Assembly: GCF_008806975.1 (NCBI RefSeq)
Contig: NZ_CP031728.1
Coordinates: forward strand, 558,001-622,000
Length of the DNA stretch: 64,000 nucleotides
Direction of reading: 5' to 3'
DNA from: Cellvibrio sp. KY-GH-1
Lineage (GTDB): Bacteria; Pseudomonadota; Gammaproteobacteria; Pseudomonadales; Cellvibrionaceae
Part shown: one piece after another, positions 1-64,000 of the stretch
Numbering within the stretch: the first letter of the stretch is position 1
How the letters are laid out: every line of letters starts with the position of its first letter
Position numbers and translations under genes: made by a program
Notes under the pieces: model-generated
The model's database searches: none
Seen by the model: only the letters and a program-made list of their open reading frames with translations
Told to the model about the DNA's origin: nothing

Positions 1-3000
1 AGATCCATACGCGAATCCTCTATTTTGGACTCATGGTGGTGCTGAGCATAACCGCTCAATAGTTCAGGGCTTGGCGCCCAATCAGATGGGGTATCAATTA
101 TTTGAAAATGATTACAAGCGTCAAGGTGTTGACTTGTCGCTTCAATGGCAAGCCAGCGATACAACCGATCTCACCTTTTCTGCAAATTACAGTCAGGCAG
201 ATGTTAGTAACCGTATGGACGGTGTATTTGTAAACACCTCTCGTATGAGTAACTTTATTGACGGTGCTTCACAGCAAGGGTTGGGGTTGGGTTCTGAGTT
301 TTGGGGCCGTACGAGTTTTTACGATAACAACCCAGTGGAATACGGTGGGACCGAGGGGGGAGCGCCAACTGACAATGATCAAATGCAGTGGACAGATCCT
401 CAGCAGCAGTGGCATGTGTTGGATCCTAAAACACGTACTTGGACTACCCTGCTGAATCGCGAAAGCATTGGTTCTATTGAGGCTTCGGTAAATAATTACG
501 AAACTGAAAACTCACTCTACGCGTTAGAGCTTAATCATGATTTCTCGGATCGTTTCCGTATGGTTGCGGGCGCATCTGTAAATGAATCAATCCAAACACC
601 AAAAAATAATGTGTATTTGACGGCGAACACCAGCCGTGTAGTGGGTCCTTGGAACTTGCACCATGTACCTGCAAACTTGCTTAATCCTGCGGGCTACGAT
701 TGTTCCAGCGGTAACTGCCGCTTAAATGGTGGTTACACTGCGCCGGCCTCTTTGGGAAACAATGTTGATCTGGATCCTAGCTTAAATGATTTGTGGGATA
801 ACATAGGCACCTCAGGTTTTGACCCTGACGTTCTTGAAAACCACACACTAAGTTATATTCAGGCAACTATCACTGAGGTGAGTGATAAACAAGAAACGGC
901 GTTTGTTGATTTTGATTTTGATCTGGACTCTTACGGAATTACAACTGTAGAGTTTGGCGCGAAGGTTACTCATCGCGAAAAATTTGTTAATAACCAATCC
1001 GGTACACCGCGCCCGAGTGATGAGCGTGTGCAGAGCATTAGTCCGTTTACCGGTGAAACTCTGTCAATTGACGCCAGTAACATCAATTTGATTCAGGTAA
1101 CCAATTTTGCGGATGGCAAAGTGGATGCAAACGGCTTCTTAAGTGGCTTGGGTTACGCTAAAGATAACATCACTGATGGCTGGCTGCGCTTCGATCCAAT
1201 TGCTGCGATTAATGCTGTATCTCAAGGCGAGCGCGCCTTTACTTTGGATAATACTCAAACCCGTGGCGCTGAGTTTGACAATGTGTCAGCGTATATTAAG
1301 GCAAATTTTGAATTCATGGATGAACGCATTCAGGGTGATGTTGGCTTCCGCCATGTTCGCACTGAGGTGGAAACCAACGGTTTCGCAGGTACCGTATTTG
1401 GCACTACCAGTTCAAATGGCGGCAGGGTTATAGACCCAATTCAGTTGATGAGAATGCGTGAAGTTGGGGCAGGTGGTGTCCAGTGCCCTTCATTGGCTGA
1501 AACACCAAGTCCATTGGATTACGGCACAAATTCCATTTTCTGGAATCCGCAGAATGGTAGTACAGATACTACGTTGGGTACTAACTACAGTCTGACGCAA
1601 TTCTTTGAGCGTAATCGCTGGGCGCGTGTTGATGGCACTGGCTTCAATACTAATGGCACGCCGTTTGACTATAGTGATGATACTCCAATTGCCGCTACTA
1701 ATAGTGGTCTTTGCTACGATCCAATCCTAGAACCTGGCGTTATTCCAAGCTCGTTCTTTGAGCGAAATTTGGTGCGATACGCCGATATCTCTACTGATCT
1801 GACCTATCCGTTTGATGCCAATGGTGTTCGCCAATTGACTGAGTCAGGCAATATCGTATCGAACGATCGCAGCCGCAACTCTGTTGCAGCAATTGATAAT
1901 CATACCTACGACATTATTCTGCCAAGTTTGAACGTGAGTTTTGCCGCGAGAGAAGATTTGATTACTCGTTTTGCTGCGTCTAAAACCATGGCTCGCCCAC
2001 CAATTGATGATTTACGTGCAGGTGCGCGCACCAATGAAGGGGATATTTTTGGTTCAGGCATAGCTTTGCGCCCGAGCTCCACCGTGCAATTGTTTACCGC
2101 GAAAATTGATCCGCTTGAATCCACCAATTTGGATTTTTCAGTTGAATGGTACTTCAATGACTCGGGCATGGTTTCGGCAAATATCTTTACCAAAGATATT
2201 AAAAACATGATCGAGGTGAAAGATTATTTGTCATATATTGGAGATCTGCGTAAGACAGCGGCTAACCCAGATGGTACTAGCTACAGTAACGGAGTATTTA
2301 GTGTTGATGGTCAGGATATTCCTTTGCTGTTGTCAGCAGCTGATGTGAATACCTGTATGCCTCGTCGTTTGCAAGGTGAAGCAGCATTATCGGGTACTCC
2401 TGAATTAATTTATGGAAACAACCCCGATTATCTATGTAACCAGTACACAGTGACTCAGAACGTAAACGCGGCAAAGGCATCGGTAGAAGGTATTGAATTG
2501 AACTACGTTCAAAACTTTGACTTCTTACCGGGTATCTGGTCCGGTTTGGGCACCTCTATGAACTTTACCTATCAAGAAGGTACCTTTGATAAGTCTCGTG
2601 AAGTAATTCCTGGCGCGCCAAAAGAATCCTACAACGCGACAGTCTATTGGGCGCAAGATGGTCACCAAATTCGCCTTGCTTGGTCTGGTGCGAGTGATGT
2701 GTTAGAGCAAACAGCCTTTGCCGGTGGTTCGCGTTGGAGAGAAGGTCGTCAAACATTGGATCTGTCCAGCAGCTATGCATTAACTGACTCGATCAGCCTG
2801 CAATTTGACGTAGCCAACTTGACTAACGAAACTGTGCGCACTTACTTCACTAGTCGTACCTTGGTATTGCCTGATGCCAATGGTAATCCAATTACCTTTA
2901 ATGAGGGCTCGGCTATTAACGGCAATGCACCTACCAACCGTACTCTTGATGAATACACTGTTGGCAGAACATTCCGTGTAGGTATTCGTGCGGAGTTCTA

Positions 3001-3001
3001 A
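1..3001 (+). CDS. TonB-dependent receptor, C-terminal part (cut by window start)
   Basis: The reading frame is open from the first bases of the window, so this gene begins upstream; the first possible start inside the window is only a TTG at 71. About 1000 residues are visible, with alternating aromatic and polar beta-strands, long surface loops containing paired cysteines, and a terminal Phe (ending GIRAEF), as in outer-membrane beta-barrels of the TonB-dependent receptor family. The plug domain and TonB box are not visible. Such receptors import oligosaccharides across the outer membrane, and the setting makes agar or porphyran oligosaccharides the likely cargo (inference). A strong hairpin terminator follows the stop. 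Confidence 0.9.
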   Translation, partial: DPYANPLFWTHGGAEHNRSIVQGLAPNQMGYQLFENDYKRQGVDLSLQWQASDTTDLTFSANYSQADVSNRMDGVFVNTSRMSNFIDGASQQGLGLGSEFWGRTSFYDNNPVEYGGTEGGAPTDNDQMQWTDPQQQWHVLDPKTRTWTTLLNRESIGSIEASVNNYETENSLYALELNHDFSDRFRMVAGASVNESIQTPKNNVYLTANTSRVVGPWNLHHVPANLLNPAGYDCSSGNCRLNGGYTAPASLGNNVDLDPSLNDLWDNIGTSGFDPDVLENHTLSYIQATITEVSDKQETAFVDFDFDLDSYGITTVEFGAKVTHREKFVNNQSGTPRPSDERVQSISPFTGETLSIDASNINLIQVTNFADGKVDANGFLSGLGYAKDNITDGWLRFDPIAAINAVSQGERAFTLDNTQTRGAEFDNVSAYIKANFEFMDERIQGDVGFRHVRTEVETNGFAGTVFGTTSSNGGRVIDPIQLMRMREVGAGGVQCPSLAETPSPLDYGTNSIFWNPQNGSTDTTLGTNYSLTQFFERNRWARVDGTGFNTNGTPFDYSDDTPIAATNSGLCYDPILEPGVIPSSFFERNLVRYADISTDLTYPFDANGVRQLTESGNIVSNDRSRNSVAAIDNHTYDIILPSLNVSFAAREDLITRFAASKTMARPPIDDLRAGARTNEGDIFGSGIALRPSSTVQLFTAKIDPLESTNLDFSVEWYFNDSGMVSANIFTKDIKNMIEVKDYLSYIGDLRKTAANPDGTSYSNGVFSVDGQDIPLLLSAADVNTCMPRRLQGEAALSGTPELIYGNNPDYLCNQYTVTQNVNAAKASVEGIELNYVQNFDFLPGIWSGLGTSMNFTYQEGTFDKSREVIPGAPKESYNATVYWAQDGHQIRLAWSGASDVLEQTAFAGGSRWREGRQTLDLSSSYALTDSISLQFDVANLTNETVRTYFTSRTLVLPDANGNPITFNEGSAINGNAPTNRTLDEYTVGRTFRVGIRAEF

Positions 3002-3048
3002 GTGATGGAAGGGCTGACAAATCTTGATTTGTTAGTCTGATAAAAATG

Positions 3049-3083
3049 AAGCGCTTTGGGTTTACCTCAAGGCGCTTTTTTTT
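3049..3083 (+). terminator. Rho-independent terminator after the TonB receptor
   Basis: AAGCGC-type arms (3049-3060 and 3065-3077, with one G-U pair) enclose a short loop and run into a T tract of about eight. It separates the receptor from the following halogenase-like gene. Confidence 0.85.
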
Positions 3084-3186
3084 GGATAAATATTTTTAAC
3101 TGAAAATGTTGCCTAGTGAGACTATTATCAATATTCGGGCGCATTGCGCAAAATCACGCAATTAAATATTTAACAGGTGTAGTGTT

Positions 3187-4782
3187 TTGTCATCGAAACG
3201 ATTTGTCATAGTGGGCGGTGGAACGGCGGGTTGGATGACGGCAATGTTATTCCAACATGCGTTTCAGGATTGTACGATTACGCTTGTTGAATCTGCGGCT
3301 ACCGGAATTATCGGTGTAGGTGAAGGCTCTACGCCGGCATTAAAAGCGTTTATGGATGCTTTAGGCATCAGTGAAAGCGAATGGATGTCAGTTTGTCAGG
3401 CAACCTATAAATCGGGTATATCATTTAGGGGTTGGTCAACAAGAAATGGGTTTGAAGAATATTTTCATCCATTTTTTTCTCATTTTGATCGCGACCATAT
3501 TAAAGCGCTTATATTTAATTCCGAATTGCGACGTGCAGGTAAACGTGTGCATGCGCATCCTAATTTGTTTAGTTATGCAAGCTACTTGGCTGCGAATTCT
3601 CTGTGCCCGATTACCCCATACGCTTTTCCATTTGAAGTTCAATATGGCTATCATTTTAATGCAGCTATGTTAGGTTCTTTCTTAAAAGAAAAAGCCATTG
3701 AGCGGGGAGTGGTATGGAAAAGTGCGCATGTCGAAAACATTGCATTAAATGCAGAAGGTGATATTGCACACTTGGCGTTCGAGGGTGGGGCAATACTTGA
3801 GGGCGATTTTTTTGTCGATTGCACGGGCTTTGCTTCGCTTATTACCGGCAAAACACTCGGCACTCCTTTTATTCCCTATAGTGATGTTTTATTTAACGAT
3901 CGTGCCGTGACCTTAGCCTCTCCAGTGGAGAAGGTTATTTCAACGCAAACTGTAGCTACTGCATTAAATAATGGTTGGGCTTGGAAAATTCCTCTGCAAA
4001 ATCGTGTGGGAAATGGCTATGTGTATAGTTCAGCTTTTTGTAGCGAAGCTGAGGCAGAGGAAGAGTTGCGCGCGCATCTGAATATGAATAATGGCGAAGG
4101 CGAAGCGCGTCATTTAAAAATGCGGGTTGGGCGAGCCAAAACTATGTGGAATAGAAATTCCCTGGCAGTTGGTTTGTCGCAAGGATTTTTAGAGCCATTA
4201 GAAGCAACGGCATTGGCGTTGGTGCAATTAACGCTTGTTAGGTTTGTTAAATTGTATAAAGCGGGTGTATATACCAATCAATACGCAGAGCAACTGAATT
4301 CAGAAATCGCAGAAGCGTTTGATAATGTGAAGGACTATATACATACACATTATTTAACGTCCGACCGTGAGGATACACCTTACTGGCGCGCCTGCCGCCA
4401 AAATTCTGCGGCGGCATCGAATCGCCTTAAACTGGTGTTACAAACTTGGTTGAGTGGTGCGGATATTAGTGAGGCGCTGCAAAGCACGGGGCTTAATCGC
4501 CATTATAAAGTGAATTCCTGGGTGTACTTGTTGAGTGGTATGGGAATATTTCCTCCCGAGCATCAACTGGTGCAAGCCAGCCCGGATGATTTGGCTAAAG
4601 TACCGTTGGATTCAATTGTCGATTTTTTTGAGCGGTGCGCGTTAAATCATATGCCGCAAGCAGAAGCCTTAAATATTCTGCGCACTGGTGCGAGTCCATT
4701 TTCTGTAGAAGGTCGCAATAAAGCGAGTAAAGAGCAGGCTCTTGCGCGTTTGCTTGGTCTTAACTTCGCTGTTTCATCCTAG
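3187..4782 (+). CDS. Tryptophan-halogenase-like flavoprotein 1
   Basis: 531 residues of the flavin-dependent tryptophan halogenase family. The FAD-binding GGGTAGW motif is at residues 10-16, a GVGEGST motif lies near 43, the lysine equivalent to the catalytic Lys of PrnA is at about K75, and a complete WxWxIP motif is at W264-P269. The start is a TTG preceded by AGG eight bases upstream; no in-frame ATG fits better. Family members are often encoded beside TonB receptors in carbohydrate-utilisation loci, where their substrate is unknown; chlorination of free tryptophan is not implied. It is separated from the receptor by a terminator and converges with the next gene. Confidence 0.85.
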   Translation: MSSKRFVIVGGGTAGWMTAMLFQHAFQDCTITLVESAATGIIGVGEGSTPALKAFMDALGISESEWMSVCQATYKSGISFRGWSTRNGFEEYFHPFFSHFDRDHIKALIFNSELRRAGKRVHAHPNLFSYASYLAANSLCPITPYAFPFEVQYGYHFNAAMLGSFLKEKAIERGVVWKSAHVENIALNAEGDIAHLAFEGGAILEGDFFVDCTGFASLITGKTLGTPFIPYSDVLFNDRAVTLASPVEKVISTQTVATALNNGWAWKIPLQNRVGNGYVYSSAFCSEAEAEEELRAHLNMNNGEGEARHLKMRVGRAKTMWNRNSLAVGLSQGFLEPLEATALALVQLTLVRFVKLYKAGVYTNQYAEQLNSEIAEAFDNVKDYIHTHYLTSDREDTPYWRACRQNSAAASNRLKLVLQTWLSGADISEALQSTGLNRHYKVNSWVYLLSGMGIFPPEHQLVQASPDDLAKVPLDSIVDFFERCALNHMPQAEALNILRTGASPFSVEGRNKASKEQALARLLGLNFAVSS

Positions 4783-4827
4783 GCCTATTCGCTGTTTGGT
4801 GTAAATGAGGCGCGAATGTAGGACGAG

Positions 4828-6348
4828 TTATATTTCTGCGCGCAGAGTCCCCAATATGCTTTGGTGCGAATCAGGAATTTTATTCACCTCATTTTTAATG
4901 GCGTAGGATACATTCTGCAAAAATTGAATATAGTGGGGGGCTATGTCGGCCGGCATAGAAAATTTTTCGTAATTGAGGAAAAATTTTTGACCTATTAATA
5001 CTTCCAGCCAGCTATCGGTGCCAAAAATAGACGCTTCCGGTGGTGAGATCCAACCAGTTTTAGAAAACTCATTGAGTAACTTATCAAGTGATGCTGGGCG
5101 AGGCCCTGATTTTCGCTCTTTCCAGAACGAGTCCTCATCGCGTTGATTACAAAGGTAATGCACCATTAAAAAATCGCGCACTCCTTCAGTCTCCGAGCAC
5201 CACGCACGATTAAATTTCTCTCTCCCTACCGCATTTAATTCATTATTGTCGATACTGTCGCGCAACTTTCTCGCATAAGCGCAAATTAAATGAATGCTGG
5301 TGGATTCCAATGGCTCTAAAAATCCTGCTGATAGGCCTATGGCTACACTATTAAGTGTCCACGGGGATGACAGTCGCCCGGTAATAAATTCTATTTTGCG
5401 TGGGGTAGTTAATAGATCGCCCTCAATACCCTCTAATAAGTGTTGTTTCGCCGTATCGTAATCCATATTTTTTGAGCAATAGACAATGCCATTACCGGTG
5501 CGGTTCTGAAGCTGGATTTCCCAGCGCCATCCGGCTGCGTGGGCAATTGAGCGAGTGTACAAACGAGGCGCTTTATTCAATGTTGTTTGTGCTGCAATTG
5601 CAGTATCACAAGGCAAGTATGCTTGCCAGTTATCAAAGTTTGCTTTTAATGCTTGTTTATTTAGGACGCCATGCATTCCCGAGCAGTCTACATATAAATC
5701 GGCGCTGAGTGTTTCGCCATCCTCCGCAATAAGTGCGGTTATACCGTTTTCATCTGTTTCGACTTTTACTATGTGCTTGGAAATGTGGATTGCGCCATTG
5801 TGCAACGCTTTTTCTCGAAGTAATCGAGCCAGAAGAGATGCATCAAAATGAAGTGCGTAAAGTAGGTTGCTTAAAGGGTAGAAGAGGCCGTTTGTGTTTT
5901 CGGGCGCTTTTGAACCGCGAGAAAACTTATCTGAATAAGCCGCAACAGCGGAAGGAATATAAGGTGTGAGGTCAGGATTTTTAAAATAGCGTGCCGTGCT
6001 TAACCAAATTTTAAAAAACTCAGCCTGTCCTAGGTTGTGCCCCATGTTGCCAAAACCATGCATATAGCGTTCGCCGGGACGGGACCAGTTTTCAAATTGA
6101 ATGCCATACTTAAATGTTGCTTGGCAGTGCTTAACCAGATCCTGGTCGCTTATTTCTATATAATTTAAGAGATCGTAAATGGTGGGAATACTTGCTTCCC
6201 CAACGCCTATGGTTGGAATTTCTGCTGTATCAACTACTACAATCTGATAACCATGTGTTTCCCATTTTTTAGATAAAATAGCGCCCGTCACCCAACCAGC
6301 GGTTCCTCCGCCCAGAACAATGATTTTTTTGGAATGAGATTTGAGCAT
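4828..6348 (-). CDS. Tryptophan-halogenase-like flavoprotein 2
   Basis: 506 residues, same family as the neighbouring convergent gene but clearly diverged from it. GGGTAGW is near residues 13-19, GVGEAS near 48-53, and the catalytic-type lysine is at about K80 (QATFKYG). The WxWxIP motif is degenerate: WRWEIQ, with the proline replaced. The FLEPLES segment typical of the family is present. The product is probably cytoplasmic since no signal peptide is seen. The role in glycan loci is unknown; a flavin-dependent modification linked to outer-membrane transport is speculative. Confidence 0.85.
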   Translation of the reverse strand: MLKSHSKKIIVLGGGTAGWVTGAILSKKWETHGYQIVVVDTAEIPTIGVGEASIPTIYDLLNYIEISDQDLVKHCQATFKYGIQFENWSRPGERYMHGFGNMGHNLGQAEFFKIWLSTARYFKNPDLTPYIPSAVAAYSDKFSRGSKAPENTNGLFYPLSNLLYALHFDASLLARLLREKALHNGAIHISKHIVKVETDENGITALIAEDGETLSADLYVDCSGMHGVLNKQALKANFDNWQAYLPCDTAIAAQTTLNKAPRLYTRSIAHAAGWRWEIQLQNRTGNGIVYCSKNMDYDTAKQHLLEGIEGDLLTTPRKIEFITGRLSSPWTLNSVAIGLSAGFLEPLESTSIHLICAYARKLRDSIDNNELNAVGREKFNRAWCSETEGVRDFLMVHYLCNQRDEDSFWKERKSGPRPASLDKLLNEFSKTGWISPPEASIFGTDSWLEVLIGQKFFLNYEKFSMPADIAPHYIQFLQNVSYAIKNEVNKIPDSHQSILGTLRAEI

Positions 6349-6471
6349 TTATAATTGCCTGTTGATAAATTTGGGTGGTGCAGTATGGTCAGCACTATAG
6401 TCGTTATTTGCCCATTATATTGGCGTTAGGATATATCGGAGGAAAAAACAGCTATTTATTTTATTGATAAA

Positions 6472-6494
6472 TGTTAACATTATACATATATTGG
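6472..6494 (+). promoter_or_regulatory. TGTYRACA-type candidate operator, site 1
   Basis: A palindromic TGTTAACA core (6472-6479) is followed by ACATATAT and TTGG. The same arrangement occurs at 15651 and, reversed, at 46378. It points toward the secreted protein gene starting at 6588. Confidence 0.5.
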
Positions 6495-6587
6495 TGTCGC
6501 ATTTTCTTTAATTCAGGAACTGTTTGAAATATGGTGAATGTGCCTAGAGTATGTGTTGTCTATATTAATCATTTAAAGGATAGATAA

Positions 6588-7241
6588 ATGTTACATAAAA
6601 AATTAGTGTTTTTATTTTCTTCAATTTTGTTATTGCTTTCGGGCTCAAGTTTTGCTGATTTTGGCCCTTTCAATAACCCTCAAGCATCTGGAACGGTAAA
6701 GAGTGGCTTAGGTGCAGTGAGTGGTATGTATATTTCGAATGTTCCAATTTTTGTAATGGATACAAAAGCCGTTATCGACTCATATTGTGTGTCCAAGGGC
6801 TATGAGATAGCCACTAGAACAACTGTTTCCTATGGGTCGAATAGTGGTGCTGTATTTGTGGCTATTGGCGGTGCATCGCACACAAATGCTGTTGTATCTA
6901 CATATCAGGCCGGAATGCCCATCATAACTCAGGTCTGGTGTGACTATTCTGCTCAACCTACTGCAGTGGTTACTTATGGTCCTTTTGAGAATCCTGTGGG
7001 ATCCGGTTATGTGAAATCCGGTGCTTACACAGGGCAGTATGTGACAGGTCGGTTGTTTAGTGGAGACACAATTTTGCTCAACTCTTGGTGTGTTTCTAAA
7101 GGTTATACCCGATACTTAAAACAAGAGCATGCATTTGGTTATGTCGGTTTTCTTGCCGGGAGCGGAACTGTTATGACTGATTTAAATATGTCATACAGTA
7201 ATGGATCTACTCCATACACAGCAAAATTATGGTGCCAGTAA
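6588..7241 (+). CDS. Secreted protein with two tandem repeats, function unknown
   Basis: 217 residues with a clear Sec signal peptide (hydrophobic core, cleavage probably after SFA near residue 24). The mature part is two tandem copies of a domain of about 95 residues. Each begins with an aromatic-GPF-N-P motif (FGPFNNP, YGPFENP), continues with a KSG segment and a Cys-V-S-K-G-Y segment, and ends in V/L-W-C. The two cysteines per copy suggest one disulfide per repeat. The family is not recognised. It starts at an ATG after an AAGGATA ribosome site and stands alone between the halogenase and esterase genes. A TGTTAACA site upstream suggests co-regulation with agarases. Confidence 0.8.
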   Translation: MLHKKLVFLFSSILLLLSGSSFADFGPFNNPQASGTVKSGLGAVSGMYISNVPIFVMDTKAVIDSYCVSKGYEIATRTTVSYGSNSGAVFVAIGGASHTNAVVSTYQAGMPIITQVWCDYSAQPTAVVTYGPFENPVGSGYVKSGAYTGQYVTGRLFSGDTILLNSWCVSKGYTRYLKQEHAFGYVGFLAGSGTVMTDLNMSYSNGSTPYTAKLWCQ

Positions 7242-7312
7242 TCTTGGTCTTATATTGATTTTAAATAATATCTGTGGACACAACTTTTTTTAATATTTGT
7301 AGGTTGTTTTTC

Positions 7313-7344
7313 CGACCCTAAATTAAATGTTTAGGGTCGTATTT
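7313..7344 (+). terminator. Hairpin terminator after the two-repeat secreted protein
   Basis: Perfect 10-bp arms (7313-7322 and 7330-7339) with a 7-base loop, followed by TATTTT on the + strand. Confidence 0.65.
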
Positions 7345-7369
7345 TCAGAAAAAGGCAGCAATAAAAAGT

Positions 7370-8170
7370 TTAATGGCTTTGTAACTTATTAAAGAATATA
7401 AATGATCGCTTGATATTGTTGTGCCAATAGTCCCACTCATGTTTACCGGGTAGCGTTTCAAGTTCAGCAATATTACCTATGCCTTGAATATTTTTATTGA
7501 AGTTTAAATTTCCTTGATATAGTTGATCATCTATACCGCAATCAAATCGGATGGGCGGCAATGAATTCTTGTGGCGTTTAATCCAATAAAGTAATTCTGA
7601 TTCTTGGGGATTTTCACAATCATAAATGCTTAATTCATCATTTACGAAAAGCGCCATTTCTCGAATATCTGTTATTGATGAGTGCGCCGATATACCTTTA
7701 AAAATTGTAGGGTATTTGGCCCCTAGACGCAGTGCGCCATAACCGCCCATAGATAGCCCAGCAATATATACATTGGAAGCAGGTGAGGCGGACGGGTTGC
7801 ACTTTATAACCGCAGTAATCACATCTTCCACAATCCATTTTTCATAATTTTCACCGTTTGCCAGCGGTAAATAAGCTGAGCCGCCATAAAAACCGCCGTC
7901 GGAAGGCATCACCAATATCATTTGGCTGAGGCCACCTTTGGCGTATTCATCGCTATAGGCCTTGTGTGCACCGCCCAAACCCGACCATACCCAGTGATTG
8001 CCGTAAACACCGTGCAATAAAATGACAATCGGCAAGTCTTTGCCATCGGGATGAGCGTTAAAGACGCTGATATCGCAGCGTCGGTTTAAGTGTGAACTCT
8101 GAACGGTGAGTAATTGAAAATGTTCAGCTAGATATTCCGGGTTGGATTGTTCAATTCTAATAACAGCCAT
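7370..8170 (-). CDS. Putative esterase of the esterase D / S-formylglutathione hydrolase type
   Basis: 266 residues with an alpha/beta-hydrolase fold. The oxyanion segment LLHGVYGNHW lies near residue 52, the nucleophile motif is GLSMGGYGAL near residue 145, a candidate acid is in CGIDDQ, and the catalytic His is in GKHEWDYW near the C-terminus. No signal peptide is seen, so it is probably cytoplasmic. The gene starts 5 bp after the ADH stop codon, so the two are an operon. ADH plus esterase D-like hydrolase is the classical pairing for thiol-dependent formaldehyde oxidation, which fits the P450 demethylase system about 30 kb away (inference). A general carboxylesterase is the alternative. 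Confidence 0.8.
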   Translation of the reverse strand: MAVIRIEQSNPEYLAEHFQLLTVQSSHLNRRCDISVFNAHPDGKDLPIVILLHGVYGNHWVWSGLGGAHKAYSDEYAKGGLSQMILVMPSDGGFYGGSAYLPLANGENYEKWIVEDVITAVIKCNPSASPASNVYIAGLSMGGYGALRLGAKYPTIFKGISAHSSITDIREMALFVNDELSIYDCENPQESELLYWIKRHKNSLPPIRFDCGIDDQLYQGNLNFNKNIQGIGNIAELETLPGKHEWDYWHNNIKRSFIFFNKLQSH

Positions 8171-8175
8171 TTGAA

Positions 8176-9291
8176 TTATTCCTCGTCATCAAAGACAACA
8201 ACACCTTTGGCGATACGGCCATTAATTAAATCATCAAAACCCTGCGCTACATCTTCAATGCGATAGGTTTTAGTGACCAACTCATCCAATTTTAATTGAC
8301 CCGCGCTATATAAATCCAAAATGCGTGGAAAATCCCGGTCGGGATTGCACATGCCATAAAGTGGATTGATATAGATTTTGTCCCATTCAAATAATTCACA
8401 GTCAAAATCAATGCGCTGCTCAATGCCACTGACTTGCACCGCCGTTCCGGCACTACGAATAAGTTTGAGTGGTGCTGAGCCAAGCGCGGGAACAGCGGTG
8501 CACTCAAAAGCATAGTCTGTACCGCGCCCGCCGTTGATCGCACGTACTTGCGTGGCTACTTCGTTAAAATCCTTATCATCTCGTGTCGCTATGACACCGT
8601 GGGTCGCACCGAATTTTTTAGCTTGATCCAAGCGCTCGCTATTGATATCAATGGCGATAATTTTATTGGCGCCTGACAATTTTGCCGCTTGAATAACATT
8701 TAAGCCGACGCCACCACAACCAATTACACAGACGGATGAGCCCAGCTTGACGTTGGCGGCATTGACTACAGAGCCCCAGCCCGTCATAACACCGCAACCA
8801 ATAATTGATGCGGTGGCGTAAGGGATGTCGCAGTGAATTTTGACTACTGCAGATGCTTTAACAATAGTATGTTCAGACATAGTGCCGAGATGAAAAGAGC
8901 GTTCAATCGGCGCGCCCTGATGGCTTGCAGCATCTGGGTGTGCATGCCCACAAAGACCTTGCCCGCACACCGGTGAATTTATTTCGCAGATATGAGTATT
9001 GCCTTCGCGGCATTGAAAACAGTGACCACAGGGAATTGCCCAGTTTAAGATAACTCTATCACCAGCTTTCACTTTGGTTACTGCTGAACCAACGGCCATA
9101 ACTATGCCAGCACCTTCATGGCCAACAATAAAAGGTTTGTTCCAGGTATTGATGGAGTCCCAGTCGGTGTGGCAAATGCCCGATGCTTTTAATTTAATCA
9201 GCACCTCGTCTTGTGCCGGAGTACCAATGGCAATTGTGGTTAAATGGAAGTTTCCTTTGCCATCAGACAATATGGCTTTTGAATGAATCAT
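8176..9291 (-). CDS. Zinc-dependent alcohol dehydrogenase, class III-like
   Basis: 371 residues of the medium-chain dehydrogenase family. Catalytic zinc ligands lie in GICHTDW and GHEGAG near the N-terminus. The structural zinc cluster has the Cys-x2-Cys-x2-Cys-x7-Cys pattern (CGHCFQC...IC). The Rossmann motif is GCGGVG. Overall layout resembles class III (formaldehyde/glutathione) ADHs more than short sugar dehydrogenases. It is first in a two-gene operon with the esterase and divergent from the AraC gene. A likely role is oxidation of formaldehyde or its thiol adduct produced by P450 O-demethylation (inference); another alcohol substrate cannot be excluded. Confidence 0.85.
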   Translation of the reverse strand: MIHSKAILSDGKGNFHLTTIAIGTPAQDEVLIKLKASGICHTDWDSINTWNKPFIVGHEGAGIVMAVGSAVTKVKAGDRVILNWAIPCGHCFQCREGNTHICEINSPVCGQGLCGHAHPDAASHQGAPIERSFHLGTMSEHTIVKASAVVKIHCDIPYATASIIGCGVMTGWGSVVNAANVKLGSSVCVIGCGGVGLNVIQAAKLSGANKIIAIDINSERLDQAKKFGATHGVIATRDDKDFNEVATQVRAINGGRGTDYAFECTAVPALGSAPLKLIRSAGTAVQVSGIEQRIDFDCELFEWDKIYINPLYGMCNPDRDFPRILDLYSAGQLKLDELVTKTYRIEDVAQGFDDLINGRIAKGVVVFDDEE

Positions 9292-9462
9292 AAAAGTTAG
9301 CTCCAGTAAAGTTCGTGAAGTAGGTGTGAATGGGTTAAAAACGAAATATATAGACTAGAATTAGTTTGATTTTCATTGTTGATGATCGGCCATAGCTAAA
9401 AAATATTGCTATCGCATTAAAAATATAATCAACTTTATTCCAAGAATATTGACTACTGGAAA

Positions 9463-10335
9463 ATGAGCATGGGCAAAAACAACGTATATTGCGAGCCGTT
9501 TTGCATACAGCATGGTTATGATTTTGAAATTCATCATGTGGTGTATTCGGAGGACTCTCCTTATTCCTGTTTTATGCATTTTCATGAAGTTCACGAACTT
9601 ATCGTCTTTGATTCTATTGAGGGAACTTTTTTTTACAGCCAAGGCAAGTCAGCTTTGTGCGATCAGGATCTCGTCTTCACTCCCGCATTGGAAACCCATG
9701 ATTTTGAGCTGTCATCGCGCAATAAATCCTGGTACATCATCCAGTTTTTACCTACCCTTTTGCTGTCCCCTGGACTAGAGCAGGCAGAGAATTTCTTTAA
9801 ATATGGAATGCACTTACGCCTGAAACCTGAGGATGCAAGTGCCATTCAAACCCTGTCACAATGGCTGCTGGATTCCTATCGTGAATCACCTTCCAGCAAT
9901 CGCAGCCAGGCATTGTTGCTCGCGCTGTTAACCTGGGTGGCAGATCGCGCAACTCCGTTAAAACCTCCGCACTATGACACGCTGTTAAAATCTTCCGGTT
10001 ACATGAAGCTGGAGCCGGTAATTAATTTATTTCGCCACCATAAAAGTGTTGAGCTTTCCCTGGATCAGGCCGCGGAGTTGTGTTGTATCTCTCCGGCGTA
10101 TTTTTCACGCTTGTTTAAATCCGTATTTCGCTGCAATTATTCTGACTACAATGTTAAACACCGGCTTTACAGCGCTGCACGAATGTTAAGTCAAAGCCAG
10201 TTTTCCATTACTGAGATCAGTTACGAGCTCAATTTTTCCAGCCCCTCTCATTTCATTTCCCAATTCAAAAAACTATTTGGTGTAACTCCAAAGAAATTCA
10301 AAACCACCATGCTACAGCGGGTTACCGAGCTCTAG
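9463..10335 (+). CDS. AraC-family transcriptional regulator
   Basis: 290 residues. The N-terminal half is a cupin-like sensor domain (HFHEVHELIVFDS, His/Glu rich). The C-terminal third has the two helix-turn-helix motifs of the AraC/XylS family: LDQAAELCCISPAYFSRLFKS, then ITEISYELNFSSPSHFISQFKK followed by GVTPKKF. It is divergent from the ADH/esterase operon and directly upstream of the GH50 gene, so either or both are candidate targets. Effector unknown. Confidence 0.9.
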   Translation: MSMGKNNVYCEPFCIQHGYDFEIHHVVYSEDSPYSCFMHFHEVHELIVFDSIEGTFFYSQGKSALCDQDLVFTPALETHDFELSSRNKSWYIIQFLPTLLLSPGLEQAENFFKYGMHLRLKPEDASAIQTLSQWLLDSYRESPSSNRSQALLLALLTWVADRATPLKPPHYDTLLKSSGYMKLEPVINLFRHHKSVELSLDQAAELCCISPAYFSRLFKSVFRCNYSDYNVKHRLYSAARMLSQSQFSITEISYELNFSSPSHFISQFKKLFGVTPKKFKTTMLQRVTEL

Positions 10336-10646
10336 ATCTGGTGGGTCATTATTGGTGTGTTGCAATAGATCCGCGCATTGAGCCGATTTAATGTAGCAAA
10401 ATGCATCTGTTAGAAATGGCACGAATAAAGCCAGGAATGTCATTTATTTGACATTCGGAATGCAGCCATGTCTTGATTTGTTAAGAGCTCATCGCCAAGG
10501 TTGATAAAATGCCGGCATGGTGTATATTGTTTATTGTTGACAAAATAATGACTGCAGACTTAGGAAATTGGCTGTTTCATAAGGTTTTTTTAAGAAATCG
10601 CGGTTGTTGATAACACTTCAATATATAAATTAAAAATAGGTGATTC
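10336..10646 (+). other. Intergenic region upstream of GH50-1
   Basis: About 310 bases with no credible gene. It holds the TGTTGACA site at 10535-10542, a second TTGTTGATAA near 10605, and an AT-rich leader. No clear terminator for the AraC gene was seen. Confidence 0.5.
10535..10542 (+). promoter_or_regulatory. TGTYRACA-type candidate operator, site 2
   Basis: TGTTGACA inside the near-palindrome TTGTTGACAA, 105 bases upstream of the GH50-1 start. It lacks the ACATATAT-TTGG tail seen at the best sites. Confidence 0.4.
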
Positions 10647-13043
10647 ATGATGTGTTCGAGTTATAAGCTTGATCGGCCCATTACTTTGTTTCTGAAAACC
10701 AGCGTGCTTAGTGTGGCTGCGCTGTTCTTAATCGCCTGTCAGGAAGAGGCGGCAGATAAGGGCGCTGCTGTATCCGAAGTTAAATCAATGCCTGCGGATA
10801 AGGTGTTGTTTGATTTTGAAGGCGATCAGTTACCGGCAGAAATTAGTTTTTTTAACGCTCAGGGAAGTTTGGTTAAATCCTCAGCGAGTGATACCTCCGC
10901 ATCGCAAGCATTAAAAGTAAAGTTCAACTCTGTTGATCATGAATACACCTCCTTAGTTATCCAGCCAAAGTCAGATACATGGAATTGGAGTGATATTGGC
11001 GATGCTAGTCTTGCCTTTGATATTGCCAATGACGGTGAGCATTCCGTACAGCTATTTTTAGATGTGTCTGATGCAAAAGGTAATAGCTTTACTCGCAGCG
11101 TCAGTGTGCCGGTAGGCAAGTCCCGCGTTTATTATTCCAAGTTAAGTGGCCACGATATGGTCAGTGCAAATCCGGATTCCAAAGTGGAGTTGAATGCAGC
11201 CTCAGGATTGCGCGGCAACCCGCCGACCTGGTCTGGCGATGATGTGCAGTTCATCTGGATGTGGGGCGTTATGAATTTGGATTTGTCCGCTATTAAGCGC
11301 ATATCCTTAAGTGTTCAATATGCTTTGCACGATAAAGAAATCACCCTCGACAATATTCGGGTTATTAAAAGCCCTGCAATGAATAAAGATTTCCTGGTCA
11401 ATCTGGTCGATAAATTTGGCCAGCCAGCCAAAGTGGATTTTGCCGGTAAGATTCATTCTGAGACAGAGTTGCAAGCAGCAACCCAGAGCGAGTTGAAAGA
11501 GCTAAATAACGGTGCGCCACTAGCCGATAGATCTACATTTGGCGGTTGGAAAAATGGTCCGAAACAACCTGCAACAGGCTATTTTTATCCTAAAAAAGTT
11601 GATGGAAAATGGTGGTTGGTTGATCCAGAAGGGTATCTTTATTTTGCGACAGGATTGGATATCATACGTTTAGCCAATGCATACACTATGACTGGCTATG
11701 ATTACGATGCTTCAACTATTGAGCAGCGCAGTGCCGATGATTTGACTCCCGAAGACTCGAAAGGAAAAATCCTTATTTCAGAAGAGGCGCAAAAAACCCG
11801 TCATTTGGTTTCTAAAACTCGCGCCGACATGTTTGAGTGGTTGCCCAAGCACACTGACCCTTTGGGTAATCACTATGATTACAATCGTGATGCCCACTCA
11901 GGCCCACTGCTAAAAGGCGAAGCCTTTAGTTTCTATAGTGCCAATCTTGAGCGTAAATACGGTGAAACAGAACCTGATTCCTATTTGCGCCAATGGGAAA
12001 AAGTTACTGTGGATCGCATGTTGAATTGGGGTTTCACCTCGCTAGGAAACTGGACTGATCCAAAATTCTACAGCAATCAACGCATTCCTTATTTTGCCAA
12101 TGGCTGGATTATTGGCAACTTCAAAACAGTTTCCAGTGGCAATGATTTTTGGGGCGGTTTGCCTGATCCATTTGATCCGGTATTTAAAGAGCGCGCACTT
12201 GCCACGGCCAAGGCTATTGCTGAAGAAACTAAAAATAGCCCTTGGTGTGTCGGCGTATTTATTGATAACGAAAAAAGCTGGGGGCGCTCAGAAAGCAAAG
12301 AGTCTGAATATGGCATAGTGTTAAATACACTGACTCGCGATGGCGCAGACTCGCCAACGAAAAATAAATTTACGCAGTTGATGAAAGAAAAGTATGTGGA
12401 TATAGCAGCATTAAATACCGCATGGGGAACCTCAGTTGAATCCTGGGATGCATTTCAAAAAGGTGTAAAAACTGGCATTAACAACGATGTTCAATTGCAA
12501 GATTTCAGTCTGTTATTTACCCAGTATGCTGAAGAGTATTTCAAAATTGTTGAGGGCGCCTTAACACAATATATGCCTAATCACCTGTACTTGGGTGTGC
12601 GTTTTGCAGATTGGGGAATGCCAAAAGATGTAGTTAAAGCAGCGGCAAAATACGCCGATGTTGTTAGCTATAACTTCTATAAAGAAGGTTTAACCAAAAA
12701 TAAATGGACGTTTTTAGCGGAGCTGGATAAACCCAGCATAATCGGTGAATTCCATGTAGGCACAACGGAGTCAGGTTTGTTCCACCCAGGCTTGGTGCAT
12801 GCGGCCAATCAGGAAGATCGTGCAAAAATGTATAAAGAGTACATGGAAACGGTTGTCGATAATCCTTATTTTATTGGTGCACATTGGTTCCAGTATATGG
12901 ATTCACCGGTAACTGGCCGCTCCTATGATGGTGAAAACTACAATGTAGGTTTTGTGTCGGTGACTGATACACCCTATGCACCTATGGTGAAAGCCGCCAA
13001 AGAGCTGCACGGTGAAATGTATACTCGCCGCGCGAAAAAATAA
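10647..13043 (+). CDS. GH50 beta-agarase lipoprotein 1
   Basis: 798 residues. A lipoprotein signal ends in LIAC (Cys near residue 31), so the enzyme is likely membrane-anchored. A CBM-like beta-sandwich of about 230 residues (starting VLFDFEGDQLP) precedes the (beta/alpha)8 GH50 catalytic domain. The acid/base Glu is in IDNEKSWG (about E542) and the nucleophile Glu in IIGEFH (about E701). GH50 enzymes are mostly exo-acting beta-agarases that release neoagarobiose, the GH117 substrate. Two adjacent ATGs (10647, 10650) follow an AGGTG ribosome site. It has two paralogues in the window. Confidence 0.93.
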   Translation: MMCSSYKLDRPITLFLKTSVLSVAALFLIACQEEAADKGAAVSEVKSMPADKVLFDFEGDQLPAEISFFNAQGSLVKSSASDTSASQALKVKFNSVDHEYTSLVIQPKSDTWNWSDIGDASLAFDIANDGEHSVQLFLDVSDAKGNSFTRSVSVPVGKSRVYYSKLSGHDMVSANPDSKVELNAASGLRGNPPTWSGDDVQFIWMWGVMNLDLSAIKRISLSVQYALHDKEITLDNIRVIKSPAMNKDFLVNLVDKFGQPAKVDFAGKIHSETELQAATQSELKELNNGAPLADRSTFGGWKNGPKQPATGYFYPKKVDGKWWLVDPEGYLYFATGLDIIRLANAYTMTGYDYDASTIEQRSADDLTPEDSKGKILISEEAQKTRHLVSKTRADMFEWLPKHTDPLGNHYDYNRDAHSGPLLKGEAFSFYSANLERKYGETEPDSYLRQWEKVTVDRMLNWGFTSLGNWTDPKFYSNQRIPYFANGWIIGNFKTVSSGNDFWGGLPDPFDPVFKERALATAKAIAEETKNSPWCVGVFIDNEKSWGRSESKESEYGIVLNTLTRDGADSPTKNKFTQLMKEKYVDIAALNTAWGTSVESWDAFQKGVKTGINNDVQLQDFSLLFTQYAEEYFKIVEGALTQYMPNHLYLGVRFADWGMPKDVVKAAAKYADVVSYNFYKEGLTKNKWTFLAELDKPSIIGEFHVGTTESGLFHPGLVHAANQEDRAKMYKEYMETVVDNPYFIGAHWFQYMDSPVTGRSYDGENYNVGFVSVTDTPYAPMVKAAKELHGEMYTRRAKK

Positions 13044-13071
13044 TAGTGTTTATGATCGTTTCAGAACGAAG

Positions 13072-13102
13072 GAGCTAGTCAGTAATGGCTGGCTCTTTTT
13101 TT
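13072..13102 (+). terminator. Rho-independent terminator after GH50-1
   Basis: Nine-bp stem (13072-13080 with 13087-13095, including G-U pairs), 6-base loop and a run of seven T. Confidence 0.85.
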
Positions 13103-13175
13103 AACGATGAAATATGTAATCACTACATGCAATGCAGATTTCCAATTCCCATATTTGATAAATACCGGATGTTTT

Positions 13176-15536
13176 ATGAATGATTTTTTTTCACGTCGCG
13201 ATGCATTAAAGCTGGCAGTTGCAGGTCTGGCAACTAGTGCTATTGGCTGTTCTGTAAACACGAGCAATGATAAGCCAGTAACACAACAGCTGCTTGATTC
13301 ATCGGTAGCTGATACCTGGAGCAATAGCCATGATCGGGTATGGATCGGCGGCGACTATTGGGCTAACCCAATGGAGGATTGGCGTATTGTTAATGGTGGG
13401 GCTGAGTGTTTGAGTACCGGCGGAAATCGCAGCATACATTCGTTAACACATCAATTAGCAAATGTATCAGGTATTTTCTCTATTGCGGTGCGCATAAAAA
13501 AATTGACTGTCGGCGAGCAAGATGGCGGTGCCGGTATTCGCATTGGTGTGAATAGCGATATTAAAGAGTATCGCAGTAACTGTTTTGTGCAAAAAGGCTT
13601 TGATGCCGGAATTATCCACAATCAACTTGCATTGGGCGCTAAGCGCGTCGAATTACTGCAATCCTTGGGTGATGCTGAAGTTGAATTGAAGCTCTCTGGT
13701 GAGCCGCGTATTGGTGTATATGCATTGACCCTTGAAGCAAGGTTGGTCGACACAGGCAAACTAATTGGCCAAATAGATGATTTGGTTGCAACCGATCACA
13801 TCATGGGTAATGTCGCTGTGGTCAGTAACTTTGCAATTTCTTCGGAAATCGCGGCGAACCCAAAAGGGACCACCTATCGGTTTTCAAAATGGACACTGCA
13901 AGGCAATGCATTTAGCAATCTACCCGAACAAAAATTTGGTCCCATTTTATGGACTATGTACAGCCTAAGTGATAGCCGCAGCGATGAAGGTTTTGTATTG
14001 AAGTTGAGCGCCTTGACTGGCCCTATGGGGGCGCAAGATAGCCATGAAGTTGAATTGCAGGTGCAGAAGTCTGGCAGTTGGAAAACTATAGCCAAGGCGC
14101 CGTTAGATTCAGATGCTTGGGTGGCTACATTCCGTATTTCGCACTGGAATGAAAAAGAAGTTACTGCGTATCGTGTGGTTTATCGCGAGCAGCGTCGGGA
14201 TGGTAGTCAGGTGTCGGATTATTTTTCCGGTACTATTAAAGCCAATCCAGTGGGTAGAAATTTGCGCATGGCAGCACTGACTTGCCAAAATGATTATGCT
14301 TTTCCCTATGCCCCTGTTGCGACAAATGTTGCCAAGTTAAACCCGGATTTGGTATTTTTTTCGGGTGACCAACTTTATGAGAACCACGGTGGTTTTGGTT
14401 TAATTCGCACGCCTGCTGAGCCAGCGCTGTTAAATTATCTGCGCAAGTTTTATCAATTCGGTTGGGCGTTTCGCGATGTAATGCGCAATGCGCCCACTCT
14501 TTGTTTGCCCGATGATCACGATATTATGCAGGGCAATTTATGGGGCGAAGCTGGCGCAATGGTTTCATCTGATGCCCCTATTATTGATGGCAACGTGGAT
14601 ATGTGGGGCGGTTATGCGCTTCCGATACGTGTAGTGAATACCGTACATAAAACTAATACGGCACATCTTCCAGACCCCCATGATCCAACCCCTTCACTGC
14701 GCGGCATGAATGTGTATTACACCGATTTAGTGTATGGCGATGTTGGTTTTATTATTCTGGCGGATCGCCAGTGGAAGAGCGGTCCTGATCGATTGAATAT
14801 TGTTGTAGGCGTGACCGGTAACGGTGAAGCTCCAACCTTTGTTAACCCTGATTTTGATCGTTCTGATTTACAGCTTTTAGGTACAAGGCAAGAAGAGTTT
14901 TTAGCGCAATGGGCGAATGATTGGCGTGGACATTCATTAAAAGCCGTGTTGAGTCAAACCGTTTTTGCTGGCATCTCAACGCATCAGCCGTTGCCCACCA
15001 AATATTTAAAATATGATTTTGACTCCAGTGGTTGGCCTGCCAGTGCACGCAATCGCGCAATTGAAATCATGCGCACCTCAAAAGCATTGCACATTTGTGG
15101 CGATACGCATTTAGGAACATTGTCGCAATATGGTGTTCACGCACAGCGCGATAGTAACTGGGCATTTTGCACACCGGCAATTGCTGCGGGCTGGCCGAGA
15201 TGGTGGCGCCCTGACGATATAAAAATTCCTTTTGCACATCGCCCTGCCCATGGGCACTCACAAACCGGTGAATATTTGGATAGTTTCGGTAATAAAATTT
15301 ATGTATATGCGGTTGGTAATCCCGAGGTGGGCAAGTCCAATAATCGCTATATTCAAGCTCATGAAAAGGGCAGTGGTTTTGGTTTTATTGTGTTTGATAC
15401 GGTTGCAAAAACTTATACCACTCAAGCCTTTAAATTTTTAATAGATGTGGCAGATAACAGTCCGAATAATCAATTCTTAGGTTGGCCGGTGACTATTCAT
15501 CAAGACGAAAATATCGGGGTGAATAGTTTGAGCTAA
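13176..15536 (+). CDS. PhoD-like metallophosphatase, Tat-exported lipoprotein
   Basis: 786 residues from the ATG at 13176. This start is preferred over the upstream frame opening at 13107 because it gives a proper signal: RRDALKLAVAGLATSAIGC, a twin-arginine motif plus lipobox. An N-terminal concanavalin/LamG-like beta-sandwich (about residues 35-230) is followed by a metallophosphatase domain with FSGDQ, PDDHDIMQG and CGDTH metal-ligand motifs, as in the PhoD/alkaline phosphatase D family. PhoD enzymes are secreted phosphodiesterases. No phosphate is expected in agar, so its role here is open. It is separated from GH50-1 by a terminator. Confidence 0.8.
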   Translation: MNDFFSRRDALKLAVAGLATSAIGCSVNTSNDKPVTQQLLDSSVADTWSNSHDRVWIGGDYWANPMEDWRIVNGGAECLSTGGNRSIHSLTHQLANVSGIFSIAVRIKKLTVGEQDGGAGIRIGVNSDIKEYRSNCFVQKGFDAGIIHNQLALGAKRVELLQSLGDAEVELKLSGEPRIGVYALTLEARLVDTGKLIGQIDDLVATDHIMGNVAVVSNFAISSEIAANPKGTTYRFSKWTLQGNAFSNLPEQKFGPILWTMYSLSDSRSDEGFVLKLSALTGPMGAQDSHEVELQVQKSGSWKTIAKAPLDSDAWVATFRISHWNEKEVTAYRVVYREQRRDGSQVSDYFSGTIKANPVGRNLRMAALTCQNDYAFPYAPVATNVAKLNPDLVFFSGDQLYENHGGFGLIRTPAEPALLNYLRKFYQFGWAFRDVMRNAPTLCLPDDHDIMQGNLWGEAGAMVSSDAPIIDGNVDMWGGYALPIRVVNTVHKTNTAHLPDPHDPTPSLRGMNVYYTDLVYGDVGFIILADRQWKSGPDRLNIVVGVTGNGEAPTFVNPDFDRSDLQLLGTRQEEFLAQWANDWRGHSLKAVLSQTVFAGISTHQPLPTKYLKYDFDSSGWPASARNRAIEIMRTSKALHICGDTHLGTLSQYGVHAQRDSNWAFCTPAIAAGWPRWWRPDDIKIPFAHRPAHGHSQTGEYLDSFGNKIYVYAVGNPEVGKSNNRYIQAHEKGSGFGFIVFDTVAKTYTTQAFKFLIDVADNSPNNQFLGWPVTIHQDENIGVNSLS

Positions 15537-15582
15537 TTGTTTAATTGCTATAGCTGATCTTCCACATGTTTTTCCATTCCCA

Positions 15583-15611
15583 AAGCCGCGGCCTTATACC
15601 GCGGCTTTTTT
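15583..15611 (+). terminator. Rho-independent terminator after the PhoD-like gene
   Basis: Perfect AAGCCGCGG / CCGCGGCTT stem with a 7-base loop, running into T6. Confidence 0.92.
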
Positions 15612-15650
15612 CGTTTAGACGAAAAGGTTATTTTCCTGTCTATTGAATAA

Positions 15651-15674
15651 TGTTAACAATTAACATATATTTGG
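15651..15674 (+). promoter_or_regulatory. TGTYRACA-type candidate operator, site 3
   Basis: A TGTTAACA core is followed by a TTAACATATAT segment and TTGG, nearly matching site 1. It lies 139 bases upstream of the GH16 start at 15797 and is oriented toward it. Confidence 0.55.
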
Positions 15675-15796
15675 ATTGTATTGATTAGACATAGATGTCG
15701 CCTGACTTATAAAAATAATAATTAACCTAGTTCAATTAAAGCCATATCAAAAAACGTTTTCCGTCCAGTATAAAAATAATCACGTGGAGCCTTGTT

Positions 15797-17230
15797 ATGA
15801 AAAAGCATATTTCATGCTGTATTGCATTAATGTTGACCTCAGTAGCTTCGTTGGCTGCTGATTGGGATGCATATCCTGTGCCCGCTAGTGCAGGTGCTGG
15901 GAAAGTTTGGCAGCTACAGTCTCAGTCGGATGAATTTAATTACAACTTTTCTGCTACAGCAGCTGCTGCAACCTTCGGTGGTAAGTGGACTAATTTTTAT
16001 CACAACACTTGGGAAGGGCCGGGGCCTACTCGTTGGATGCGCGAAAACACCTCAGTGTCTGGCGGGCAATTGCAAATAAAAGCAACACGTGTTGCGGGTG
16101 AAACCAAAACCTACGATGTGGATTTAAATCTCGATGGGGTTAATGAGCAATTCACTTCTCCTGCTACGCGTGCTGGCTGCATCACCTCAACGACTAGAGT
16201 GAAATATCCGGTATTTATTGAAGCGCGGGTAAAAATTGCCAATGCGGTAATGGCATCTGATGTTTGGATGCTCAGCCCTGACGACACAGAAGAAATTGAT
16301 ATTCTTGAGGCTTATGGTGGCAAAGCGGCGCGCAATGATTGGTTCGCGCAACGCTTGCATTTAAGCCATCACTTATTTATTCGCAATCCATTTACCGATT
16401 ACCAACCGCGCGATGCCAGCACTTGGTACGCAGGGGCAGGGGTAACTTATTGGGCTGATAATTGGGTTCGTATAGGTGTGAATTGGGTTAGTCCAACCCG
16501 CCTTGAATATTATGTAAATGGCCAGTTAGTTAAAGTGATGGACAAACTGAATACCGTCAACGGCATTGATGGTATAGATCCGTGGAATATCACGGGTGGT
16601 AAAGGCATTACTAAAGAGATGGATATCATTATCAATATGGAAGATCAAAATTGGAATGCAGCGCAAGGGCGCCAACCTACGGATGCTGAAATTACTAATG
16701 CAAGTAATCACACCTTTAAAGTGGATTGGATTCGTGTTTATAAGCCTGTAACCGCAACAACCAGTTCATCGTCTAGTAATGGTAGCGCTGCTAGCAGTGC
16801 TTCAAGCAATACAGTTCAGCTGATCGATTTCGCCAATTATTTTGATACAGGTAAGGTTACGGCGAGTGTTTCTGGCGATAACTATATTGGTTTTAATAAG
16901 TCCGGTGGCGGCAATATTAATTACAACACGGTCGGTGATTGGGGTGATTATTTAGTGACGCTGCCTAACGACGGTAAATATAAATTTGAAATTATTACCG
17001 CATCGCCTATGACCAGCGGCCTTGGTGCAAAACTCATTATTGATGGAATTTATGTGGGAACCATCAGTGTGGGTTCTACCGGTGGGTGGGAGGTGTATAG
17101 CGCATTTGCGCTGGCTAATAGTATCTCCATTGGTGCTGGTACCCACACTGTGCGCATTGAAAGCACTGGTAGCAGCAGCTGGCAATGGAATGGCGATCAA
17201 ATTCGAATTACTCGAGTTGGCTCACTCTAA
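15797..17230 (+). CDS. GH16 beta-agarase with one CBM6
   Basis: 477 residues. Sec signal peptide (cleavage after SLA), then a GH16 jelly-roll domain to about residue 315, a serine-rich linker, and a CBM6 module to the end. The retaining catalytic motif is E166-x-D168-x-x-E171 in EEIDILEAYG. The opening DWDAYPVPA...W.LQ..SDEFN is characteristic of GH16 agarases that endo-cleave beta-1,4 bonds of agarose. The CBM6 (from about residue 345) nearly copies those in the 17309 and 31786 genes. The start follows a GTGGAG ribosome site. The next GH16 begins 78 bp downstream, so co-transcription is likely. Confidence 0.92.
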   Translation: MKKHISCCIALMLTSVASLAADWDAYPVPASAGAGKVWQLQSQSDEFNYNFSATAAAATFGGKWTNFYHNTWEGPGPTRWMRENTSVSGGQLQIKATRVAGETKTYDVDLNLDGVNEQFTSPATRAGCITSTTRVKYPVFIEARVKIANAVMASDVWMLSPDDTEEIDILEAYGGKAARNDWFAQRLHLSHHLFIRNPFTDYQPRDASTWYAGAGVTYWADNWVRIGVNWVSPTRLEYYVNGQLVKVMDKLNTVNGIDGIDPWNITGGKGITKEMDIIINMEDQNWNAAQGRQPTDAEITNASNHTFKVDWIRVYKPVTATTSSSSSNGSAASSASSNTVQLIDFANYFDTGKVTASVSGDNYIGFNKSGGGNINYNTVGDWGDYLVTLPNDGKYKFEIITASPMTSGLGAKLIIDGIYVGTISVGSTGGWEVYSAFALANSISIGAGTHTVRIESTGSSSWQWNGDQIRITRVGSL

Positions 17231-17308
17231 CCTTTAGCTAGCTTGTTAAATAATGATTGTATTTTTTACGGTTTCGTTAATATAAAAATAACTTTTGGAG
17301 TTTTTGCA

Positions 17309-19102
17309 ATGAAAAAAATCACTTCATGTATTGCTGCAGCTTTGTTGCTGTCGGCTCCTTTGGCATCATTCGCTGCCGATTGGGATTCAGTTCCTATTCC
17401 TGCAGCAGCTGGAACAGGTAAAACGTGGCAGTTGCAGTCAATATCAGACGAGTTTAATTACACTGCTAGCCCCACCGTTAAACCGGCGGAATTTAATACA
17501 CGCTGGAATCCCTCTTTTATTAATAGTTGGACTGGCCCAGGCGATAGTGAATTTAACGCTGGTCATTCCTATACTTCGGGAGGTTCTTTGGCCTTGCAAT
17601 CAAGTGCAAAGGCGGGCACCAACAAAATCTATACCGGCATTATTTCGTCCAAGGAAACGTTTACTTATCCGTTGTATTTAGAGGCGCGGGTAAAACATAC
17701 CGGCAACACTCTGGCAAATGCGGTGTGGATGCTAAGTGCTGATTCAACGCAAGAAATTGATGCCATGGAATCCTATGGTAGCGATCGTGCAGGGCAAGAG
17801 TGGTTTGATCAGCGTATGCATGTGAGCCACCATGTATTTATTCGCAGTCCGTTTCAAGACTATCAGCCAAAAGATGAGGGATCATGGGTTGTAAATCCGG
17901 CGGGTGGCACTTGGCGTGGCGCTATGCATGTTTACGGAGTGCACTGGAAAGACCCTTGGAATTTGGACTACTACATTGATGGCGTAAAAGTTCGTACAGT
18001 TTCCGGTCCTGCGATGATTGATCCATATAACTTTACCAATGGCACAGGCATCAATAAACCGCTGCACATTATTATTGATGTGGAGCATCAAGATTGGCGC
18101 GATGTACGACCAACAGCAGCAGAGTTGGCTGATACTAGTAAGAGCATAATGTTTGTGGATTGGATTCGCGTATACAAGCCGGTTACCAGCAGCGCGACTA
18201 GCTCCAGTAATAGTGTAAGTTCTTCAAGTAGTAGCCTGAGCAACTCAAGTAGCAGTAGTGCGACTACGGTTATTGATTTTGCAAATTATTTTGATACAGG
18301 TAAATCAACAGCAAGTGTAGCGGGTGATACCTATGTTGGTTTTAATAAGTCCGGTAGCGGCAATATTAATTATAATACTGCCGGTGATTGGGCTGACTAT
18401 TTGGTTACTTTGCCGAGTGATGGGCAATACAAAATTGAAGTTACCACTGCATCGCCAATGACTAGCGGTATAGGTGCAAAGCTCAGCGTTGATGGTATTT
18501 ATGTCAGCACCACTAGCTTGGCTGCAACCGGTGGTTGGGAGTTATATAGTGCCTCCACGCTGGCAAATAATTTGTCGATTGGTGCAGGCACCCATACGGT
18601 TCGCATTGAAAGTACCGGTACTAGTGCATGGCAATGGAATGGTGATGAAATTCGCGTGACCAAAGTAGGCAGCGCACCTGTCGGTTCGCCGACTACGCCA
18701 GCACCGGTGGCCATGATCATACAAGCGGAAAGTTTTTCAGCAACGGGCGGTGTTTACGATGGCTTTAAGACCTATAGCGTAAATGGAGTAAGTGCGATTA
18801 ATTACAATCAGCGTGGCGACTGGGCGGATTACGCCGTTAATGTAGCGGCCGACGGCAGCTACACCTTCAACGCTTATGTCAGTTCACCCATGTCGGGGGC
18901 TGCGCTGGAAGTCAGTGTTGATGGAGTAAAAGTATTAACTCAAGCCGTGCCCAATAATGGCAGTTGGGATAGTTTCCAAAAAGTCAGCTCTGCCAGCAAA
19001 ATTGCCCTAACCAAAGGCGCGCATACTATTCGCGTCACTAGTGCTGGCACCACCTCATCGACCTGGGAGTGGAATGCAGACAAGTTTGAATTGATACCCT
19101 AA
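17309..19102 (+). CDS. GH16 beta-agarase with two CBM6 modules
   Basis: 597 residues from the ATG at 17309. The frame extends 66 bases upstream, but this ATG has a GGAG ribosome site and gives a clean signal peptide (cleavage after SFA). The GH16 domain carries E149-x-D151-x-x-E154 in QEIDAMESYG. A serine linker of about 30 residues, CBM6-A (about 326-455), a PTTPAP linker and CBM6-B (about 470-597) follow. CBM6 modules in agarases bind chain ends, anchoring the enzyme to agar. The catalytic domain is a paralogue of the upstream GH16. A strong terminator follows. Confidence 0.92.
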   Translation: MKKITSCIAAALLLSAPLASFAADWDSVPIPAAAGTGKTWQLQSISDEFNYTASPTVKPAEFNTRWNPSFINSWTGPGDSEFNAGHSYTSGGSLALQSSAKAGTNKIYTGIISSKETFTYPLYLEARVKHTGNTLANAVWMLSADSTQEIDAMESYGSDRAGQEWFDQRMHVSHHVFIRSPFQDYQPKDEGSWVVNPAGGTWRGAMHVYGVHWKDPWNLDYYIDGVKVRTVSGPAMIDPYNFTNGTGINKPLHIIIDVEHQDWRDVRPTAAELADTSKSIMFVDWIRVYKPVTSSATSSSNSVSSSSSSLSNSSSSSATTVIDFANYFDTGKSTASVAGDTYVGFNKSGSGNINYNTAGDWADYLVTLPSDGQYKIEVTTASPMTSGIGAKLSVDGIYVSTTSLAATGGWELYSASTLANNLSIGAGTHTVRIESTGTSAWQWNGDEIRVTKVGSAPVGSPTTPAPVAMIIQAESFSATGGVYDGFKTYSVNGVSAINYNQRGDWADYAVNVAADGSYTFNAYVSSPMSGAALEVSVDGVKVLTQAVPNNGSWDSFQKVSSASKIALTKGAHTIRVTSAGTTSSTWEWNADKFELIP

Positions 19103-19153
19103 TAATATTTTGCGCGCGTAGTTTTAAATATCTATTAAATAATCAATGATAAA

Positions 19154-19206
19154 AAGATCCAGCAATCGCGATATGTTTATATCTCAATTGTTGGATCTTT
19201 TTTTTG
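19154..19206 (+). terminator. Rho-independent terminator after the two-GH16 unit
   Basis: Thirteen-bp arms (19154-19166 and 19186-19198, one G-U pair) enclose a loop with its own small hairpin and end in eight T. Confidence 0.9.
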
Positions 19207-19294
19207 GTTAAACAGGATTTTTGGAATTGGATGAATCCCTGCAATTAGCTTGTAGTGGTAAATCTAATTAAGATAAAACTTAAGGATTTCATAA

Positions 19295-19555
19295 ATGAAT
19301 ATTAAAAATATCTTCATATTACCTTGCGTTATCTTAATGCTTTCTGCTTGCACAGGGCGGGAGATTGTCTCCGGTGTGGCTCAATTTGAAGCAGATAAAT
19401 ACTGCAGTAACACCAGTGATATTAGCTACTTGCAATGTGGAACCCAGGTTGATGATGAGTATGTAAAAAATAGACTGTTAAAAGAACAGCAATTGCGTGA
19501 GGCTGATGAAGCTCTGCGACAAGAAAAGTTGGAGCAATTAAAAAAAGCCAAATAA
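19295..19555 (+). CDS. Small lipoprotein, function unknown
   Basis: 86 residues with a lipoprotein signal ending LMLSAC (Cys near residue 19). The mature part has three further cysteines and a charged, coiled-coil-like C-terminus rich in Glu, Lys and Leu. The ribosome site AAGGA precedes the ATG. No family is recognised. It sits between the GH16 terminator and a pseudogene fragment, so a link to agar metabolism is not evident. Confidence 0.65.
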   Translation: MNIKNIFILPCVILMLSACTGREIVSGVAQFEADKYCSNTSDISYLQCGTQVDDEYVKNRLLKEQQLREADEALRQEKLEQLKKAK

Positions 19556-19564
19556 CTAAGGTGG

Positions 19565-19753
19565 GTGATTGGCCCTTATCAAAAACGTAATCTGTTGCTG
19601 GAAAACCTTAAGAAAATCGAATGGAAAGCGGGTGAGCCTGCTATATTTATTGCTGCTGAATCAGCCCAGATGCAAGCGATAAAGCTATATGTAAAGAGTC
19701 AGCCAGGTTATAGTAAAATCCAAACTTACGCATCTGGATACTGGAAGGCATAA
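19565..19753 (+). pseudogene. C-terminal remnant of a siderophore-interacting protein
   Basis: The frame encodes about 62 residues. Its GEPAIFIAAESAQMQAIK and YASGYWKA segments resemble the NAD-binding C-terminal end of ViuB-type siderophore-interacting ferric reductases. The FAD-binding N-terminal domain is missing and no ribosome site fits the GTG at 19565. After a stop at 19751 an adjacent frame stays open (from HKYRISHIN), suggesting a frameshift or random reading. It looks like decayed ancestral sequence between the + and - agarase blocks. Confidence 0.55.
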
Positions 19754-19790
19754 ATACAGAATCTCTCATATCAACTATCAAAATGAAGAT

Positions 19791-19835
19791 GCTGAGGCTG
19801 CATTAATTTCCGGGGAAAATAAATACAGCCTCAGC
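19791..19835. repeat. Perfect 10-bp inverted repeat near the end of GH50-2
   Basis: GCTGAGGCTG (19791-19800) and CAGCCTCAGC (19826-19835) are separated by 25 bases. On the - strand it is followed by a modest T-rich run, so it may terminate the GH50-2 operon. The nearby 12-bp palindrome TCGCGATCGCGA (19855-19866) is a separate element. Confidence 0.55.
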
Positions 19836-19895
19836 TCGACAATAGGTTTGACACTCGCGATCGCGATTATTGTTAAAAAAATAGTTTTTCTTTTA

Positions 19896-22214
19896 TTATT
19901 TTCCAAAACGCTTAATGTAAAGGCTTTTATTGACTTCTTGCGCCGCCTTTACTAAGGGTGTGTAGGGGATGTCGGCAACACTTACAAAACCCACATTATA
20001 ATTCTCACCGTCATAAGCCCGCCCAGTTAATGGCGAGTCAATATACTGAAACCAGTGTGCCCCCACAAAATAGGGGTTTTCAATCACACTATTGAGATAG
20101 CTTTTATATTTTTCACCGCGATCAAATTGAGATTCTGCATGTATTAACCCAGGGTTTAAGAGGCCAGAGTCAATGGCGCCATTATGGAATTCACCAATAA
20201 TGCTGGGTTTGTCTAACTCAGCTAAAAAATCCCAATAAGGTTGATCAATACCTTCCCTATAATAGTTGTAGCTCATCACATCTACATATTTTGCGGCGGC
20301 TTTTAGTACTTCAGGTGTCATAGCCCAATGCGCAAAGCGTGGGCCCATATACAGATGATTCGGCATATATTTTGTTAGTGCTTTATCTACTCGACTGAAG
20401 TAGGCATCAGCATAAAGATAAAGCAATTCAGAGAAGTCGCCCAGCATTTGTGCATTATAAGATGTCAGCTCTACCGGCTGAGACAGCTGTGCCCAAGAAG
20501 TATGTTTTAAATCCCATGCGCTATTTAAGTTTTCTATATTCTGATACTTATTTTTCAGGTGATTGATAAATTCCTGTTTTAAGGGACTGTCATTAGCATT
20601 CTTTTTTAATCCATTGATAACAATTCCATACTGGAGCGAAGGGCTACCCATACTCCCCCAACTTTTTTCATTATCAATAAATACACCTACACACCATGGG
20701 TTGTCTTTTACTTCATCGGCTATTTTTTTAATGGCCTTGTTGGTGCGCTGTGTAAATACTGGGTCAAATGGATCGGGCATGGCACCCCAATAGTCGTTGC
20801 CTGAATTAACTGTTTTGAAGTCACCAATAATCCAACCATTAGCAAAATAAGGAAGTCTATTCATTTGATAGAAGCTAGCGTCCACCCAATTACCAAAGGA
20901 TGTAAAGCCCCAATTATGCATACGTTTGATGGTGGTGTCGCGCCAGTCTTGCATTAGTGCTTCTTCATTTTGCGTGGCGTATTTACGGGCTAAATTAGCT
21001 CTATAGAAACTAAAGGTTTCGCCTTTTTTTAAGCTGCCAGAATGTACGCTGCGGCGATATCCATAATTGGCGCCTGCAGCTTCACTGTAGCTGGGCAGCC
21101 AAGTAAACATATCAGCCCTCAATTGGGAGCTTATATGACGCGATGGCCAAGCTTGTTTCGGGGCAGTGTTTAAACCTATCGAATCTTCGGGGGTGTAATC
21201 GCCAGCATCTCGTTGTTTGATTAGGGCAGCATCAAAATCATAACCGGTAATGGTTGAGGTGTTCGCCATGCGAATATTGGCAATACCATTCGAGAAAAAT
21301 AGATAGCCTTCTGGATCAACGAGAGACCATTTACCCTGATATTTCTCCGCCCGAAAGTAACCGGTACTTTTTAACTTGGGGCCATTTATCCAGCCATTAA
21401 ATGTTGAACGGGATGGGAATTGTTGGTCAGTTAAATTTTCTTGCTCTTGTTGTGAAAAACTACGTAATTGATCGGCGCTGTAAACCTTCCCAGCGAAGTC
21501 TTGTTTTGCATTTTGGCCATACTCATCAACTAAACCAGTGAGGTATTCTGGGTCAAAATTATTAGGTTTAACTACGCGGAGGTTATCAATGATTAATTGT
21601 TTATTTTCCAATACGCCTGAAATAAGCAGACGAATAGATGTGATTGCACTAGTGTCGAGTGTTTTTGTGCCGCCTCGCCAAATAGTTGAAATATAGTTAT
21701 GGGGCCAACTGGGTGGGTCGTTGCGAATTCCGGTATTAAGAAGAAAAGATGGTACTTTAAGTTCAATTAAGTAACTGTTATTTGATTCAGCTGGTACGGC
21801 GACATTACTTAGTTGAAATGCTCCGCTTTTATCGTAAGTATATATGTAGATGTGGGTTGAACTTTTTGTTGAATTTTCAATATCTAACACGAGAGCTGCT
21901 GATTCATAATCATTAAAATTCCATGTGTTTGACGGGTTGATGTAAACCGATGAATCATGATTGTTGAGTGAGTCAAAATTGATTTCTAACCCGTGATTTC
22001 CCTCATTAACAATGAGTTTCGATCTGGCGTTTTGTAGCTCAATTGCTTTTATGTCGCTCTCGTTTTCAAAATCAAGCAGAATTCGTTCTTTAACTTCAAG
22101 CAGGTTAATTTTATCATTCTTGCCTTTTTTGTGTTTTGGTTCAGCGCAGGATGCTATTAAAAATAGACTAATTATGCACAATATAATTTGATTAAGATGT
22201 TGTGAGTTTTTCAT
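19896..22214 (-). CDS. GH50 beta-agarase lipoprotein 2
   Basis: 772 residues from the ATG at 22214. This start has AGGA upstream and gives a proper lipoprotein signal (FLIASC); the frame opens 27 bases earlier. The architecture matches the other GH50s: N-terminal beta-sandwich, then a catalytic barrel with acid/base Glu in IDNEKSWG (about E516) and nucleophile Glu in IIGEFH (about E675). It starts 16 bp after the stop of the FecR-LamG gene and so is the distal gene of the sigma/anti-sigma transcription unit. Expected to act as an exo-agarase on the outer cell surface or in the periplasm. Confidence 0.92.
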   Translation of the reverse strand: MKNSQHLNQIILCIISLFLIASCAEPKHKKGKNDKINLLEVKERILLDFENESDIKAIELQNARSKLIVNEGNHGLEINFDSLNNHDSSVYINPSNTWNFNDYESAALVLDIENSTKSSTHIYIYTYDKSGAFQLSNVAVPAESNNSYLIELKVPSFLLNTGIRNDPPSWPHNYISTIWRGGTKTLDTSAITSIRLLISGVLENKQLIIDNLRVVKPNNFDPEYLTGLVDEYGQNAKQDFAGKVYSADQLRSFSQQEQENLTDQQFPSRSTFNGWINGPKLKSTGYFRAEKYQGKWSLVDPEGYLFFSNGIANIRMANTSTITGYDFDAALIKQRDAGDYTPEDSIGLNTAPKQAWPSRHISSQLRADMFTWLPSYSEAAGANYGYRRSVHSGSLKKGETFSFYRANLARKYATQNEEALMQDWRDTTIKRMHNWGFTSFGNWVDASFYQMNRLPYFANGWIIGDFKTVNSGNDYWGAMPDPFDPVFTQRTNKAIKKIADEVKDNPWCVGVFIDNEKSWGSMGSPSLQYGIVINGLKKNANDSPLKQEFINHLKNKYQNIENLNSAWDLKHTSWAQLSQPVELTSYNAQMLGDFSELLYLYADAYFSRVDKALTKYMPNHLYMGPRFAHWAMTPEVLKAAAKYVDVMSYNYYREGIDQPYWDFLAELDKPSIIGEFHNGAIDSGLLNPGLIHAESQFDRGEKYKSYLNSVIENPYFVGAHWFQYIDSPLTGRAYDGENYNVGFVSVADIPYTPLVKAAQEVNKSLYIKRFGK

Positions 22215-22230
22215 TGGTAGGTTCCTGGTG

Positions 22231-23799
22231 CTAATGGCCAACAGTATTTTTTTTCATTAGGTTTTTAATCTGTGGTTCATCAAGAGCCGAGTCAAAGATG
22301 TATAGTTCATCTAATTGCCCGCGGAAAAAACGATTATTTTGATTGGTGTTTTGATCATCAAACGCAATATTACGACCCATAGTTAATGGTTTTGAATTTG
22401 GGTGATTAAGGTCGGTAAAGACTTTAGCTATAGATTTGTGATCGCTGTATTCTAAGTTGCCATCTACATAAATAAGGACATGTGTACTAAGATTTGCGTC
22501 TTTGCCACCAAATAAAACAATTGCTAAGTGATGCCAATTGTCATCGCGTAAGTCGGTAGTTCCCACTATTTCACCTTGATTCGTTCCTATACGGATGCGA
22601 CCAAGGGGGCCACTAACAGCTAATGGATTCAATGAAATTTGCCATGCGGATTGCACATCGCTCAAGCCCCAATTCAATATTCCAAACCCTTGTGATAAAG
22701 AAAAATCTTTAGGTGCTTTCAACCAAAAAGCCACAGTTCGAGGTTTGTGCCCGCCGATCCCTTTATATGCAGTGGCCAGCCAGCTGTTTTCACCATCAAA
22801 ATTAACGGCATTTCCAAATTTACCTGGTACGGTTGATATGCCTGCAAGTTTCTTGTTTAGTGAATTTACTTTTGCGTTGTAGCATTTGCCGTCTATTCCC
22901 GTGCCGATACAGGAAAATTCTTGTTGTGATAAATCATCAAAAGACCAGTGCAGGTAATTGGGTTGTGCTATTGATCGGCCAGGGAGACTGCGCATAAAAC
23001 GATTGGGGTTATTTTGAATGTTAATAACTTGTTGTTGTAAATCAAACGCGCGAGCTTGATCTTTAACTAATAATTGGTAGGGTTGATCGGTACTGGCTCT
23101 TACTTTTACTTCACCGGTAAGTACGTGCACCTGACTTTTTCCATCATCTTCAACACTAACGCCAAACTCTGTACCTAAATCAATAATGCTCGAACTGGGC
23201 GTGTCAACTTTGAAACCGGTGGCGGCTGGCGGTACATTGGCGACTAGTTTTCCGCGCCTTAACAATAGGTGCTCATCCGATAGTATATCTACACTCATTG
23301 GTGCTTCTAATAAAAGACGAACACCATTTTTCAGCGTGATTTCGGCATAACCTTGGCTTAAGGAAAAAGGGCCTGATGATATTTTCTGCCCTTCAGTCAA
23401 TGGTTTGCCTGAAGAAATGGCGGAAACAACTCGATATACCGCACCTACCTCGGTAATTTCCGGGGAAAAAATCTTTAGTAAAAACAGAAAAGAAAGAAAG
23501 CTAATGGCTGCAGCTAGTGCATACCAGTGTCGCTTGATATTGAATATCTTTACAGTTTGGTCGCGTATGGCAGATTGGCTATTATCGCCATAACGACTAT
23601 TAAGTTTCTGTTCTAGTTTTTGCACAAAGTCATCTGTTGAGTTTTCATTTAATAAGTGACTCAATTGCCTGTGCATGACGCGTTGACTAGCCAGCTTATT
23701 TAATAGATCTGGATTTTTAGCAATGGCCTCTGCTAATTGCGACTCAACTTTTTCGCCTGCGATATAGTCCGCTATTAATTGTTCATCATGATTTCTCAT
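22231..23799 (-). CDS. FecR-type anti-sigma-like membrane protein with a LamG sensor domain
   Basis: 522 residues. The cytoplasmic N-terminus (about 1-90) is followed by a single transmembrane helix (about 93-112, WYALAAAISFLSFLFLLKIF). A FecR domain (about 125-230, including FKVDTPSSSIIDLGTEFGV and VHVLTGEVKV) and a C-terminal LamG/concanavalin-like domain (about 280-515, with NWHHLAI and DELYIFDSAL) follow. The start overlaps the ECF sigma stop by 4 bp. FecR proteins control ECF sigma factors in response to an outside signal, and LamG domains often bind glycans. Direct sensing of agar fragments is inferred. The fusion is better known from planctomycete-type bacteria. Confidence 0.85.
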   Translation of the reverse strand: MRNHDEQLIADYIAGEKVESQLAEAIAKNPDLLNKLASQRVMHRQLSHLLNENSTDDFVQKLEQKLNSRYGDNSQSAIRDQTVKIFNIKRHWYALAAAISFLSFLFLLKIFSPEITEVGAVYRVVSAISSGKPLTEGQKISSGPFSLSQGYAEITLKNGVRLLLEAPMSVDILSDEHLLLRRGKLVANVPPAATGFKVDTPSSSIIDLGTEFGVSVEDDGKSQVHVLTGEVKVRASTDQPYQLLVKDQARAFDLQQQVINIQNNPNRFMRSLPGRSIAQPNYLHWSFDDLSQQEFSCIGTGIDGKCYNAKVNSLNKKLAGISTVPGKFGNAVNFDGENSWLATAYKGIGGHKPRTVAFWLKAPKDFSLSQGFGILNWGLSDVQSAWQISLNPLAVSGPLGRIRIGTNQGEIVGTTDLRDDNWHHLAIVLFGGKDANLSTHVLIYVDGNLEYSDHKSIAKVFTDLNHPNSKPLTMGRNIAFDDQNTNQNNRFFRGQLDELYIFDSALDEPQIKNLMKKNTVGH

Positions 23800-24371
23800 T
23801 CGCTTTCTCCTTGCTGCTGTTTAATAATGCAATCGCGCAGCCATTCACGGCAGCGATATAGCCGCATGGTCATTGTTGAATGTTTTACGGTAAATTTTTC
23901 ACAGAGTTGTTTCACACTAAAACCCTCAACGTAATGATCGCGTAATATCGCCTGTTGATCAGGCTCAAGCTTCAAAAAACATCCTGAAAGCCCGGTAAAA
24001 TCAATTGCATCTTCCGTGCTTATGCTCCCGCTTAATTGTTGTGTGTCTAGTAACTCTTGAATAATGTCGGGTTCATGAGGTGTGGAACGCAGATGCTTTC
24101 GGCGATGATTGCGGATAAGATTTAAAGCAATACCAGAAATCCATGAACGAAAAGCGGCAGGGTCATTTATTTTTTTTAAATTCTCATAGGCCAATATAAA
24201 TGCCTCTTGTGCGAGGTCATCTACATCTTGAGTGTATTCAGTGCGGCTGGCTATAAAAGCGCGCAAATAACGTTGATTTAGCTGCACTAGTTTACTGAAA
24301 GCAGACCGATCACCCGCTTGAGCCGCCTTTACATGGGTGCATACATCTTTGTCGGCTACTTTATTTTCCAT
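23796..24371 (-). CDS. ECF-family RNA polymerase sigma factor
   Basis: 191 residues. Region 2 contains DVDDLAQEAFILAYENL and a SWISGIALNLIRNHRR segment that would contact the -10 element; region 4 has the DHYVEGFSVKQLCEKF helix-turn-helix. No region 3 or 1.1 is seen, as expected for ECF factors. It is translationally coupled to the FecR-LamG gene (4-bp overlap), the usual pairing of a sigma factor with its regulator. The GH50-2 gene downstream is an obvious target or co-expressed gene. About 100 bases separate it from the FAD oxidoreductase gene upstream. Confidence 0.9.
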   Translation of the reverse strand: MENKVADKDVCTHVKAAQAGDRSAFSKLVQLNQRYLRAFIASRTEYTQDVDDLAQEAFILAYENLKKINDPAAFRSWISGIALNLIRNHRRKHLRSTPHEPDIIQELLDTQQLSGSISTEDAIDFTGLSGCFLKLEPDQQAILRDHYVEGFSVKQLCEKFTVKHSTMTMRLYRCREWLRDCIIKQQQGESE

Positions 24372-24474
24372 AAAGCTACTCTTGGCTGACTCATGAAATT
24401 TTCGAAAAAAGAATGAGTTTTAAAAAACCTATTACAGATTTAATTAGGGGCATTCTCTTGTAAACGCTAAATCT

Positions 24475-26757
24475 TTACAGAATTTCAATTGCAAATAGAC
24501 TGGCGGGAGCGCCAGCTTCAGTATGAGACAATTCGATATTTAAACAATTGGACAGCAGTGGAGGGTTAAAATGAATGATCTTTATGCTTTGATAATTTCC
24601 CGCGCAGGCATATAGCTCTTCGCCATATGCATTTAATACGCGGATGGTCTGTACACAACAAGGCATTTGAGTTTCTGGATGCTCCATCAGTACAGTTTCT
24701 AAGGCGTGATCAGCATCAGTATCGAAAAATAGTTTTAGCCCAGTTATTTTAACGTTATCTGACCAAGATAATTCGATATTAGGGTTTTTATCTTCAAGTT
24801 TAGCAACCCAGGCATTTGTGCCGAGATAAGGGCGAATAAAACCACCGCGTAAATGCTCTGCCGAATAAGGTTTGAGTGCGGGCGATAGGTGTAAGGCAAG
24901 ATTATGTCCATTGGGGCGACGCTCAGGCGTCCAAAATTCAAATGAGTCTAAACCACTATTTTTGGGCGGGTCTTGGCGTCCAGTGTTTGAAACTGCCTTG
25001 TGAATTTTATTAAGCAGTGTGCATAGTCCAGTTATACGTTGATCGGTTAACGCCAGACTTGCGGTGTCATTGCGCATAAAACATAAAAACCCATATTGTT
25101 GCTGACTTAATTCAGCCATAAATTGTATGTTGATATTTTGTTCGCCTGGTGCAAGTGAAAGCTCAATTCGTTCCACTAAAATATCGGGTGTGTAGTTTCC
25201 GATTTTGCTGCTTATACGTAACTCGCATATCAAAATGCTTTCCATTTGTGCGCGGACATCGATATTTATCTTTGGCACCGGGCCTGCGTTCAATGGGAGT
25301 AATTGCGCCAAACTTTGGTCTAATGTTTTGAAGTCACCATTAGCAGGTAAATTATTTAATTCGAAAGTGGAGCTGGCTTTAATCTTGGCATTTTGCATTA
25401 AAAGGGAGGGTGTTATGGGGATCAGGGGGATTGACTGCCCATTAAGATTCAAGCGTTGCTGAAGTTCTTGCATGTGTTTAGGCGCAAGTAGTGCAGCAGG
25501 TTTGCAATTTAATTCACGGCAAAATGCAGCAGCCTCGCCAACCGCCTGACCACCATGGGCACAGGTAATCATTACGCGAGTTGATCCAAAAGCCATATGG
25601 CTTGCACTGATAATGCGCCCCGCTAAAAATAGATTATCAATATCACGACTCACAAAACAACGATAGGGAATTTGATAAACCCCTTTAGAGTGAAATTGCG
25701 AGCATGCAGGCTTATCGCTATAGATGCCTTCGGCTGGATGTAAATCAATCGCCCAGCCACCGTAAGAAACTGCATCGTCGAAAATGTGTTGCGTCACAAT
25801 ATCCTGTTGCTTCAGCATGTAATGCCCTTCGAAACGCCTACTTTCGCGCTTGCCCGGAATAGTGCCCACCCATTCTAAGGTTAAGTTTTCTACATCTTCA
25901 AATTTTCCGCTATTTTTTATGTAATCCCAAATGCCATAAACAATTTTCCAAAGCTCCCACTTTATATCTTCACTTTGGTAGATCGTATCAAGCACGCCGC
26001 CAAATTCTAACCACCAAAACTTACAACCGGAATCATTGCCATTAATATTTTTGCAGCGAGGAATAGCGGCAATTTCTTCGTGGCTATAAGCAAAGTCAGG
26101 TTTGGTGAATACCACTGGGCGGTCTAATTTTTTACTGTAAAAAAATAACGAATGACCGAGTAAGTCGGTACTTTCATTTTTAGGCGCCATGAGTTCGCCA
26201 AACTCCTCGCAAGACTCTGCACCCATACGAAAACTTGCACCAGCATTAAAAGCCAGTATGCCATCACCGCTTGCGTCACAAAATAACGGGGCATTAATAT
26301 GGTATTGAGTAGAGTTTTGGCTACAAAAGGCTAAAACGCTGTCTATTTGTGTAGCTAAGGTTTTATTTACTTGAAATACTGCAGTGTTTAACAACAGAGT
26401 GATATTAGCTTCAGCGGCAACTTTATTTAACAAAATACTATCAAAAATTAGCGCATTACCCAGTTGATTTTGTTTTAAGTTGTCAAGCATGATCTCATCA
26501 ATTACACCTCCCTCACGCGACCAGCGATTATTATTGCCCATGTGAGAGGTGGCACCGAGGGCCCAGAGTCTAACTTCGGAAGAGGCATTGCCACCGAGCA
26601 CAGGACGATCTTGTACTAATACTACACGGCTGCCCGCGCGCGCTGCAGTTATAGCTGCACAAACTCCCGCTAAACCACCACCTGCAATCACTAAGTCGGT
26701 ATTAATAACTATTTCTTTGTTTAAACGTGATGTTGAACTAAAGGGTGTAGTAATCAT
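24475..26757 (-). CDS. FAD-dependent oxidoreductase, large two-domain type
   Basis: 760 residues. The N-terminal dinucleotide-binding motif is VIAGGGLAGVCAA, then a VLGGNASSEVR motif typical of the PF12831-type FAD oxidoreductases, and a second FAD motif near LFLAGRIISASH. The C-terminal 280 residues form a beta-rich domain without clear family assignment. No signal peptide, so cytoplasmic. It lies 37 bp after GH117 in an operon with a symporter. The family is abundant in glycan-degrading planctomycetes and Bacteroidetes, and its substrates are mostly unknown; oxidation of a galactose or AHG derivative is only a guess. Confidence 0.8.
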   Translation of the reverse strand: MITTPFSSTSRLNKEIVINTDLVIAGGGLAGVCAAITAARAGSRVVLVQDRPVLGGNASSEVRLWALGATSHMGNNNRWSREGGVIDEIMLDNLKQNQLGNALIFDSILLNKVAAEANITLLLNTAVFQVNKTLATQIDSVLAFCSQNSTQYHINAPLFCDASGDGILAFNAGASFRMGAESCEEFGELMAPKNESTDLLGHSLFFYSKKLDRPVVFTKPDFAYSHEEIAAIPRCKNINGNDSGCKFWWLEFGGVLDTIYQSEDIKWELWKIVYGIWDYIKNSGKFEDVENLTLEWVGTIPGKRESRRFEGHYMLKQQDIVTQHIFDDAVSYGGWAIDLHPAEGIYSDKPACSQFHSKGVYQIPYRCFVSRDIDNLFLAGRIISASHMAFGSTRVMITCAHGGQAVGEAAAFCRELNCKPAALLAPKHMQELQQRLNLNGQSIPLIPITPSLLMQNAKIKASSTFELNNLPANGDFKTLDQSLAQLLPLNAGPVPKINIDVRAQMESILICELRISSKIGNYTPDILVERIELSLAPGEQNINIQFMAELSQQQYGFLCFMRNDTASLALTDQRITGLCTLLNKIHKAVSNTGRQDPPKNSGLDSFEFWTPERRPNGHNLALHLSPALKPYSAEHLRGGFIRPYLGTNAWVAKLEDKNPNIELSWSDNVKITGLKLFFDTDADHALETVLMEHPETQMPCCVQTIRVLNAYGEELYACAGNYQSIKIIHFNPPLLSNCLNIELSHTEAGAPASLFAIEIL

Positions 26758-26794
26758 GAAGGTACTCTGAAAATTCTATGTTTTAAAATTTAAA

Positions 26795-27973
26795 TTATGG
26801 ATTGGATTTTCTAGCTTTTATTTGATCGGGGCTTAGGCACTGATAGAAATATACCTCAGGTTTATGCACCAGATCTGTTTCCTTCATGTCAGTGTTATTA
26901 CTGCCAGGTATTAAATTACAATCAAATCTGCCGAGAAAACTGAATTTTTTATCAGGTTTTTCTTTGTCGCAAAAATGCGCTAGCCCCCAGCGGATGCCTT
27001 GCCCATTACCGGAGTCATCAAACGCATCTGGCACATAGGGGCCTGCTGCAATCGGCATTAAGGAGCTGACAGCCGCTAAGCTAAAGTTCACGCCATCTTC
27101 TGCATATTGAATCGTATTGTTTTCATTGCCATTGCGCGTAACTAAGGCAGCAATGCCTTTTTTAAAGGGGAAAAAACATGTTTCATGCCCTGAATTTAAT
27201 ACGGGGTTTAAGGCATGTTTTTTAAAGGGCCCCAATGGTGATTCTGCGATAGCCAAACCATTAGCCACTAAATATTCAGGCCTATCACCAAAGGCGGCTT
27301 TGTAATAAAGATGAATTTTATTGTTATAGATAAGTAAATAAGGATCATGAATGGAGTATTGATCCCACTCACCGGGTGCACCATTAGGTACCACCACATT
27401 GCCGCAGGCTTGCCAGGGGCCATTGGGTGAATCAGACATCGACATGGTTACCGGGCAGTGATCACCCTTAAGTCCACTTGCTTCCATGAACGCCTGATAA
27501 TAAAGATAGAATCTACCCTTCCAAATTAGAATGTCAGGAGTGCTCACGGAACGCCAGCCAAGTCCGGGTTTTTCTGGGCGTTTGATTGCCACTCCTTGTT
27601 CTTGCCAACTAAAGCCATCTTTGCTTGTCGCGTACCATATTTCTGCTAAATCCCAATCTGTTGATGGAATTTCATCGCTACATTTAAGCGGCCCTTGGGG
27701 TGCTGCGATGGTGTTACGTTTGGTATACCAAACATAAAAAATTTCATTGTGTTTAATGATTTTAGAGGGGTCTCGACGAGAAACTCTCCCTGTATCACCT
27801 TGGTAATCAAAACCTTCTATTCGCGTATATTTAAAACTGCTGAATAGATCATTGTCCTCTGGGCGAGGGCTTTGGTAATTATCATAGAGTCTACTCATTG
27901 CGGCACTTAACTCACGCTTAGGGCGCTGTTGAGGAATGTCCCATGGAAATCCGCCAGAATCTTGGTCGCTCAT
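26795..27973 (-). CDS. GH117 alpha-neoagarobiose hydrolase (3,6-anhydro-alpha-L-galactosidase)
   Basis: 392 residues without a signal peptide, so probably cytoplasmic. The sequence follows a five-bladed propeller enzyme: SRRDPSKII near the N-terminus, VSTPDILIWKG, SIHDPYLL, and GHETCFFPFK with H263 and E264 corresponding to the conserved His-Glu pair of GH117. GH117 enzymes remove the non-reducing-end anhydro-L-galactose from neoagaro-oligosaccharides, giving AHG and D-galactose. Its start overlaps the SSS symporter stop (TAATG), so import and cleavage are translationally coupled. Confidence 0.93.
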   Translation of the reverse strand: MSDQDSGGFPWDIPQQRPKRELSAAMSRLYDNYQSPRPEDNDLFSSFKYTRIEGFDYQGDTGRVSRRDPSKIIKHNEIFYVWYTKRNTIAAPQGPLKCSDEIPSTDWDLAEIWYATSKDGFSWQEQGVAIKRPEKPGLGWRSVSTPDILIWKGRFYLYYQAFMEASGLKGDHCPVTMSMSDSPNGPWQACGNVVVPNGAPGEWDQYSIHDPYLLIYNNKIHLYYKAAFGDRPEYLVANGLAIAESPLGPFKKHALNPVLNSGHETCFFPFKKGIAALVTRNGNENNTIQYAEDGVNFSLAAVSSLMPIAAGPYVPDAFDDSGNGQGIRWGLAHFCDKEKPDKKFSFLGRFDCNLIPGSNNTDMKETDLVHKPEVYFYQCLSPDQIKARKSNP

Positions 27974-29649
27974 TAATTGCTCCTTGAAAACAATTTATCT
28001 TTACCTAAAAGTATCAGAGCAATTGCAGTAATAGCTAAGCCCATGGTGGTAATAATAAGGGTGCCAGTTTCAGCTGTTACACCTAAAATAAACATCGTTA
28101 AACCAACGGCGGAAATTCCAATAGCAATCACCCGAATACCGCGGTTATTTTCAGTTGTGTTTTTTGTTTCTAAGTTAGAGGAGTTTTTTTCATGATTTTT
28201 TTCAGCTGAAAACTCGCCTATCTTTTTATGGCCAGGCGCTTCGTAGCCACGCACTCTAAGCCGCCATTCAAATATAGCTAGTAGGAGCGCAGGCAGGAGC
28301 ACGCCTAATAACATTTCTTCGGTGCGATTTAAGGTGATATTGAACAGAGTGGGGGATATAAATTTAAAAAAGATATTGACAGATAAGCTTATGAATGTGG
28401 TTGCCAAAATGCTCGCGCCAGTTTGAAAACGAGAAAATAACAACCATACCGGAGGCAAAAATAATGCGCCTCCCGTTAGTGCTGCCATGGTCATAACTAC
28501 ATTTACCACACCGCCTAAAAAGGGCACCAGTAGTGCAACTGTAATAGTGCCAAACCCTAATAAAACAGTGGCTAGTCGGCCCACAAATACTAAATGACTT
28601 TCTGATGATTTGGGTCTAAGAATACGGTACACATCATTGGTGATTACGCCTGCAGTAATATTGAGTGCAGTATTGATTGAGCTTGAGGTTGCGAAAACCA
28701 TACCTGCAACAATTAACCCTAACATGCCTGCCGGTAAAACTTCTTGGCACATCAATAAGTAAGCTCCCTCGGCTTCACTGAGGGATAAATTAGGATTTAT
28801 CAAACGATAAGCCATAGGCGCGATCATCCAAATTAAGGGGCTAACCAAGTAGAGTGCGGCAAATAACCATGCTACTTTTTTTGCGTCTTTAGGTGTGGAT
28901 ACACAGGTGAAACGTTGAATGTAGGCCCAGTTCCCAGCAATAAAAAATAAATTAAATAATCCAAATGCAAAGATGAATGACCAAGTAAATTCGCCCGCAA
29001 CAGGTGCAAAAAAATCCTCTGGCGCCTGTTGAATAAATTCATTTAATCCGCCAATACGATCAAGCGCTAAGGGTACTACAATTAATACCGCCGCCGTCAG
29101 CACTACAAATTGTAAAATGTCGGTCACAATGACGGCCCACAAACCACCCACTGCAGTATAAGCGAGAATAATTAGCCCTAAAATAATAATGGTTTCAGTG
29201 ATCGGAATGCCTGTAGATACTTGTACAATTTTAGCGACAGGGTATAAAAATGTTCCGGTAGAGAATGTGCTAATAATTAAAAATGTTACCGTATATACTT
29301 TTTGCACTCTTAAACCAAGCCGAATTTTAATAAATTCGGCTGCTGTTAAGACCTGAGTCGCCTGCCATTTTCCCGCGATAAAAAATCCAATTAAAAGCCC
29401 AGCTATACACATAGTCCATTGAATGGTGATAGCTACCCATCCGTAGCTATAAGCGATAGAACCCCAAACAACAAAGGTGCCGGCGGAAAAAAAACTCATG
29501 AATAGCGATAAGCCACTCATCCACCAGGGCAGCGCGCCACCGGCGGAGAAAAAACCACTGAGGCTTTTCCCTGCACCGGAAAAACTAAGGCCACAAGACA
29601 CTACAATAAACGTAAATATGGCAATGACACTTAAATCAATTACACCCAT
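27973..29649 (-). CDS. Sodium:solute symporter (SSS family)
   Basis: 558 residues, about 13 hydrophobic helices from the N-terminus to residue 480, a charged cytoplasmic stretch near 490, and two more helices at the C-terminus. The SSS-type signature region lies around GTFLYPVAKIVQ and AYTAVGGLWAVIVTD. By position (coupled to GH117) it most likely imports neoagarobiose or another small neoagaro-oligosaccharide across the inner membrane (inference). It follows the discoidin-containing GH16 gene by 64 bp. Confidence 0.88.
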   Translation of the reverse strand: MGVIDLSVIAIFTFIVVSCGLSFSGAGKSLSGFFSAGGALPWWMSGLSLFMSFFSAGTFVVWGSIAYSYGWVAITIQWTMCIAGLLIGFFIAGKWQATQVLTAAEFIKIRLGLRVQKVYTVTFLIISTFSTGTFLYPVAKIVQVSTGIPITETIIILGLIILAYTAVGGLWAVIVTDILQFVVLTAAVLIVVPLALDRIGGLNEFIQQAPEDFFAPVAGEFTWSFIFAFGLFNLFFIAGNWAYIQRFTCVSTPKDAKKVAWLFAALYLVSPLIWMIAPMAYRLINPNLSLSEAEGAYLLMCQEVLPAGMLGLIVAGMVFATSSSINTALNITAGVITNDVYRILRPKSSESHLVFVGRLATVLLGFGTITVALLVPFLGGVVNVVMTMAALTGGALFLPPVWLLFSRFQTGASILATTFISLSVNIFFKFISPTLFNITLNRTEEMLLGVLLPALLLAIFEWRLRVRGYEAPGHKKIGEFSAEKNHEKNSSNLETKNTTENNRGIRVIAIGISAVGLTMFILGVTAETGTLIITTMGLAITAIALILLGKDKLFSRSN

Positions 29650-29713
29650 TTTATTATTCTCACTGATTCATCCCCACTAGGATCTCCTTCGGCAGAGAGA
29701 TCGCATAAGTACA

Positions 29714-30979
29714 TTATTTTTTACGTGTGTAATAGCGCACATAATCAATTTTCATACTGGTACCATTGATGGCGTCGGTAACGGGCCCGGCTATTTCAGC
29801 TTTTAAAATAGCCAAGCTAAATAATATTGTCTGCTCACTGAAGCAAACATCATTGCGCATGCTGTAATACAATTTTCCATCCATATAAAAATGGAAATAA
29901 TCTTGGTCCCACGCCATGCCGTAGGTGTGCCAATCACTAGAGTAGTCAGCAACATCGGCGGCATCATACTGGCTGATAAGCTTCCATTTTTTTCCGTCAA
30001 AATATTCAAGCGTATAGTCGGTAATTAAATTGCGATATTTTCCTAGTGACGGACCGCTTTCTTGCAGCCAACCATTGGTGAATTGGATCGCTCCAATTTC
30101 CTTAGGGGTGTCCCAACTCAGCTCCAACCATTTGAGACCATGCTTGCCAGACACCCAACGTGTATCTAGACGATTATCAATTGCAAAGCTTTCTTTTGAG
30201 GGGAGCTTATCGAATACACCACTGGTTTTGAGATTGGTATCTTTGGCAAGCGCATAATTTGTAACACTTGTTGAGTCCAATGGGCTCATTACATTGGGAT
30301 ATTTGGTCGCAGGGGGGAATACTTGAAATTCATGAATGTGTATTGATTCTGGGCTAGTGCTACGCAGACGAATTTTGGTTGTTTTGATCGGGGCCTTTAG
30401 CACAATGTTGTGTCCCGGCTCGCCATCTAAGGTGTGGTGCAATTGATTGTCATCATGGCTTACCTGACCATTGGGCAGAGTATAAGTATCGGTCCAATTG
30501 TGCACATTGGTATTAATGATATTGGGATAATGGCCTTCATTAATGTCGATTTCACAAGCCTTTTGTCCTGCCGCAACCCCTTGTTTCGGCCATAACCAAA
30601 ATGAATTATTCGTACCGTAGGCACCGGCATATTTATAACGCGCCTCAAAATACCCATAATGGAAAGTTCGTTTGCTCCAAATGTTTCCCGTGGTCCAGGG
30701 CTGCGATTCTGCACGAGTCTCTTTTTTACTCAGTAATTCAAGTACGCCATTTTTCACCACTGCGTTTTCACGCCAGCGGCTACTCAACACCCACTCATTT
30801 TCAGTTGCACCATTCTGACTGATCCAATTATTCTCCAAATCCGAGTTTTTATAATTAAATTCGTCGCTCCATTCAAGCTTCCACTTTTTAAGGTCTAACT
30901 GACTTTCTTGGGCGAGTACTGTTGATGATGCCAATACAACTACCAGCATATTTATAGTAAAAAAACTTTTTTTAACCAC
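29714..30979 (-). CDS. GH16 enzyme with a discoidin-like domain inserted in the catalytic fold
   Basis: 421 residues with a signal peptide (cleavage after VLA). The GH16 fold starts at WSDEFNY, and the catalytic motif is E143-x-D145-x-x-E148 in CEIDINEG. After about residue 183 the GH16 sequence stops and a discoidin/F5-8-type segment of about 150 residues follows (IRLRSTSPESIHIHEFQVFPP, SFAIDNRLDTRWVSG, WLELSW, YTLEYFDGKKWKLI). GH16 sequence then resumes at SDWHTYGMAWDQ and runs to the final MKIDYVRYY. Substrate (agarose, porphyran or other galactan) cannot be fixed by eye. First gene of the unit with the symporter and GH117. Confidence 0.85.
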   Translation of the reverse strand: MVKKSFFTINMLVVVLASSTVLAQESQLDLKKWKLEWSDEFNYKNSDLENNWISQNGATENEWVLSSRWRENAVVKNGVLELLSKKETRAESQPWTTGNIWSKRTFHYGYFEARYKYAGAYGTNNSFWLWPKQGVAAGQKACEIDINEGHYPNIINTNVHNWTDTYTLPNGQVSHDDNQLHHTLDGEPGHNIVLKAPIKTTKIRLRSTSPESIHIHEFQVFPPATKYPNVMSPLDSTSVTNYALAKDTNLKTSGVFDKLPSKESFAIDNRLDTRWVSGKHGLKWLELSWDTPKEIGAIQFTNGWLQESGPSLGKYRNLITDYTLEYFDGKKWKLISQYDAADVADYSSDWHTYGMAWDQDYFHFYMDGKLYYSMRNDVCFSEQTILFSLAILKAEIAGPVTDAINGTSMKIDYVRYYTRKK

Positions 30980-31388
30980 CGGTTAACCTCGCATTAATAT
31001 AAAAATATAGTAACTGAATTAATTGAGCTGAAACCCTATTGTTAGACTTATCATGGCGGCGCTGAACGCAGGTTCATGGCATAAATCTTCACAAATGCAC
31101 TATTTCGAATAGCGAATACTTACCTTAGTGTGTTGGCTCTGCTCAGTTGACACATAATTTTATGAAAAATTTATATTTTATGCGGGAGCTCCCCTGATCC
31201 TGTATGGAGTAGACTTAGATAAGAGGTAAGGTTTAGCTAGAGAGTAAGATATTTATGCATATATCCATATGTATTTTATTGTTGGGTAAGTCTCATTGCG
31301 CCGCAGGGTTCAAAAGGTCACGTTAATATCTTGGCCTGTGTAGATGCTCTACCATGCGTTTCTTATTTTTACGAAAGTTGTAGCACTT

Positions 31389-31508
31389 ATGATTGATATT
31401 CCCATAGATACCATTCTTTTTGTTTTGTTATCGATATTGTCGGTACAGTTGATCTTGGTGGTGCTAATTTATTTTTCATTGGTGAGTCTTCATCAGCATG
31501 TTTTCTGA
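31389..31508 (+). CDS. Possible small single-helix membrane protein
   Basis: A 39-codon frame opens with ATG at 31389. Its core is a continuous hydrophobic stretch (ILFVLLSILSVQLILVVLIY) long enough for one transmembrane helix, flanked by MIDIPID and a His-containing tail. The ribosome site is weak (GAAAG at a long distance). It is the only plausible coding segment in an 800-base gap and may be chance. Confidence 0.25.
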   Translation: MIDIPIDTILFVLLSILSVQLILVVLIYFSLVSLHQHVF

Positions 31509-31685
31509 GGCAGGCGATAAACTTAGCCGTTTGCAGATAAGGGAATAAACATTGGATATGGAGAGTTCTGGTTTTTATGGAGACATAAAAATTTTAATGA
31601 CTTAAAAATAACACACAGAGATAAATAAGGGTTCATCGTTGATGAAGCACTTAGGTGGTAGGAGTTGAAGCGTTTAAAGAAACTC

Positions 31686-31734
31686 TAAAAAAAGCCCGCG
31701 CCTACAAAATAAATCTCTATCCTGTTGGAGCGGG
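31686..31734 (-). terminator. Terminator of the two-CBM6 GH16 gene (minus strand)
   Basis: CCCGC / GCGGG arms extended by CC/GG past one mismatch (31695-31702 and 31727-31734), followed on the - strand by seven T. Confidence 0.7.
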
Positions 31735-31785
31735 TCAGTTATTTTCCAATAAAATAATGGGTAATTTCTACGTGTGTGAAATTTA

Positions 31786-33522
31786 CTAGGGTACTAATTC
31801 AAATTTATCCGCGTTCCATTCCCATGTAGATGCGGTAGTACCCGCACTGGCCACACGAATGGTATGCGTGCCTTTGGTGAGTGCGATTTTGTTACTTGAA
31901 CTTATTTTTTGAAAGTTATCCCAACTGCCGTTATTCGGCACAGCTTGGGTTAATACTTTTACGCCATCTACGGTCACTTCCAGTGCGGCGCCAGTCATAG
32001 GTGAACTTACGTAAGCATTAAAACTGTAGTTACCATCGGCAGCTACATTCACGGTGTAATTCGCCCAATCGCCACGTTGATTGTAATTAACCGCGCTCAC
32101 GCCATTAACCGTGTAGATTTTAAAACCATCGTATACACCGCCTGTTGCGGCAAAATTTTCGGCTTGTAAGGTCATGCTTACGGGTGTGGGAGTAACCGGT
32201 GAACCTATAGGATCACTGCCTACTTTGGTCACTCGAATTACATCACCATTCCATTGCCATGCGCTGGTGCCTGTGCTTTCAATACGCAGAGTATGGGTGC
32301 CTGCGCCAATAGACAGATTATTGACAAGTGTGGTTGTAGTGTATGTTTCCCAGTCGCCGGTTGTGCCCAGGGTAATTGTACCCACCGCAATACCATCAAT
32401 GCTCAGTTTTGCACCAATGCCGCTGGTCATAGGTGATGCGGTAACAATTTCAATTTTATATTGGCCGTCTGTTGGCAGTGTGACTAAATAATCGCCCCAA
32501 TCACCAACAGAATTGTAATTAATATTGCCGCCGCCGGATTTATTGAAACCGATAATGGTATCGCCCGCTACCGCACTGGTTGCTTTACCGGTATCAAAAT
32601 AATTCGCGAAATCGATGGTTTGTGTAGCGCCACTGGCAACACTGCTGTTGGCACTAGAGCTTGATTGTGCACTAGAGCTGGATGAACTACTTGCAACACC
32701 ATCGACCAACTTGTAAGTATTAATCCAATCAACGTACATGGTATTCATTGAAACATCGTTGAGTTGGCTTTGAACAGCAAGGCCACCCAGCCAAGAAAAA
32801 TCGGCAGTCCATAAATCCCAAATAATATTCATATCTCTGGTGAAATCCCGTGCAGAAACAACGCTACCTGCAGGATAACCATTTAAATAAAATTGAATAT
32901 TTCGGGCATCTTTTTGCCATACACCGAACGTAAAATAAGCCTCGTTCCATCTAACCCCTTTTCCTGGCGCGCCATCCGGCAGGTTTCGGTTATCAAAGTT
33001 GCCATGGGCTCTTTGGGTATCGCCATTTACAACATGAAAATACTGAGAGTTCATTTGCCATGGAAAATTAGGCTGACAGTTACACGAAGGGTTAGGATTG
33101 TTTTCGATGATGTCTATTTCATCGCGATTGTTAATGTCCCCGTTATTCAACCAAAAGGTGCTGTACGCAGAAATGTTCGCGCTTTTAATTCTAGCCTCTG
33201 TGTAGTAAGGATATTTAATTTGTGCATTAGACATTACCCGAGAACCATTAAACCACCTTGCACCAGTGCCAAGCGTTCCCTTGATCCATAAGTTTCCGTT
33301 TGAAACACCAGAGTTTTCAGCCACCATATTAACGGGTTCGCCATAATTCCATAAAGGCTTCTGCCATTTGCTCGTGTCAAAGCCACTATTAAAATCATCC
33401 GAAAGATTACTTTGTTTCTGCCACATTTTTCCCGCAGGAGGCGTTGGTTGAGCAAAAATGCTGGTACTGAACAATGTTAGTGTCAGTATATAAAACAACT
33501 TTCTTTGTGTTAATTTTTTCAT
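31786..33522 (-). CDS. GH16 agarase/porphyranase-like enzyme with two CBM6 modules
   Basis: 578 residues from the ATG at 33522. An upstream in-frame ATG at 33558 exists, but AAGAGGA sits correctly before 33522, which begins the signal peptide (MKKLTQRKLF..., cleavage after IFA). The GH16 domain (about 30-275) has E135-x-D137-x-x-E140 in DEIDIIENNP. A serine-rich linker and two CBM6 modules follow; both nearly copy the CBM6-A and CBM6-B of the 17309 gene although the catalytic domain is of a different GH16 type. Agarase versus porphyranase activity is unresolved. Confidence 0.88.
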   Translation of the reverse strand: MKKLTQRKLFYILTLTLFSTSIFAQPTPPAGKMWQKQSNLSDDFNSGFDTSKWQKPLWNYGEPVNMVAENSGVSNGNLWIKGTLGTGARWFNGSRVMSNAQIKYPYYTEARIKSANISAYSTFWLNNGDINNRDEIDIIENNPNPSCNCQPNFPWQMNSQYFHVVNGDTQRAHGNFDNRNLPDGAPGKGVRWNEAYFTFGVWQKDARNIQFYLNGYPAGSVVSARDFTRDMNIIWDLWTADFSWLGGLAVQSQLNDVSMNTMYVDWINTYKLVDGVASSSSSSSAQSSSSANSSVASGATQTIDFANYFDTGKATSAVAGDTIIGFNKSGGGNINYNSVGDWGDYLVTLPTDGQYKIEIVTASPMTSGIGAKLSIDGIAVGTITLGTTGDWETYTTTTLVNNLSIGAGTHTLRIESTGTSAWQWNGDVIRVTKVGSDPIGSPVTPTPVSMTLQAENFAATGGVYDGFKIYTVNGVSAVNYNQRGDWANYTVNVAADGNYSFNAYVSSPMTGAALEVTVDGVKVLTQAVPNNGSWDNFQKISSSNKIALTKGTHTIRVASAGTTASTWEWNADKFELVP

Positions 33523-33595
33523 TTTAATGTTTTCCTCTTTATTATCTATTAACTGCATTTAAACATTGCGGGATATTATCCTGCTCTTTTAAAAG

Positions 33596-33630
33596 GTATA
33601 AAAATTCCCGCTTCAATCAAGAGGCGGGAA
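33596..33630 (-). terminator. Terminator of the three-CBM6 GH16 gene (minus strand)
   Basis: TTCCCGC / GCGGGAA arms (33605-33611 and 33624-33630) followed on the - strand by TTTTTATA. Confidence 0.75.
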
Positions 33631-33658
33631 AATACCTCAATTTAATTTTTATCTACAT

Positions 33659-36600
33659 TTAATTTACTGGCACAAACTCAATGCGGTCTGCATTCCATTC
33701 CCAAGTTGAAGCCGTGGCGCCTGCAGAAATAATACGCACGTTGTGCATACCCTGCGTGAGGCGAACACTGTTGCTGACTTCTAAGGCGGCAAACACATCC
33801 CAATTGTTATTATTCGGTACTGTCTTTTTCGCGACCGAAATGCCATCAACTAATATCTCTATCGCACCACCAACTTGAGTGGTACCCAAATAAGCATTGA
33901 TACGATAGTTGCCGGTTGCGGTGACATTGATGGTGTAGTCAGCCCAGTCACCGCGTTGGTTGTAGTTAACTGCAGCTACGCCCGTTGCGGTGGTGTACTT
34001 TTGTAGGCCTTGATAGGCGCCGCCGGTAGTGGTGTAAGACTCGGCTTGAACCACTATCGGAGTTGGAGTAGCAGATGAGCTAGACGCGGCTGATGAGCGT
34101 GATGAAGATGTTGCCGCTATTTGAGTAAATTCAATGCGATCTGCATTCCACTCCCACGTTGAGGCAGTAGTGCCTGCCGACACAACGCGCAGCGTATGAG
34201 TGCCTGCACTCAACTGCACACCGGTGTTTAGGGTTAATGGCACAAACGCATCCCAATTATTGTTATTGAGTACTGTCTTTTTACCGACCGAAACATTGTC
34301 GATGAAAAGCTCAATTGCACTATCCGCTAGTGTGGTACCTAAGAAAGCATTAATTGTGTAAGTGCCGGCACTGCCGATAGTGAAACTGTAATCAGCCCAA
34401 TCACCACGTTGGTTATAATTGATTGCCCCAATACCATTTGCAGTGGTGTATTTTTGGAAGCCTTGATAAGTGCCGCCCGTTGCAATGAAGTTTTCTGCTT
34501 GCACAATCACTTTAGCGCCTATGCCACCAATGCTTGATGCAACTGACGAATTAACGGCTGAGGATGGCGCAATGGATGACTTAGCTACTGAGGACGGAGC
34601 TGCCGATGACGTAGGTACTGACGATGCTGCAACGGAAGACTGTGCCACGGATGAGCGCGATGACATTGTTGATGCACTTGCCGCTGAACTGGAAGGAGAA
34701 TTTGTGCCGTCCAATAATTGTAAAAATTGCGCGCTGTGACCAAACCACTGCCATTCCGATGCGCCCGCACTCATAATTTTCACCCAATGTTTGCCTGGGC
34801 TTACTGTAAAGGTAGTTGGAAACCAATTTTCAAAGTGTGCATCCCAATCGCCTGAAATATTATTTAAATTTTCAGACAGCACTTCTTCGTCATCAATAAA
34901 TACTTTTACTCCGGTGCCAGTTTGAATAGGCGTGCCAGCACTGAGCATAAAACTAAATTTACCGCCGCTACCAAAATCGATTTGATAACTACCAAACTCA
35001 CCGCGAGTATTGTCGGTGATGGCTGATGGAAAACCTTTTGTACCCCAACCCACAGCACTCGCTGCATAGCCTTCAGCAACGGTCGCATTGCGCCCGGTGG
35101 TGCTAAAGTTCGCAAGCGTGATGCTATTTTCACTGCCCACTTCAACCAATTTAACGCGCAGCGTGAAAACGTTACCCGGTAAATCTGCATGAGTGCCGGT
35201 TAATGTAACTTCACCTGATGCGATATGGGTAAGGCTACCGGTTTCAGCATCATAAGTTTGTGCAGGAACTATCACGCCGGAAGCAGTCACTGTTGCGATT
35301 GCGGGGTTGTCAGAAACCCATTTAATATTTTTGTTGGTGGCATTACTTGGCGTGATGATGGCATCAATCACGTGGCCGTAATGCGCGTAGTAGTAACGAA
35401 TATTGTCAGCTGCTGCGCGATAAGGGCTAAGACGGCGCTCAGAAAGCACTAACAAATCCGTTGTTTTAAAATTCACTGCAGTGGCTTTTACCGGGTTTTG
35501 GGTACCAGATGTTGCGCTGCCAATATAACTTTCGACCGTGCCAAAGGGTTTGCTATGTTGTTGTAAATATTCTAATGGTTGATTGGCACCTTTGCCGTTT
35601 TGATGACCATCTCCATCGCGAGCTGCAACGCGCATGCTGTAGCGTGCGTTACCGTCTGCTTGAATTGCACGCCAGCCTTTACCGTTGTGATTTTCGAGGG
35701 CGTCGGTTGTCCATACACGCACATAATCAATTTCGTGGTCATGTTGTAGTTCAGCTGGAGTGGGCAAGCCAAACCAATCGGGCATGGTTTCGGTGTCGAG
35801 CAAAATATACAGCGGAGTATGGTGATAACGGTTTTTCATCGAACGAATTAATTTACCATCTACATACCAGCGAAGTTCATCTGGACCCCAATAGAGTCCA
35901 TATACGTGGAAGTCGGCAGCAAAATCTATGTCGGCTTTCCAGTGGCCGCCGTTTTGTAGCCCAGCTGCATGGGGCAGCAGATCATCGCCACCTTGCCAGC
36001 CTTCACGACCGCAACTTTGACCAGAAGCTTTTTTACTGAAAATACGGTGATCGTCACCTTGGTATTCAAATACCCAAGTATTCATATTGTAATAAGGGGC
36101 CCATTCAGGACGGCGCCCCGCTTGTTCGTATACATCGATTTCAAGATTATGGTCTACCAAGGCTTTGGTAAATACTCGCTCGCCTTTGATGTAGCGCACA
36201 TCTTCCATTGATTTTGAATACAACCAAAAAGCACTAGAACCGACCCCTACTTTAGAGCGCACCTCAAAATAACCATAACGCACAGGTGTAGCGTTCATGG
36301 CGGTGGCTGCGCTCCAACCATTCATAAAGTTAGCGTTCAAAAAACCATAAATTTGCGACTCTACTTTTTGTTTAAGGCTGAGTTTTAGTAGGCCGCTTTC
36401 CTGGCGCACATTTTTTGGCAAAAAAGGCGCTGGCTCACGCCCGCCCCATGTGTGGTTATTAGTCACCCATTTACCGGTGCTGTCACTTGGGCTTTTAAGT
36501 ACATCTAACGTGGCTTGATTAAATTCATCACTTGCGGTTGGAACAAAACGCCAACCCGCTTTGTTGCTCAAATCAGACAGCGGGAAGCTTTGTGCGGCGG

Positions 36601-36958
36601 GAGTGTTATCGCGCACTATGGCTTCTGTAGCAGACCAAGGTGAGCGAATACGCATATAAGGGTATTCATAGGCTTCGGTGACTGAGTGGCCGTCTTTATC
36701 CCAATAGGTGTTGAGATTCCAAGGGGAACCATCGCACTTGAATTTATAAGACCAAGGATCACCGCCACTAAAGTCATCGGCTTTGGCTGCTGGGTTTTCT
36801 TGGTCCCAATAATTGACACTTTCAACGCGGTAATCGTGGAAGTTACCTTCCCACGCAGTAGATTTTGCTGCATACGCGGTGGGTAATATGGCTGTACTTG
36901 CGGCAATCACAACGAGTGATCGCGCCACACAGAATAGGGGGCGAGATAGTTTTTTCAC
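33659..36958 (-). CDS. Large secreted GH16 enzyme with Ig-like domain and three CBM6 modules
   Basis: 1099 residues. Signal peptide (cleavage after AYA near residue 30), an N-terminal region of about 100 residues, then GH16 with E273-x-D275-x-x-E278 in LEIDVYEQAG. After the catalytic domain come a region of about 130 residues, a bacterial Ig-like (Big_2 type) domain (PSNATNKNIKWVSDNPAIATV), CBM6-1 (about 615-750), a long Ser/Ala linker, CBM6-2 (about 818-945), a short serine linker and CBM6-3 (about 960-1097). The catalytic domain resembles long GH16 beta-agarases. The many binding modules suggest work on insoluble agar. A TGTYRACA-type site lies about 80-90 bases upstream. Confidence 0.9.
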   Translation of the reverse strand: MKKLSRPLFCVARSLVVIAASTAILPTAYAAKSTAWEGNFHDYRVESVNYWDQENPAAKADDFSGGDPWSYKFKCDGSPWNLNTYWDKDGHSVTEAYEYPYMRIRSPWSATEAIVRDNTPAAQSFPLSDLSNKAGWRFVPTASDEFNQATLDVLKSPSDSTGKWVTNNHTWGGREPAPFLPKNVRQESGLLKLSLKQKVESQIYGFLNANFMNGWSAATAMNATPVRYGYFEVRSKVGVGSSAFWLYSKSMEDVRYIKGERVFTKALVDHNLEIDVYEQAGRRPEWAPYYNMNTWVFEYQGDDHRIFSKKASGQSCGREGWQGGDDLLPHAAGLQNGGHWKADIDFAADFHVYGLYWGPDELRWYVDGKLIRSMKNRYHHTPLYILLDTETMPDWFGLPTPAELQHDHEIDYVRVWTTDALENHNGKGWRAIQADGNARYSMRVAARDGDGHQNGKGANQPLEYLQQHSKPFGTVESYIGSATSGTQNPVKATAVNFKTTDLLVLSERRLSPYRAAADNIRYYYAHYGHVIDAIITPSNATNKNIKWVSDNPAIATVTASGVIVPAQTYDAETGSLTHIASGEVTLTGTHADLPGNVFTLRVKLVEVGSENSITLANFSTTGRNATVAEGYAASAVGWGTKGFPSAITDNTRGEFGSYQIDFGSGGKFSFMLSAGTPIQTGTGVKVFIDDEEVLSENLNNISGDWDAHFENWFPTTFTVSPGKHWVKIMSAGASEWQWFGHSAQFLQLLDGTNSPSSSAASASTMSSRSSVAQSSVAASSVPTSSAAPSSVAKSSIAPSSAVNSSVASSIGGIGAKVIVQAENFIATGGTYQGFQKYTTANGIGAINYNQRGDWADYSFTIGSAGTYTINAFLGTTLADSAIELFIDNVSVGKKTVLNNNNWDAFVPLTLNTGVQLSAGTHTLRVVSAGTTASTWEWNADRIEFTQIAATSSSRSSAASSSSATPTPIVVQAESYTTTGGAYQGLQKYTTATGVAAVNYNQRGDWADYTINVTATGNYRINAYLGTTQVGGAIEILVDGISVAKKTVPNNNNWDVFAALEVSNSVRLTQGMHNVRIISAGATASTWEWNADRIEFVPVN

Positions 36959-37037
36959 AGTTGGCTCCAGGTATTATTAATTATTAACGCCGGCTGCCAA
37001 ATGCTTCATTGAGGTTAAAACCGCACGAGGCAAATAA

Positions 37038-37057
37038 CCAACAATTAAATGTTGACA
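37038..37057 (-). promoter_or_regulatory. TGTYRACA-type candidate operator, site 4
   Basis: On the - strand: TGTCAACA, an AT spacer, then TTGG, directed at the large GH16 gene 80-90 bases away. A second TGTCAATTG-like half lies just upstream. Confidence 0.45.
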
Positions 37058-37120
37058 ATTGACAGGGGCTGACACTGTAAGCCACATGCAGGGGGTAGGG
37101 CAAGTAATTGGTATTTTTAG

Positions 37121-37154
37121 GCAATAAAATGCTACTCAGGTAACATTTTATTGC
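37121..37154. other. Hairpin of uncertain role
   Basis: GCAATAAAATG (37121-37131) pairs perfectly with CATTTTATTGC (37144-37154) around a 12-base loop. There is no good T run on either side beyond TTTTG, so terminator function for the adjacent remnant is uncertain. Confidence 0.4.
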
Positions 37155-37181
37155 TTTTGAGGGGGTTGGGGCGGCAGGTAG

Positions 37182-37277
37182 TTATCGAATATGGATGTAA
37201 TCAATTTCCCATTGGCCACTTTCACTCGCGCCGATAAACTCAATGCGCAGACGTTTCAGTACCGCATGTATGCGCGC
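37182..37277 (-). pseudogene. C-terminal remnant of an unidentified (probably carbohydrate-active) protein
   Basis: An open - strand segment of about 31 codons encodes LKRLRIEFIGASESGQWEID followed by YIHIR and a stop. It has no start or ribosome site and begins right after a stop, 14 bases beyond the ferredoxin reductase stop. The final W-E-I-D-Y-I-x-I-R pattern resembles the last strand of GH16, CBM or discoidin domains. I read it as the tail of a deleted gene. Confidence 0.4.
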
Positions 37278-37290
37278 TCATCAATAATAC

Positions 37291-38550
37291 CTAACCTGTT
37301 GTTAGTAAATTTTCTTGTGTTAATTCGTACTGAGAATTAGCAAGGTTGGTTTTGTTAATTTTGCTATTTGTTTTAATCAATTTGGTTCCGAGAACATATG
37401 CTTTGGCATTGTTAATTGCATCTACCGCCAGCAATTCATCCCCTGCAAAATACCAAGTGGAAAATTTCTGTTCAGTGGTGTTTTCGCGCCGAATTATGAT
37501 TTGATCATAACCACTGGAGAGCCCTACCATTTGTAATTTTACATCGTACTGATCCGACCAGAACCAGGGTAGGGCATTATAATCTTGCGCTTTACCACAA
37601 ATATCCAGCGCCGCAATTTTGGCTTGATCGACAGCATTTTGTACCGATTCCAAACGTATGTGACGTTGATAGTGTGGATTAAAGTGATAGCTGCAATCGC
37701 CAATGGCATAGATGTTTTCGTTGCTGGTGCACGCCTGTGCGTTGACACAAATGCCGTTTTCAATGGTTAAACCAGCTTGTTCTGCGAGGATTTTATTGAT
37801 CCGCACCCCGACCCCCACAATAATAATATCAGCTAGATATTCTGCACCGTCGCTGGTATGCACTTTATTAACGCCAGCATCGGTGGTGATGGCACTGACA
37901 TTTTTCTCGGTAACAATTTTTACACCATGAGCTTCATGCAGTTGTAAAAAAAAGGCCGACATTTCAGGGGCGGTGACACGGGCGAGAATGCGATTTTCAC
38001 GCTCTAGTACCACCACAGATGCGCTCAATTTTTTCAGCGAGGCCGCCGTTTCCAAGCCAATATAACCACCGCCAATAATCACAACACGTTTGTTTGAGCT
38101 GCTGTGAAGAGCCGCTTTGATGCCAAGGCTGTCTTCCAGATTGCGCATAAAAAAAAGATTGTGCGCATCAGTTAAGCCACTGATCGCCGGCACTATAGGG
38201 CTTGCGCCGGTCGCTAGAATTAATTTGTCGTAATAGAGTTCATCACCACTATAGGTAGAGATTTTTTTTGCCTTAGCATCCAGCTGGGTGACTGTAACTC
38301 CCAGCAATAATTCGATGTCATCTTGTGTGTAACTGGCTTCTGGCTTGAGCGCCAGTTTTTCGATTGGATCATTGCTGGTGATATAAGTTTTTGATAGTGG
38401 CGGGCGGTGATAGGGCAGCCTTGGGTCACTATCGATAAGTACAATTTTTCCTGCCCAGCCCTCTTTGCGCAGTGCAAAGGCGGCGTTAACACCGGCGTGA
38501 CTGGCGCCGACGATAATACAAGTTGCTGTTGTAAGCGGATGCTTAGTCAT
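37291..38550 (-). CDS. FAD-dependent ferredoxin reductase for the P450 system
   Basis: 419 residues of the putidaredoxin reductase / rhodocoxin reductase family. FAD motif GASHAGVNAAFALR at the N-terminus, LPYHRPPLSK, ATGASP, the NAD-binding GGGYIGLETAASL motif near residue 150, and the second FAD motif NIYAIGDC. Third gene of the P450-ferredoxin-reductase operon; it passes electrons from NADH to the [2Fe-2S] ferredoxin. The last 30 residues are extra and polar. A gene remnant lies immediately downstream. Confidence 0.92.
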   Translation of the reverse strand: MTKHPLTTATCIIVGASHAGVNAAFALRKEGWAGKIVLIDSDPRLPYHRPPLSKTYITSNDPIEKLALKPEASYTQDDIELLLGVTVTQLDAKAKKISTYSGDELYYDKLILATGASPIVPAISGLTDAHNLFFMRNLEDSLGIKAALHSSSNKRVVIIGGGYIGLETAASLKKLSASVVVLERENRILARVTAPEMSAFFLQLHEAHGVKIVTEKNVSAITTDAGVNKVHTSDGAEYLADIIIVGVGVRINKILAEQAGLTIENGICVNAQACTSNENIYAIGDCSYHFNPHYQRHIRLESVQNAVDQAKIAALDICGKAQDYNALPWFWSDQYDVKLQMVGLSSGYDQIIIRRENTTEQKFSTWYFAGDELLAVDAINNAKAYVLGTKLIKTNSKINKTNLANSQYELTQENLLTTG

Positions 38551-38612
38551 AGCCTTTAACCCACAAATAATTGTTTATTGTTGTTTGAATGTTGTTGATT
38601 GGTTTGGATTGT

Positions 38613-38921
38613 TTAGCCAACAACTTCGAGTACCAAGCCATCTACCTGAGGGGTGATTTCAATTTGGCAACACAAACGACTGAACTCATTTACATTGTCG
38701 TCCAGCTCCAGCATGTCTTTCTCAATGTCACTGGCAGCGGTTAATTTACTGGCATGCTCTGCTGGAACATAAACATGGCAAGTTGCACAGGAGCAAACGC
38801 CACCACAGTCGCCGCCAATACCTGGAATGCCGTTGTTAACCGCCAGTTCCATTGCATTGCCTGAAGTTGCCTCTAAAGTGATGCTGTCTTTACCGGGAGT
38901 AATAAAGGTAATTTTGGCCAT
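38613..38921 (-). CDS. [2Fe-2S] ferredoxin, putidaredoxin type
   Basis: 102 residues. Cluster ligands follow the Cys-x5-Cys-x2-Cys...Cys pattern (GDCGGVCSCATCHVY and a later RLCCQIE) of adrenodoxin/putidaredoxin-like ferredoxins. It sits between the P450 gene (51 bp upstream) and the reductase gene (62 bp downstream), completing a class I three-component P450 system. It shuttles single electrons from the reductase to the P450. Confidence 0.93.
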   Translation of the reverse strand: MAKITFITPGKDSITLEATSGNAMELAVNNGIPGIGGDCGGVCSCATCHVYVPAEHASKLTAASDIEKDMLELDDNVNEFSRLCCQIEITPQVDGLVLEVVG

Positions 38922-38972
38922 TTTGGTTTCTCGTGTAAAAATGTTATATTCAAGAATTGTTCGAGTAAGAGA

Positions 38973-40142
38973 TTATTTTGATAATTGCAGCTGCAACTTG
39001 TGGTAACCCACCTTGCGCTGAAATTCACCCCAGTTTTCAATATTTTCCTGTGCATCACCCAGGGTTATTTTATCGACTTGTTGGCACAGCTCATCCAACA
39101 GAATTTGCATGATTACCCGCGCGTGAGTTGCACCAAGGCAATTGTGATGACTAAAACCAAAACCGACGTGCGGATTTAATTTTCGATCCAGCATTACCTC
39201 GTTAGGGTTTTCAAAAACGGTTGCATCGCGGTTGGCGGAGGCCCAGCAGAGTGAAATTCGGGTGTCGTTTTTGACTGCATGGCCACAAACTTCACTATCT
39301 TTAGTCGCAACTCTTCCCATATGGGTGAGGGGAGAGAAATAACGTATGAGTTCTTCAATCGCACGGTTATGAATTTCAGGTTCTTTGCGTAAACGCGTCA
39401 GGGATTCGGGGTTTTCACCCAAATAAGCAAGAGTATTAGTGACCATATTGATTACTGTGTCGCGGCCGCCAGCAAAGGTGAGCACAATGATGCCTTTAAT
39501 TTCATCGTGAGTTAATTTTCTGCCTTGCACTTCAGTGGCTAATAACACCGAAAAAATATCGTCGCTGGGTGATTTTTCTGCCTCGGCGATTTTTTTATCA
39601 ATGTAGTTATAAAGTACCTGAGCTTTGCTGCCATCTAATGGATTATCTTCACTGCGAAATACGTGGGTTCCCCAGCTGATAAAGACATCCGCTTCTGCAT
39701 AGGGAATATTGAGCAGTAGGGTTAAGGCGCGAGATTGTAGCGGAAGCGCAAAATCGTAAATGGCTTCAATGAAATCCTGTTGTAGAGATTCTTGCACCAA
39801 TGTCGAAATTTGTTGGCGCAACGCTTGGCGATAATTTTCCGCAAGAGGGCGTTTAAACCAAGGCTCTAAAAAAGCACGGTAATCGCCGTGAAGGGGCGGG
39901 TCTACTTCAAAAGGAACTTGGCGAATATCGCGAATATTGACTTCGGACGGCACCACAATTCTGCCGGGAGTGGCGGCAGAGCTAAAGGTTTTCCAGTCGT
40001 GCGCGCATTTGCGTAAATCTTTATGGCGCAGCACCATCATCACCGGATCATTTTGATCATCCACAAAACCAACACCTTGCTCAGTGCGAGCTTGCTCAAA
40101 AGGGTCGGGAATACCAGTGTGATTAAACGGGCACTTGCTCAT
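38973..40142 (-). CDS. Cytochrome P450, probable 6-O-methyl-D-galactose demethylase
   Basis: 389 residues from the ATG at 40142, preceded by GGAG; the frame opens 15 bases earlier with TTG. Class I bacterial P450 features: I-helix AGGRDT, ExxR in EELIR, and the heme-binding segment FGFSHHNCLG with Cys at about 335. The usual Gly before the His is Ser here. No signal peptide, so cytoplasmic. P450s of this context in marine agar and porphyran degraders (CYP236A group) oxidatively demethylate 6-O-methyl-D-galactose, giving galactose plus formaldehyde. Assignment rests on operon structure and locus context. Confidence 0.85.
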   Translation of the reverse strand: MSKCPFNHTGIPDPFEQARTEQGVGFVDDQNDPVMMVLRHKDLRKCAHDWKTFSSAATPGRIVVPSEVNIRDIRQVPFEVDPPLHGDYRAFLEPWFKRPLAENYRQALRQQISTLVQESLQQDFIEAIYDFALPLQSRALTLLLNIPYAEADVFISWGTHVFRSEDNPLDGSKAQVLYNYIDKKIAEAEKSPSDDIFSVLLATEVQGRKLTHDEIKGIIVLTFAGGRDTVINMVTNTLAYLGENPESLTRLRKEPEIHNRAIEELIRYFSPLTHMGRVATKDSEVCGHAVKNDTRISLCWASANRDATVFENPNEVMLDRKLNPHVGFGFSHHNCLGATHARVIMQILLDELCQQVDKITLGDAQENIENWGEFQRKVGYHKLQLQLSK

Positions 40143-40293
40143 AATGGGCGTCTCCAAGCGATCATTGATGGCTTTTATGATAGAGCGGAGACCTTGTGGC
40201 TAATACACAGATAAGGTGAAAAAATATCACAAATTTGACATGCCATTGATTGGATAAGTGAATAAAAGCGAAGTTGTTATACTCGGCGGGCAA

Positions 40294-40330
40294 TAAAAAA
40301 GGCACTTTCAAGGCCTGTCTGAAAGTGCCA
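40294..40330 (-). terminator. Terminator of the CBM6/unknown-domain gene (minus strand)
   Basis: Perfect GGCACTTTCA / TGAAAGTGCC stem (40301-40310 and 40320-40329), followed on the - strand by TTTTTTATTG. Confidence 0.9.
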
Positions 40331-40347
40331 TTGATTTATTTGAGAGG

Positions 40348-41778
40348 TTACTTTTTTAGGAACTCATCAAAAAATGTTTTGGAATTATTGAGTGTTACAA
40401 ATCCAAATATCCAGGCATTTTCAACGCAGTCGGAAAAATCTAAACCACCGGCTTTAATTGAGGGGTTTTCGTATCCGCTGATACTGTTGTTTGCATCCGC
40501 AACTCGTTGCGCTTCATTCCAAATATTCCCTACATCTGGATCGGCTTTTGCTCTCTGCCAATCACTACCATCTTTGGTGTTAAATCCCGGTGTGCCGTTA
40601 CCCGTCGAATTACCATCAGCAATTTTGTTGTATTGCGCGGTATTTTTCACATAGGTTAAATCGGCGGGTGTTGTTTTATCTTCGTTCCAGTTGCTGTGTT
40701 GAACAACATGAAAGCGCGTTTTCAAATTAATGCCGGGGTTAGTCTGCTGAATGGCTTTGAGTACATCGGCGGTAAAATCCGATTGGCCCGCTTCTTGTAC
40801 CCAAATATCGCCGCCGGCATTCAATGTTGCCAAGGCTTTTTGCGTGACGTTATTAACGGCAGCATTCCAATTGGTAGAAGCGTTAGACCAATTGCTTCCA
40901 AACGCTAAGTTAAAAAGTTGTGGTGCATCTATATAGCGGCCACCTTGAGTGCCGATAGTTCCAGCTACTGCATGGTATTTCACATTATTAAAGCGTGAAT
41001 CGCGCAACATGGTGGCTAGGGCAGCAACTGCGTGCACATCATCTAGATCAGGTTTTTGATCGAAGTGGGCGAGCAATAAATCCTTGGTTGTATTGAATTT
41101 TCCGAGAATGACATTATCCACTGGTGGATTGTTGGTGTCTGGTTCTACTTTTTTAATGTCGATCCAATTTAGGTTGAACCCCCCTGTGAGCATATTTAAA
41201 CGCAGTATTTTTTTGCCTTCAGCGAGGCTTTTTTTAGCCGAACTGATTGTTTGCCAGCTTTGCCATCCGCCTGTGTTTGGAATGGTCAGTGTGCTACCCA
41301 ACAGAGCGCCATCAATATCAATACTGAGTGTGCCGGAAGTGTTGGGCGATGCAATGCGGAGTTGAAGTTGGTATTCGCCTGCAGTAGTGATATTGATGGG
41401 GTATTCCAGCCATTCTCCGCTATTAATCCAGCCGACATTGAGGCCACCACCAGTGTCAGTTGTCGCTTGAATATCAACATTACCTGTTTGTCCTTGTCCT
41501 CCTTGATTGCCTGATGTTGTATCAAATGCGGTTAAATAATCTTCTGCCTGAATTTTGGCTGGGACATTGATGTAGCTGATAGTGGGTTGGCCAAAACGGT
41601 CGCAGCGCAGTGTGCCGCACATGCAAATACTAAGGCTGGATTTGCTGTTGGCACAATCTGTCGCAGAGCTGCCGTAGGTGTTTTTACACTCGCTTGTAGT
41701 GTTGCACTGATCCTGTGCCAATAATGTGCTTGAAAACAATAATGCAGAAATAGAAAAACAAAATTTTATTTTATTCAT
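40348..41778 (-). CDS. Secreted CBM6 protein with an unrecognised C-terminal domain
   Basis: 476 residues. Signal peptide (cleavage after LLA), a cysteine-rich segment of about 40 residues with six cysteines (near 25-62), a CBM6 module (about 75-210, with GLNVGWINSGEWLEYPI), then about 250 residues I cannot assign. The latter opens with LLAHFDQKPDLDDVHAVAAL, whose acidic cluster followed by a helix recalls the Asp-rich loop of nucleoside-hydrolase-like folds. Other motifs are DIWVQEAGQSDFT and FHVVQHSNWNE. The ribosome site AAGGAGAT is strong. Its own terminator makes it monocistronic. Possibly a galactan-active enzyme. Confidence 0.75.
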   Translation of the reverse strand: MNKIKFCFSISALLFSSTLLAQDQCNTTSECKNTYGSSATDCANSKSSLSICMCGTLRCDRFGQPTISYINVPAKIQAEDYLTAFDTTSGNQGGQGQTGNVDIQATTDTGGGLNVGWINSGEWLEYPINITTAGEYQLQLRIASPNTSGTLSIDIDGALLGSTLTIPNTGGWQSWQTISSAKKSLAEGKKILRLNMLTGGFNLNWIDIKKVEPDTNNPPVDNVILGKFNTTKDLLLAHFDQKPDLDDVHAVAALATMLRDSRFNNVKYHAVAGTIGTQGGRYIDAPQLFNLAFGSNWSNASTNWNAAVNNVTQKALATLNAGGDIWVQEAGQSDFTADVLKAIQQTNPGINLKTRFHVVQHSNWNEDKTTPADLTYVKNTAQYNKIADGNSTGNGTPGFNTKDGSDWQRAKADPDVGNIWNEAQRVADANNSISGYENPSIKAGGLDFSDCVENAWIFGFVTLNNSKTFFDEFLKK

Positions 41779-41954
41779 GTTTATCTCCTTTTAGCTAAAG
41801 CTGACGGTAGATGGGTGTGTTTGAATAGGTGTAGCAGAATCCGCTAACAGATTGAGTTTATGCTGATGGTAGAATTATTTTGTGTTGCTGTTCGCAAGGA
41901 TTAGAATGAAAAAATTATGCGGATCTATAATTATTTATTTGTGATCTGCTTAGT

Positions 41955-41980
41955 AAAAGCTCCAGCGGAACTGGAGCTTG
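41955..41980 (-). terminator. Terminator of the KDG kinase gene (minus strand)
   Basis: AAGCTCCAG / CTGGAGCTT perfect stem with a 5-base loop, then TTTTACTA on the - strand. Confidence 0.8.
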
Positions 41981-42023
41981 TTTGCTTGAGTGTGAGGTGA
42001 AAAAGTAGCGGTAAAAGGCGATT

Positions 42024-42962
42024 TTAATGAGCTGATTTGATGAGGTGGCGCATGAAGAGGTCGCGATTAAGAATGGCTCCTTTGTGTTGAATTACCAGTG
42101 CAGATATTTTTGCCGCAAAACGAATGGCATTTTCGGGGTTTAGCCCGCGTGCGCGAGCCGCTAGATAGCTGCCATTAAAAGAATCACCTGCTGCAGTTGT
42201 ATCTATAATCTGAGTGACGGGCTCAATAGCGACTTCCAATTGTTCTTGGTTTGACTGATAAATAATAGGAGCAGGGCCATCTTTAATAATAATTTCATCA
42301 ATATCATAAGCACTTAAAAATTTGCTAACCGCGATTGCGGAGTCTAGCTGATAAAGATTGGTGAAATCCTCCAAGCTCGGTAAAACCAAATTGCTTGCAT
42401 GAAAAGCGAGTTCGTATTGGGCTTTACAATTCTCGACGGAAGACCATAGTTTTGCGCGATAGTTGGGGTCAAAAATAACTTGTGTGCCCTGTTGTTTTAA
42501 TCGATGGATAAAATCCCAAAAGAGGTCGCGGCTGTCTTTTTCTAATATGGCCAAAGAAATGCCGGAAAAAAACACTTGATCGGGAGCTGTGAAAGTCGCA
42601 GCGGAAAATTGCGCATGATGCAAATGCATGACTTGTTTTGCTGCTGAGTCATTGCGCCAATATTGAAAGCTGCGCTCGCCACTGGGGGTATTGTTGATCA
42701 TATAGAGCCCCAAGGTTTTACTCAGGTGCTTATAGATCAACGAGGTATCTATATCTTCTTGCTGCAAACTAGAGATTAGTTCAGCGCTGGCGGCATCCAC
42801 ACCGACCGCGCTCATAAACGACACTTGTATCGCTTCGGGTGCGCAGCGTTTTAAATATACCGCCAAACTGTGTACATCTCCGGCAAATGATTGTTGCCAT
42901 AAGCCCGGGCTAGCGGGGCTTAGTTCGAGCATACTTTCGCCAATAATCACAATTCGTTTCAT
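42024..42962 (-). CDS. kdgK: 2-keto-3-deoxygluconate kinase (PfkB family)
   Basis: 312 residues from the ATG at 42962; a GTG 24 bases upstream is an alternative. The sequence follows E. coli KdgK along its length: IIGESMLELS at the start, SGERSFQYWRNDSAAK, FFSGISLAIL, VIFDPNYRAKLW, and the PfkB catalytic signature IDTTAAGDSFNGSYLA with Asp as base. It phosphorylates KDG to KDPG, the last step before aldolase cleavage of AHG-derived carbon. It stands alone, divergent from a solute-binding-like gene, with a TGTYRACA site between them. Confidence 0.93.
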   Translation of the reverse strand: MKRIVIIGESMLELSPASPGLWQQSFAGDVHSLAVYLKRCAPEAIQVSFMSAVGVDAASAELISSLQQEDIDTSLIYKHLSKTLGLYMINNTPSGERSFQYWRNDSAAKQVMHLHHAQFSAATFTAPDQVFFSGISLAILEKDSRDLFWDFIHRLKQQGTQVIFDPNYRAKLWSSVENCKAQYELAFHASNLVLPSLEDFTNLYQLDSAIAVSKFLSAYDIDEIIIKDGPAPIIYQSNQEQLEVAIEPVTQIIDTTAAGDSFNGSYLAARARGLNPENAIRFAAKISALVIQHKGAILNRDLFMRHLIKSAH

Positions 42963-43035
42963 CGCATATTCGCTTATTTCGGGCACTGTTAAGGGGCTGC
43001 TTTCTATTCTATAGATGTACCGGCTTTATGTAAAA

Positions 43036-43043
43036 TGTTGACA
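43036..43043. promoter_or_regulatory. TGTYRACA-type candidate operator, site 5
   Basis: TGTTGACA between divergent genes, 74 bases from the kdgK start and 89 from the start at 43132. Read on the - strand (TGTCAACA, then TTTACATA) it resembles the best sites, favouring kdgK as the target. Confidence 0.45.
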
Positions 43044-43131
43044 AAGTTTAGGTGGCGCATGTTGGAAAGAATTGCAGTGTCCAGACGATGCTTACCCGTT
43101 TTATGAACAATGATCTACTCTTGTGTATAAG

Positions 43132-44091
43132 ATGACATTGCAGGTTAACAGCGAATTCAGCGGGAGAGGGATTGTGTGCTTACATCTGCGCCATATAATC
43201 GGAATTCTATTCTTTTCGGGAGTGGGGGTCTCTTGCGGCTGCTTTGGCATGCAGGTTGTCAATTATCGTGTCCCCAGCACCCCTATAGATCAATACGAAA
43301 ACTATACGATTGAGCTACTGACCTTGGCTCTTGAAAAAACTCGCGCTCGCTATGGTGACTATGAGCTTCAGCCTTTGCCTAAGGGGTTTAATAGGCTTAG
43401 AGCCAAACAAGCGATTGCAAGTAATGAATACCCTAACTTGGTTATTGAAGATAGTTATGATGGAGTCGAACGATCTGCTATTGCTTACATAGAGTTTCCC
43501 ATCGATTTAGGAGTTTTGAGTTATAGGGTATGTTTTGTCAATCCGGGTGTGGCCCAAGCAGTAGCAGCAGCGAAGGCTTCTGATGAGCTCAAGCAGTACC
43601 GTATTTTGCAGGGTATTAATTGGACTGATACAAAAATTTTGCATGCCAACGGATTTAAAACACTAGAGGTGCCTGCTTACAAAAGCTCATTTCGTATGGT
43701 TGCCTCTGGCCGGGCGGATTTATTTTGTTTGGGGGCTAGCCAGATTATGAATGAGTATCTGCATAACAATTCAGGTTTGCATCTGACTATTGATGACAGT
43801 TTCTATTTTTATTATAAGTTGCCACGATTTTTTTTCGTTAGCGTGCAGAATAAGATATTAAAAGCCAGAATTGAACAGGGGTTGCTGGCTGCATATAAGG
43901 ATAAAAGTTTGCAGGCGCTTTGGGATAAAAAGTTCCTAACCAGCTTGAAGTTTATACAACTGAGTAAGCGAAGAATGTTTTTGCTCAACAATCCGTTAAA
44001 TGCAAAGTTAAATTCTGCCTACGAACACTACTTTGCACCACTGCCAGAAATTGCCAAGACAATTGATGTTTCCGTAAAAAATAATCAGTAA
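43132..44091 (+). CDS. Stand-alone periplasmic solute-binding-like protein
   Basis: 319 residues from the ATG at 43132; a GTG at 43123 is also possible and neither has a strong ribosome site. A hydrophobic segment (HIIGILFFSGVGVSCGCFG) could act as signal peptide. The rest resembles type II periplasmic binding folds of the SBP_bac_3 kind, with YENYTIELLTLALEK early, SSFRMVASGRADLFCLG in the middle and ALWDKKF near the end. No permease or ATPase is nearby, so it is probably a sensor or an orphan; function unknown. It converges with the GH86 gene. Confidence 0.65.
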   Translation: MTLQVNSEFSGRGIVCLHLRHIIGILFFSGVGVSCGCFGMQVVNYRVPSTPIDQYENYTIELLTLALEKTRARYGDYELQPLPKGFNRLRAKQAIASNEYPNLVIEDSYDGVERSAIAYIEFPIDLGVLSYRVCFVNPGVAQAVAAAKASDELKQYRILQGINWTDTKILHANGFKTLEVPAYKSSFRMVASGRADLFCLGASQIMNEYLHNNSGLHLTIDDSFYFYYKLPRFFFVSVQNKILKARIEQGLLAAYKDKSLQALWDKKFLTSLKFIQLSKRRMFLLNNPLNAKLNSAYEHYFAPLPEIAKTIDVSVKNNQ

Positions 44092-44124
44092 AAATAAAAA
44101 AGCCATACTCGGGTGAGTATGGCA
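44090..44124 (-). terminator. Terminator of the GH86 gene (minus strand)
   Basis: GCCATACTC / GAGTATGGC perfect stem with a GGGT loop (44102-44123), followed on the - strand by TTTTTTATTTTT. Confidence 0.9.
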
Positions 44125-44144
44125 AACGGCACGACAAAGAATGT

Positions 44145-46280
44145 TTAGTGGGTAAAGTTTCGGCTGTAGTGAAATGCTCTTAATGCCGCTGAGCTTATGT
44201 GGCCGCCATCATCCGCAAAGGTCACCTCAATCTGATTGTTAGCTTTGAGGATTGAATAGGGCACAGGGATTTCAATTACACCAAAAAAGTTTTCCCGCCC
44301 TTTGCCTTGGTGGTATTGATCATAGCCGCGATAATCTTTTGGTACAGTTACTTCGGTGCCATTAATGGTCACTTTAGGCTGCAAGGATTTTCCGTGATCC
44401 CTACCTATGCCCAAGCGTAACGTAGCCTCTCCAAATGCTGCTGGAGTGATGCCGTTTATCGCAAAGTTAAGGGGACTATTGGTTTTAATTGCCTGCAAAT
44501 AATTTGTTGCATATGTTTTCTGTTCAACTTTAGTTTGATCGATTACTACTGCACTTTCATAGTTCATGGTAATGATCATGGTGCCACTACCTCCAATGCT
44601 TAACGAATCTGGAAACTTGTCGCTAACCGTTTCGCTTAAGACCGGCGCGTTTTGGCTATCCAGATGTAAGTGTTTAATCGTCGCATTGGCAAAGGCAGGA
44701 TTATTTAATGAATAATCATTCAGTGTGAATTCTTGCGCGTTAAATTCCAAATTGTTAATGATGAGATACACCCGCTTATTGTCGGCATAAGCATTGACGA
44801 CCAGATCGGGATCGCTAGAGGTAATATCAATACGTGTTCCTTTTACGTCTGACCACAATTGATAAAACTTGATCATGTCAGTGAAAACCCATTCGTCACC
44901 AGTTTCGCCGGGTGCCTCTTTGCGTTGACGCATAAGGCGGTCATTGTAGGGTATGCCATTAACGCGGCCCCACTCGGCTTTTATCGGCAGAAACGGAATC
45001 GTTTTAGCAATATTGTTGGGGCGTTCAAGAAAACTCATCAATAGACCGTTAAATGCAATCAGGCGTAATCCGTCGCGCTGTGGGGTCCAGGGATCAGAAA
45101 ACATGGAGTGAATGCTGGCGCCATATTCCGATATCACTAAGGGCTTGATCTTGCCAAATTTAATCGTGTCATATTGCTCGAGCAGATCGAGGGTTGCCTC
45201 GACGTTGCTGCCGCGACGATATTTCTCGCGATTATTGTGCGCCGGAAAGTCATAGAGATGGATTGAGTAAAAGTCCATATTGGCACCGGCCAGATCAATA
45301 AAAACTTTGTCGCGGTTTAGCCATTGTTGAAAGTCATTTTTATCGTAATCGGGAAAGGCCACTGTGTAGCCGCCAATTAAAACATCGCTATTGGTCTTTC
45401 GAATTTCTGCCGCCACTGTGTTGTGAAACTGGAATACTTTTTCTACTGGCACTGGTGATGCACTAGCATCCACCAGGTCGTAAAGAGGTTCATTCATAAC
45501 CTCAACATAGAGCGGCTTAGGTTGACCATATAAATCGCCTGCGCCTTTATTAAAGTATTTCGCGAGATACTGCCCCATGTAGTGGCCAGTGGCAGTTCCA
45601 AAAGGTTCACTTGGGGTATCGGTCTGTGAGAGTGCCCAGCCTTTGCGGGTAGTTTTGCCATCTGGCCAGAAGGGGTGTTGCTGTGCCCCTATAATCATAT
45701 CCGTTAGCCGGTTTTCAAACTGACGAATTTTGGTGCTGTTGGCATTGTTGCTATACACCCAGCGTGCGTCGCCACCTTTGGTTTGTGCGTGACTCTCGCT
45801 GACAAAACCCGGGCGAGCGGGGTCTTGATTGAGTTCACCAAGTTGCCAGGTAATGCCTCCGGTATCGCGGCCGAAATACACGTCATAGCCGTCCATGACT
45901 TCGGTAATCAGGTCAGGTGAGGCGTTGGGGGCTCCCAAACTTTGGGCGTTTGAACCAAACCAATCGGCTTCGGTATTGGACGAGTGAATGGTGATGAATT
46001 TGCGTCGGTCAAAGCTGTCGATACCGCCAACAATATGTTTGATGTCTCTATTGAAACTGATTTTCGGTCTGCTGTCAGTTGAAGCGACTGAGCTGTTCGG
46101 TGTGCTCGACAGGCTAGTGCTGCTACTTGCGACTAGACTGCTAACGGCGGTGGACGATTGTGTGGGGCTGACACTGGCTTTGCTTGATGCTGGGGGAGTT
46201 GATGTTCCGCCACCGCCACCGCCACAGCCGCCCAAAATAAGGGTATAGGTTGCGATGCTAATTAGTTGAGTGAGTTTCAT
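44145..46280 (-). CDS. GH86 beta-agarase/beta-porphyranase lipoprotein
   Basis: 711 residues from the ATG at 46280. The frame opens about 100 bases earlier, but this ATG has AGGTG upstream and starts a lipoprotein signal ending LILGGC. A glycine run and a Ser/Thr-rich linker lead to the GH86 catalytic barrel, which starts near IVGGIDSFDRRKFITIHSS. The acid/base Glu is in EVMNEPLYD (about E264) and the nucleophile Glu in VISEYGAS (about E385). A C-terminal beta-sandwich follows. GH86 includes agarases and porphyranases, and the sequence alone does not decide. It is divergent from the sugar porter, with a TGTTAACA site between them. Confidence 0.9.
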   Translation of the reverse strand: MKLTQLISIATYTLILGGCGGGGGGTSTPPASSKASVSPTQSSTAVSSLVASSSTSLSSTPNSSVASTDSRPKISFNRDIKHIVGGIDSFDRRKFITIHSSNTEADWFGSNAQSLGAPNASPDLITEVMDGYDVYFGRDTGGITWQLGELNQDPARPGFVSESHAQTKGGDARWVYSNNANSTKIRQFENRLTDMIIGAQQHPFWPDGKTTRKGWALSQTDTPSEPFGTATGHYMGQYLAKYFNKGAGDLYGQPKPLYVEVMNEPLYDLVDASASPVPVEKVFQFHNTVAAEIRKTNSDVLIGGYTVAFPDYDKNDFQQWLNRDKVFIDLAGANMDFYSIHLYDFPAHNNREKYRRGSNVEATLDLLEQYDTIKFGKIKPLVISEYGASIHSMFSDPWTPQRDGLRLIAFNGLLMSFLERPNNIAKTIPFLPIKAEWGRVNGIPYNDRLMRQRKEAPGETGDEWVFTDMIKFYQLWSDVKGTRIDITSSDPDLVVNAYADNKRVYLIINNLEFNAQEFTLNDYSLNNPAFANATIKHLHLDSQNAPVLSETVSDKFPDSLSIGGSGTMIITMNYESAVVIDQTKVEQKTYATNYLQAIKTNSPLNFAINGITPAAFGEATLRLGIGRDHGKSLQPKVTINGTEVTVPKDYRGYDQYHQGKGRENFFGVIEIPVPYSILKANNQIEVTFADDGGHISSAALRAFHYSRNFTH

Positions 46281-46350
46281 ATCACACCTGCAATGGTTAT
46301 GTTTATTTGGCCAACTGATTGGCTGCAACGCGAAGGTTAGCAGTAGATTT

Positions 46351-46378
46351 CCAATATGTATATATTTAATTGTTAACA
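46351..46378 (-). promoter_or_regulatory. TGTYRACA-type candidate operator, site 6
   Basis: Read on the - strand: TGTTAACAATTAA, then ATACATAT and TTGG, the same order as at 6472 and 15651. It faces the GH86 gene, with the core 91 bases from its start. Confidence 0.55.
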
Positions 46379-46573
46379 AAAATGGCGCGTGTTACACTTG
46401 AATCAGGGTTTCTATTTAAGTGGTGTGTGTTCTGCAGATCTGCCCTGGATGCGCCAGAGTAATTGCAGTTGTTCTATTGAAAGGTGGCGATAGCCTTGCA
46501 ATAGGCTTGGTTTTGTCGGTATTGATGGGCTGGGCGATCAGTTCAAATAATAACTATTGAGTGGTAATTAGAT

Positions 46574-48151
46574 ATGCAGAGAGCAAATAGAAACGCATTT
46601 TTCTTTTCCTTTATTGTGGCTCTGGGTGGATTTGTATTTGGCCTGGATATAGCCCTGATCTCCGGCACCATTAAATACATTATTGCTGAATTTAGTTTAA
46701 CGGCCTTTCAAGTGGGTGCCATTGTCGGTGGTGCTACGGGGTTGGGGTCAATTGTTGCGTTGCTATGCGCGGGTTATTTTTGTGAGCGCTTTGGGCGGAA
46801 AAACACCTTATTAGTCATTGCTGCGTTGTATTTAATTTCCGCGTTGGGGTCGGCATTTGCCGTTAGTTTTGAGACGCTTTTTGCTGCGCGCTTTTTGGGC
46901 GGTTTAGCTTTTGCGTCGCTCACGCTGGCATCAATGTACATTGGTGAGATTGCCCCGCCAGACTTGCGTGGCAAGTTGGTGGGACTGAATCAAATGAATA
47001 TTGTGGTGGGGATTTTTATCGCGCAGCTATTAAATTTCTACATAGTGACCGTAATTAGTTCGCAGCCCGCTTGGGCAAATTGGATTGGTTTAACCGAGTT
47101 AACCAGTTGGCGTTGGATGTTAGGGTTAGAAATTTTGCCTGCGTTGGTCTGGTTTTTATTGCTCTTTTTTATTCCGGAGAGCCCGCGTTGGCTGGTGATG
47201 AATGGTAAGAAGCATAAAGCGGAAGCGGTAATTGCCAAAATTGCACCTGCTGACATGGTTGCCCAGCAATTTAATCAGATTTGTGACAACTTAAAAGGTG
47301 CTGAGCATTCGCTGAGTGTAAGTGAGCAGTTGGGTTTGTTGTTTAAATCCAGGTTGCGTATCGCGCTTTTTATTGGTGCTGGTGCGGCCATGCTGCAATC
47401 TTTATGCGGTATGAATGCTGTTTTAGGTTATATGCCATTTATTTTTTCGCAGGTAGGCGGTGGCGATGCAAGCGCCTTTCAGCAAACCGTTTGGGTTGGT
47501 GCTATAGGGTTATTTTTTACCTTCCTGGCGCTGGTGATGATTGATCGCATGGGGCGCCGTCCTATTTTGCTCTGGGGTTCGGTCTGGGCTGCTGTGAGCA
47601 TGGGTGTGGTGACTTATTGTTTTGCGGGAGCGACTTATATGTTGAGCGCAGAATCTGTCGCAGCCTTCGCTGATCGGATTGATACGTCACTATTGGCCCC
47701 TATGCTTGGGGTTGAGTACGCCAGTGATCTGGAATTTAAACGGGCATTGGTGACTCATTTGGGATCGGCAGCGCTGGGTTCACTGCAGGTTGATTTGCTC
47801 AATACTGCTGCGCATATGCAGGGCGTGTTGGTGTTTATTGGATTAATTAGTTTTGTGGCGGCATTTAACTTTTCCTTAGGCCCAGTCATGTGGATTTTGT
47901 TTTCCGAAATATTTCCTACGCGCATCAGGGGTGTTGCTATTCCTGCTTGTGCGCTGGTCTGTACACTCTTTGGTGGCGTATTGGTGCCTACATTGTTCCC
48001 GTGGCAGATAGAGGTTCAGGGTGTTGCGGTCACATTTTTGATCTATACCTGCCTTTGCGTGTTGGGTGCTATTTTTGTTCTAAAAATGGTGCCGGAAACC
48101 AAAGGGAAAAGTTTGGAGGAAATCGAGAGTCAACTTGTCGCCGTCAAATAA
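46574..48151 (+). CDS. MFS sugar porter (sugar:H+ symporter family)
   Basis: 525 residues with about 12 transmembrane helices. Sugar-porter signatures are present: GFVFGLDIALISG in helix 1, ERFGRKN in loop 2-3, PESPRWL at the end of helix 6, DRMGRRP in loop 8-9, and PETKGKSLEEIE at the C-terminus. An insertion of about 60 residues between helices 9 and 10 makes it longer than typical bacterial porters. Located just before the AHG catabolic genes, so AHG or D-galactose is the likely cargo (inference). Confidence 0.9.
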   Translation: MQRANRNAFFFSFIVALGGFVFGLDIALISGTIKYIIAEFSLTAFQVGAIVGGATGLGSIVALLCAGYFCERFGRKNTLLVIAALYLISALGSAFAVSFETLFAARFLGGLAFASLTLASMYIGEIAPPDLRGKLVGLNQMNIVVGIFIAQLLNFYIVTVISSQPAWANWIGLTELTSWRWMLGLEILPALVWFLLLFFIPESPRWLVMNGKKHKAEAVIAKIAPADMVAQQFNQICDNLKGAEHSLSVSEQLGLLFKSRLRIALFIGAGAAMLQSLCGMNAVLGYMPFIFSQVGGGDASAFQQTVWVGAIGLFFTFLALVMIDRMGRRPILLWGSVWAAVSMGVVTYCFAGATYMLSAESVAAFADRIDTSLLAPMLGVEYASDLEFKRALVTHLGSAALGSLQVDLLNTAAHMQGVLVFIGLISFVAAFNFSLGPVMWILFSEIFPTRIRGVAIPACALVCTLFGGVLVPTLFPWQIEVQGVAVTFLIYTCLCVLGAIFVLKMVPETKGKSLEEIESQLVAVK

Positions 48152-48207
48152 AACCCTGGTTATTGATCGCCGCTGTTTTATCTCTTCTGTTTAGTCTCTT
48201 AGCGCTC

Positions 48208-48239
48208 GCCAGATGTAGGCAAAAAGTGCCGCCATCTGG
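48208..48239 (+). other. Nested hairpin between sugar porter and AHG genes
   Basis: GCCAGATG / CATCTGGC outer stem with an inner GGCA-TGCC stem (48218-48230). No T run follows, so it may be an attenuator, an RNA-processing site or a weak terminator. Confidence 0.45.
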
Positions 48240-48358
48240 CCGTATTGGTAAGTATTACCTCGCGCTTTAGTGCTTTTTTATCGTTATTGCATTTCCGTAT
48301 CCCACTTTTGAAATTATCAGACTTTTCTCCTTTACAAGTGTCTATCCTGAGTGTAGAT

Positions 48359-48366
48359 TGTTAACA
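48359..48366 (+). promoter_or_regulatory. TGTYRACA-type candidate operator, site 7
   Basis: TTGTTAACAA palindrome followed by TAAACAAATG, only 27 bases before the start at 48393, in a position where bound protein would block transcription or initiation. Confidence 0.5.
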
Positions 48367-48392
48367 ATAAACAAATGCATCGGGATAGGTCT

Positions 48393-49532
48393 ATGCTAAA
48401 TACAATTTCTTGCGTGAGTCACAACGAACTCTCAGCAACACATATCAAAGCCGTCAAAGTTGAATACTACCAAGTGCCATTGGCCGAGGTGTTATCCGAT
48501 GCAAAACACGGCGACCACACCTGTTTTGAATTGTTGGTGTGTCGTATCTATTGCCAGGATGGCACTGAAGGTGTTGGTTACACCTATACCGGAGGTAAGG
48601 GGGGGCGAGCTATTTATTCACTTTTGGATGATGAACTCAAACCAATACTGATTGGCCGCAATGCATCGGATATTCATGCAATTTGGGAAGATTTAGGCTG
48701 GCACCTGCACTATGTGGGGCGTGGTGGTTTGGTTAGTTTTGCTATTTCTGCGGTCGATATCGCCCTGTGGGATATTCGTTGCAAGCGTCTGAATTTGCCG
48801 TTGTGGAAATTGGCGGGTGCCGCTAGTAATAAAACCCGCTGTTATGCGGGCGGTATTGATTTGAATTTCACCGAACAGAAACTATTGAAGAATATTGATA
48901 GTTATTTGAATCGCGGTTTTAACGCGGTAAAAATTAAAGTCGGTAAAGATAACTACAAAGAAGATGTTGCTCGCGTTGCTGCAGTGCGCGAGTTAATTGG
49001 TAAACACACCACCTTTATGGTTGATGCCAATTATTCAATGACCGTTGAAAAAGCTATCCGTTTTGGCCGGGCGATAGAGCAATACGATATCACCTGGTTT
49101 GAAGAGCCAACCATTCCCGATGATTATGCCGGTTATGCACGTATTGCGGACAGCATTAATATTTCATTGGCGATGGGTGAAAACCTTCATACTGTTCATG
49201 AATTTACCTACGCAATTGCACAGGCAAAATTAGGTTTTTTGCAGCCCGATGCTTCCAATATTGGTGGTATTACTGGCTGGTTGAAAGTTGCTGAATTGGC
49301 CTATGCCCATAACCTCCCTGTATGTAGTCACGGCATGCATGAGTTGCATGTTTCTCTCGTTGCTAGTCAGCCGCACGCAGGTTACCTCGAAGTTCACTCC
49401 TTCCCTATTGATGCCTATACCACTCGCCCAATCGTTATCGAGAGTGGTTTGGCTGTCGCATCAGATGAGCCGGGAACCGGTGTGACATTCGATGAAAAAT
49501 TATTACGTCCACATTTAATCAAACAATCCTGA
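48393..49532 (+). CDS. 3,6-anhydro-L-galactonate cycloisomerase (enolase superfamily)
   Basis: 379 residues from the ATG at 48393, which has GGGATAGG upstream; an ATG 18 bases earlier is the alternative. Enolase-superfamily motifs are complete: KIKVGK (KxK base), metal ligands in MVDANYS, TWFEEPT and MGENLH, and a His in CSHGMHE. It resembles mandelate racemase subgroup enzymes, including AHG-acid cycloisomerases that open the anhydro ring to 2-keto-3-deoxy-L-galactonate. The next four genes encode the rest of that pathway, which strongly favours this role over sugar-acid dehydration. Confidence 0.85.
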
Positions 49533-49545
49533 GGGGATCGAAATT

Positions 49546-50565
49546 ATGTTAGCTGCTCAATATGTTGGTAATAAAGGCTTTCAGGTTGTTGAAGGTCAAA
49601 TGATTGCTCCTGCTGCGGATGAAGTGCGTTTGCAAGTAGGGTTTGTTGGTATCTGTGGAACGGATATGCACATTTATCACGGTGTTATGGATCAGCGCGT
49701 TGCACCGCCGCAAATTATTGGCCATGAAATGTCGGGCACCATTGTTGAGATGGGGGCAAATGTAAAAGGTTTTGCCATTGGTGATCGCGTTGTTGTGCGT
49801 CCACTCGATTATTGTGGCGAGTGTCCTGCTTGTACTGCAGGTCACAGCCATGTGTGCCACAAATTAAAATTTATGGGTATCGATAGCCCAGGCGCTTTCC
49901 AAAATTCATGGACTGTAAAAGCGCGCACTTTGCACAAACTGCCTGAGAATATCGACTTAAAACAAGGTGCGTTGATTGAGCCACTTTCTGTAGCAGTGCA
50001 TGATATTTCCCGCGCACGTTTAACGGCTGGTGAAAAAGCAGTTGTTATTGGTGGTGGCCCCATTGGTCAGTTGGTTGCACTGGTGGCAAAAAGTGTTGGC
50101 GCTGAGGTCATGATTTCGGAAGTGAATCAGGTGCGCAATGAATTTGCCCAGAAAAATGGTATTAAAACCGTTAATCCACTTGAGCAAGATTTGGATGCAG
50201 CGGTTAAAGAGTGGACTAATGGTAAAGGCGCAGATGTTGTGTTTGAAGTGTCTGGCGTGAAAGCGGCGATAGAAGCTATGACCAAGATTGCCTCAGTGCG
50301 CGGCCGTATTTGTATGGTGGCGATTCACTCGCAAAAGCCTGAAGTGGATCTGTTCCAATTCTTCTGGAAAGAACTTGAATTAGTGGGCGCGCGCGTTTAT
50401 GAAGCGACTGACTTTGATATGGCCATTGAGTTGGTTGCATCCGGTAAAGTAAAGCTTGAACCATTCATTAGTTCGGTATCTAGCCTGAACAACATTGGCA
50501 GCGCTTTTGCGAGCATGGATAATAATCCTGCTGGTATGAAAGCCCTTGTGTCTTGCGCGGAGTAA
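49546..50565 (+). CDS. Zinc-dependent dehydrogenase, probable 2-keto-3-deoxy-L-galactonate 5-dehydrogenase
   Basis: 339 residues of the medium-chain dehydrogenase family. Catalytic zinc ligands are in GICGTDMH and GHEMSG; the structural zinc site is CGECPACTAGHSHVC; the NAD motif is VIGGGPIGQL. It resembles the L-galactonate-5-dehydrogenase/threonine-dehydrogenase branch. Between the cycloisomerase and a KduD-like SDR, it most likely oxidises C5 of 2-keto-3-deoxy-L-galactonate to 2,5-diketo-3-deoxygluconate, which KduD then reduces with inverted stereochemistry. The start is 13 bp after the previous stop. Confidence 0.85.
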   Translation: MLAAQYVGNKGFQVVEGQMIAPAADEVRLQVGFVGICGTDMHIYHGVMDQRVAPPQIIGHEMSGTIVEMGANVKGFAIGDRVVVRPLDYCGECPACTAGHSHVCHKLKFMGIDSPGAFQNSWTVKARTLHKLPENIDLKQGALIEPLSVAVHDISRARLTAGEKAVVIGGGPIGQLVALVAKSVGAEVMISEVNQVRNEFAQKNGIKTVNPLEQDLDAAVKEWTNGKGADVVFEVSGVKAAIEAMTKIASVRGRICMVAIHSQKPEVDLFQFFWKELELVGARVYEATDFDMAIELVASGKVKLEPFISSVSSLNNIGSAFASMDNNPAGMKALVSCAE

Positions 50566-50573
50566 TCACGGTT

Positions 50574-51338
50574 ATGTTGGAACAATTTAGCTTAAACGGT
50601 AAGGTCGCGTTGGTTACTGGTTGCAAGCGCGGCATTGGTAAAGCAATGGCTGTGGCTCTGGCAGAGGCAGGGGCAGATATTATTGGTGTATCTGCATCGC
50701 TGGAGTTGCAAGGCTCAGAGATTGAAAAAGCGGTAACGGCTACCGGGAAAAAATTCAGCGCTTATCAATGTGATTTTGGTAATCGCGACAGTCTTTATGC
50801 GTTTATCGAAAAAGTAAAAGCAGAGCATCCGGTGATTGATATTCTGGTCAATAATGCCGGTACAATTTTGCGCGCCCCTGCCGCTGAACACAGCGATGAG
50901 TATTGGGATCAGGTGATCAATGTGAACCTGAATTCACAATTTATTTTGAGCCGTGAAATTGGCAAAACCATGCTTGCGCGCAAAAGCGGGAAAATTATTT
51001 TCACTGCGTCATTGTTAACTTATCAAGGTGGCGTGACTGTGCCTGGCTATGCCGCGAGTAAAGGTGCTTTAGGTCAGTTGGTGATGGCGCTGTCGAATGA
51101 GTGGGCATCACAGGGTATTAATGTGAATGCCATTGCGCCCGGTTATATCTCTACCGATAACACTGAAGCTTTGCGCAATGACAAAGATCGTTCTGCGTCT
51201 ATTCTTAGTCGTATTCCGCAAGGCCGCTGGGGCACGCCGGAAGACTTTAAAGGCCCGGTTGTCTTTTTGGCATCAAGTGCCTCTAACTATATGAACGGCA
51301 GCACCGTGTTGGTTGACGGCGGCTGGATGGGGAGATAA
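50574..51338 (+). CDS. kduD: 2-dehydro-3-deoxy-D-gluconate 5-dehydrogenase (SDR)
   Basis: 254 residues from the ATG at 50574; the frame opens 21 bases earlier inside the previous gene. Very similar in layout to Kdu[23 protein letters not shown] (cofactor glycine motif), NNAGT, catalytic Ser in [10 protein letters not shown], Tyr-x3-Lys in [21 protein letters not shown], and the characteristic [11 protein letters not shown]. In AHG catabolism it reduces 2,5-diketo-3-deoxygluconate to KDG. The gene begins 8 bp after the preceding stop and ends 5 bp before the aldehyde dehydrogenase. Confidence 0.92.
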
Positions 51339-51343
51339 GCACC

Positions 51344-52789
51344 ATGAAAAATGATCTCAATTTTATTAATGGCCAATATGTGCCATCAAAAGCTGCTGGG
51401 CATATTGTTGTTTACAGTCCAAGTACAGGGGCGGAAATTGGCCGCATCCCGGAAGGATGTAAAGAAGATGCACAAGATGCATTAGAAGCAGCACAGGCAG
51501 CACAAAAGCCTTGGGCTGCCCTTACGGCGCGTGCGCGTGCAACATTGCTGCGTAAATTCGCTCAGGCTATTCGCAATGAAACTGAATTGCTTGCCACCAT
51601 GTTGGTGCAAGAGCAGGGCAAGTTGCTCGATGTGGCGCGCGGTGAAGTAACTGCAACGGCCACGTTTATTGAATACGCCTGCGACAATGCGCTCACTATC
51701 GAAGGCGATATTTTGCCTTCCGATAAACCCAATGAAAAAATTTATATCCACAAAGTGCCGCGCGGTGTTGTGGTGGCGATCACTGCCTGGAATTTCCCCT
51801 TGGCATTGGCTGGTCGCAAAATTGGCCCTGCATTAATAACAGGCAATACTATTGTTATTAAACCGACTCAGGAAACCCCCTTAACCACTCTGGAATTGGG
51901 CCGTATTGCCAATGATGTAGGTATTCCTGCGGGCGTGTTAAATATCGTCAATGGTTCTGGTTCGGTAGTGGGCCAGCATTTATGCGAAAGCCCTATTACT
52001 CGGTTAATTACCATGACCGGTAGTACCCGGGCCGGACAAATCATTTACAAAGCCAGTGCACAGCATTTAACCCCTGTCATGTTGGAGTTGGGCGGAAAAG
52101 CTCCCTTTATTGTGATGGAAGATGCGGATCTGGAATTGGCCGCTGAAGAGGCGCTCTGGGCGCGATTTGCCAACTGCGGACAAGTCTGTACCTGTGCCGA
52201 GCGTCTGTATGTACATGAAAAAGTATACGACGCGTTTGTTGCCAAGTTTGTACCCAAGGTGAAATCCTTGGTGCTGGGTGATCCAATGAATCCTGCAACA
52301 CAAATGGGGCCTAAAGTTAATCGCCGCGAAATTGAGCAAATCGATGGGTTGGTGAAAAAAGGTTTGGCGCAAGGGGCGGAACTGGCCTGTGGTGGTAAGC
52401 CTGCGGTAGTGCCCGGTTTTGAGCAGGGCAATTGGTATGAACCTACGGTACTGGTCAACGTGAAACAAGATAATATTTTGGTTCACGAAGAGACCTTTGG
52501 TCCCATATTACCAATCGTGAAAATTAGCAGTATCGATGAAGCCATTGCTTATACCAACGACAGTGAATATGGTCTTTCAGCCTATTTATTTACTCAAAGC
52601 CTTAACTATATTCATCGCTCTATCGCAGAGATGGAAGTGGGTGAGGTTTATGTCAATCGCGGTATTGGCGAGCAGCATCAAGGTTTCCATAATGGTTGGA
52701 AGATGAGCGGCGCTGGCGGCGAAGATGGCAAGTATGGTTTGGAACAATATTTGGAAAAGAAAACAGTTTATTTAAGTGAGAAATACTAG
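51344..52789 (+). CDS. Aldehyde dehydrogenase, probable 3,6-anhydro-L-galactose dehydrogenase
   Basis: 481 residues of the NAD(P)-dependent aldehyde dehydrogenase superfamily. [17 protein letters not shown] precedes the cofactor site, [10 protein letters not shown] is the Rossmann segment, the general-base Glu is in [10 protein letters not shown], and the nucleophile Cys is in NCGQVCTC. Related to lactaldehyde/glycolaldehyde and succinate-semialdehyde dehydrogenases. As last enzyme gene of the AHG operon it most likely oxidises AHG to 3,6-anhydro-L-galactonate, the cycloisomerase substrate. Confidence 0.88.
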
Positions 52790-52871
52790 TCGTTAATCTG
52801 CCGTTTTATACTGGCCGGGCTCAATGGGTGGGTGTGCTTTTTGGAAACAAATAGTCACATCTACCCATTGT

Positions 52872-52943
52872 TATTTGCAGAGATTATTGTCTAATGTCTG
52901 CAAATAGCTTAGCCTTATATCACTATCCAATAAGGCTATTTGC
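52872..52943 (+). promoter_or_regulatory. Triple TATTTGC inverted-repeat region before the GntR gene
   Basis: TATTTGCAGA (52872-52881) pairs with TCTGCAAATA (52897-52906). The latter overlaps GCAAATAG (52900), which pairs again with CTATTTGC (52936-52943); an inner CCTTAT/ATAAGG match is also present. This could be an autoregulatory operator or alternative RNA hairpins just before the ribosome site. Confidence 0.5.
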
Positions 52944-52960
52944 GAAAGGTCATCCAGAAC

Positions 52961-53569
52961 ATGAAAGAATCAAAAAAAATCATTCCCGTTCGGGATCAAA
53001 TTGCTGATCAAATCAGATCAGACATTATTGCGGGCGATATGCCGCCCAATGCCAAATTAAATGAAGTGGCTTTGGCTGAGCGCTTTGGCGTCTCGCGTGG
53101 CCCGGTTCGCGATGTATTGCTGCAACTCACTAAAGAAGGCTTGTTGGTAGCCAAAAACAATTGCGGCGTTTCGGTGAACAGCGTTCTGTCTCCAGAGCTA
53201 CAAGAGTTGATGATCGATATCCGCACCAAGATTGAACTTCATGCAGTTAAAACGTTGAAAGGTAAACTGCAAGAGGCTGATTTTGCCGAAATAGATGCGA
53301 TTTTGGATCGTCTCCAAAATGCATTTGATGACGAAGATTACACCGAAGTGACAAAGGCCGACATGGACTTCCATCGCTATTTGGTGATGAAGGCCGGTGG
53401 CGAAGAGTTGGTTAACCTGTGGCAGCCCATCATTTTGCGTATGCGCATGAACTACAAACGTATCACCAAGCCAGTGGATTGCGTTAATGAGCATAGAGCG
53501 ATAAGTGATGCACTGCGTAAAGACAATATTCGCGAAGCCACGGCTGCGCTCAAAGCAAATATTCGCTAA
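52961..53569 (+). CDS. GntR-family regulator, FadR subfamily (AHG module)
   Basis: 202 residues from the ATG at 52961; the frame opens at a TTG inside an inverted repeat upstream, which is less likely. The N-terminal winged helix (VRDQIADQIRSDIIAGDMPPNAKLNEVALAERFGVSRGPVRDVLLQLTKEGLL) is followed by an FCD ligand-binding domain of about 120 residues with metal-type His/Asp residues (ADMDFHRYLV, NEHRAISDAL). FadR-type regulators of sugar-acid pathways bind pathway intermediates, so an AHG-derived acid is a plausible effector. Its target may include the TGTYRACA sites (inference). Confidence 0.9.
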   Translation: MKESKKIIPVRDQIADQIRSDIIAGDMPPNAKLNEVALAERFGVSRGPVRDVLLQLTKEGLLVAKNNCGVSVNSVLSPELQELMIDIRTKIELHAVKTLKGKLQEADFAEIDAILDRLQNAFDDEDYTEVTKADMDFHRYLVMKAGGEELVNLWQPIILRMRMNYKRITKPVDCVNEHRAISDALRKDNIREATAALKANIR

Positions 53570-53596
53570 GTTAAACTAGCTAATAAATTAAAAACT

Positions 53597-53658
53597 ACCT
53601 GAGCTTAAATTGCCTCTTACCTGATAACAGGTGGCAATTTGAGCTCAGGTTTTTTTTG
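53597..53658 (+). terminator. Rho-independent terminator after the AHG operon regulator
   Basis: Long stem of about 18 bp (53597-53614 with 53632-53649) whose loop carries an ACCTG-CAGGT hairpin, followed by eight T. Confidence 0.92.
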
Positions 53659-53704
53659 GTTTGTTTAAGCGTTTAGTTGAATATTGCCGATGACCGCTGG
53701 TCAT

Positions 53705-53770
53705 AAAACGCCAGACTCACAACTTGCTCAAGTTCGATTATTGAGTCAGTCGTGGGTCTGGCGTTTTTAT
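53705..53770. terminator. Second, probably bidirectional, terminator before GH50-3
   Basis: AAAACGCCAGAC...GTCTGGCGTTTTT arms (53705-53720 and 53752-53767) around a 31-base loop, with T tracts on both strands; it would end the convergent GH50-3 transcript. Confidence 0.8.
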
Positions 53771-53791
53771 TACCGTAAGGATTTCCAGTAA

Positions 53792-56104
53792 TTATTGGAT
53801 GGGAGGAATTTTACTGCGGCGCTGATAGAGCGATTTATTCACTCGCTTGGCTGCATCTACCATGGGTTGATAGGGGATGTCGGTATTACTTACCCAGCCT
53901 ACGTTGTAGTTTTCACCATCGTAGGCGCGGCCGGTAACTGGGTCATCCACATATTGAAACCAATGCGCGCCCACCATATAAGGGTTATCGATTACGCTAT
54001 TCATGTAGTTTTCATACATTTTTGCGCGGTCGGTTTGGTCGGCGGCAATAACTAAACCGGGGTGATAGAAATCTGTATCCGACGTTGAGCCTATGTGGTA
54101 TTCGCCGATGATGGTGGGGAAATCCAAGTCTTTCAGAAATGCCCAAGTATCCGGGTGCATGCCTTCGCGATAATTATTAAAGCTCAATACATCGCTGTAT
54201 TTTTTTGCGGCGGTGACCACTTCAACCGGCATGCCCCATTCGGCGGCGATTCTTACGCCCATGTACATATGGTTGGGCAGGGCGTCTTTAATTTCGCTGC
54301 TGACAATACGGAAATACGTTTCTGCATAGTCGGCGTAGAGCATAGAAAAATCTGCGCGAGAAGCATCATTCAACTTGTCCATAGTGATGCCAGTTGCAAA
54401 GCTGGACCATGAATCAATCTTTGTTCCCCAGGCTTGGTTAAGCGTCGCTATATCGCCGTATTTTTTAGTGAGTAATTGGGTGAACTGTTTTTTAGCTGGG
54501 CTTTCATCGGCAGTTCTGCTGAGTGCGTAATAGACAGCGCCGAAGTGAGCGCGGTCATTTTTCATTGATCCCCAGCCTTTTTCATTATCAACAAATACAC
54601 CAACACACCAGGGAGTGTTTTTTACTTCGCGACCGATTTGTTTGATGGTCAAATGTGCGCGACGTTTAAATTCAGGATCATAAACATCGGGTAGTGGTGA
54701 CCAATAATCTTGCCCGGAATAGATCACTTTAAAGTCGCCGATAATCCAACCGTTGGCAAAAAATGGCATGCGTTGGTTGTCGTAAAACATGGGGTCAATC
54801 CAATTACCAAATGAGGTGAAGCCCCAATCCACCATGCGATCCAAAGTGACATCGCGCCAGGTTTTTATGTAGGAATTGGGTGAGCTTTGGCCGTAGCGGC
54901 GCTCCAGATTGGCTTTGTAAAAACTGTAGACTTCACCCTGTTCCAATACTCCTTGGTGCACTGTGCGCCGGTAACCATAGTGTTCGCCAAGCTCGTGATC
55001 GTAGGGGGGCAGCCATTCAAACATTTCGCGGCGCAAGGGCGATGCAAGAAAGCGGGAATTTAACGATTTTTTGCCGACTGGAATAATATCGCGCGAGTCT
55101 TCCGGGGTTAATTCTTCAGGATCTATTTTGCGCACGCTGGCATCGTTGAAATCATAACCGGTGATGGTTTCCAAATTGGCCATACGCACATTGGCGATAG
55201 CGCTGGAAAAAAACAAATAGCCTTCCGGGTCTACCATCCACCAGCGGCCATCCACTTTTGCAGTGCGGAAATAGCCTGTGCCTTCCAATTTAGGGCCTTT
55301 GCTCCAGCCACCAAAACGCGATCTGTCTTCCGGTTGTTTGGCATTGGCCAAACTGGCTAACTCGGCGTCTGCCGCTGCTTTTAATTGTTTTTCTGAATGA
55401 ATTTTAGTGGGGTAATTTTTTTTGGCGGCTTGGCCAAATTTATCGACTATCCCCACCAGATATTCCGGATCTTGGGCGGGATTAACACGCAGCTCAAGGT
55501 TGTCCACAATTAGGGTGTTAGTTTCAAATTGGGCGTAAGCTTTGAAAATAATTTTAGTGACTTGAGTGAAATCAAAATCGCGATCGCCTGAGCGCCAGGC
55601 TAACTTTTCTTCGCTGGTTTGCCATGCTGGTGGGGTTTCGCGCATACCGGTCTGTGCATTGGCAACACGCCCGGTTAAAGGGGCATAAAAACGAGCTGAT
55701 TGACCTGCATCAATCACTGCGCTGCGCTCTTGTTTGCGGCCTTTTGCATCCATTAATGTCAGCCAAAATTGAAACGATTGACTGCCTGGATTGGTAACAT
55801 CCAGTGCCAGATTTAAATCACCTGCGTATTCCCAATTCCAATAACCTTGCGCGGGAGTAGGTAGCTCAATTGTGGATTCCTCGCGCGGCTCGAATACCAG
55901 TTTTAATGCCTTGCCATATTTTTTCTCTTGCCCCTCTATCAAGCTTGCCTTGACGTTATTTTCCACAGCTTTATTCAGCGAAAAACTATCAAAGTTTTCA
56001 ACGCTGCCAATTGGGGAATCTTGATTGGCGGCGCAGCTGAGTGACAACCCCGCCAGAGTGCCAGCAAGTATCTGCTTGATTAAATGTAGTTGATTTTTTT
56101 TCAT
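53792..56104 (-). CDS. GH50 beta-agarase lipoprotein 3
   Basis: 770 residues. The lipoprotein signal ends GLSLSC (Cys near residue 25). It has the same two-part architecture as the other GH50s: N-terminal beta-sandwich (about 35-210), then a catalytic barrel with acid/base Glu in VDNEKGWG (about E508) and nucleophile Glu in IIGEYH (about E668; the others have EFH). Monocistronic, divergent from the galactonate operon. It is the least similar of the three by eye, for example EYH and DNEKGWG. A TGTTGACA site is 79 bases upstream of the start. Confidence 0.92.
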   Translation of the reverse strand: MKKNQLHLIKQILAGTLAGLSLSCAANQDSPIGSVENFDSFSLNKAVENNVKASLIEGQEKKYGKALKLVFEPREESTIELPTPAQGYWNWEYAGDLNLALDVTNPGSQSFQFWLTLMDAKGRKQERSAVIDAGQSARFYAPLTGRVANAQTGMRETPPAWQTSEEKLAWRSGDRDFDFTQVTKIIFKAYAQFETNTLIVDNLELRVNPAQDPEYLVGIVDKFGQAAKKNYPTKIHSEKQLKAAADAELASLANAKQPEDRSRFGGWSKGPKLEGTGYFRTAKVDGRWWMVDPEGYLFFSSAIANVRMANLETITGYDFNDASVRKIDPEELTPEDSRDIIPVGKKSLNSRFLASPLRREMFEWLPPYDHELGEHYGYRRTVHQGVLEQGEVYSFYKANLERRYGQSSPNSYIKTWRDVTLDRMVDWGFTSFGNWIDPMFYDNQRMPFFANGWIIGDFKVIYSGQDYWSPLPDVYDPEFKRRAHLTIKQIGREVKNTPWCVGVFVDNEKGWGSMKNDRAHFGAVYYALSRTADESPAKKQFTQLLTKKYGDIATLNQAWGTKIDSWSSFATGITMDKLNDASRADFSMLYADYAETYFRIVSSEIKDALPNHMYMGVRIAAEWGMPVEVVTAAKKYSDVLSFNNYREGMHPDTWAFLKDLDFPTIIGEYHIGSTSDTDFYHPGLVIAADQTDRAKMYENYMNSVIDNPYMVGAHWFQYVDDPVTGRAYDGENYNVGWVSNTDIPYQPMVDAAKRVNKSLYQRRSKIPPIQ

Positions 56105-56182
56105 TTTTATCTCCTCTTTTGGGTTGGTAGTGGCTCGCGTGATCTTTCAGAGAGTTGGATTCTTCTTAGTTAATGGTAATGA

Positions 56183-56190
56183 TGTCAACA
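56183..56190 (-). promoter_or_regulatory. TGTYRACA-type candidate operator, site 8
   Basis: TGTCAACA on the + strand (TGTTGACA toward GH50-3), 79 bases from the GH50-3 start. Confidence 0.45.
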
Positions 56191-56260
56191 ATTTACAATG
56201 TAAGGTTTTGTAAGTTGCGCTAATTTATCGGACAACCTAAAGAACTCTTGATTATTTAAG

Positions 56261-56293
56261 ATTGTATACAATATTATGTTAATTGTATGCAAT
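56261..56293 (+). promoter_or_regulatory. Tandem ATTGTATRCAAT palindromes, probable GntR operator
   Basis: ATTGTATACAAT (56261-56272, perfect palindrome) and ATTGTATGCAAT (56282-56293) have centres 21 bp apart, two helical turns. The GTATAC core fits the GTM-KAC consensus of FadR-type GntR operators. They lie immediately before the GntR start at 56304, indicating autoregulation and control of the galactonate-type operon. Confidence 0.75.
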
Positions 56294-56303
56294 ATGGGGC
56301 GCA

Positions 56304-56972
56304 ATGATGGCGTTGGTAGATACGGAATTGGCTTTTTCGGTGCTCCTGGGGCGGGAGCAGGGGCTGGTAGAGCAAATATTGGCAGATATTGCCCTGGGAA
56401 CTTTTGTAAGTGGTAATCGCTTGGTTACGGCTCAATTGGCCGAGCGCTATGGAACCGGCGTAAACCCTGTGCGCGAAGCCCTTAAGCAGCTAGAAGGTGA
56501 AGGGTTTGTGACCTCGCAAAAAAATAGTGGTGCGCGTGTGGCAAGTTTTGAATACACCAGCATGCGTGATCTATTTGAGATTCTGCAATTGCTTGAACCG
56601 TATTTTATGGCTTGGTTTGTGGATCATTACAGCGATGAAAATGTGGCACAGCTAGATCAATTATTGCAGCAAATGCGTGGTTTAACGGCTAATGACCGGG
56701 TGGGATTTTTGCATTTAGACAATTTGTTTCATTGGGAAATGTATCGCCATCACTACAACAAAAGTGCACTAAAGATTTGGAAAACAAAACGACTAATGCT
56801 GCTTGCGATGCATGGAAATTTAGCGGTCAGTCGTACGCGTATTGAGCATTCAATTGGTGAGCACCAGCAGATAATTGACGCACTGCGTGCGGGCAAGGGG
56901 GCGCAATCAGTGCAGGCATTAGCGTTGCATTTATCTTCCAGTGAAGATTACTGGTCAAAATTAATTCGTTAA
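56304..56972 (+). CDS. GntR-family regulator, FadR subfamily (galactonate-type operon)
   Basis: 222 residues from the ATG at 56304 (56307 also possible). The longer TTG opening at 56283 is rejected because it falls inside the second operator palindrome. Winged helix: GLVEQILADIALGTFVSGNRLVTAQLAERYGTGVNPVREALKQLEGEGFV; the FCD domain follows (DNLFHWEMYRHHY, EHQQIIDALRAG). It is the first gene of an operon for sugar-acid dehydration, uptake, phosphorylation and cleavage, like DgoR for D-galactonate. The effector is probably galactonate or its dehydration product. Confidence 0.9.
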   Translation: MMALVDTELAFSVLLGREQGLVEQILADIALGTFVSGNRLVTAQLAERYGTGVNPVREALKQLEGEGFVTSQKNSGARVASFEYTSMRDLFEILQLLEPYFMAWFVDHYSDENVAQLDQLLQQMRGLTANDRVGFLHLDNLFHWEMYRHHYNKSALKIWKTKRLMLLAMHGNLAVSRTRIEHSIGEHQQIIDALRAGKGAQSVQALALHLSSSEDYWSKLIR

Positions 56973-56985
56973 TACAGAGCAAAGA

Positions 56986-58140
56986 ATGAATATAGTGGAT
57001 ATTAAAACCTATGCTTTTTGGCTGGGGTTTCGCAACGTCTGTTTGGTTAAAGTGGAGACCGATGAGGGTATCTATGGCTGGGGCGAGTCAGGCTTATCAG
57101 GGCGTGAAAAAGCGGTAATAGGCGCTATTGAACATTTTAAACAATTTCTGATTGGTCGCTCGGCATTAGATATAGGTGCACTGTGGCAAGAGTTGTATCG
57201 GAGCCATTATTTTGAAGGTGGGCGAGTATTGGCTGCTGCAATTTCTGCCCTGGATATTGCTCTGCACGATGCCTGCGGAAAATATTTGAAGGTGCCTGTA
57301 TATCAGTTGCTGGGTGGCAAGCAGCGCAACAGCATTCCGCTGTTTGTTACTTCTACCTTGGATTTTGGCCCCGCTTTTGTTGACCATCTACTGCAATTAC
57401 AAAGTGATGGTTGGCAAACCATTCGGGCGACTACCGGTGAGCATGGTGTAAGTCATAGGCCGACTGTATTTGACGTGCGTAAATCGATTGCTAAATCATC
57501 TCATTGGCTCACGCAGGCACGCGAAGCTTTGGGGAGTGAAATAATGTTAGGGGTGGATTATCACCACCGTTTGAGCGTGGCCGAAGCGGCTTCTTTTTGT
57601 CAGCGGATGCCAGCCGGCACTTTGGATTTTATTGAAGAACCTATTCGCGATGAATCCCCTGCGGCCTATCAAGCGTTGCGCACTATGGTAGATGTACCCT
57701 TTGCTATTGGTGAAGAATTCACCAGCAAGTGGGATTTTTCTCGCTATTTGGAGCCGCTGTTAACCCAGTTTGCTCGCGTAGATATTTGTAATGCGGGTGG
57801 TTTTACTGAGGCGATGAAAATTACCGCGTTATGTGAAGCAAAATATGTGGACATGATGCCACACAATCCACTTAGCCCTATTTGTACGGCTGCCTCCATT
57901 CATTATTGTGCCGCTATTTCCAATCTCGCGAGTTTGGAATTGTCGCCTTACGACGGTGACATGTCTGAATTCGATCGAATTTTTACTCATCGCCCATTAG
58001 TGGAAGCTAATGGCTTCAGTATTCCCGCCGATCCTGGGTTGGGTGTAGATGTAAATGAGCAGTTGATCAAAAATCTTCCCTTCAAATATTGGGAGCCGCC
58101 GCGACTTATAAAGCCGGACGGCTCCTATACCAATTGGTGA
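56986..58140 (+). CDS. Galactonate-type sugar acid dehydratase (enolase superfamily)
   Basis: 384 residues. Mandelate racemase/enolase fold with metal ligands in LGVDYHHR, FIEEPI and AIGEEF, and the catalytic His in MMPHNPLSP. The Asp-x-His pair in VDYHHR and the MPHNPLSP segment are those of galactonate/gluconate dehydratases rather than cycloisomerases. It probably converts D-galactonate to 2-keto-3-deoxy-D-galactonate (De Ley-Doudoroff route). The start is 14 bp after the GntR stop. Confidence 0.85.
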   Translation: MNIVDIKTYAFWLGFRNVCLVKVETDEGIYGWGESGLSGREKAVIGAIEHFKQFLIGRSALDIGALWQELYRSHYFEGGRVLAAAISALDIALHDACGKYLKVPVYQLLGGKQRNSIPLFVTSTLDFGPAFVDHLLQLQSDGWQTIRATTGEHGVSHRPTVFDVRKSIAKSSHWLTQAREALGSEIMLGVDYHHRLSVAEAASFCQRMPAGTLDFIEEPIRDESPAAYQALRTMVDVPFAIGEEFTSKWDFSRYLEPLLTQFARVDICNAGGFTEAMKITALCEAKYVDMMPHNPLSPICTAASIHYCAAISNLASLELSPYDGDMSEFDRIFTHRPLVEANGFSIPADPGLGVDVNEQLIKNLPFKYWEPPRLIKPDGSYTNW

Positions 58141-58148
58141 ATAAAATA

Positions 58149-59408
58149 ATGCAAAAAAATGCACCTGCAAGTAAAAGTGGAATTTTGATTCTGCTGTTTT
58201 TAACAGTAGTTATAAATTACATGGACAGAACCAATATATCGGTTGCTGCCAATGCTATTGCGCAAGATCTTGAATTAACTAAGGTGCAAATGGGAGTTAT
58301 TTTCTCGGCATTTGGTTGGACTTATTCAATTATGCAAATTCCTGGTGGATTATTGGTTGATGCACTGCGCATTCGAATTTTATATCCCATTATTTTGGTT
58401 GCCTGGTCATTAGCGACTTTAGTTCAAGGTGTTGTAAGTAGTTTTGCCACTTTGGTGGGGTGCCGTATGGCGATTGGTTTATTTGAGTCGCCATCCTATC
58501 CCGCCAATAACAAAATTGTGACGCAATGGTTCGCAGAGCAAGAGCGTGCTGGCGCTATTGCTGTTTATACCTCAGGTCAATTTATTGGGCTGGCATTTTT
58601 AATGCCTGTATTAGCGTTCATTCAAGATTTATTTGGCTGGCGTGGGTTATTTATTGTTTCAGGCTTAATCGGAATTGTTTGGGCACTGGTATGGCGCTAC
58701 TTTTATCGTGACAAAATAATTCAGTCTCCCGCTGCAGTCATACCATCACCGGCTACAACAAAAAAAGAACCCATCGAAATTCCTTGGGGCAATATCAAAT
58801 TAGCTTTCTCCAATCGTAAACTTTGGGGGATTTATATTGGTCAGTTCTGTTTGGGTGGAACCTTAATTTTTTTTCTAACCTGGTTTCCTACCTATTTAGC
58901 CGAATATCGTGGCTTGAGTGATTTAAAAACTGGAATTTATGCGTCTATTCCGTTTTTATTTGCTTTTTGCGGCGTTCTGTTTGCTGGGTTTTTGTCAGAC
59001 TATTTGGTGCGGCGTGGTGTTTCTACTGAGGTTTCAAGAAAGGCGCCTATTATTCTTGGCTTTATATTATCTGCCGGTGTTATTGGTGCAAATTATGTCG
59101 ATAGTATTGCCTGGGCAACTTTTTTCCTGTCAATCGCTTTTTTTGGTAATGGATTAACCTCTATCGCCTGGGTTTTTGTGTCACTGCTTGCCCCGCAAAA
59201 AATGGTGGGGTTAGTCGGTGGATGCTTCAATTTTATTGGTGGACTTTCAGCCGTTATGGTGCCGATTGCAATTGGTTATTTGGTACAAGATGGTGACTTT
59301 AAGCCTGCGCTATTATTGATTACCGGTTTGGCATTGGCAGGCTTATTTTCCTATGTTTTTTTGGTGGGAAAAATTGTTCCCATATCAGCCGATAATCTGG
59401 AGAAATAA
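58149..59408 (+). CDS. MFS transporter of the anion:cation symporter (ACS) family
   Basis: 419 residues from the ATG at 58149, 9 bp after the dehydratase stop; the frame opens 60 bases earlier inside that gene. Twelve hydrophobic helices; the ACS-type motif VVINYMDRTNISVAANAIAQDL is in helix 1 and GWTYSIMQIPGGLLVD in helix 2. The family imports sugar acids such as galactonate, glucarate and hexuronates by H+ symport, fitting the dehydratase and kinase on either side. Confidence 0.9.
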   Translation: MQKNAPASKSGILILLFLTVVINYMDRTNISVAANAIAQDLELTKVQMGVIFSAFGWTYSIMQIPGGLLVDALRIRILYPIILVAWSLATLVQGVVSSFATLVGCRMAIGLFESPSYPANNKIVTQWFAEQERAGAIAVYTSGQFIGLAFLMPVLAFIQDLFGWRGLFIVSGLIGIVWALVWRYFYRDKIIQSPAAVIPSPATTKKEPIEIPWGNIKLAFSNRKLWGIYIGQFCLGGTLIFFLTWFPTYLAEYRGLSDLKTGIYASIPFLFAFCGVLFAGFLSDYLVRRGVSTEVSRKAPIILGFILSAGVIGANYVDSIAWATFFLSIAFFGNGLTSIAWVFVSLLAPQKMVGLVGGCFNFIGGLSAVMVPIAIGYLVQDGDFKPALLLITGLALAGLFSYVFLVGKIVPISADNLEK

Positions 59409-59409
59409 A

Positions 59410-60414
59410 TTGAGCATTACATTTTTTGGTGAGCTTATGTTGCGTTTAACCCCAGCGCAACCACAGCAGCGGCTCATGGTGGCACAGCAATTGTCGGTAG
59501 ATTTTGCAGGGGCTGAGGCGAATGTTGCGGCCGCCTTGGCGCGGTTAGGTGTGGCGACGGATTTCATTACGAAATTGCCAGACAACCTAATTGCGGAACA
59601 GGCTATTGCCAGTCTCCATCGCTGCGGTATAGCTACGAATAATGTCTTGTTCGGTGGAGAGCGCATGGGGACCTATTTTATCGAATTGGGTGCTTCGCTT
59701 CGTCCAACGCGAGTGATTTATGATCGCAAATATTCCGCTATTTCAACTATCGTTGAAAATGAATTTAATTGGAATGAAATATTACAGGGTAAACAGCGAT
59801 TGCATTTGAGTGGCATAACGCCAGCACTTTCAGAGCAATGTGCACTGGAGACAATCAAAGCTGCAAAAATTGCACATGGCATGGGGGTCAGGGTAAGTTT
59901 TGATCTCAATTTCAGACGCAGTCTTTGGCCAGAACCGGCATTTGCCAAGCACTATTTTAAACAAATTATGCAGTATTGCGATTTGGTATTTGCCAATGCA
60001 GGTGTTATCAGTGATGTATTTGGATATCATTTTTTTAATTCTGATGCACTTGCAGAAGCTCAGGCTGTGGCTGAATTTTTAGGTGATGAATTTAATGTAG
60101 ATGCCGCCGTTACTAGCCGTATTCATCACAGCGCTTCAGTTAATTCGCTCACTTCACTGTTAAGGAAAAATGCCGACTCGTTTAAGAGTACCGAGTTGCG
60201 GGTAGATATCCTTGATCGATTAGGTACAGGGGATGCATTCGCCGCAGGAGTTTTATACGGCTATCAGCAAGCCTGGTCAGCGCAACAAACTATTGATTTT
60301 GCCAATGCCGCCTTTGCGCTGGCGCACAATTGTTATGGCGATCAGGCTTGGATGAGCGAGACAGAAATTAATGAGGTGGCGCGGGGTAATACTGCTGGTT
60401 ATGTGGTGCGTTAA
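59410..60414 (+). CDS. PfkB-family sugar kinase, probable 2-keto-3-deoxygalactonate/gluconate kinase
   Basis: 334 residues from a TTG start at 59410, with GGAG at the right distance; it lies 1 base beyond the transporter stop. ITFFGELMLRLTP and FAGAEANVAAALARLG at the start, SFDLNFRRSLWP in the middle and the PfkB signature LGTGDAFAAGVLYG with catalytic Asp. It differs from the kdgK at 42024 and resembles the other branch of KDG kinases. By operon position it phosphorylates the dehydratase product. Confidence 0.88.
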   Translation: MSITFFGELMLRLTPAQPQQRLMVAQQLSVDFAGAEANVAAALARLGVATDFITKLPDNLIAEQAIASLHRCGIATNNVLFGGERMGTYFIELGASLRPTRVIYDRKYSAISTIVENEFNWNEILQGKQRLHLSGITPALSEQCALETIKAAKIAHGMGVRVSFDLNFRRSLWPEPAFAKHYFKQIMQYCDLVFANAGVISDVFGYHFFNSDALAEAQAVAEFLGDEFNVDAAVTSRIHHSASVNSLTSLLRKNADSFKSTELRVDILDRLGTGDAFAAGVLYGYQQAWSAQQTIDFANAAFALAHNCYGDQAWMSETEINEVARGNTAGYVVR

Positions 60415-60488
60415 TTCGTGTTTTGTTGAGCGCAAGTAATAGATGCAGCCAAAGTTTAAGGCTGCTGGATTAATAGTGGAATACATCG

Positions 60489-61124
60489 ATGAAGTTTGAA
60501 CGAGTCAACAAGTTACTTGCCGAAAAGCTAATTGTCATTTTACGAGTAAAACACTCAGAAGATATTATTCCCATTGTGCAATGTTTGGCGGCTGCGGGAA
60601 TAAAGGTATTAGAGGTGACTGCCAATACGCCCAACTTTTGTGCGGCGATTAGTCTTATTCGTGGCGAGTTTCCTGAGGTTTTGGTAGGGGCGGGTACTAT
60701 TACCAATGTGTCGCTTGCGCAGCAAGCGATGGCGGCAGGCGCCCAATTTTTAGTGACGCCGAATACCAGTTCCGCGGTTGTAAAGGTTGCTCATGAGCAA
60801 GAAGTTCCAGTTGTGATGGGAGCATTCACACCAACGGAAATTGTGGCTGCAATTGAGGCGCAAGCTGATATTGTAAAATTATTCCCGGCTGAGCCAATGG
60901 GCCCTGATTATTTAAAATCTCTGGCTTTTGGACCATTTAACAACACAATTTTTTTTCCGGTCGGTGGTATTAATGAACTCAATGTCGAACGCTGGGCGAA
61001 TTCAGGTGCTAAAGGAATCGGTGTGGGTGGGAGTTTGGCTGCGCCGGTGCGTACACCAGAAGAAGCGCAGCGCTTGGTTGAGCGGTTAAAAATACTAATA
61101 GAAAAAGTTGCAACATTATTTTAA
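60489..61124 (+). CDS. KDPG/KDPGal aldolase
   Basis: 211 residues of the Eda/DgoA class I aldolase family. VLEVTANTP carries the catalytic Glu, GAGTITN follows, and the Schiff-base Lys is in DIVKLFPAEPMGP; FFPVGGI binds phosphate. It splits KDPG or KDP-galactonate into pyruvate and glyceraldehyde-3-phosphate, and probably serves both the AHG and galactonate branches since no other aldolase was found here. It is last in its operon and its 3' end overlaps the convergent SMP-30 gene by 9 bp. Confidence 0.92.
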   Translation: MKFERVNKLLAEKLIVILRVKHSEDIIPIVQCLAAAGIKVLEVTANTPNFCAAISLIRGEFPEVLVGAGTITNVSLAQQAMAAGAQFLVTPNTSSAVVKVAHEQEVPVVMGAFTPTEIVAAIEAQADIVKLFPAEPMGPDYLKSLAFGPFNNTIFFPVGGINELNVERWANSGAKGIGVGGSLAAPVRTPEEAQRLVERLKILIEKVATLF

Positions 61125-62162
61125 TGACAGGCTCATTAAGGTGTCGTGGGCGGTAATAAACAAAGTTTTTTCATCGCTGGAAAGTGTGCAATTGGCGGTG
61201 AGTTTTTCAGTGTAAATTTTAGCGAGCACTTCACCCGCCGGAGAAAAGATCCACACACCACCGGGGCCTGTCGCAAATAAAACGCCGGATGAATGTGTCG
61301 CCATTCCATCAGGTACACCTTGGTGTTCGATGTTATTTTTAAATTTGGTCGCATCATAAAAAACACGTTTATTCGATGTGTTTCCTTGCTCATCAAGGTC
61401 ATAGGCCAACCAATGGGGATGTTCTGGATCTGACACGCCGATGTATAGCGTTTTCTGATCTATTGAGAGGCCTATACCGTTAGGGGACTTTACTTGATCA
61501 TCCAGCAGTACGCTTTCCCCTGAGGGTGTTACTTTATAAATACCTTGAAATGCAATGGCTCTACGCTTGTCAGTCATGCCACCTGCCAAGCCGTAGGGAG
61601 GGTCAGTAAAGTATAAATTTCCGCTGCGACTGAGCACGGCATCGTTAGGGCTGTTGAGTCTTTTTCCTTTGAACTCGCTGGCAACATTTTTGTATTGTGG
61701 CGCAGGGCGGTTTAACGGGGCGATCATAAGTGCAATGCGTCGGTCGCCTTGCTGCAACAAAATCAATTCATTGTTGTTATTGAGTAATAATCCATTGGAA
61801 CCACCGTTATCATCATCGGGAAAGAGTGCAGTTGCACCAGCGGGCTCTAAATAAAGGCGAGTTCCTATGCCGGGTTGATATTGCATAATGCGGTTGTTGG
61901 GAATATCTGAGAATAGCAATGCTTGCAATTCATCAACCCATAACGGCCCTTCAGTCCAGCGAAATCCATCGGCACGAATAAAGATTTTTTTCGTTGGGTC
62001 GATCAGCTGCAAAGCACGAGGATCAATAATCTCAATGGATCCTATCGCTTGGTTGAGTTCTGGCGCTAAGTGGCCTTCACTTTTATCCCATTTGTTTGTC
62101 GTGCAAGCAGCAATAGTGCAGGTCATAAAGAAAAGTATTGCAATTACATTAAGCTGTTTCAT
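61116..62162 (-). CDS. SMP-30/gluconolactonase-family lipoprotein
   Basis: 348 residues from the ATG at 62162, preceded by AAGGATC; the frame opens 36 bases earlier. A lipoprotein signal ends TIAAC. The six-bladed propeller of SMP-30 lactonases follows, with FRWTEGPLW, GSNGLLL, NSPNDAVL (metal ligand) and FTDPPYGLAG motifs. It may hydrolyse a galactono- or anhydrogalactono-lactone outside the cytoplasm. Its start overlaps the SapC stop by 14 bp, so it is last in the halogenase-SapC-lactonase unit. Confidence 0.88.
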   Translation of the reverse strand: MKQLNVIAILFFMTCTIAACTTNKWDKSEGHLAPELNQAIGSIEIIDPRALQLIDPTKKIFIRADGFRWTEGPLWVDELQALLFSDIPNNRIMQYQPGIGTRLYLEPAGATALFPDDDNGGSNGLLLNNNNELILLQQGDRRIALMIAPLNRPAPQYKNVASEFKGKRLNSPNDAVLSRSGNLYFTDPPYGLAGGMTDKRRAIAFQGIYKVTPSGESVLLDDQVKSPNGIGLSIDQKTLYIGVSDPEHPHWLAYDLDEQGNTSNKRVFYDATKFKNNIEHQGVPDGMATHSSGVLFATGPGGVWIFSPAGEVLAKIYTEKLTANCTLSSDEKTLFITAHDTLMSLSLK

Positions 62163-62910
62163 GTGTTGATCCTTGCAGGCGATTGTTTTTAAAATCAATT
62201 AGACGTTGTAATTGCTGTAAGGATTGGATAATAAATTTTATGGGAGCCAAAAAATGTTGCTCTTGTAACCGGTTTATTTCCACTTCACTTAAACTATTCA
62301 ATCTATCGGTGTTGATGGTATAGATACCTTCGTAACTAAAACTTGACCCGTCATTAAGCGCGATGTTAATGCGCGCCGATTCCAGCAACTGATGGTTTAA
62401 TAGCTGTGCAATAAATACTTTTGTCATGGTTTCACTGGGTGTTAATTGACTCAGTAATTCATTGATGGAATTTAAATAAGCGGTGGGTGTTCCGTCGCTA
62501 TTAAAAAGCGACTCTCCTTGTGTGTGGCTAATACGTTTGCTCTGAGTGTTGATGCTAATAAAACCACTGTCGTGTTCTGTGTTGGGTGCTTGGGTATTCT
62601 CAGTAGCATGGCGACGCCCAACAATAAATGGCTGACGTTGGATATGGAGCGGAATATAATTGGCGTTCCATTGGTGTTGATCTAAATAAAGATTCTCTTC
62701 AGGCGCAAAACCTAATAGGGCATATAGATTAAACTGACCTGTGTCTGGGTCTTTCATAAAACATATCGGGTATTCATGGGCTAATTTTTTTAGCTCATGG
62801 ATCAATACCGGAACGTTATTAATATTTTCACCGTATTCTGCACCATGCTCAGTAATCACTTTCAGTTGCGTGTGTATTTGGTGATTCAGTATTTCAATAG
62901 AAGTGCTCAT
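62149..62910 (-). CDS. SapC-family protein
   Basis: 253 residues, no signal peptide. Features of the SapC family (PF07277): YPICFMKDPDTGQFNLYALLGF, NLYLDQHQWNANYIPLHIQRQPF, and SLFNSDGTPTAYLNSI. SapC was named for an S-layer-associated protein of Campylobacter, but in glycan-utilisation loci its role is unknown. It lies 37 bp after a tryptophan-halogenase-like gene, the usual neighbour, and overlaps the lactonase gene. Confidence 0.85.
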   Translation of the reverse strand: MSTSIEILNHQIHTQLKVITEHGAEYGENINNVPVLIHELKKLAHEYPICFMKDPDTGQFNLYALLGFAPEENLYLDQHQWNANYIPLHIQRQPFIVGRRHATENTQAPNTEHDSGFISINTQSKRISHTQGESLFNSDGTPTAYLNSINELLSQLTPSETMTKVFIAQLLNHQLLESARINIALNDGSSFSYEGIYTINTDRLNSLSEVEINRLQEQHFLAPIKFIIQSLQQLQRLIDFKNNRLQGSTHETA

Positions 62911-62947
62911 ATGTTCTCGCTATCGTAATTGGATAATAAAGTCCAAA

Positions 62948-64000
62948 TTAAACGGGCTGTAATCCATATTCTTTAATTTTGTTAATAAGTTCTCTGTTGC
63001 TGGGAAGTTGGCTTTTGAGTTGTTGCGCCAACGTTGCATTTTTGTTGAATAACACTTGCGCTAATTGTTGATTGTGTTGCGACATACCTAGAGTGCTGGC
63101 TTCTGTTGTGTAGCCCATTCCGTACAGTAAATATTGATAGCTGGCAGCGGGGAATACCTCAGCCGCGCGATCAAAATCCATATGCCAAGGCGGTTGGTAG
63201 CGCCACAAAGTCATTAACTCTTGCAAGCTTTCTGGAATGCTACTTAAGCGTCGATTGTCTCTCCAAAAATCACTGTCGTCGCGTTTGCTAAGGGTGTAAT
63301 GCAATTTCAAAAAATCAATAATGCGTTGCCAGCGATATAAAAAAGTTTCATTAAATCGTTTTGCGATGATGTCCATCGCGGGGCGTGTTGCTGGTAGTTG
63401 GTCGGCAATCATCGCGGCTGATATTTCAATCAATACCAATGCCGATGCCTCCAGCGGTTCAAGAAACCCTGCGGATAACCCTACAGCGACACAATTTTTT
63501 TCCCAAAACTTTGCTCTGTGCCCTGGTGTTATAGGAATTTTTCGCACAGAAATTTGCTCGGTGTTGGAGGAGTGTTGTCTGAGGTATTGGTGCAGTTTTT
63601 CTTCGGCTTGCTCTGTGCTGGTGTGCGCGCTGGAAAATACGTGGCCTATACCGTGTCTGCTTGGCAGGCCAATATCCCAAATCCATCCGGAATCCTGCGC
63701 GGTAGAAATGGTGTGCGAGGCGATAGGGCTGTTGTCATTTTCATAGGGCAGGTGGACTGCCAAGGCTGTGTCGATAAAAAGTACATCTTTACAGGATATA
63801 AACGGCACTTTGTAGTGTTTGCCAAGCAACAGCGAATTAAATCCACTGCAGTCTATAAATAAATCGCCTGCAATATCGCCCTGTGTATCGGTAGCAATTG
63901 AGGTGATATCGCCATTGTCGGCGGCATTAACATGAATAACATCGGCTAATAAATGGGTGACACCAAGGTTGGTAGTGCAATGCTTTTTTAAAAATTCGGC
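62948..64000 (-). CDS. Tryptophan-halogenase-like flavoprotein 3 (cut by window end)
   Basis: The frame is open to the window edge, so the N-terminus with the FAD motif lies outside; only a TTG at 63829 could start it inside, and the sequence upstream (DLFIDCSGFNSLL) is clearly family sequence. Visible motifs: that DCSGF segment, VGLSAGFLEPLEASALVLIE, and a degenerate WxWxIP (GWIWDIGLP). About 350 residues are seen of roughly 500 expected. First visible gene of the unit with SapC and the lactonase. Confidence 0.88.
   Translation of the reverse strand, partial: AEFLKKHCTTNLGVTHLLADVIHVNAADNGDITSIATDTQGDIAGDLFIDCSGFNSLLLGKHYKVPFISCKDVLFIDTALAVHLPYENDNSPIASHTISTAQDSGWIWDIGLPSRHGIGHVFSSAHTSTEQAEEKLHQYLRQHSSNTEQISVRKIPITPGHRAKFWEKNCVAVGLSAGFLEPLEASALVLIEISAAMIADQLPATRPAMDIIAKRFNETFLYRWQRIIDFLKLHYTLSKRDDSDFWRDNRRLSSIPESLQELMTLWRYQPPWHMDFDRAAEVFPAASYQYLLYGMGYTTEASTLGMSQHNQQLAQVLFNKNATLAQQLKSQLPSNRELINKIKEYGLQPV

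Follow-up and report, generated by a model that had tools for sequence, protein, structure and literature searches.

The window, i.e., the whole stretch of 64,000 nucleotides of Cellvibrio sp. KY-GH-1 that was analyzed, contains an agar operon of seven genes in the order GH16, Na+/solute symporter (SSF), GH117, FAD-dependent oxidoreductase, ECF sigma factor, a membrane protein that joins a FecR and a LamG domain (FecR-LamG), and GH50 (Table 1). The symporter likely imports sugar, and the genes are presumably expressed as one transcript. Terminator-like sites were more frequent than in shuffled sequences (17 versus 11.4) and sigma-70 promoter-like sites less frequent (23 versus 32.1), and no minus-strand terminator-like site was detected in the gap between the oxidoreductase and ECF genes.

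Table 1. Features of the agar operon and its upstream element (positions within the window).
Feature	Position	Strand	Remarks
Putative ECF promoter, ATGTGTCA-N15-VACA	31129..31155	minus	150 bp upstream of GH16, the first gene
GH16-family protein gene, first of the operon	29714..30979	minus	421 aa from a GTG start codon; GH16 profile match split in two
Sodium:solute symporter (SSF) gene	27973..29649	minus	Pfam match
GH117 3,6-anhydro-alpha-L-galactosidase-like enzyme gene	26795..27973	minus	PDB 4u6d (4e-159), 4ak5 (1.3e-60)
FAD-dependent oxidoreductase gene (PF12831), conserved operon member	24475..26757	minus	Pfam, genome comparison
ECF sigma factor gene	23796..24371	minus	191 aa; Pfam and NCBIfam profile matches
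FecR-LamG transmembrane protein gene, proposed anti-sigma factor and sensor	22231..23799	minus	522 aa
Single transmembrane helix of FecR-LamG	23464..23520	minus	residues 94-112, predicted
FecR domain of FecR-LamG	23104..23355	minus	PF04773, residues 149-232
LamG/ConA-like domain of FecR-LamG	22264..22797	minus	residues 335-512; structural match 274-519
GH50 beta-agarase gene, last of the operon	19896..22214	minus	Pfam and PDB matches

The original prediction had read a 4-bp overlap between the ECF and FecR-LamG genes, followed by a gap of 16 bp before GH50. The overlap is confirmed by the two minus-strand ORFs. The gap (22215-22230) holds if GH50 starts at the ATG at 22214; the TTG at 22241, which is favoured by the automatic ORF list, would make GH50 overlap the FecR-LamG gene. 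The product of the last gene was classified as a GH50 beta-agarase on the basis of its Agarase_CBM Pfam match (1.2e-60) and its similarity to solved beta-agarases (PDB 4bq2, 6e-239; 6xj9, 3.8e-233). The product of the first gene aligns to solved GH16 enzymes only piecewise (residues ~31-168 or 341-419), and the alignments suggest that a big insertion may lie within its catalytic fold. Also located in the agar region are cytochrome P450 and ferredoxin reductase genes (37291-40157), sets of which demethylate the 6-O-methyl-galactose of agar and porphyran, and a PhoD-like phosphatase-family gene (13107-15536) directly 3' of a GH50 gene at 10647-13043. At the left end of the window, two tryptophan-halogenase-family genes (3187-6348) adjoin a TonB receptor.

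The sigma factor belongs to the ECF family, since its 191 residues match both Sigma70_r2 (PF04542, 1.2e-12) and Sigma70_r4_2 (PF08281, 3.2e-6) above cut-offs. Its best NCBIfam model was TIGR02989 (Sig-70_gvs1), a Rhodopirellula/Verrucomicrobium subfamily, to which it was not assigned because the score of 106.3 bits is below the curated cut-off of 124.55. In the FecR-LamG protein, the FecR match (4.8e-9) scored 37 bits against a cut-off of 24, and the Laminin_G_3 match (PF13385, 4.4e-13) scored 50.1 bits against 27.6. Pfam matches with E-values up to 0.001 were limited to Laminin_G_3, FecR, and Laminin_G_2, and did not include the RsgI N-terminal domain. Conservation figures were 0.56 for the FecR domain and 0.61 for LamG; the homologue set (A1) consisted of 31 of the 102 proteins retrieved by the homologue search. 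The AlphaFold2 model has a mean pLDDT of 85.4. From residue 281 onward, 16 out of 25 blocks of ten residues reach at least 90, and residues 41-90 have low values. The N-terminus is helical in this model, a single transmembrane helix follows, and the gene overlaps that of the sigma factor; we propose that FecR-LamG acts as the anti-sigma factor.

The C-terminal part had been predicted to adopt a LamG fold, and this is what the PF13385 profile, the jelly-roll model, and structural matches in the PDB all indicate. A sequence search of the PDB with this part returned a weak match to an S-layer protein alone, and the structural search performed better. The closest solved structure was domain 4 of the GH43 arabinanase AbnA (PDB 5hon), which was solved with an arabino-oligosaccharide. 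This domain differs from the LamG part in that the two share 17% identity in the alignment and in that it is a part of an extracellular enzyme, not of a regulator.

Coupling of the regulator to an agarase operon, as originally predicted, was borne out within the GTDB family of the host by co-inheritance. FecR-LamG was found in 10 of 144 genomes and Agarase_CBM in 28, and all ten lie within the 28, an overlap with a probability of 1.7e-8 under independence, ignoring kinship. In each of the ten, a GH50 (PF17992) domain is found within approximately 0.3 kb of FecR-LamG. Searches for the other operon members covered the 28 GH50 genomes and not all 144. They retrieved the operon GH16 orthologue in exactly the ten FecR-LamG genomes, and the FAD oxidoreductase in the same ten plus one 42% match, although the latter gene is apart from the regulator in two of them (11 kb off in G373, on a different contig in G424). 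Among the GH50 genomes of this family, both genes are therefore rarely seen without the regulator. A class-wide survey of 369 genomes was set aside as too broad (FecR-LamG in one genome, Agarase_CBM in two).

The same unit was present in other bacteria. An identical operon order was observed in Gilvimarinus chinensis, G. polysaccharolyticus, G. agarilyticus, one more Gilvimarinus, and Marinimicrobium agarilyticum, with a TonB-receptor-like gene at the head of the operon in Marinimicrobium and two Gilvimarinus. Several Catenovulum carry the operon with GH50 not directly 3' of FecR-LamG, Psychrosphaera and Agaribacter have an additional gene ahead of ECF (of a lactonase family in Psychrosphaera), and Gayadomonas has a shortened form. 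In a Pseudomonadales MAG (L016), GH16 and SSF are divergent from the ECF-FecR-GH50 unit. The 77 loci compared come from the best 80 of 338 related stretches. Relatives of the window's GH16, GH117, GH50, or GH86 enzymes were found in the 10-kb flanks of 14 of the 18 close-clade loci (L016-L032, L037), and relatives of the tested agar enzymes in none of the 59 more distant PVC loci. The four close-clade loci without such relatives were L019 and L020, which have an FAD oxidoreductase before and a sulfatase directly after the ECF/FecR-LamG pair (with a different GH16-family gene ~6 kb off at L020), L023 (Lentisphaera), which has sulfatases close by, and L031 (Kiritimatiellae). Since the gene order recurs across families and GH50 is adjacent in every FecR-LamG genome of the host family, the ECF/FecR-LamG/GH50 arrangement is beyond chance. 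In Gilvimarinus polysaccharolyticus, ~7 kb from the first ECF/FecR-LamG pair, there is a second one (L018:18303-20406) that is divergent (29% identity across 219 residues) and adjoins a relative of the window's CBM6 protein.

Upstream of these operons, after an A/T-rich stretch, we detected a shared element consisting of WTGTGTCA, 14 or 15 bases, and VACA, which we propose as the probable promoter of the operon's own ECF sigma factor. In the host genome (G000) it corresponds to C1:589129-589155. The element was first spotted by eye in operon upstream DNA and then tested on overlapping data with two slightly different patterns, WTGTGTCA in the genome-wide scan of the 28 GH50 genomes and WWGTGTCA in the loci and seven further genomes. 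ATGTGTC is present in 13 and TGTGTCA in 12 of 16 leader regions, compared with maxima of 10 for the best 7-mer of any kind and three for TGTGTCA in 300 dinucleotide shuffles; excluding L106 and L108, which were picked around a known match, the counts are 11/14 and 10/14, respectively. Of 14 leader regions, 13 have GTGTCA oriented toward the operon; the exception, in which it points away, is L016 with its divergent GH16. The leader of L029 carries GTGTCG. The right half was most often AACAAT (7) or AACACT (4) in 24 chosen sites. With L031 omitted, the WWGTGTCA pattern had 26 matches versus three in the reversed sequence in 23 close-clade loci and one versus none in the 59 PVC loci. As the 23 loci include pairs from the same genome (L021/L109, L030/L108, and L032/L106), 15 non-redundant loci were counted separately and gave 20 versus one. 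In the seven further genomes, matches to this looser pattern and its reverse were 13/10, 13/14, 15/10, 23/7, 10/9, 23/9, and 16/6.

The ten FecR-LamG genomes each have at least one match within 13 kb of FecR-LamG (13 of 40 matches versus 0.27 expected from uniform placement), compared with one of 38 matches lying that close to a GH50 in the 18 GH50 genomes that lack FecR-LamG; the limit was chosen after the matches were known, the anchors differ between both sets, and the near-identical genomes G000, G386, and G388 were counted apart. Genome-wide totals did not exceed those of the reversed pattern in either set (40 versus 40 and 38 versus 63, respectively), so the signal is one of place and not of number. 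Likewise, a scan of the window with two mismatches and a spacing of 14 gave 23 matches versus 21.35 expected, and exact WTGTGTCA occurred four times versus 4.96 expected, i.e., the motif is not enriched across the whole window. The site in Table 1 is the only promoter-like one in this genome; the six other matches are located inside ORFs with a minimum length of 90 aa (in one case only a doubtful 94-aa ORF), and a wider regulon is thus not supported here. In relatives with dispersed genes, the element accompanies these genes. It precedes GH50 in Catenovulum, Psychrosphaera, and Agaribacter, and in the last of these, as in Gayadomonas, also GH2. In Marinimicrobium and two Gilvimarinus it stands ahead of the receptor-led operon, in G373 ahead of lactonase, GH50, and GH16 genes, and in Lentisphaera marina ahead of ECF, sulfatase, and FAD oxidoreductase genes. 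Some of these sites coincide with the first bases of the predicted ORF, whose start codon would then have to lie further downstream.

The ECF/FecR-LamG pair is a real, conserved unit, and its best reading is an ECF/anti-sigma switch that senses sugar directly. We consider it probable that the two proteins act as a sugar-sensing switch that spans the membrane and controls the agar operon, but other explanations have to be weighed. The pair resembles FecI/FecR/FecA in that an ECF gene overlaps the gene of a FecR-domain membrane protein. In a classical Fec-type system, a distant TonB-dependent receptor would bind the agar oligosaccharide and contact FecR, with LamG tuning or stabilising this contact. 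The nearly equal conservation of the FecR and LamG domains would agree with such a role, as would the motif-preceded, receptor-led operons of Marinimicrobium and two Gilvimarinus. FecA signals via its STN domain. Of the 23 STN matches in the ten genomes, none shares a contig with FecR-LamG at a distance of up to 158 kb, although the draft contig that carries FecR-LamG is only 9 kb long in G424, 125 kb in G415, and 147 kb in G427. The profile search is able to detect such partners, because the only other FecR in the window's genome (C1:1270939) has an STN match adjacent to it (1270097). The receptor heading the Marinimicrobium operon (L106) has a plug and a barrel but no STN match. Together with the extra LamG domain, the absence of an STN match nearby on the same contig agrees with the contrast with receptor-mediated Fec signalling drawn in the original prediction, and we regard sensing relayed by a distant receptor as quite unlikely.

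Another unlikely reading is that a separate dimeric transcription factor uses the GTGTCA element as its operator, with the pair controlling something else. The window's site does read as an imperfect inverted repeat, and an ACAC right half is present in eight of the 24 chosen sites, this one and those of Gilvimarinus and Marinimicrobium among them. Yet a symmetric operator requires this half, which is missing from the other 16. The prevailing sense direction of GTGTCA, the lack of any other regulator among the seven shared operon genes, and the near absence of matches close to GH50 where FecR-LamG is missing all speak against it as well. Somewhat less improbable, but still unlikely, is that LamG senses a non-agar ligand, such as a sulfated galactan fragment, a cell-wall sugar, or a protein partner, and that its linkage to agarases reflects co-transfer only. 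The sulfatases directly 3' of the pair at L019 and L020 and the Lentisphaera marina sites ahead of a sulfatase and an FAD oxidoreductase would suit this idea. It is countered by the agar-enzyme relatives near most close-clade loci, by the invariable association with GH50 within the host family, and by the GH16-family gene near L020.

The closest working analogue of the proposed switch would be the SigI/RsgI system of Clostridium thermocellum. In the available part of PMC4711584, RsgI anti-sigma factors are described as ending in CBM3, PA14, or GH10 sensing domains, and the system combines a membrane-associated anti-sigma factor, an extracytoplasmic sensing domain of its own, and control of polysaccharide-degrading genes, as proposed here. 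FecR-LamG is not itself an RsgI, as no RsgI domain was found. The two differ in the family of their sigma factors, in the FecR and LamG domains that take the place of the RsgI parts, and in the Gram-negative periplasm and agar operon that would be the site and target of sensing here.

From the computed gene order, domains, predicted fold, co-inheritance, and conservation and direction of the motif, we infer the anti-sigma action, the ligand, the release step, and the reading of the motif by the sigma factor as follows. When no substrate is present, the cytoplasmic N-terminus of FecR-LamG (~residues 1-88) would hold the sigma factor. An agar-derived oligosaccharide reaching the periplasm would be bound directly by the LamG domain, and the resulting change would be relayed via the FecR domain and the single helix to set the sigma factor free, possibly by proteolysis as in the Fec and RsgI systems. 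The freed sigma factor would then read TGTGTCA-N14/15-(A/G/C)ACA ahead of GH16 and transcribe GH16, SSF, GH117, FAD oxidoreductase, ECF, FecR-LamG, and GH50, so that the switch would feed back on itself.

The original prediction had linked the fusion mainly to planctomycete-type bacteria and considered transfer possible. The first statement does not hold for the close form, since 15 of the 17 full-length homologues with 43-60% identity and a given organism are from marine gammaproteobacteria and two from Lentisphaera. Transfer is compatible with the tree of 56 FecR-LamG proteins, in which a starred branch (98) separates the 21 gammaproteobacterial rows from all others and these rows adjoin Lentisphaera and Kiritimatiellae, amid rows of Verrucomicrobiota, Lentisphaerota, and Planctomycetota. 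This tree derives from a "quick" search with several long rows, L047 was left out as short, most loci after L052 were not used, and the root is a midpoint root, so that the direction of transfer is one that we infer. One acquisition from a PVC-type donor followed by later spread would fit this topology. PVC proteins share the FecR-LamG architecture, but their loci differ by the absence of the agar-enzyme relatives noted above. Tentatively, and with rather less confidence than for the switch itself, we suggest that a self-contained sugar sensor of the periplasm, built by fusion of FecR to a glycan-binding LamG domain, may free an ECF sigma factor of planctomycete/lentisphaeral origin with its own promoter code (TGTGTCA-N14/15-RACAMT). 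Regulator, code, and part of the targets might have moved between phyla as a unit and been re-aimed from sulfated glycans (the Lentisphaera sulfatase target) to agar (the gammaproteobacterial GH16/GH117/GH50 targets).

In the literature covered, outside which most subscription journals and preprints fall, we found no publication on FecR, LamG, and an ECF sigma factor together, nor one that joins agarase, ECF sigma factor, and FecR. The accessible parts of the publications retrieved for FecR and LamG (materials topics by title and one Bacteroidetes iron-deficiency study) and for agarase and FecR (an Alistipes study) contained none on the pair. In the available text of PMC11216935 LamG and anti-sigma factor are separate proteins, and no pair of this type is described in that of PMC4807772, PMC7406223, and PMC5613140. 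Within the same scope and the accessible text, we found no earlier description of agar-degrading gammaproteobacteria that sense their substrate through a sigma factor. With a predicted promoter, a predicted ligand-binding domain, and a set of co-inherited genes, the question can be put to a direct test. A portable pair of sugar-responsive sigma factor and promoter would be a useful laboratory switch, and the FecR-LamG proteins of PVC bacteria, some of which are encoded next to sulfatases, would get a plausible role.
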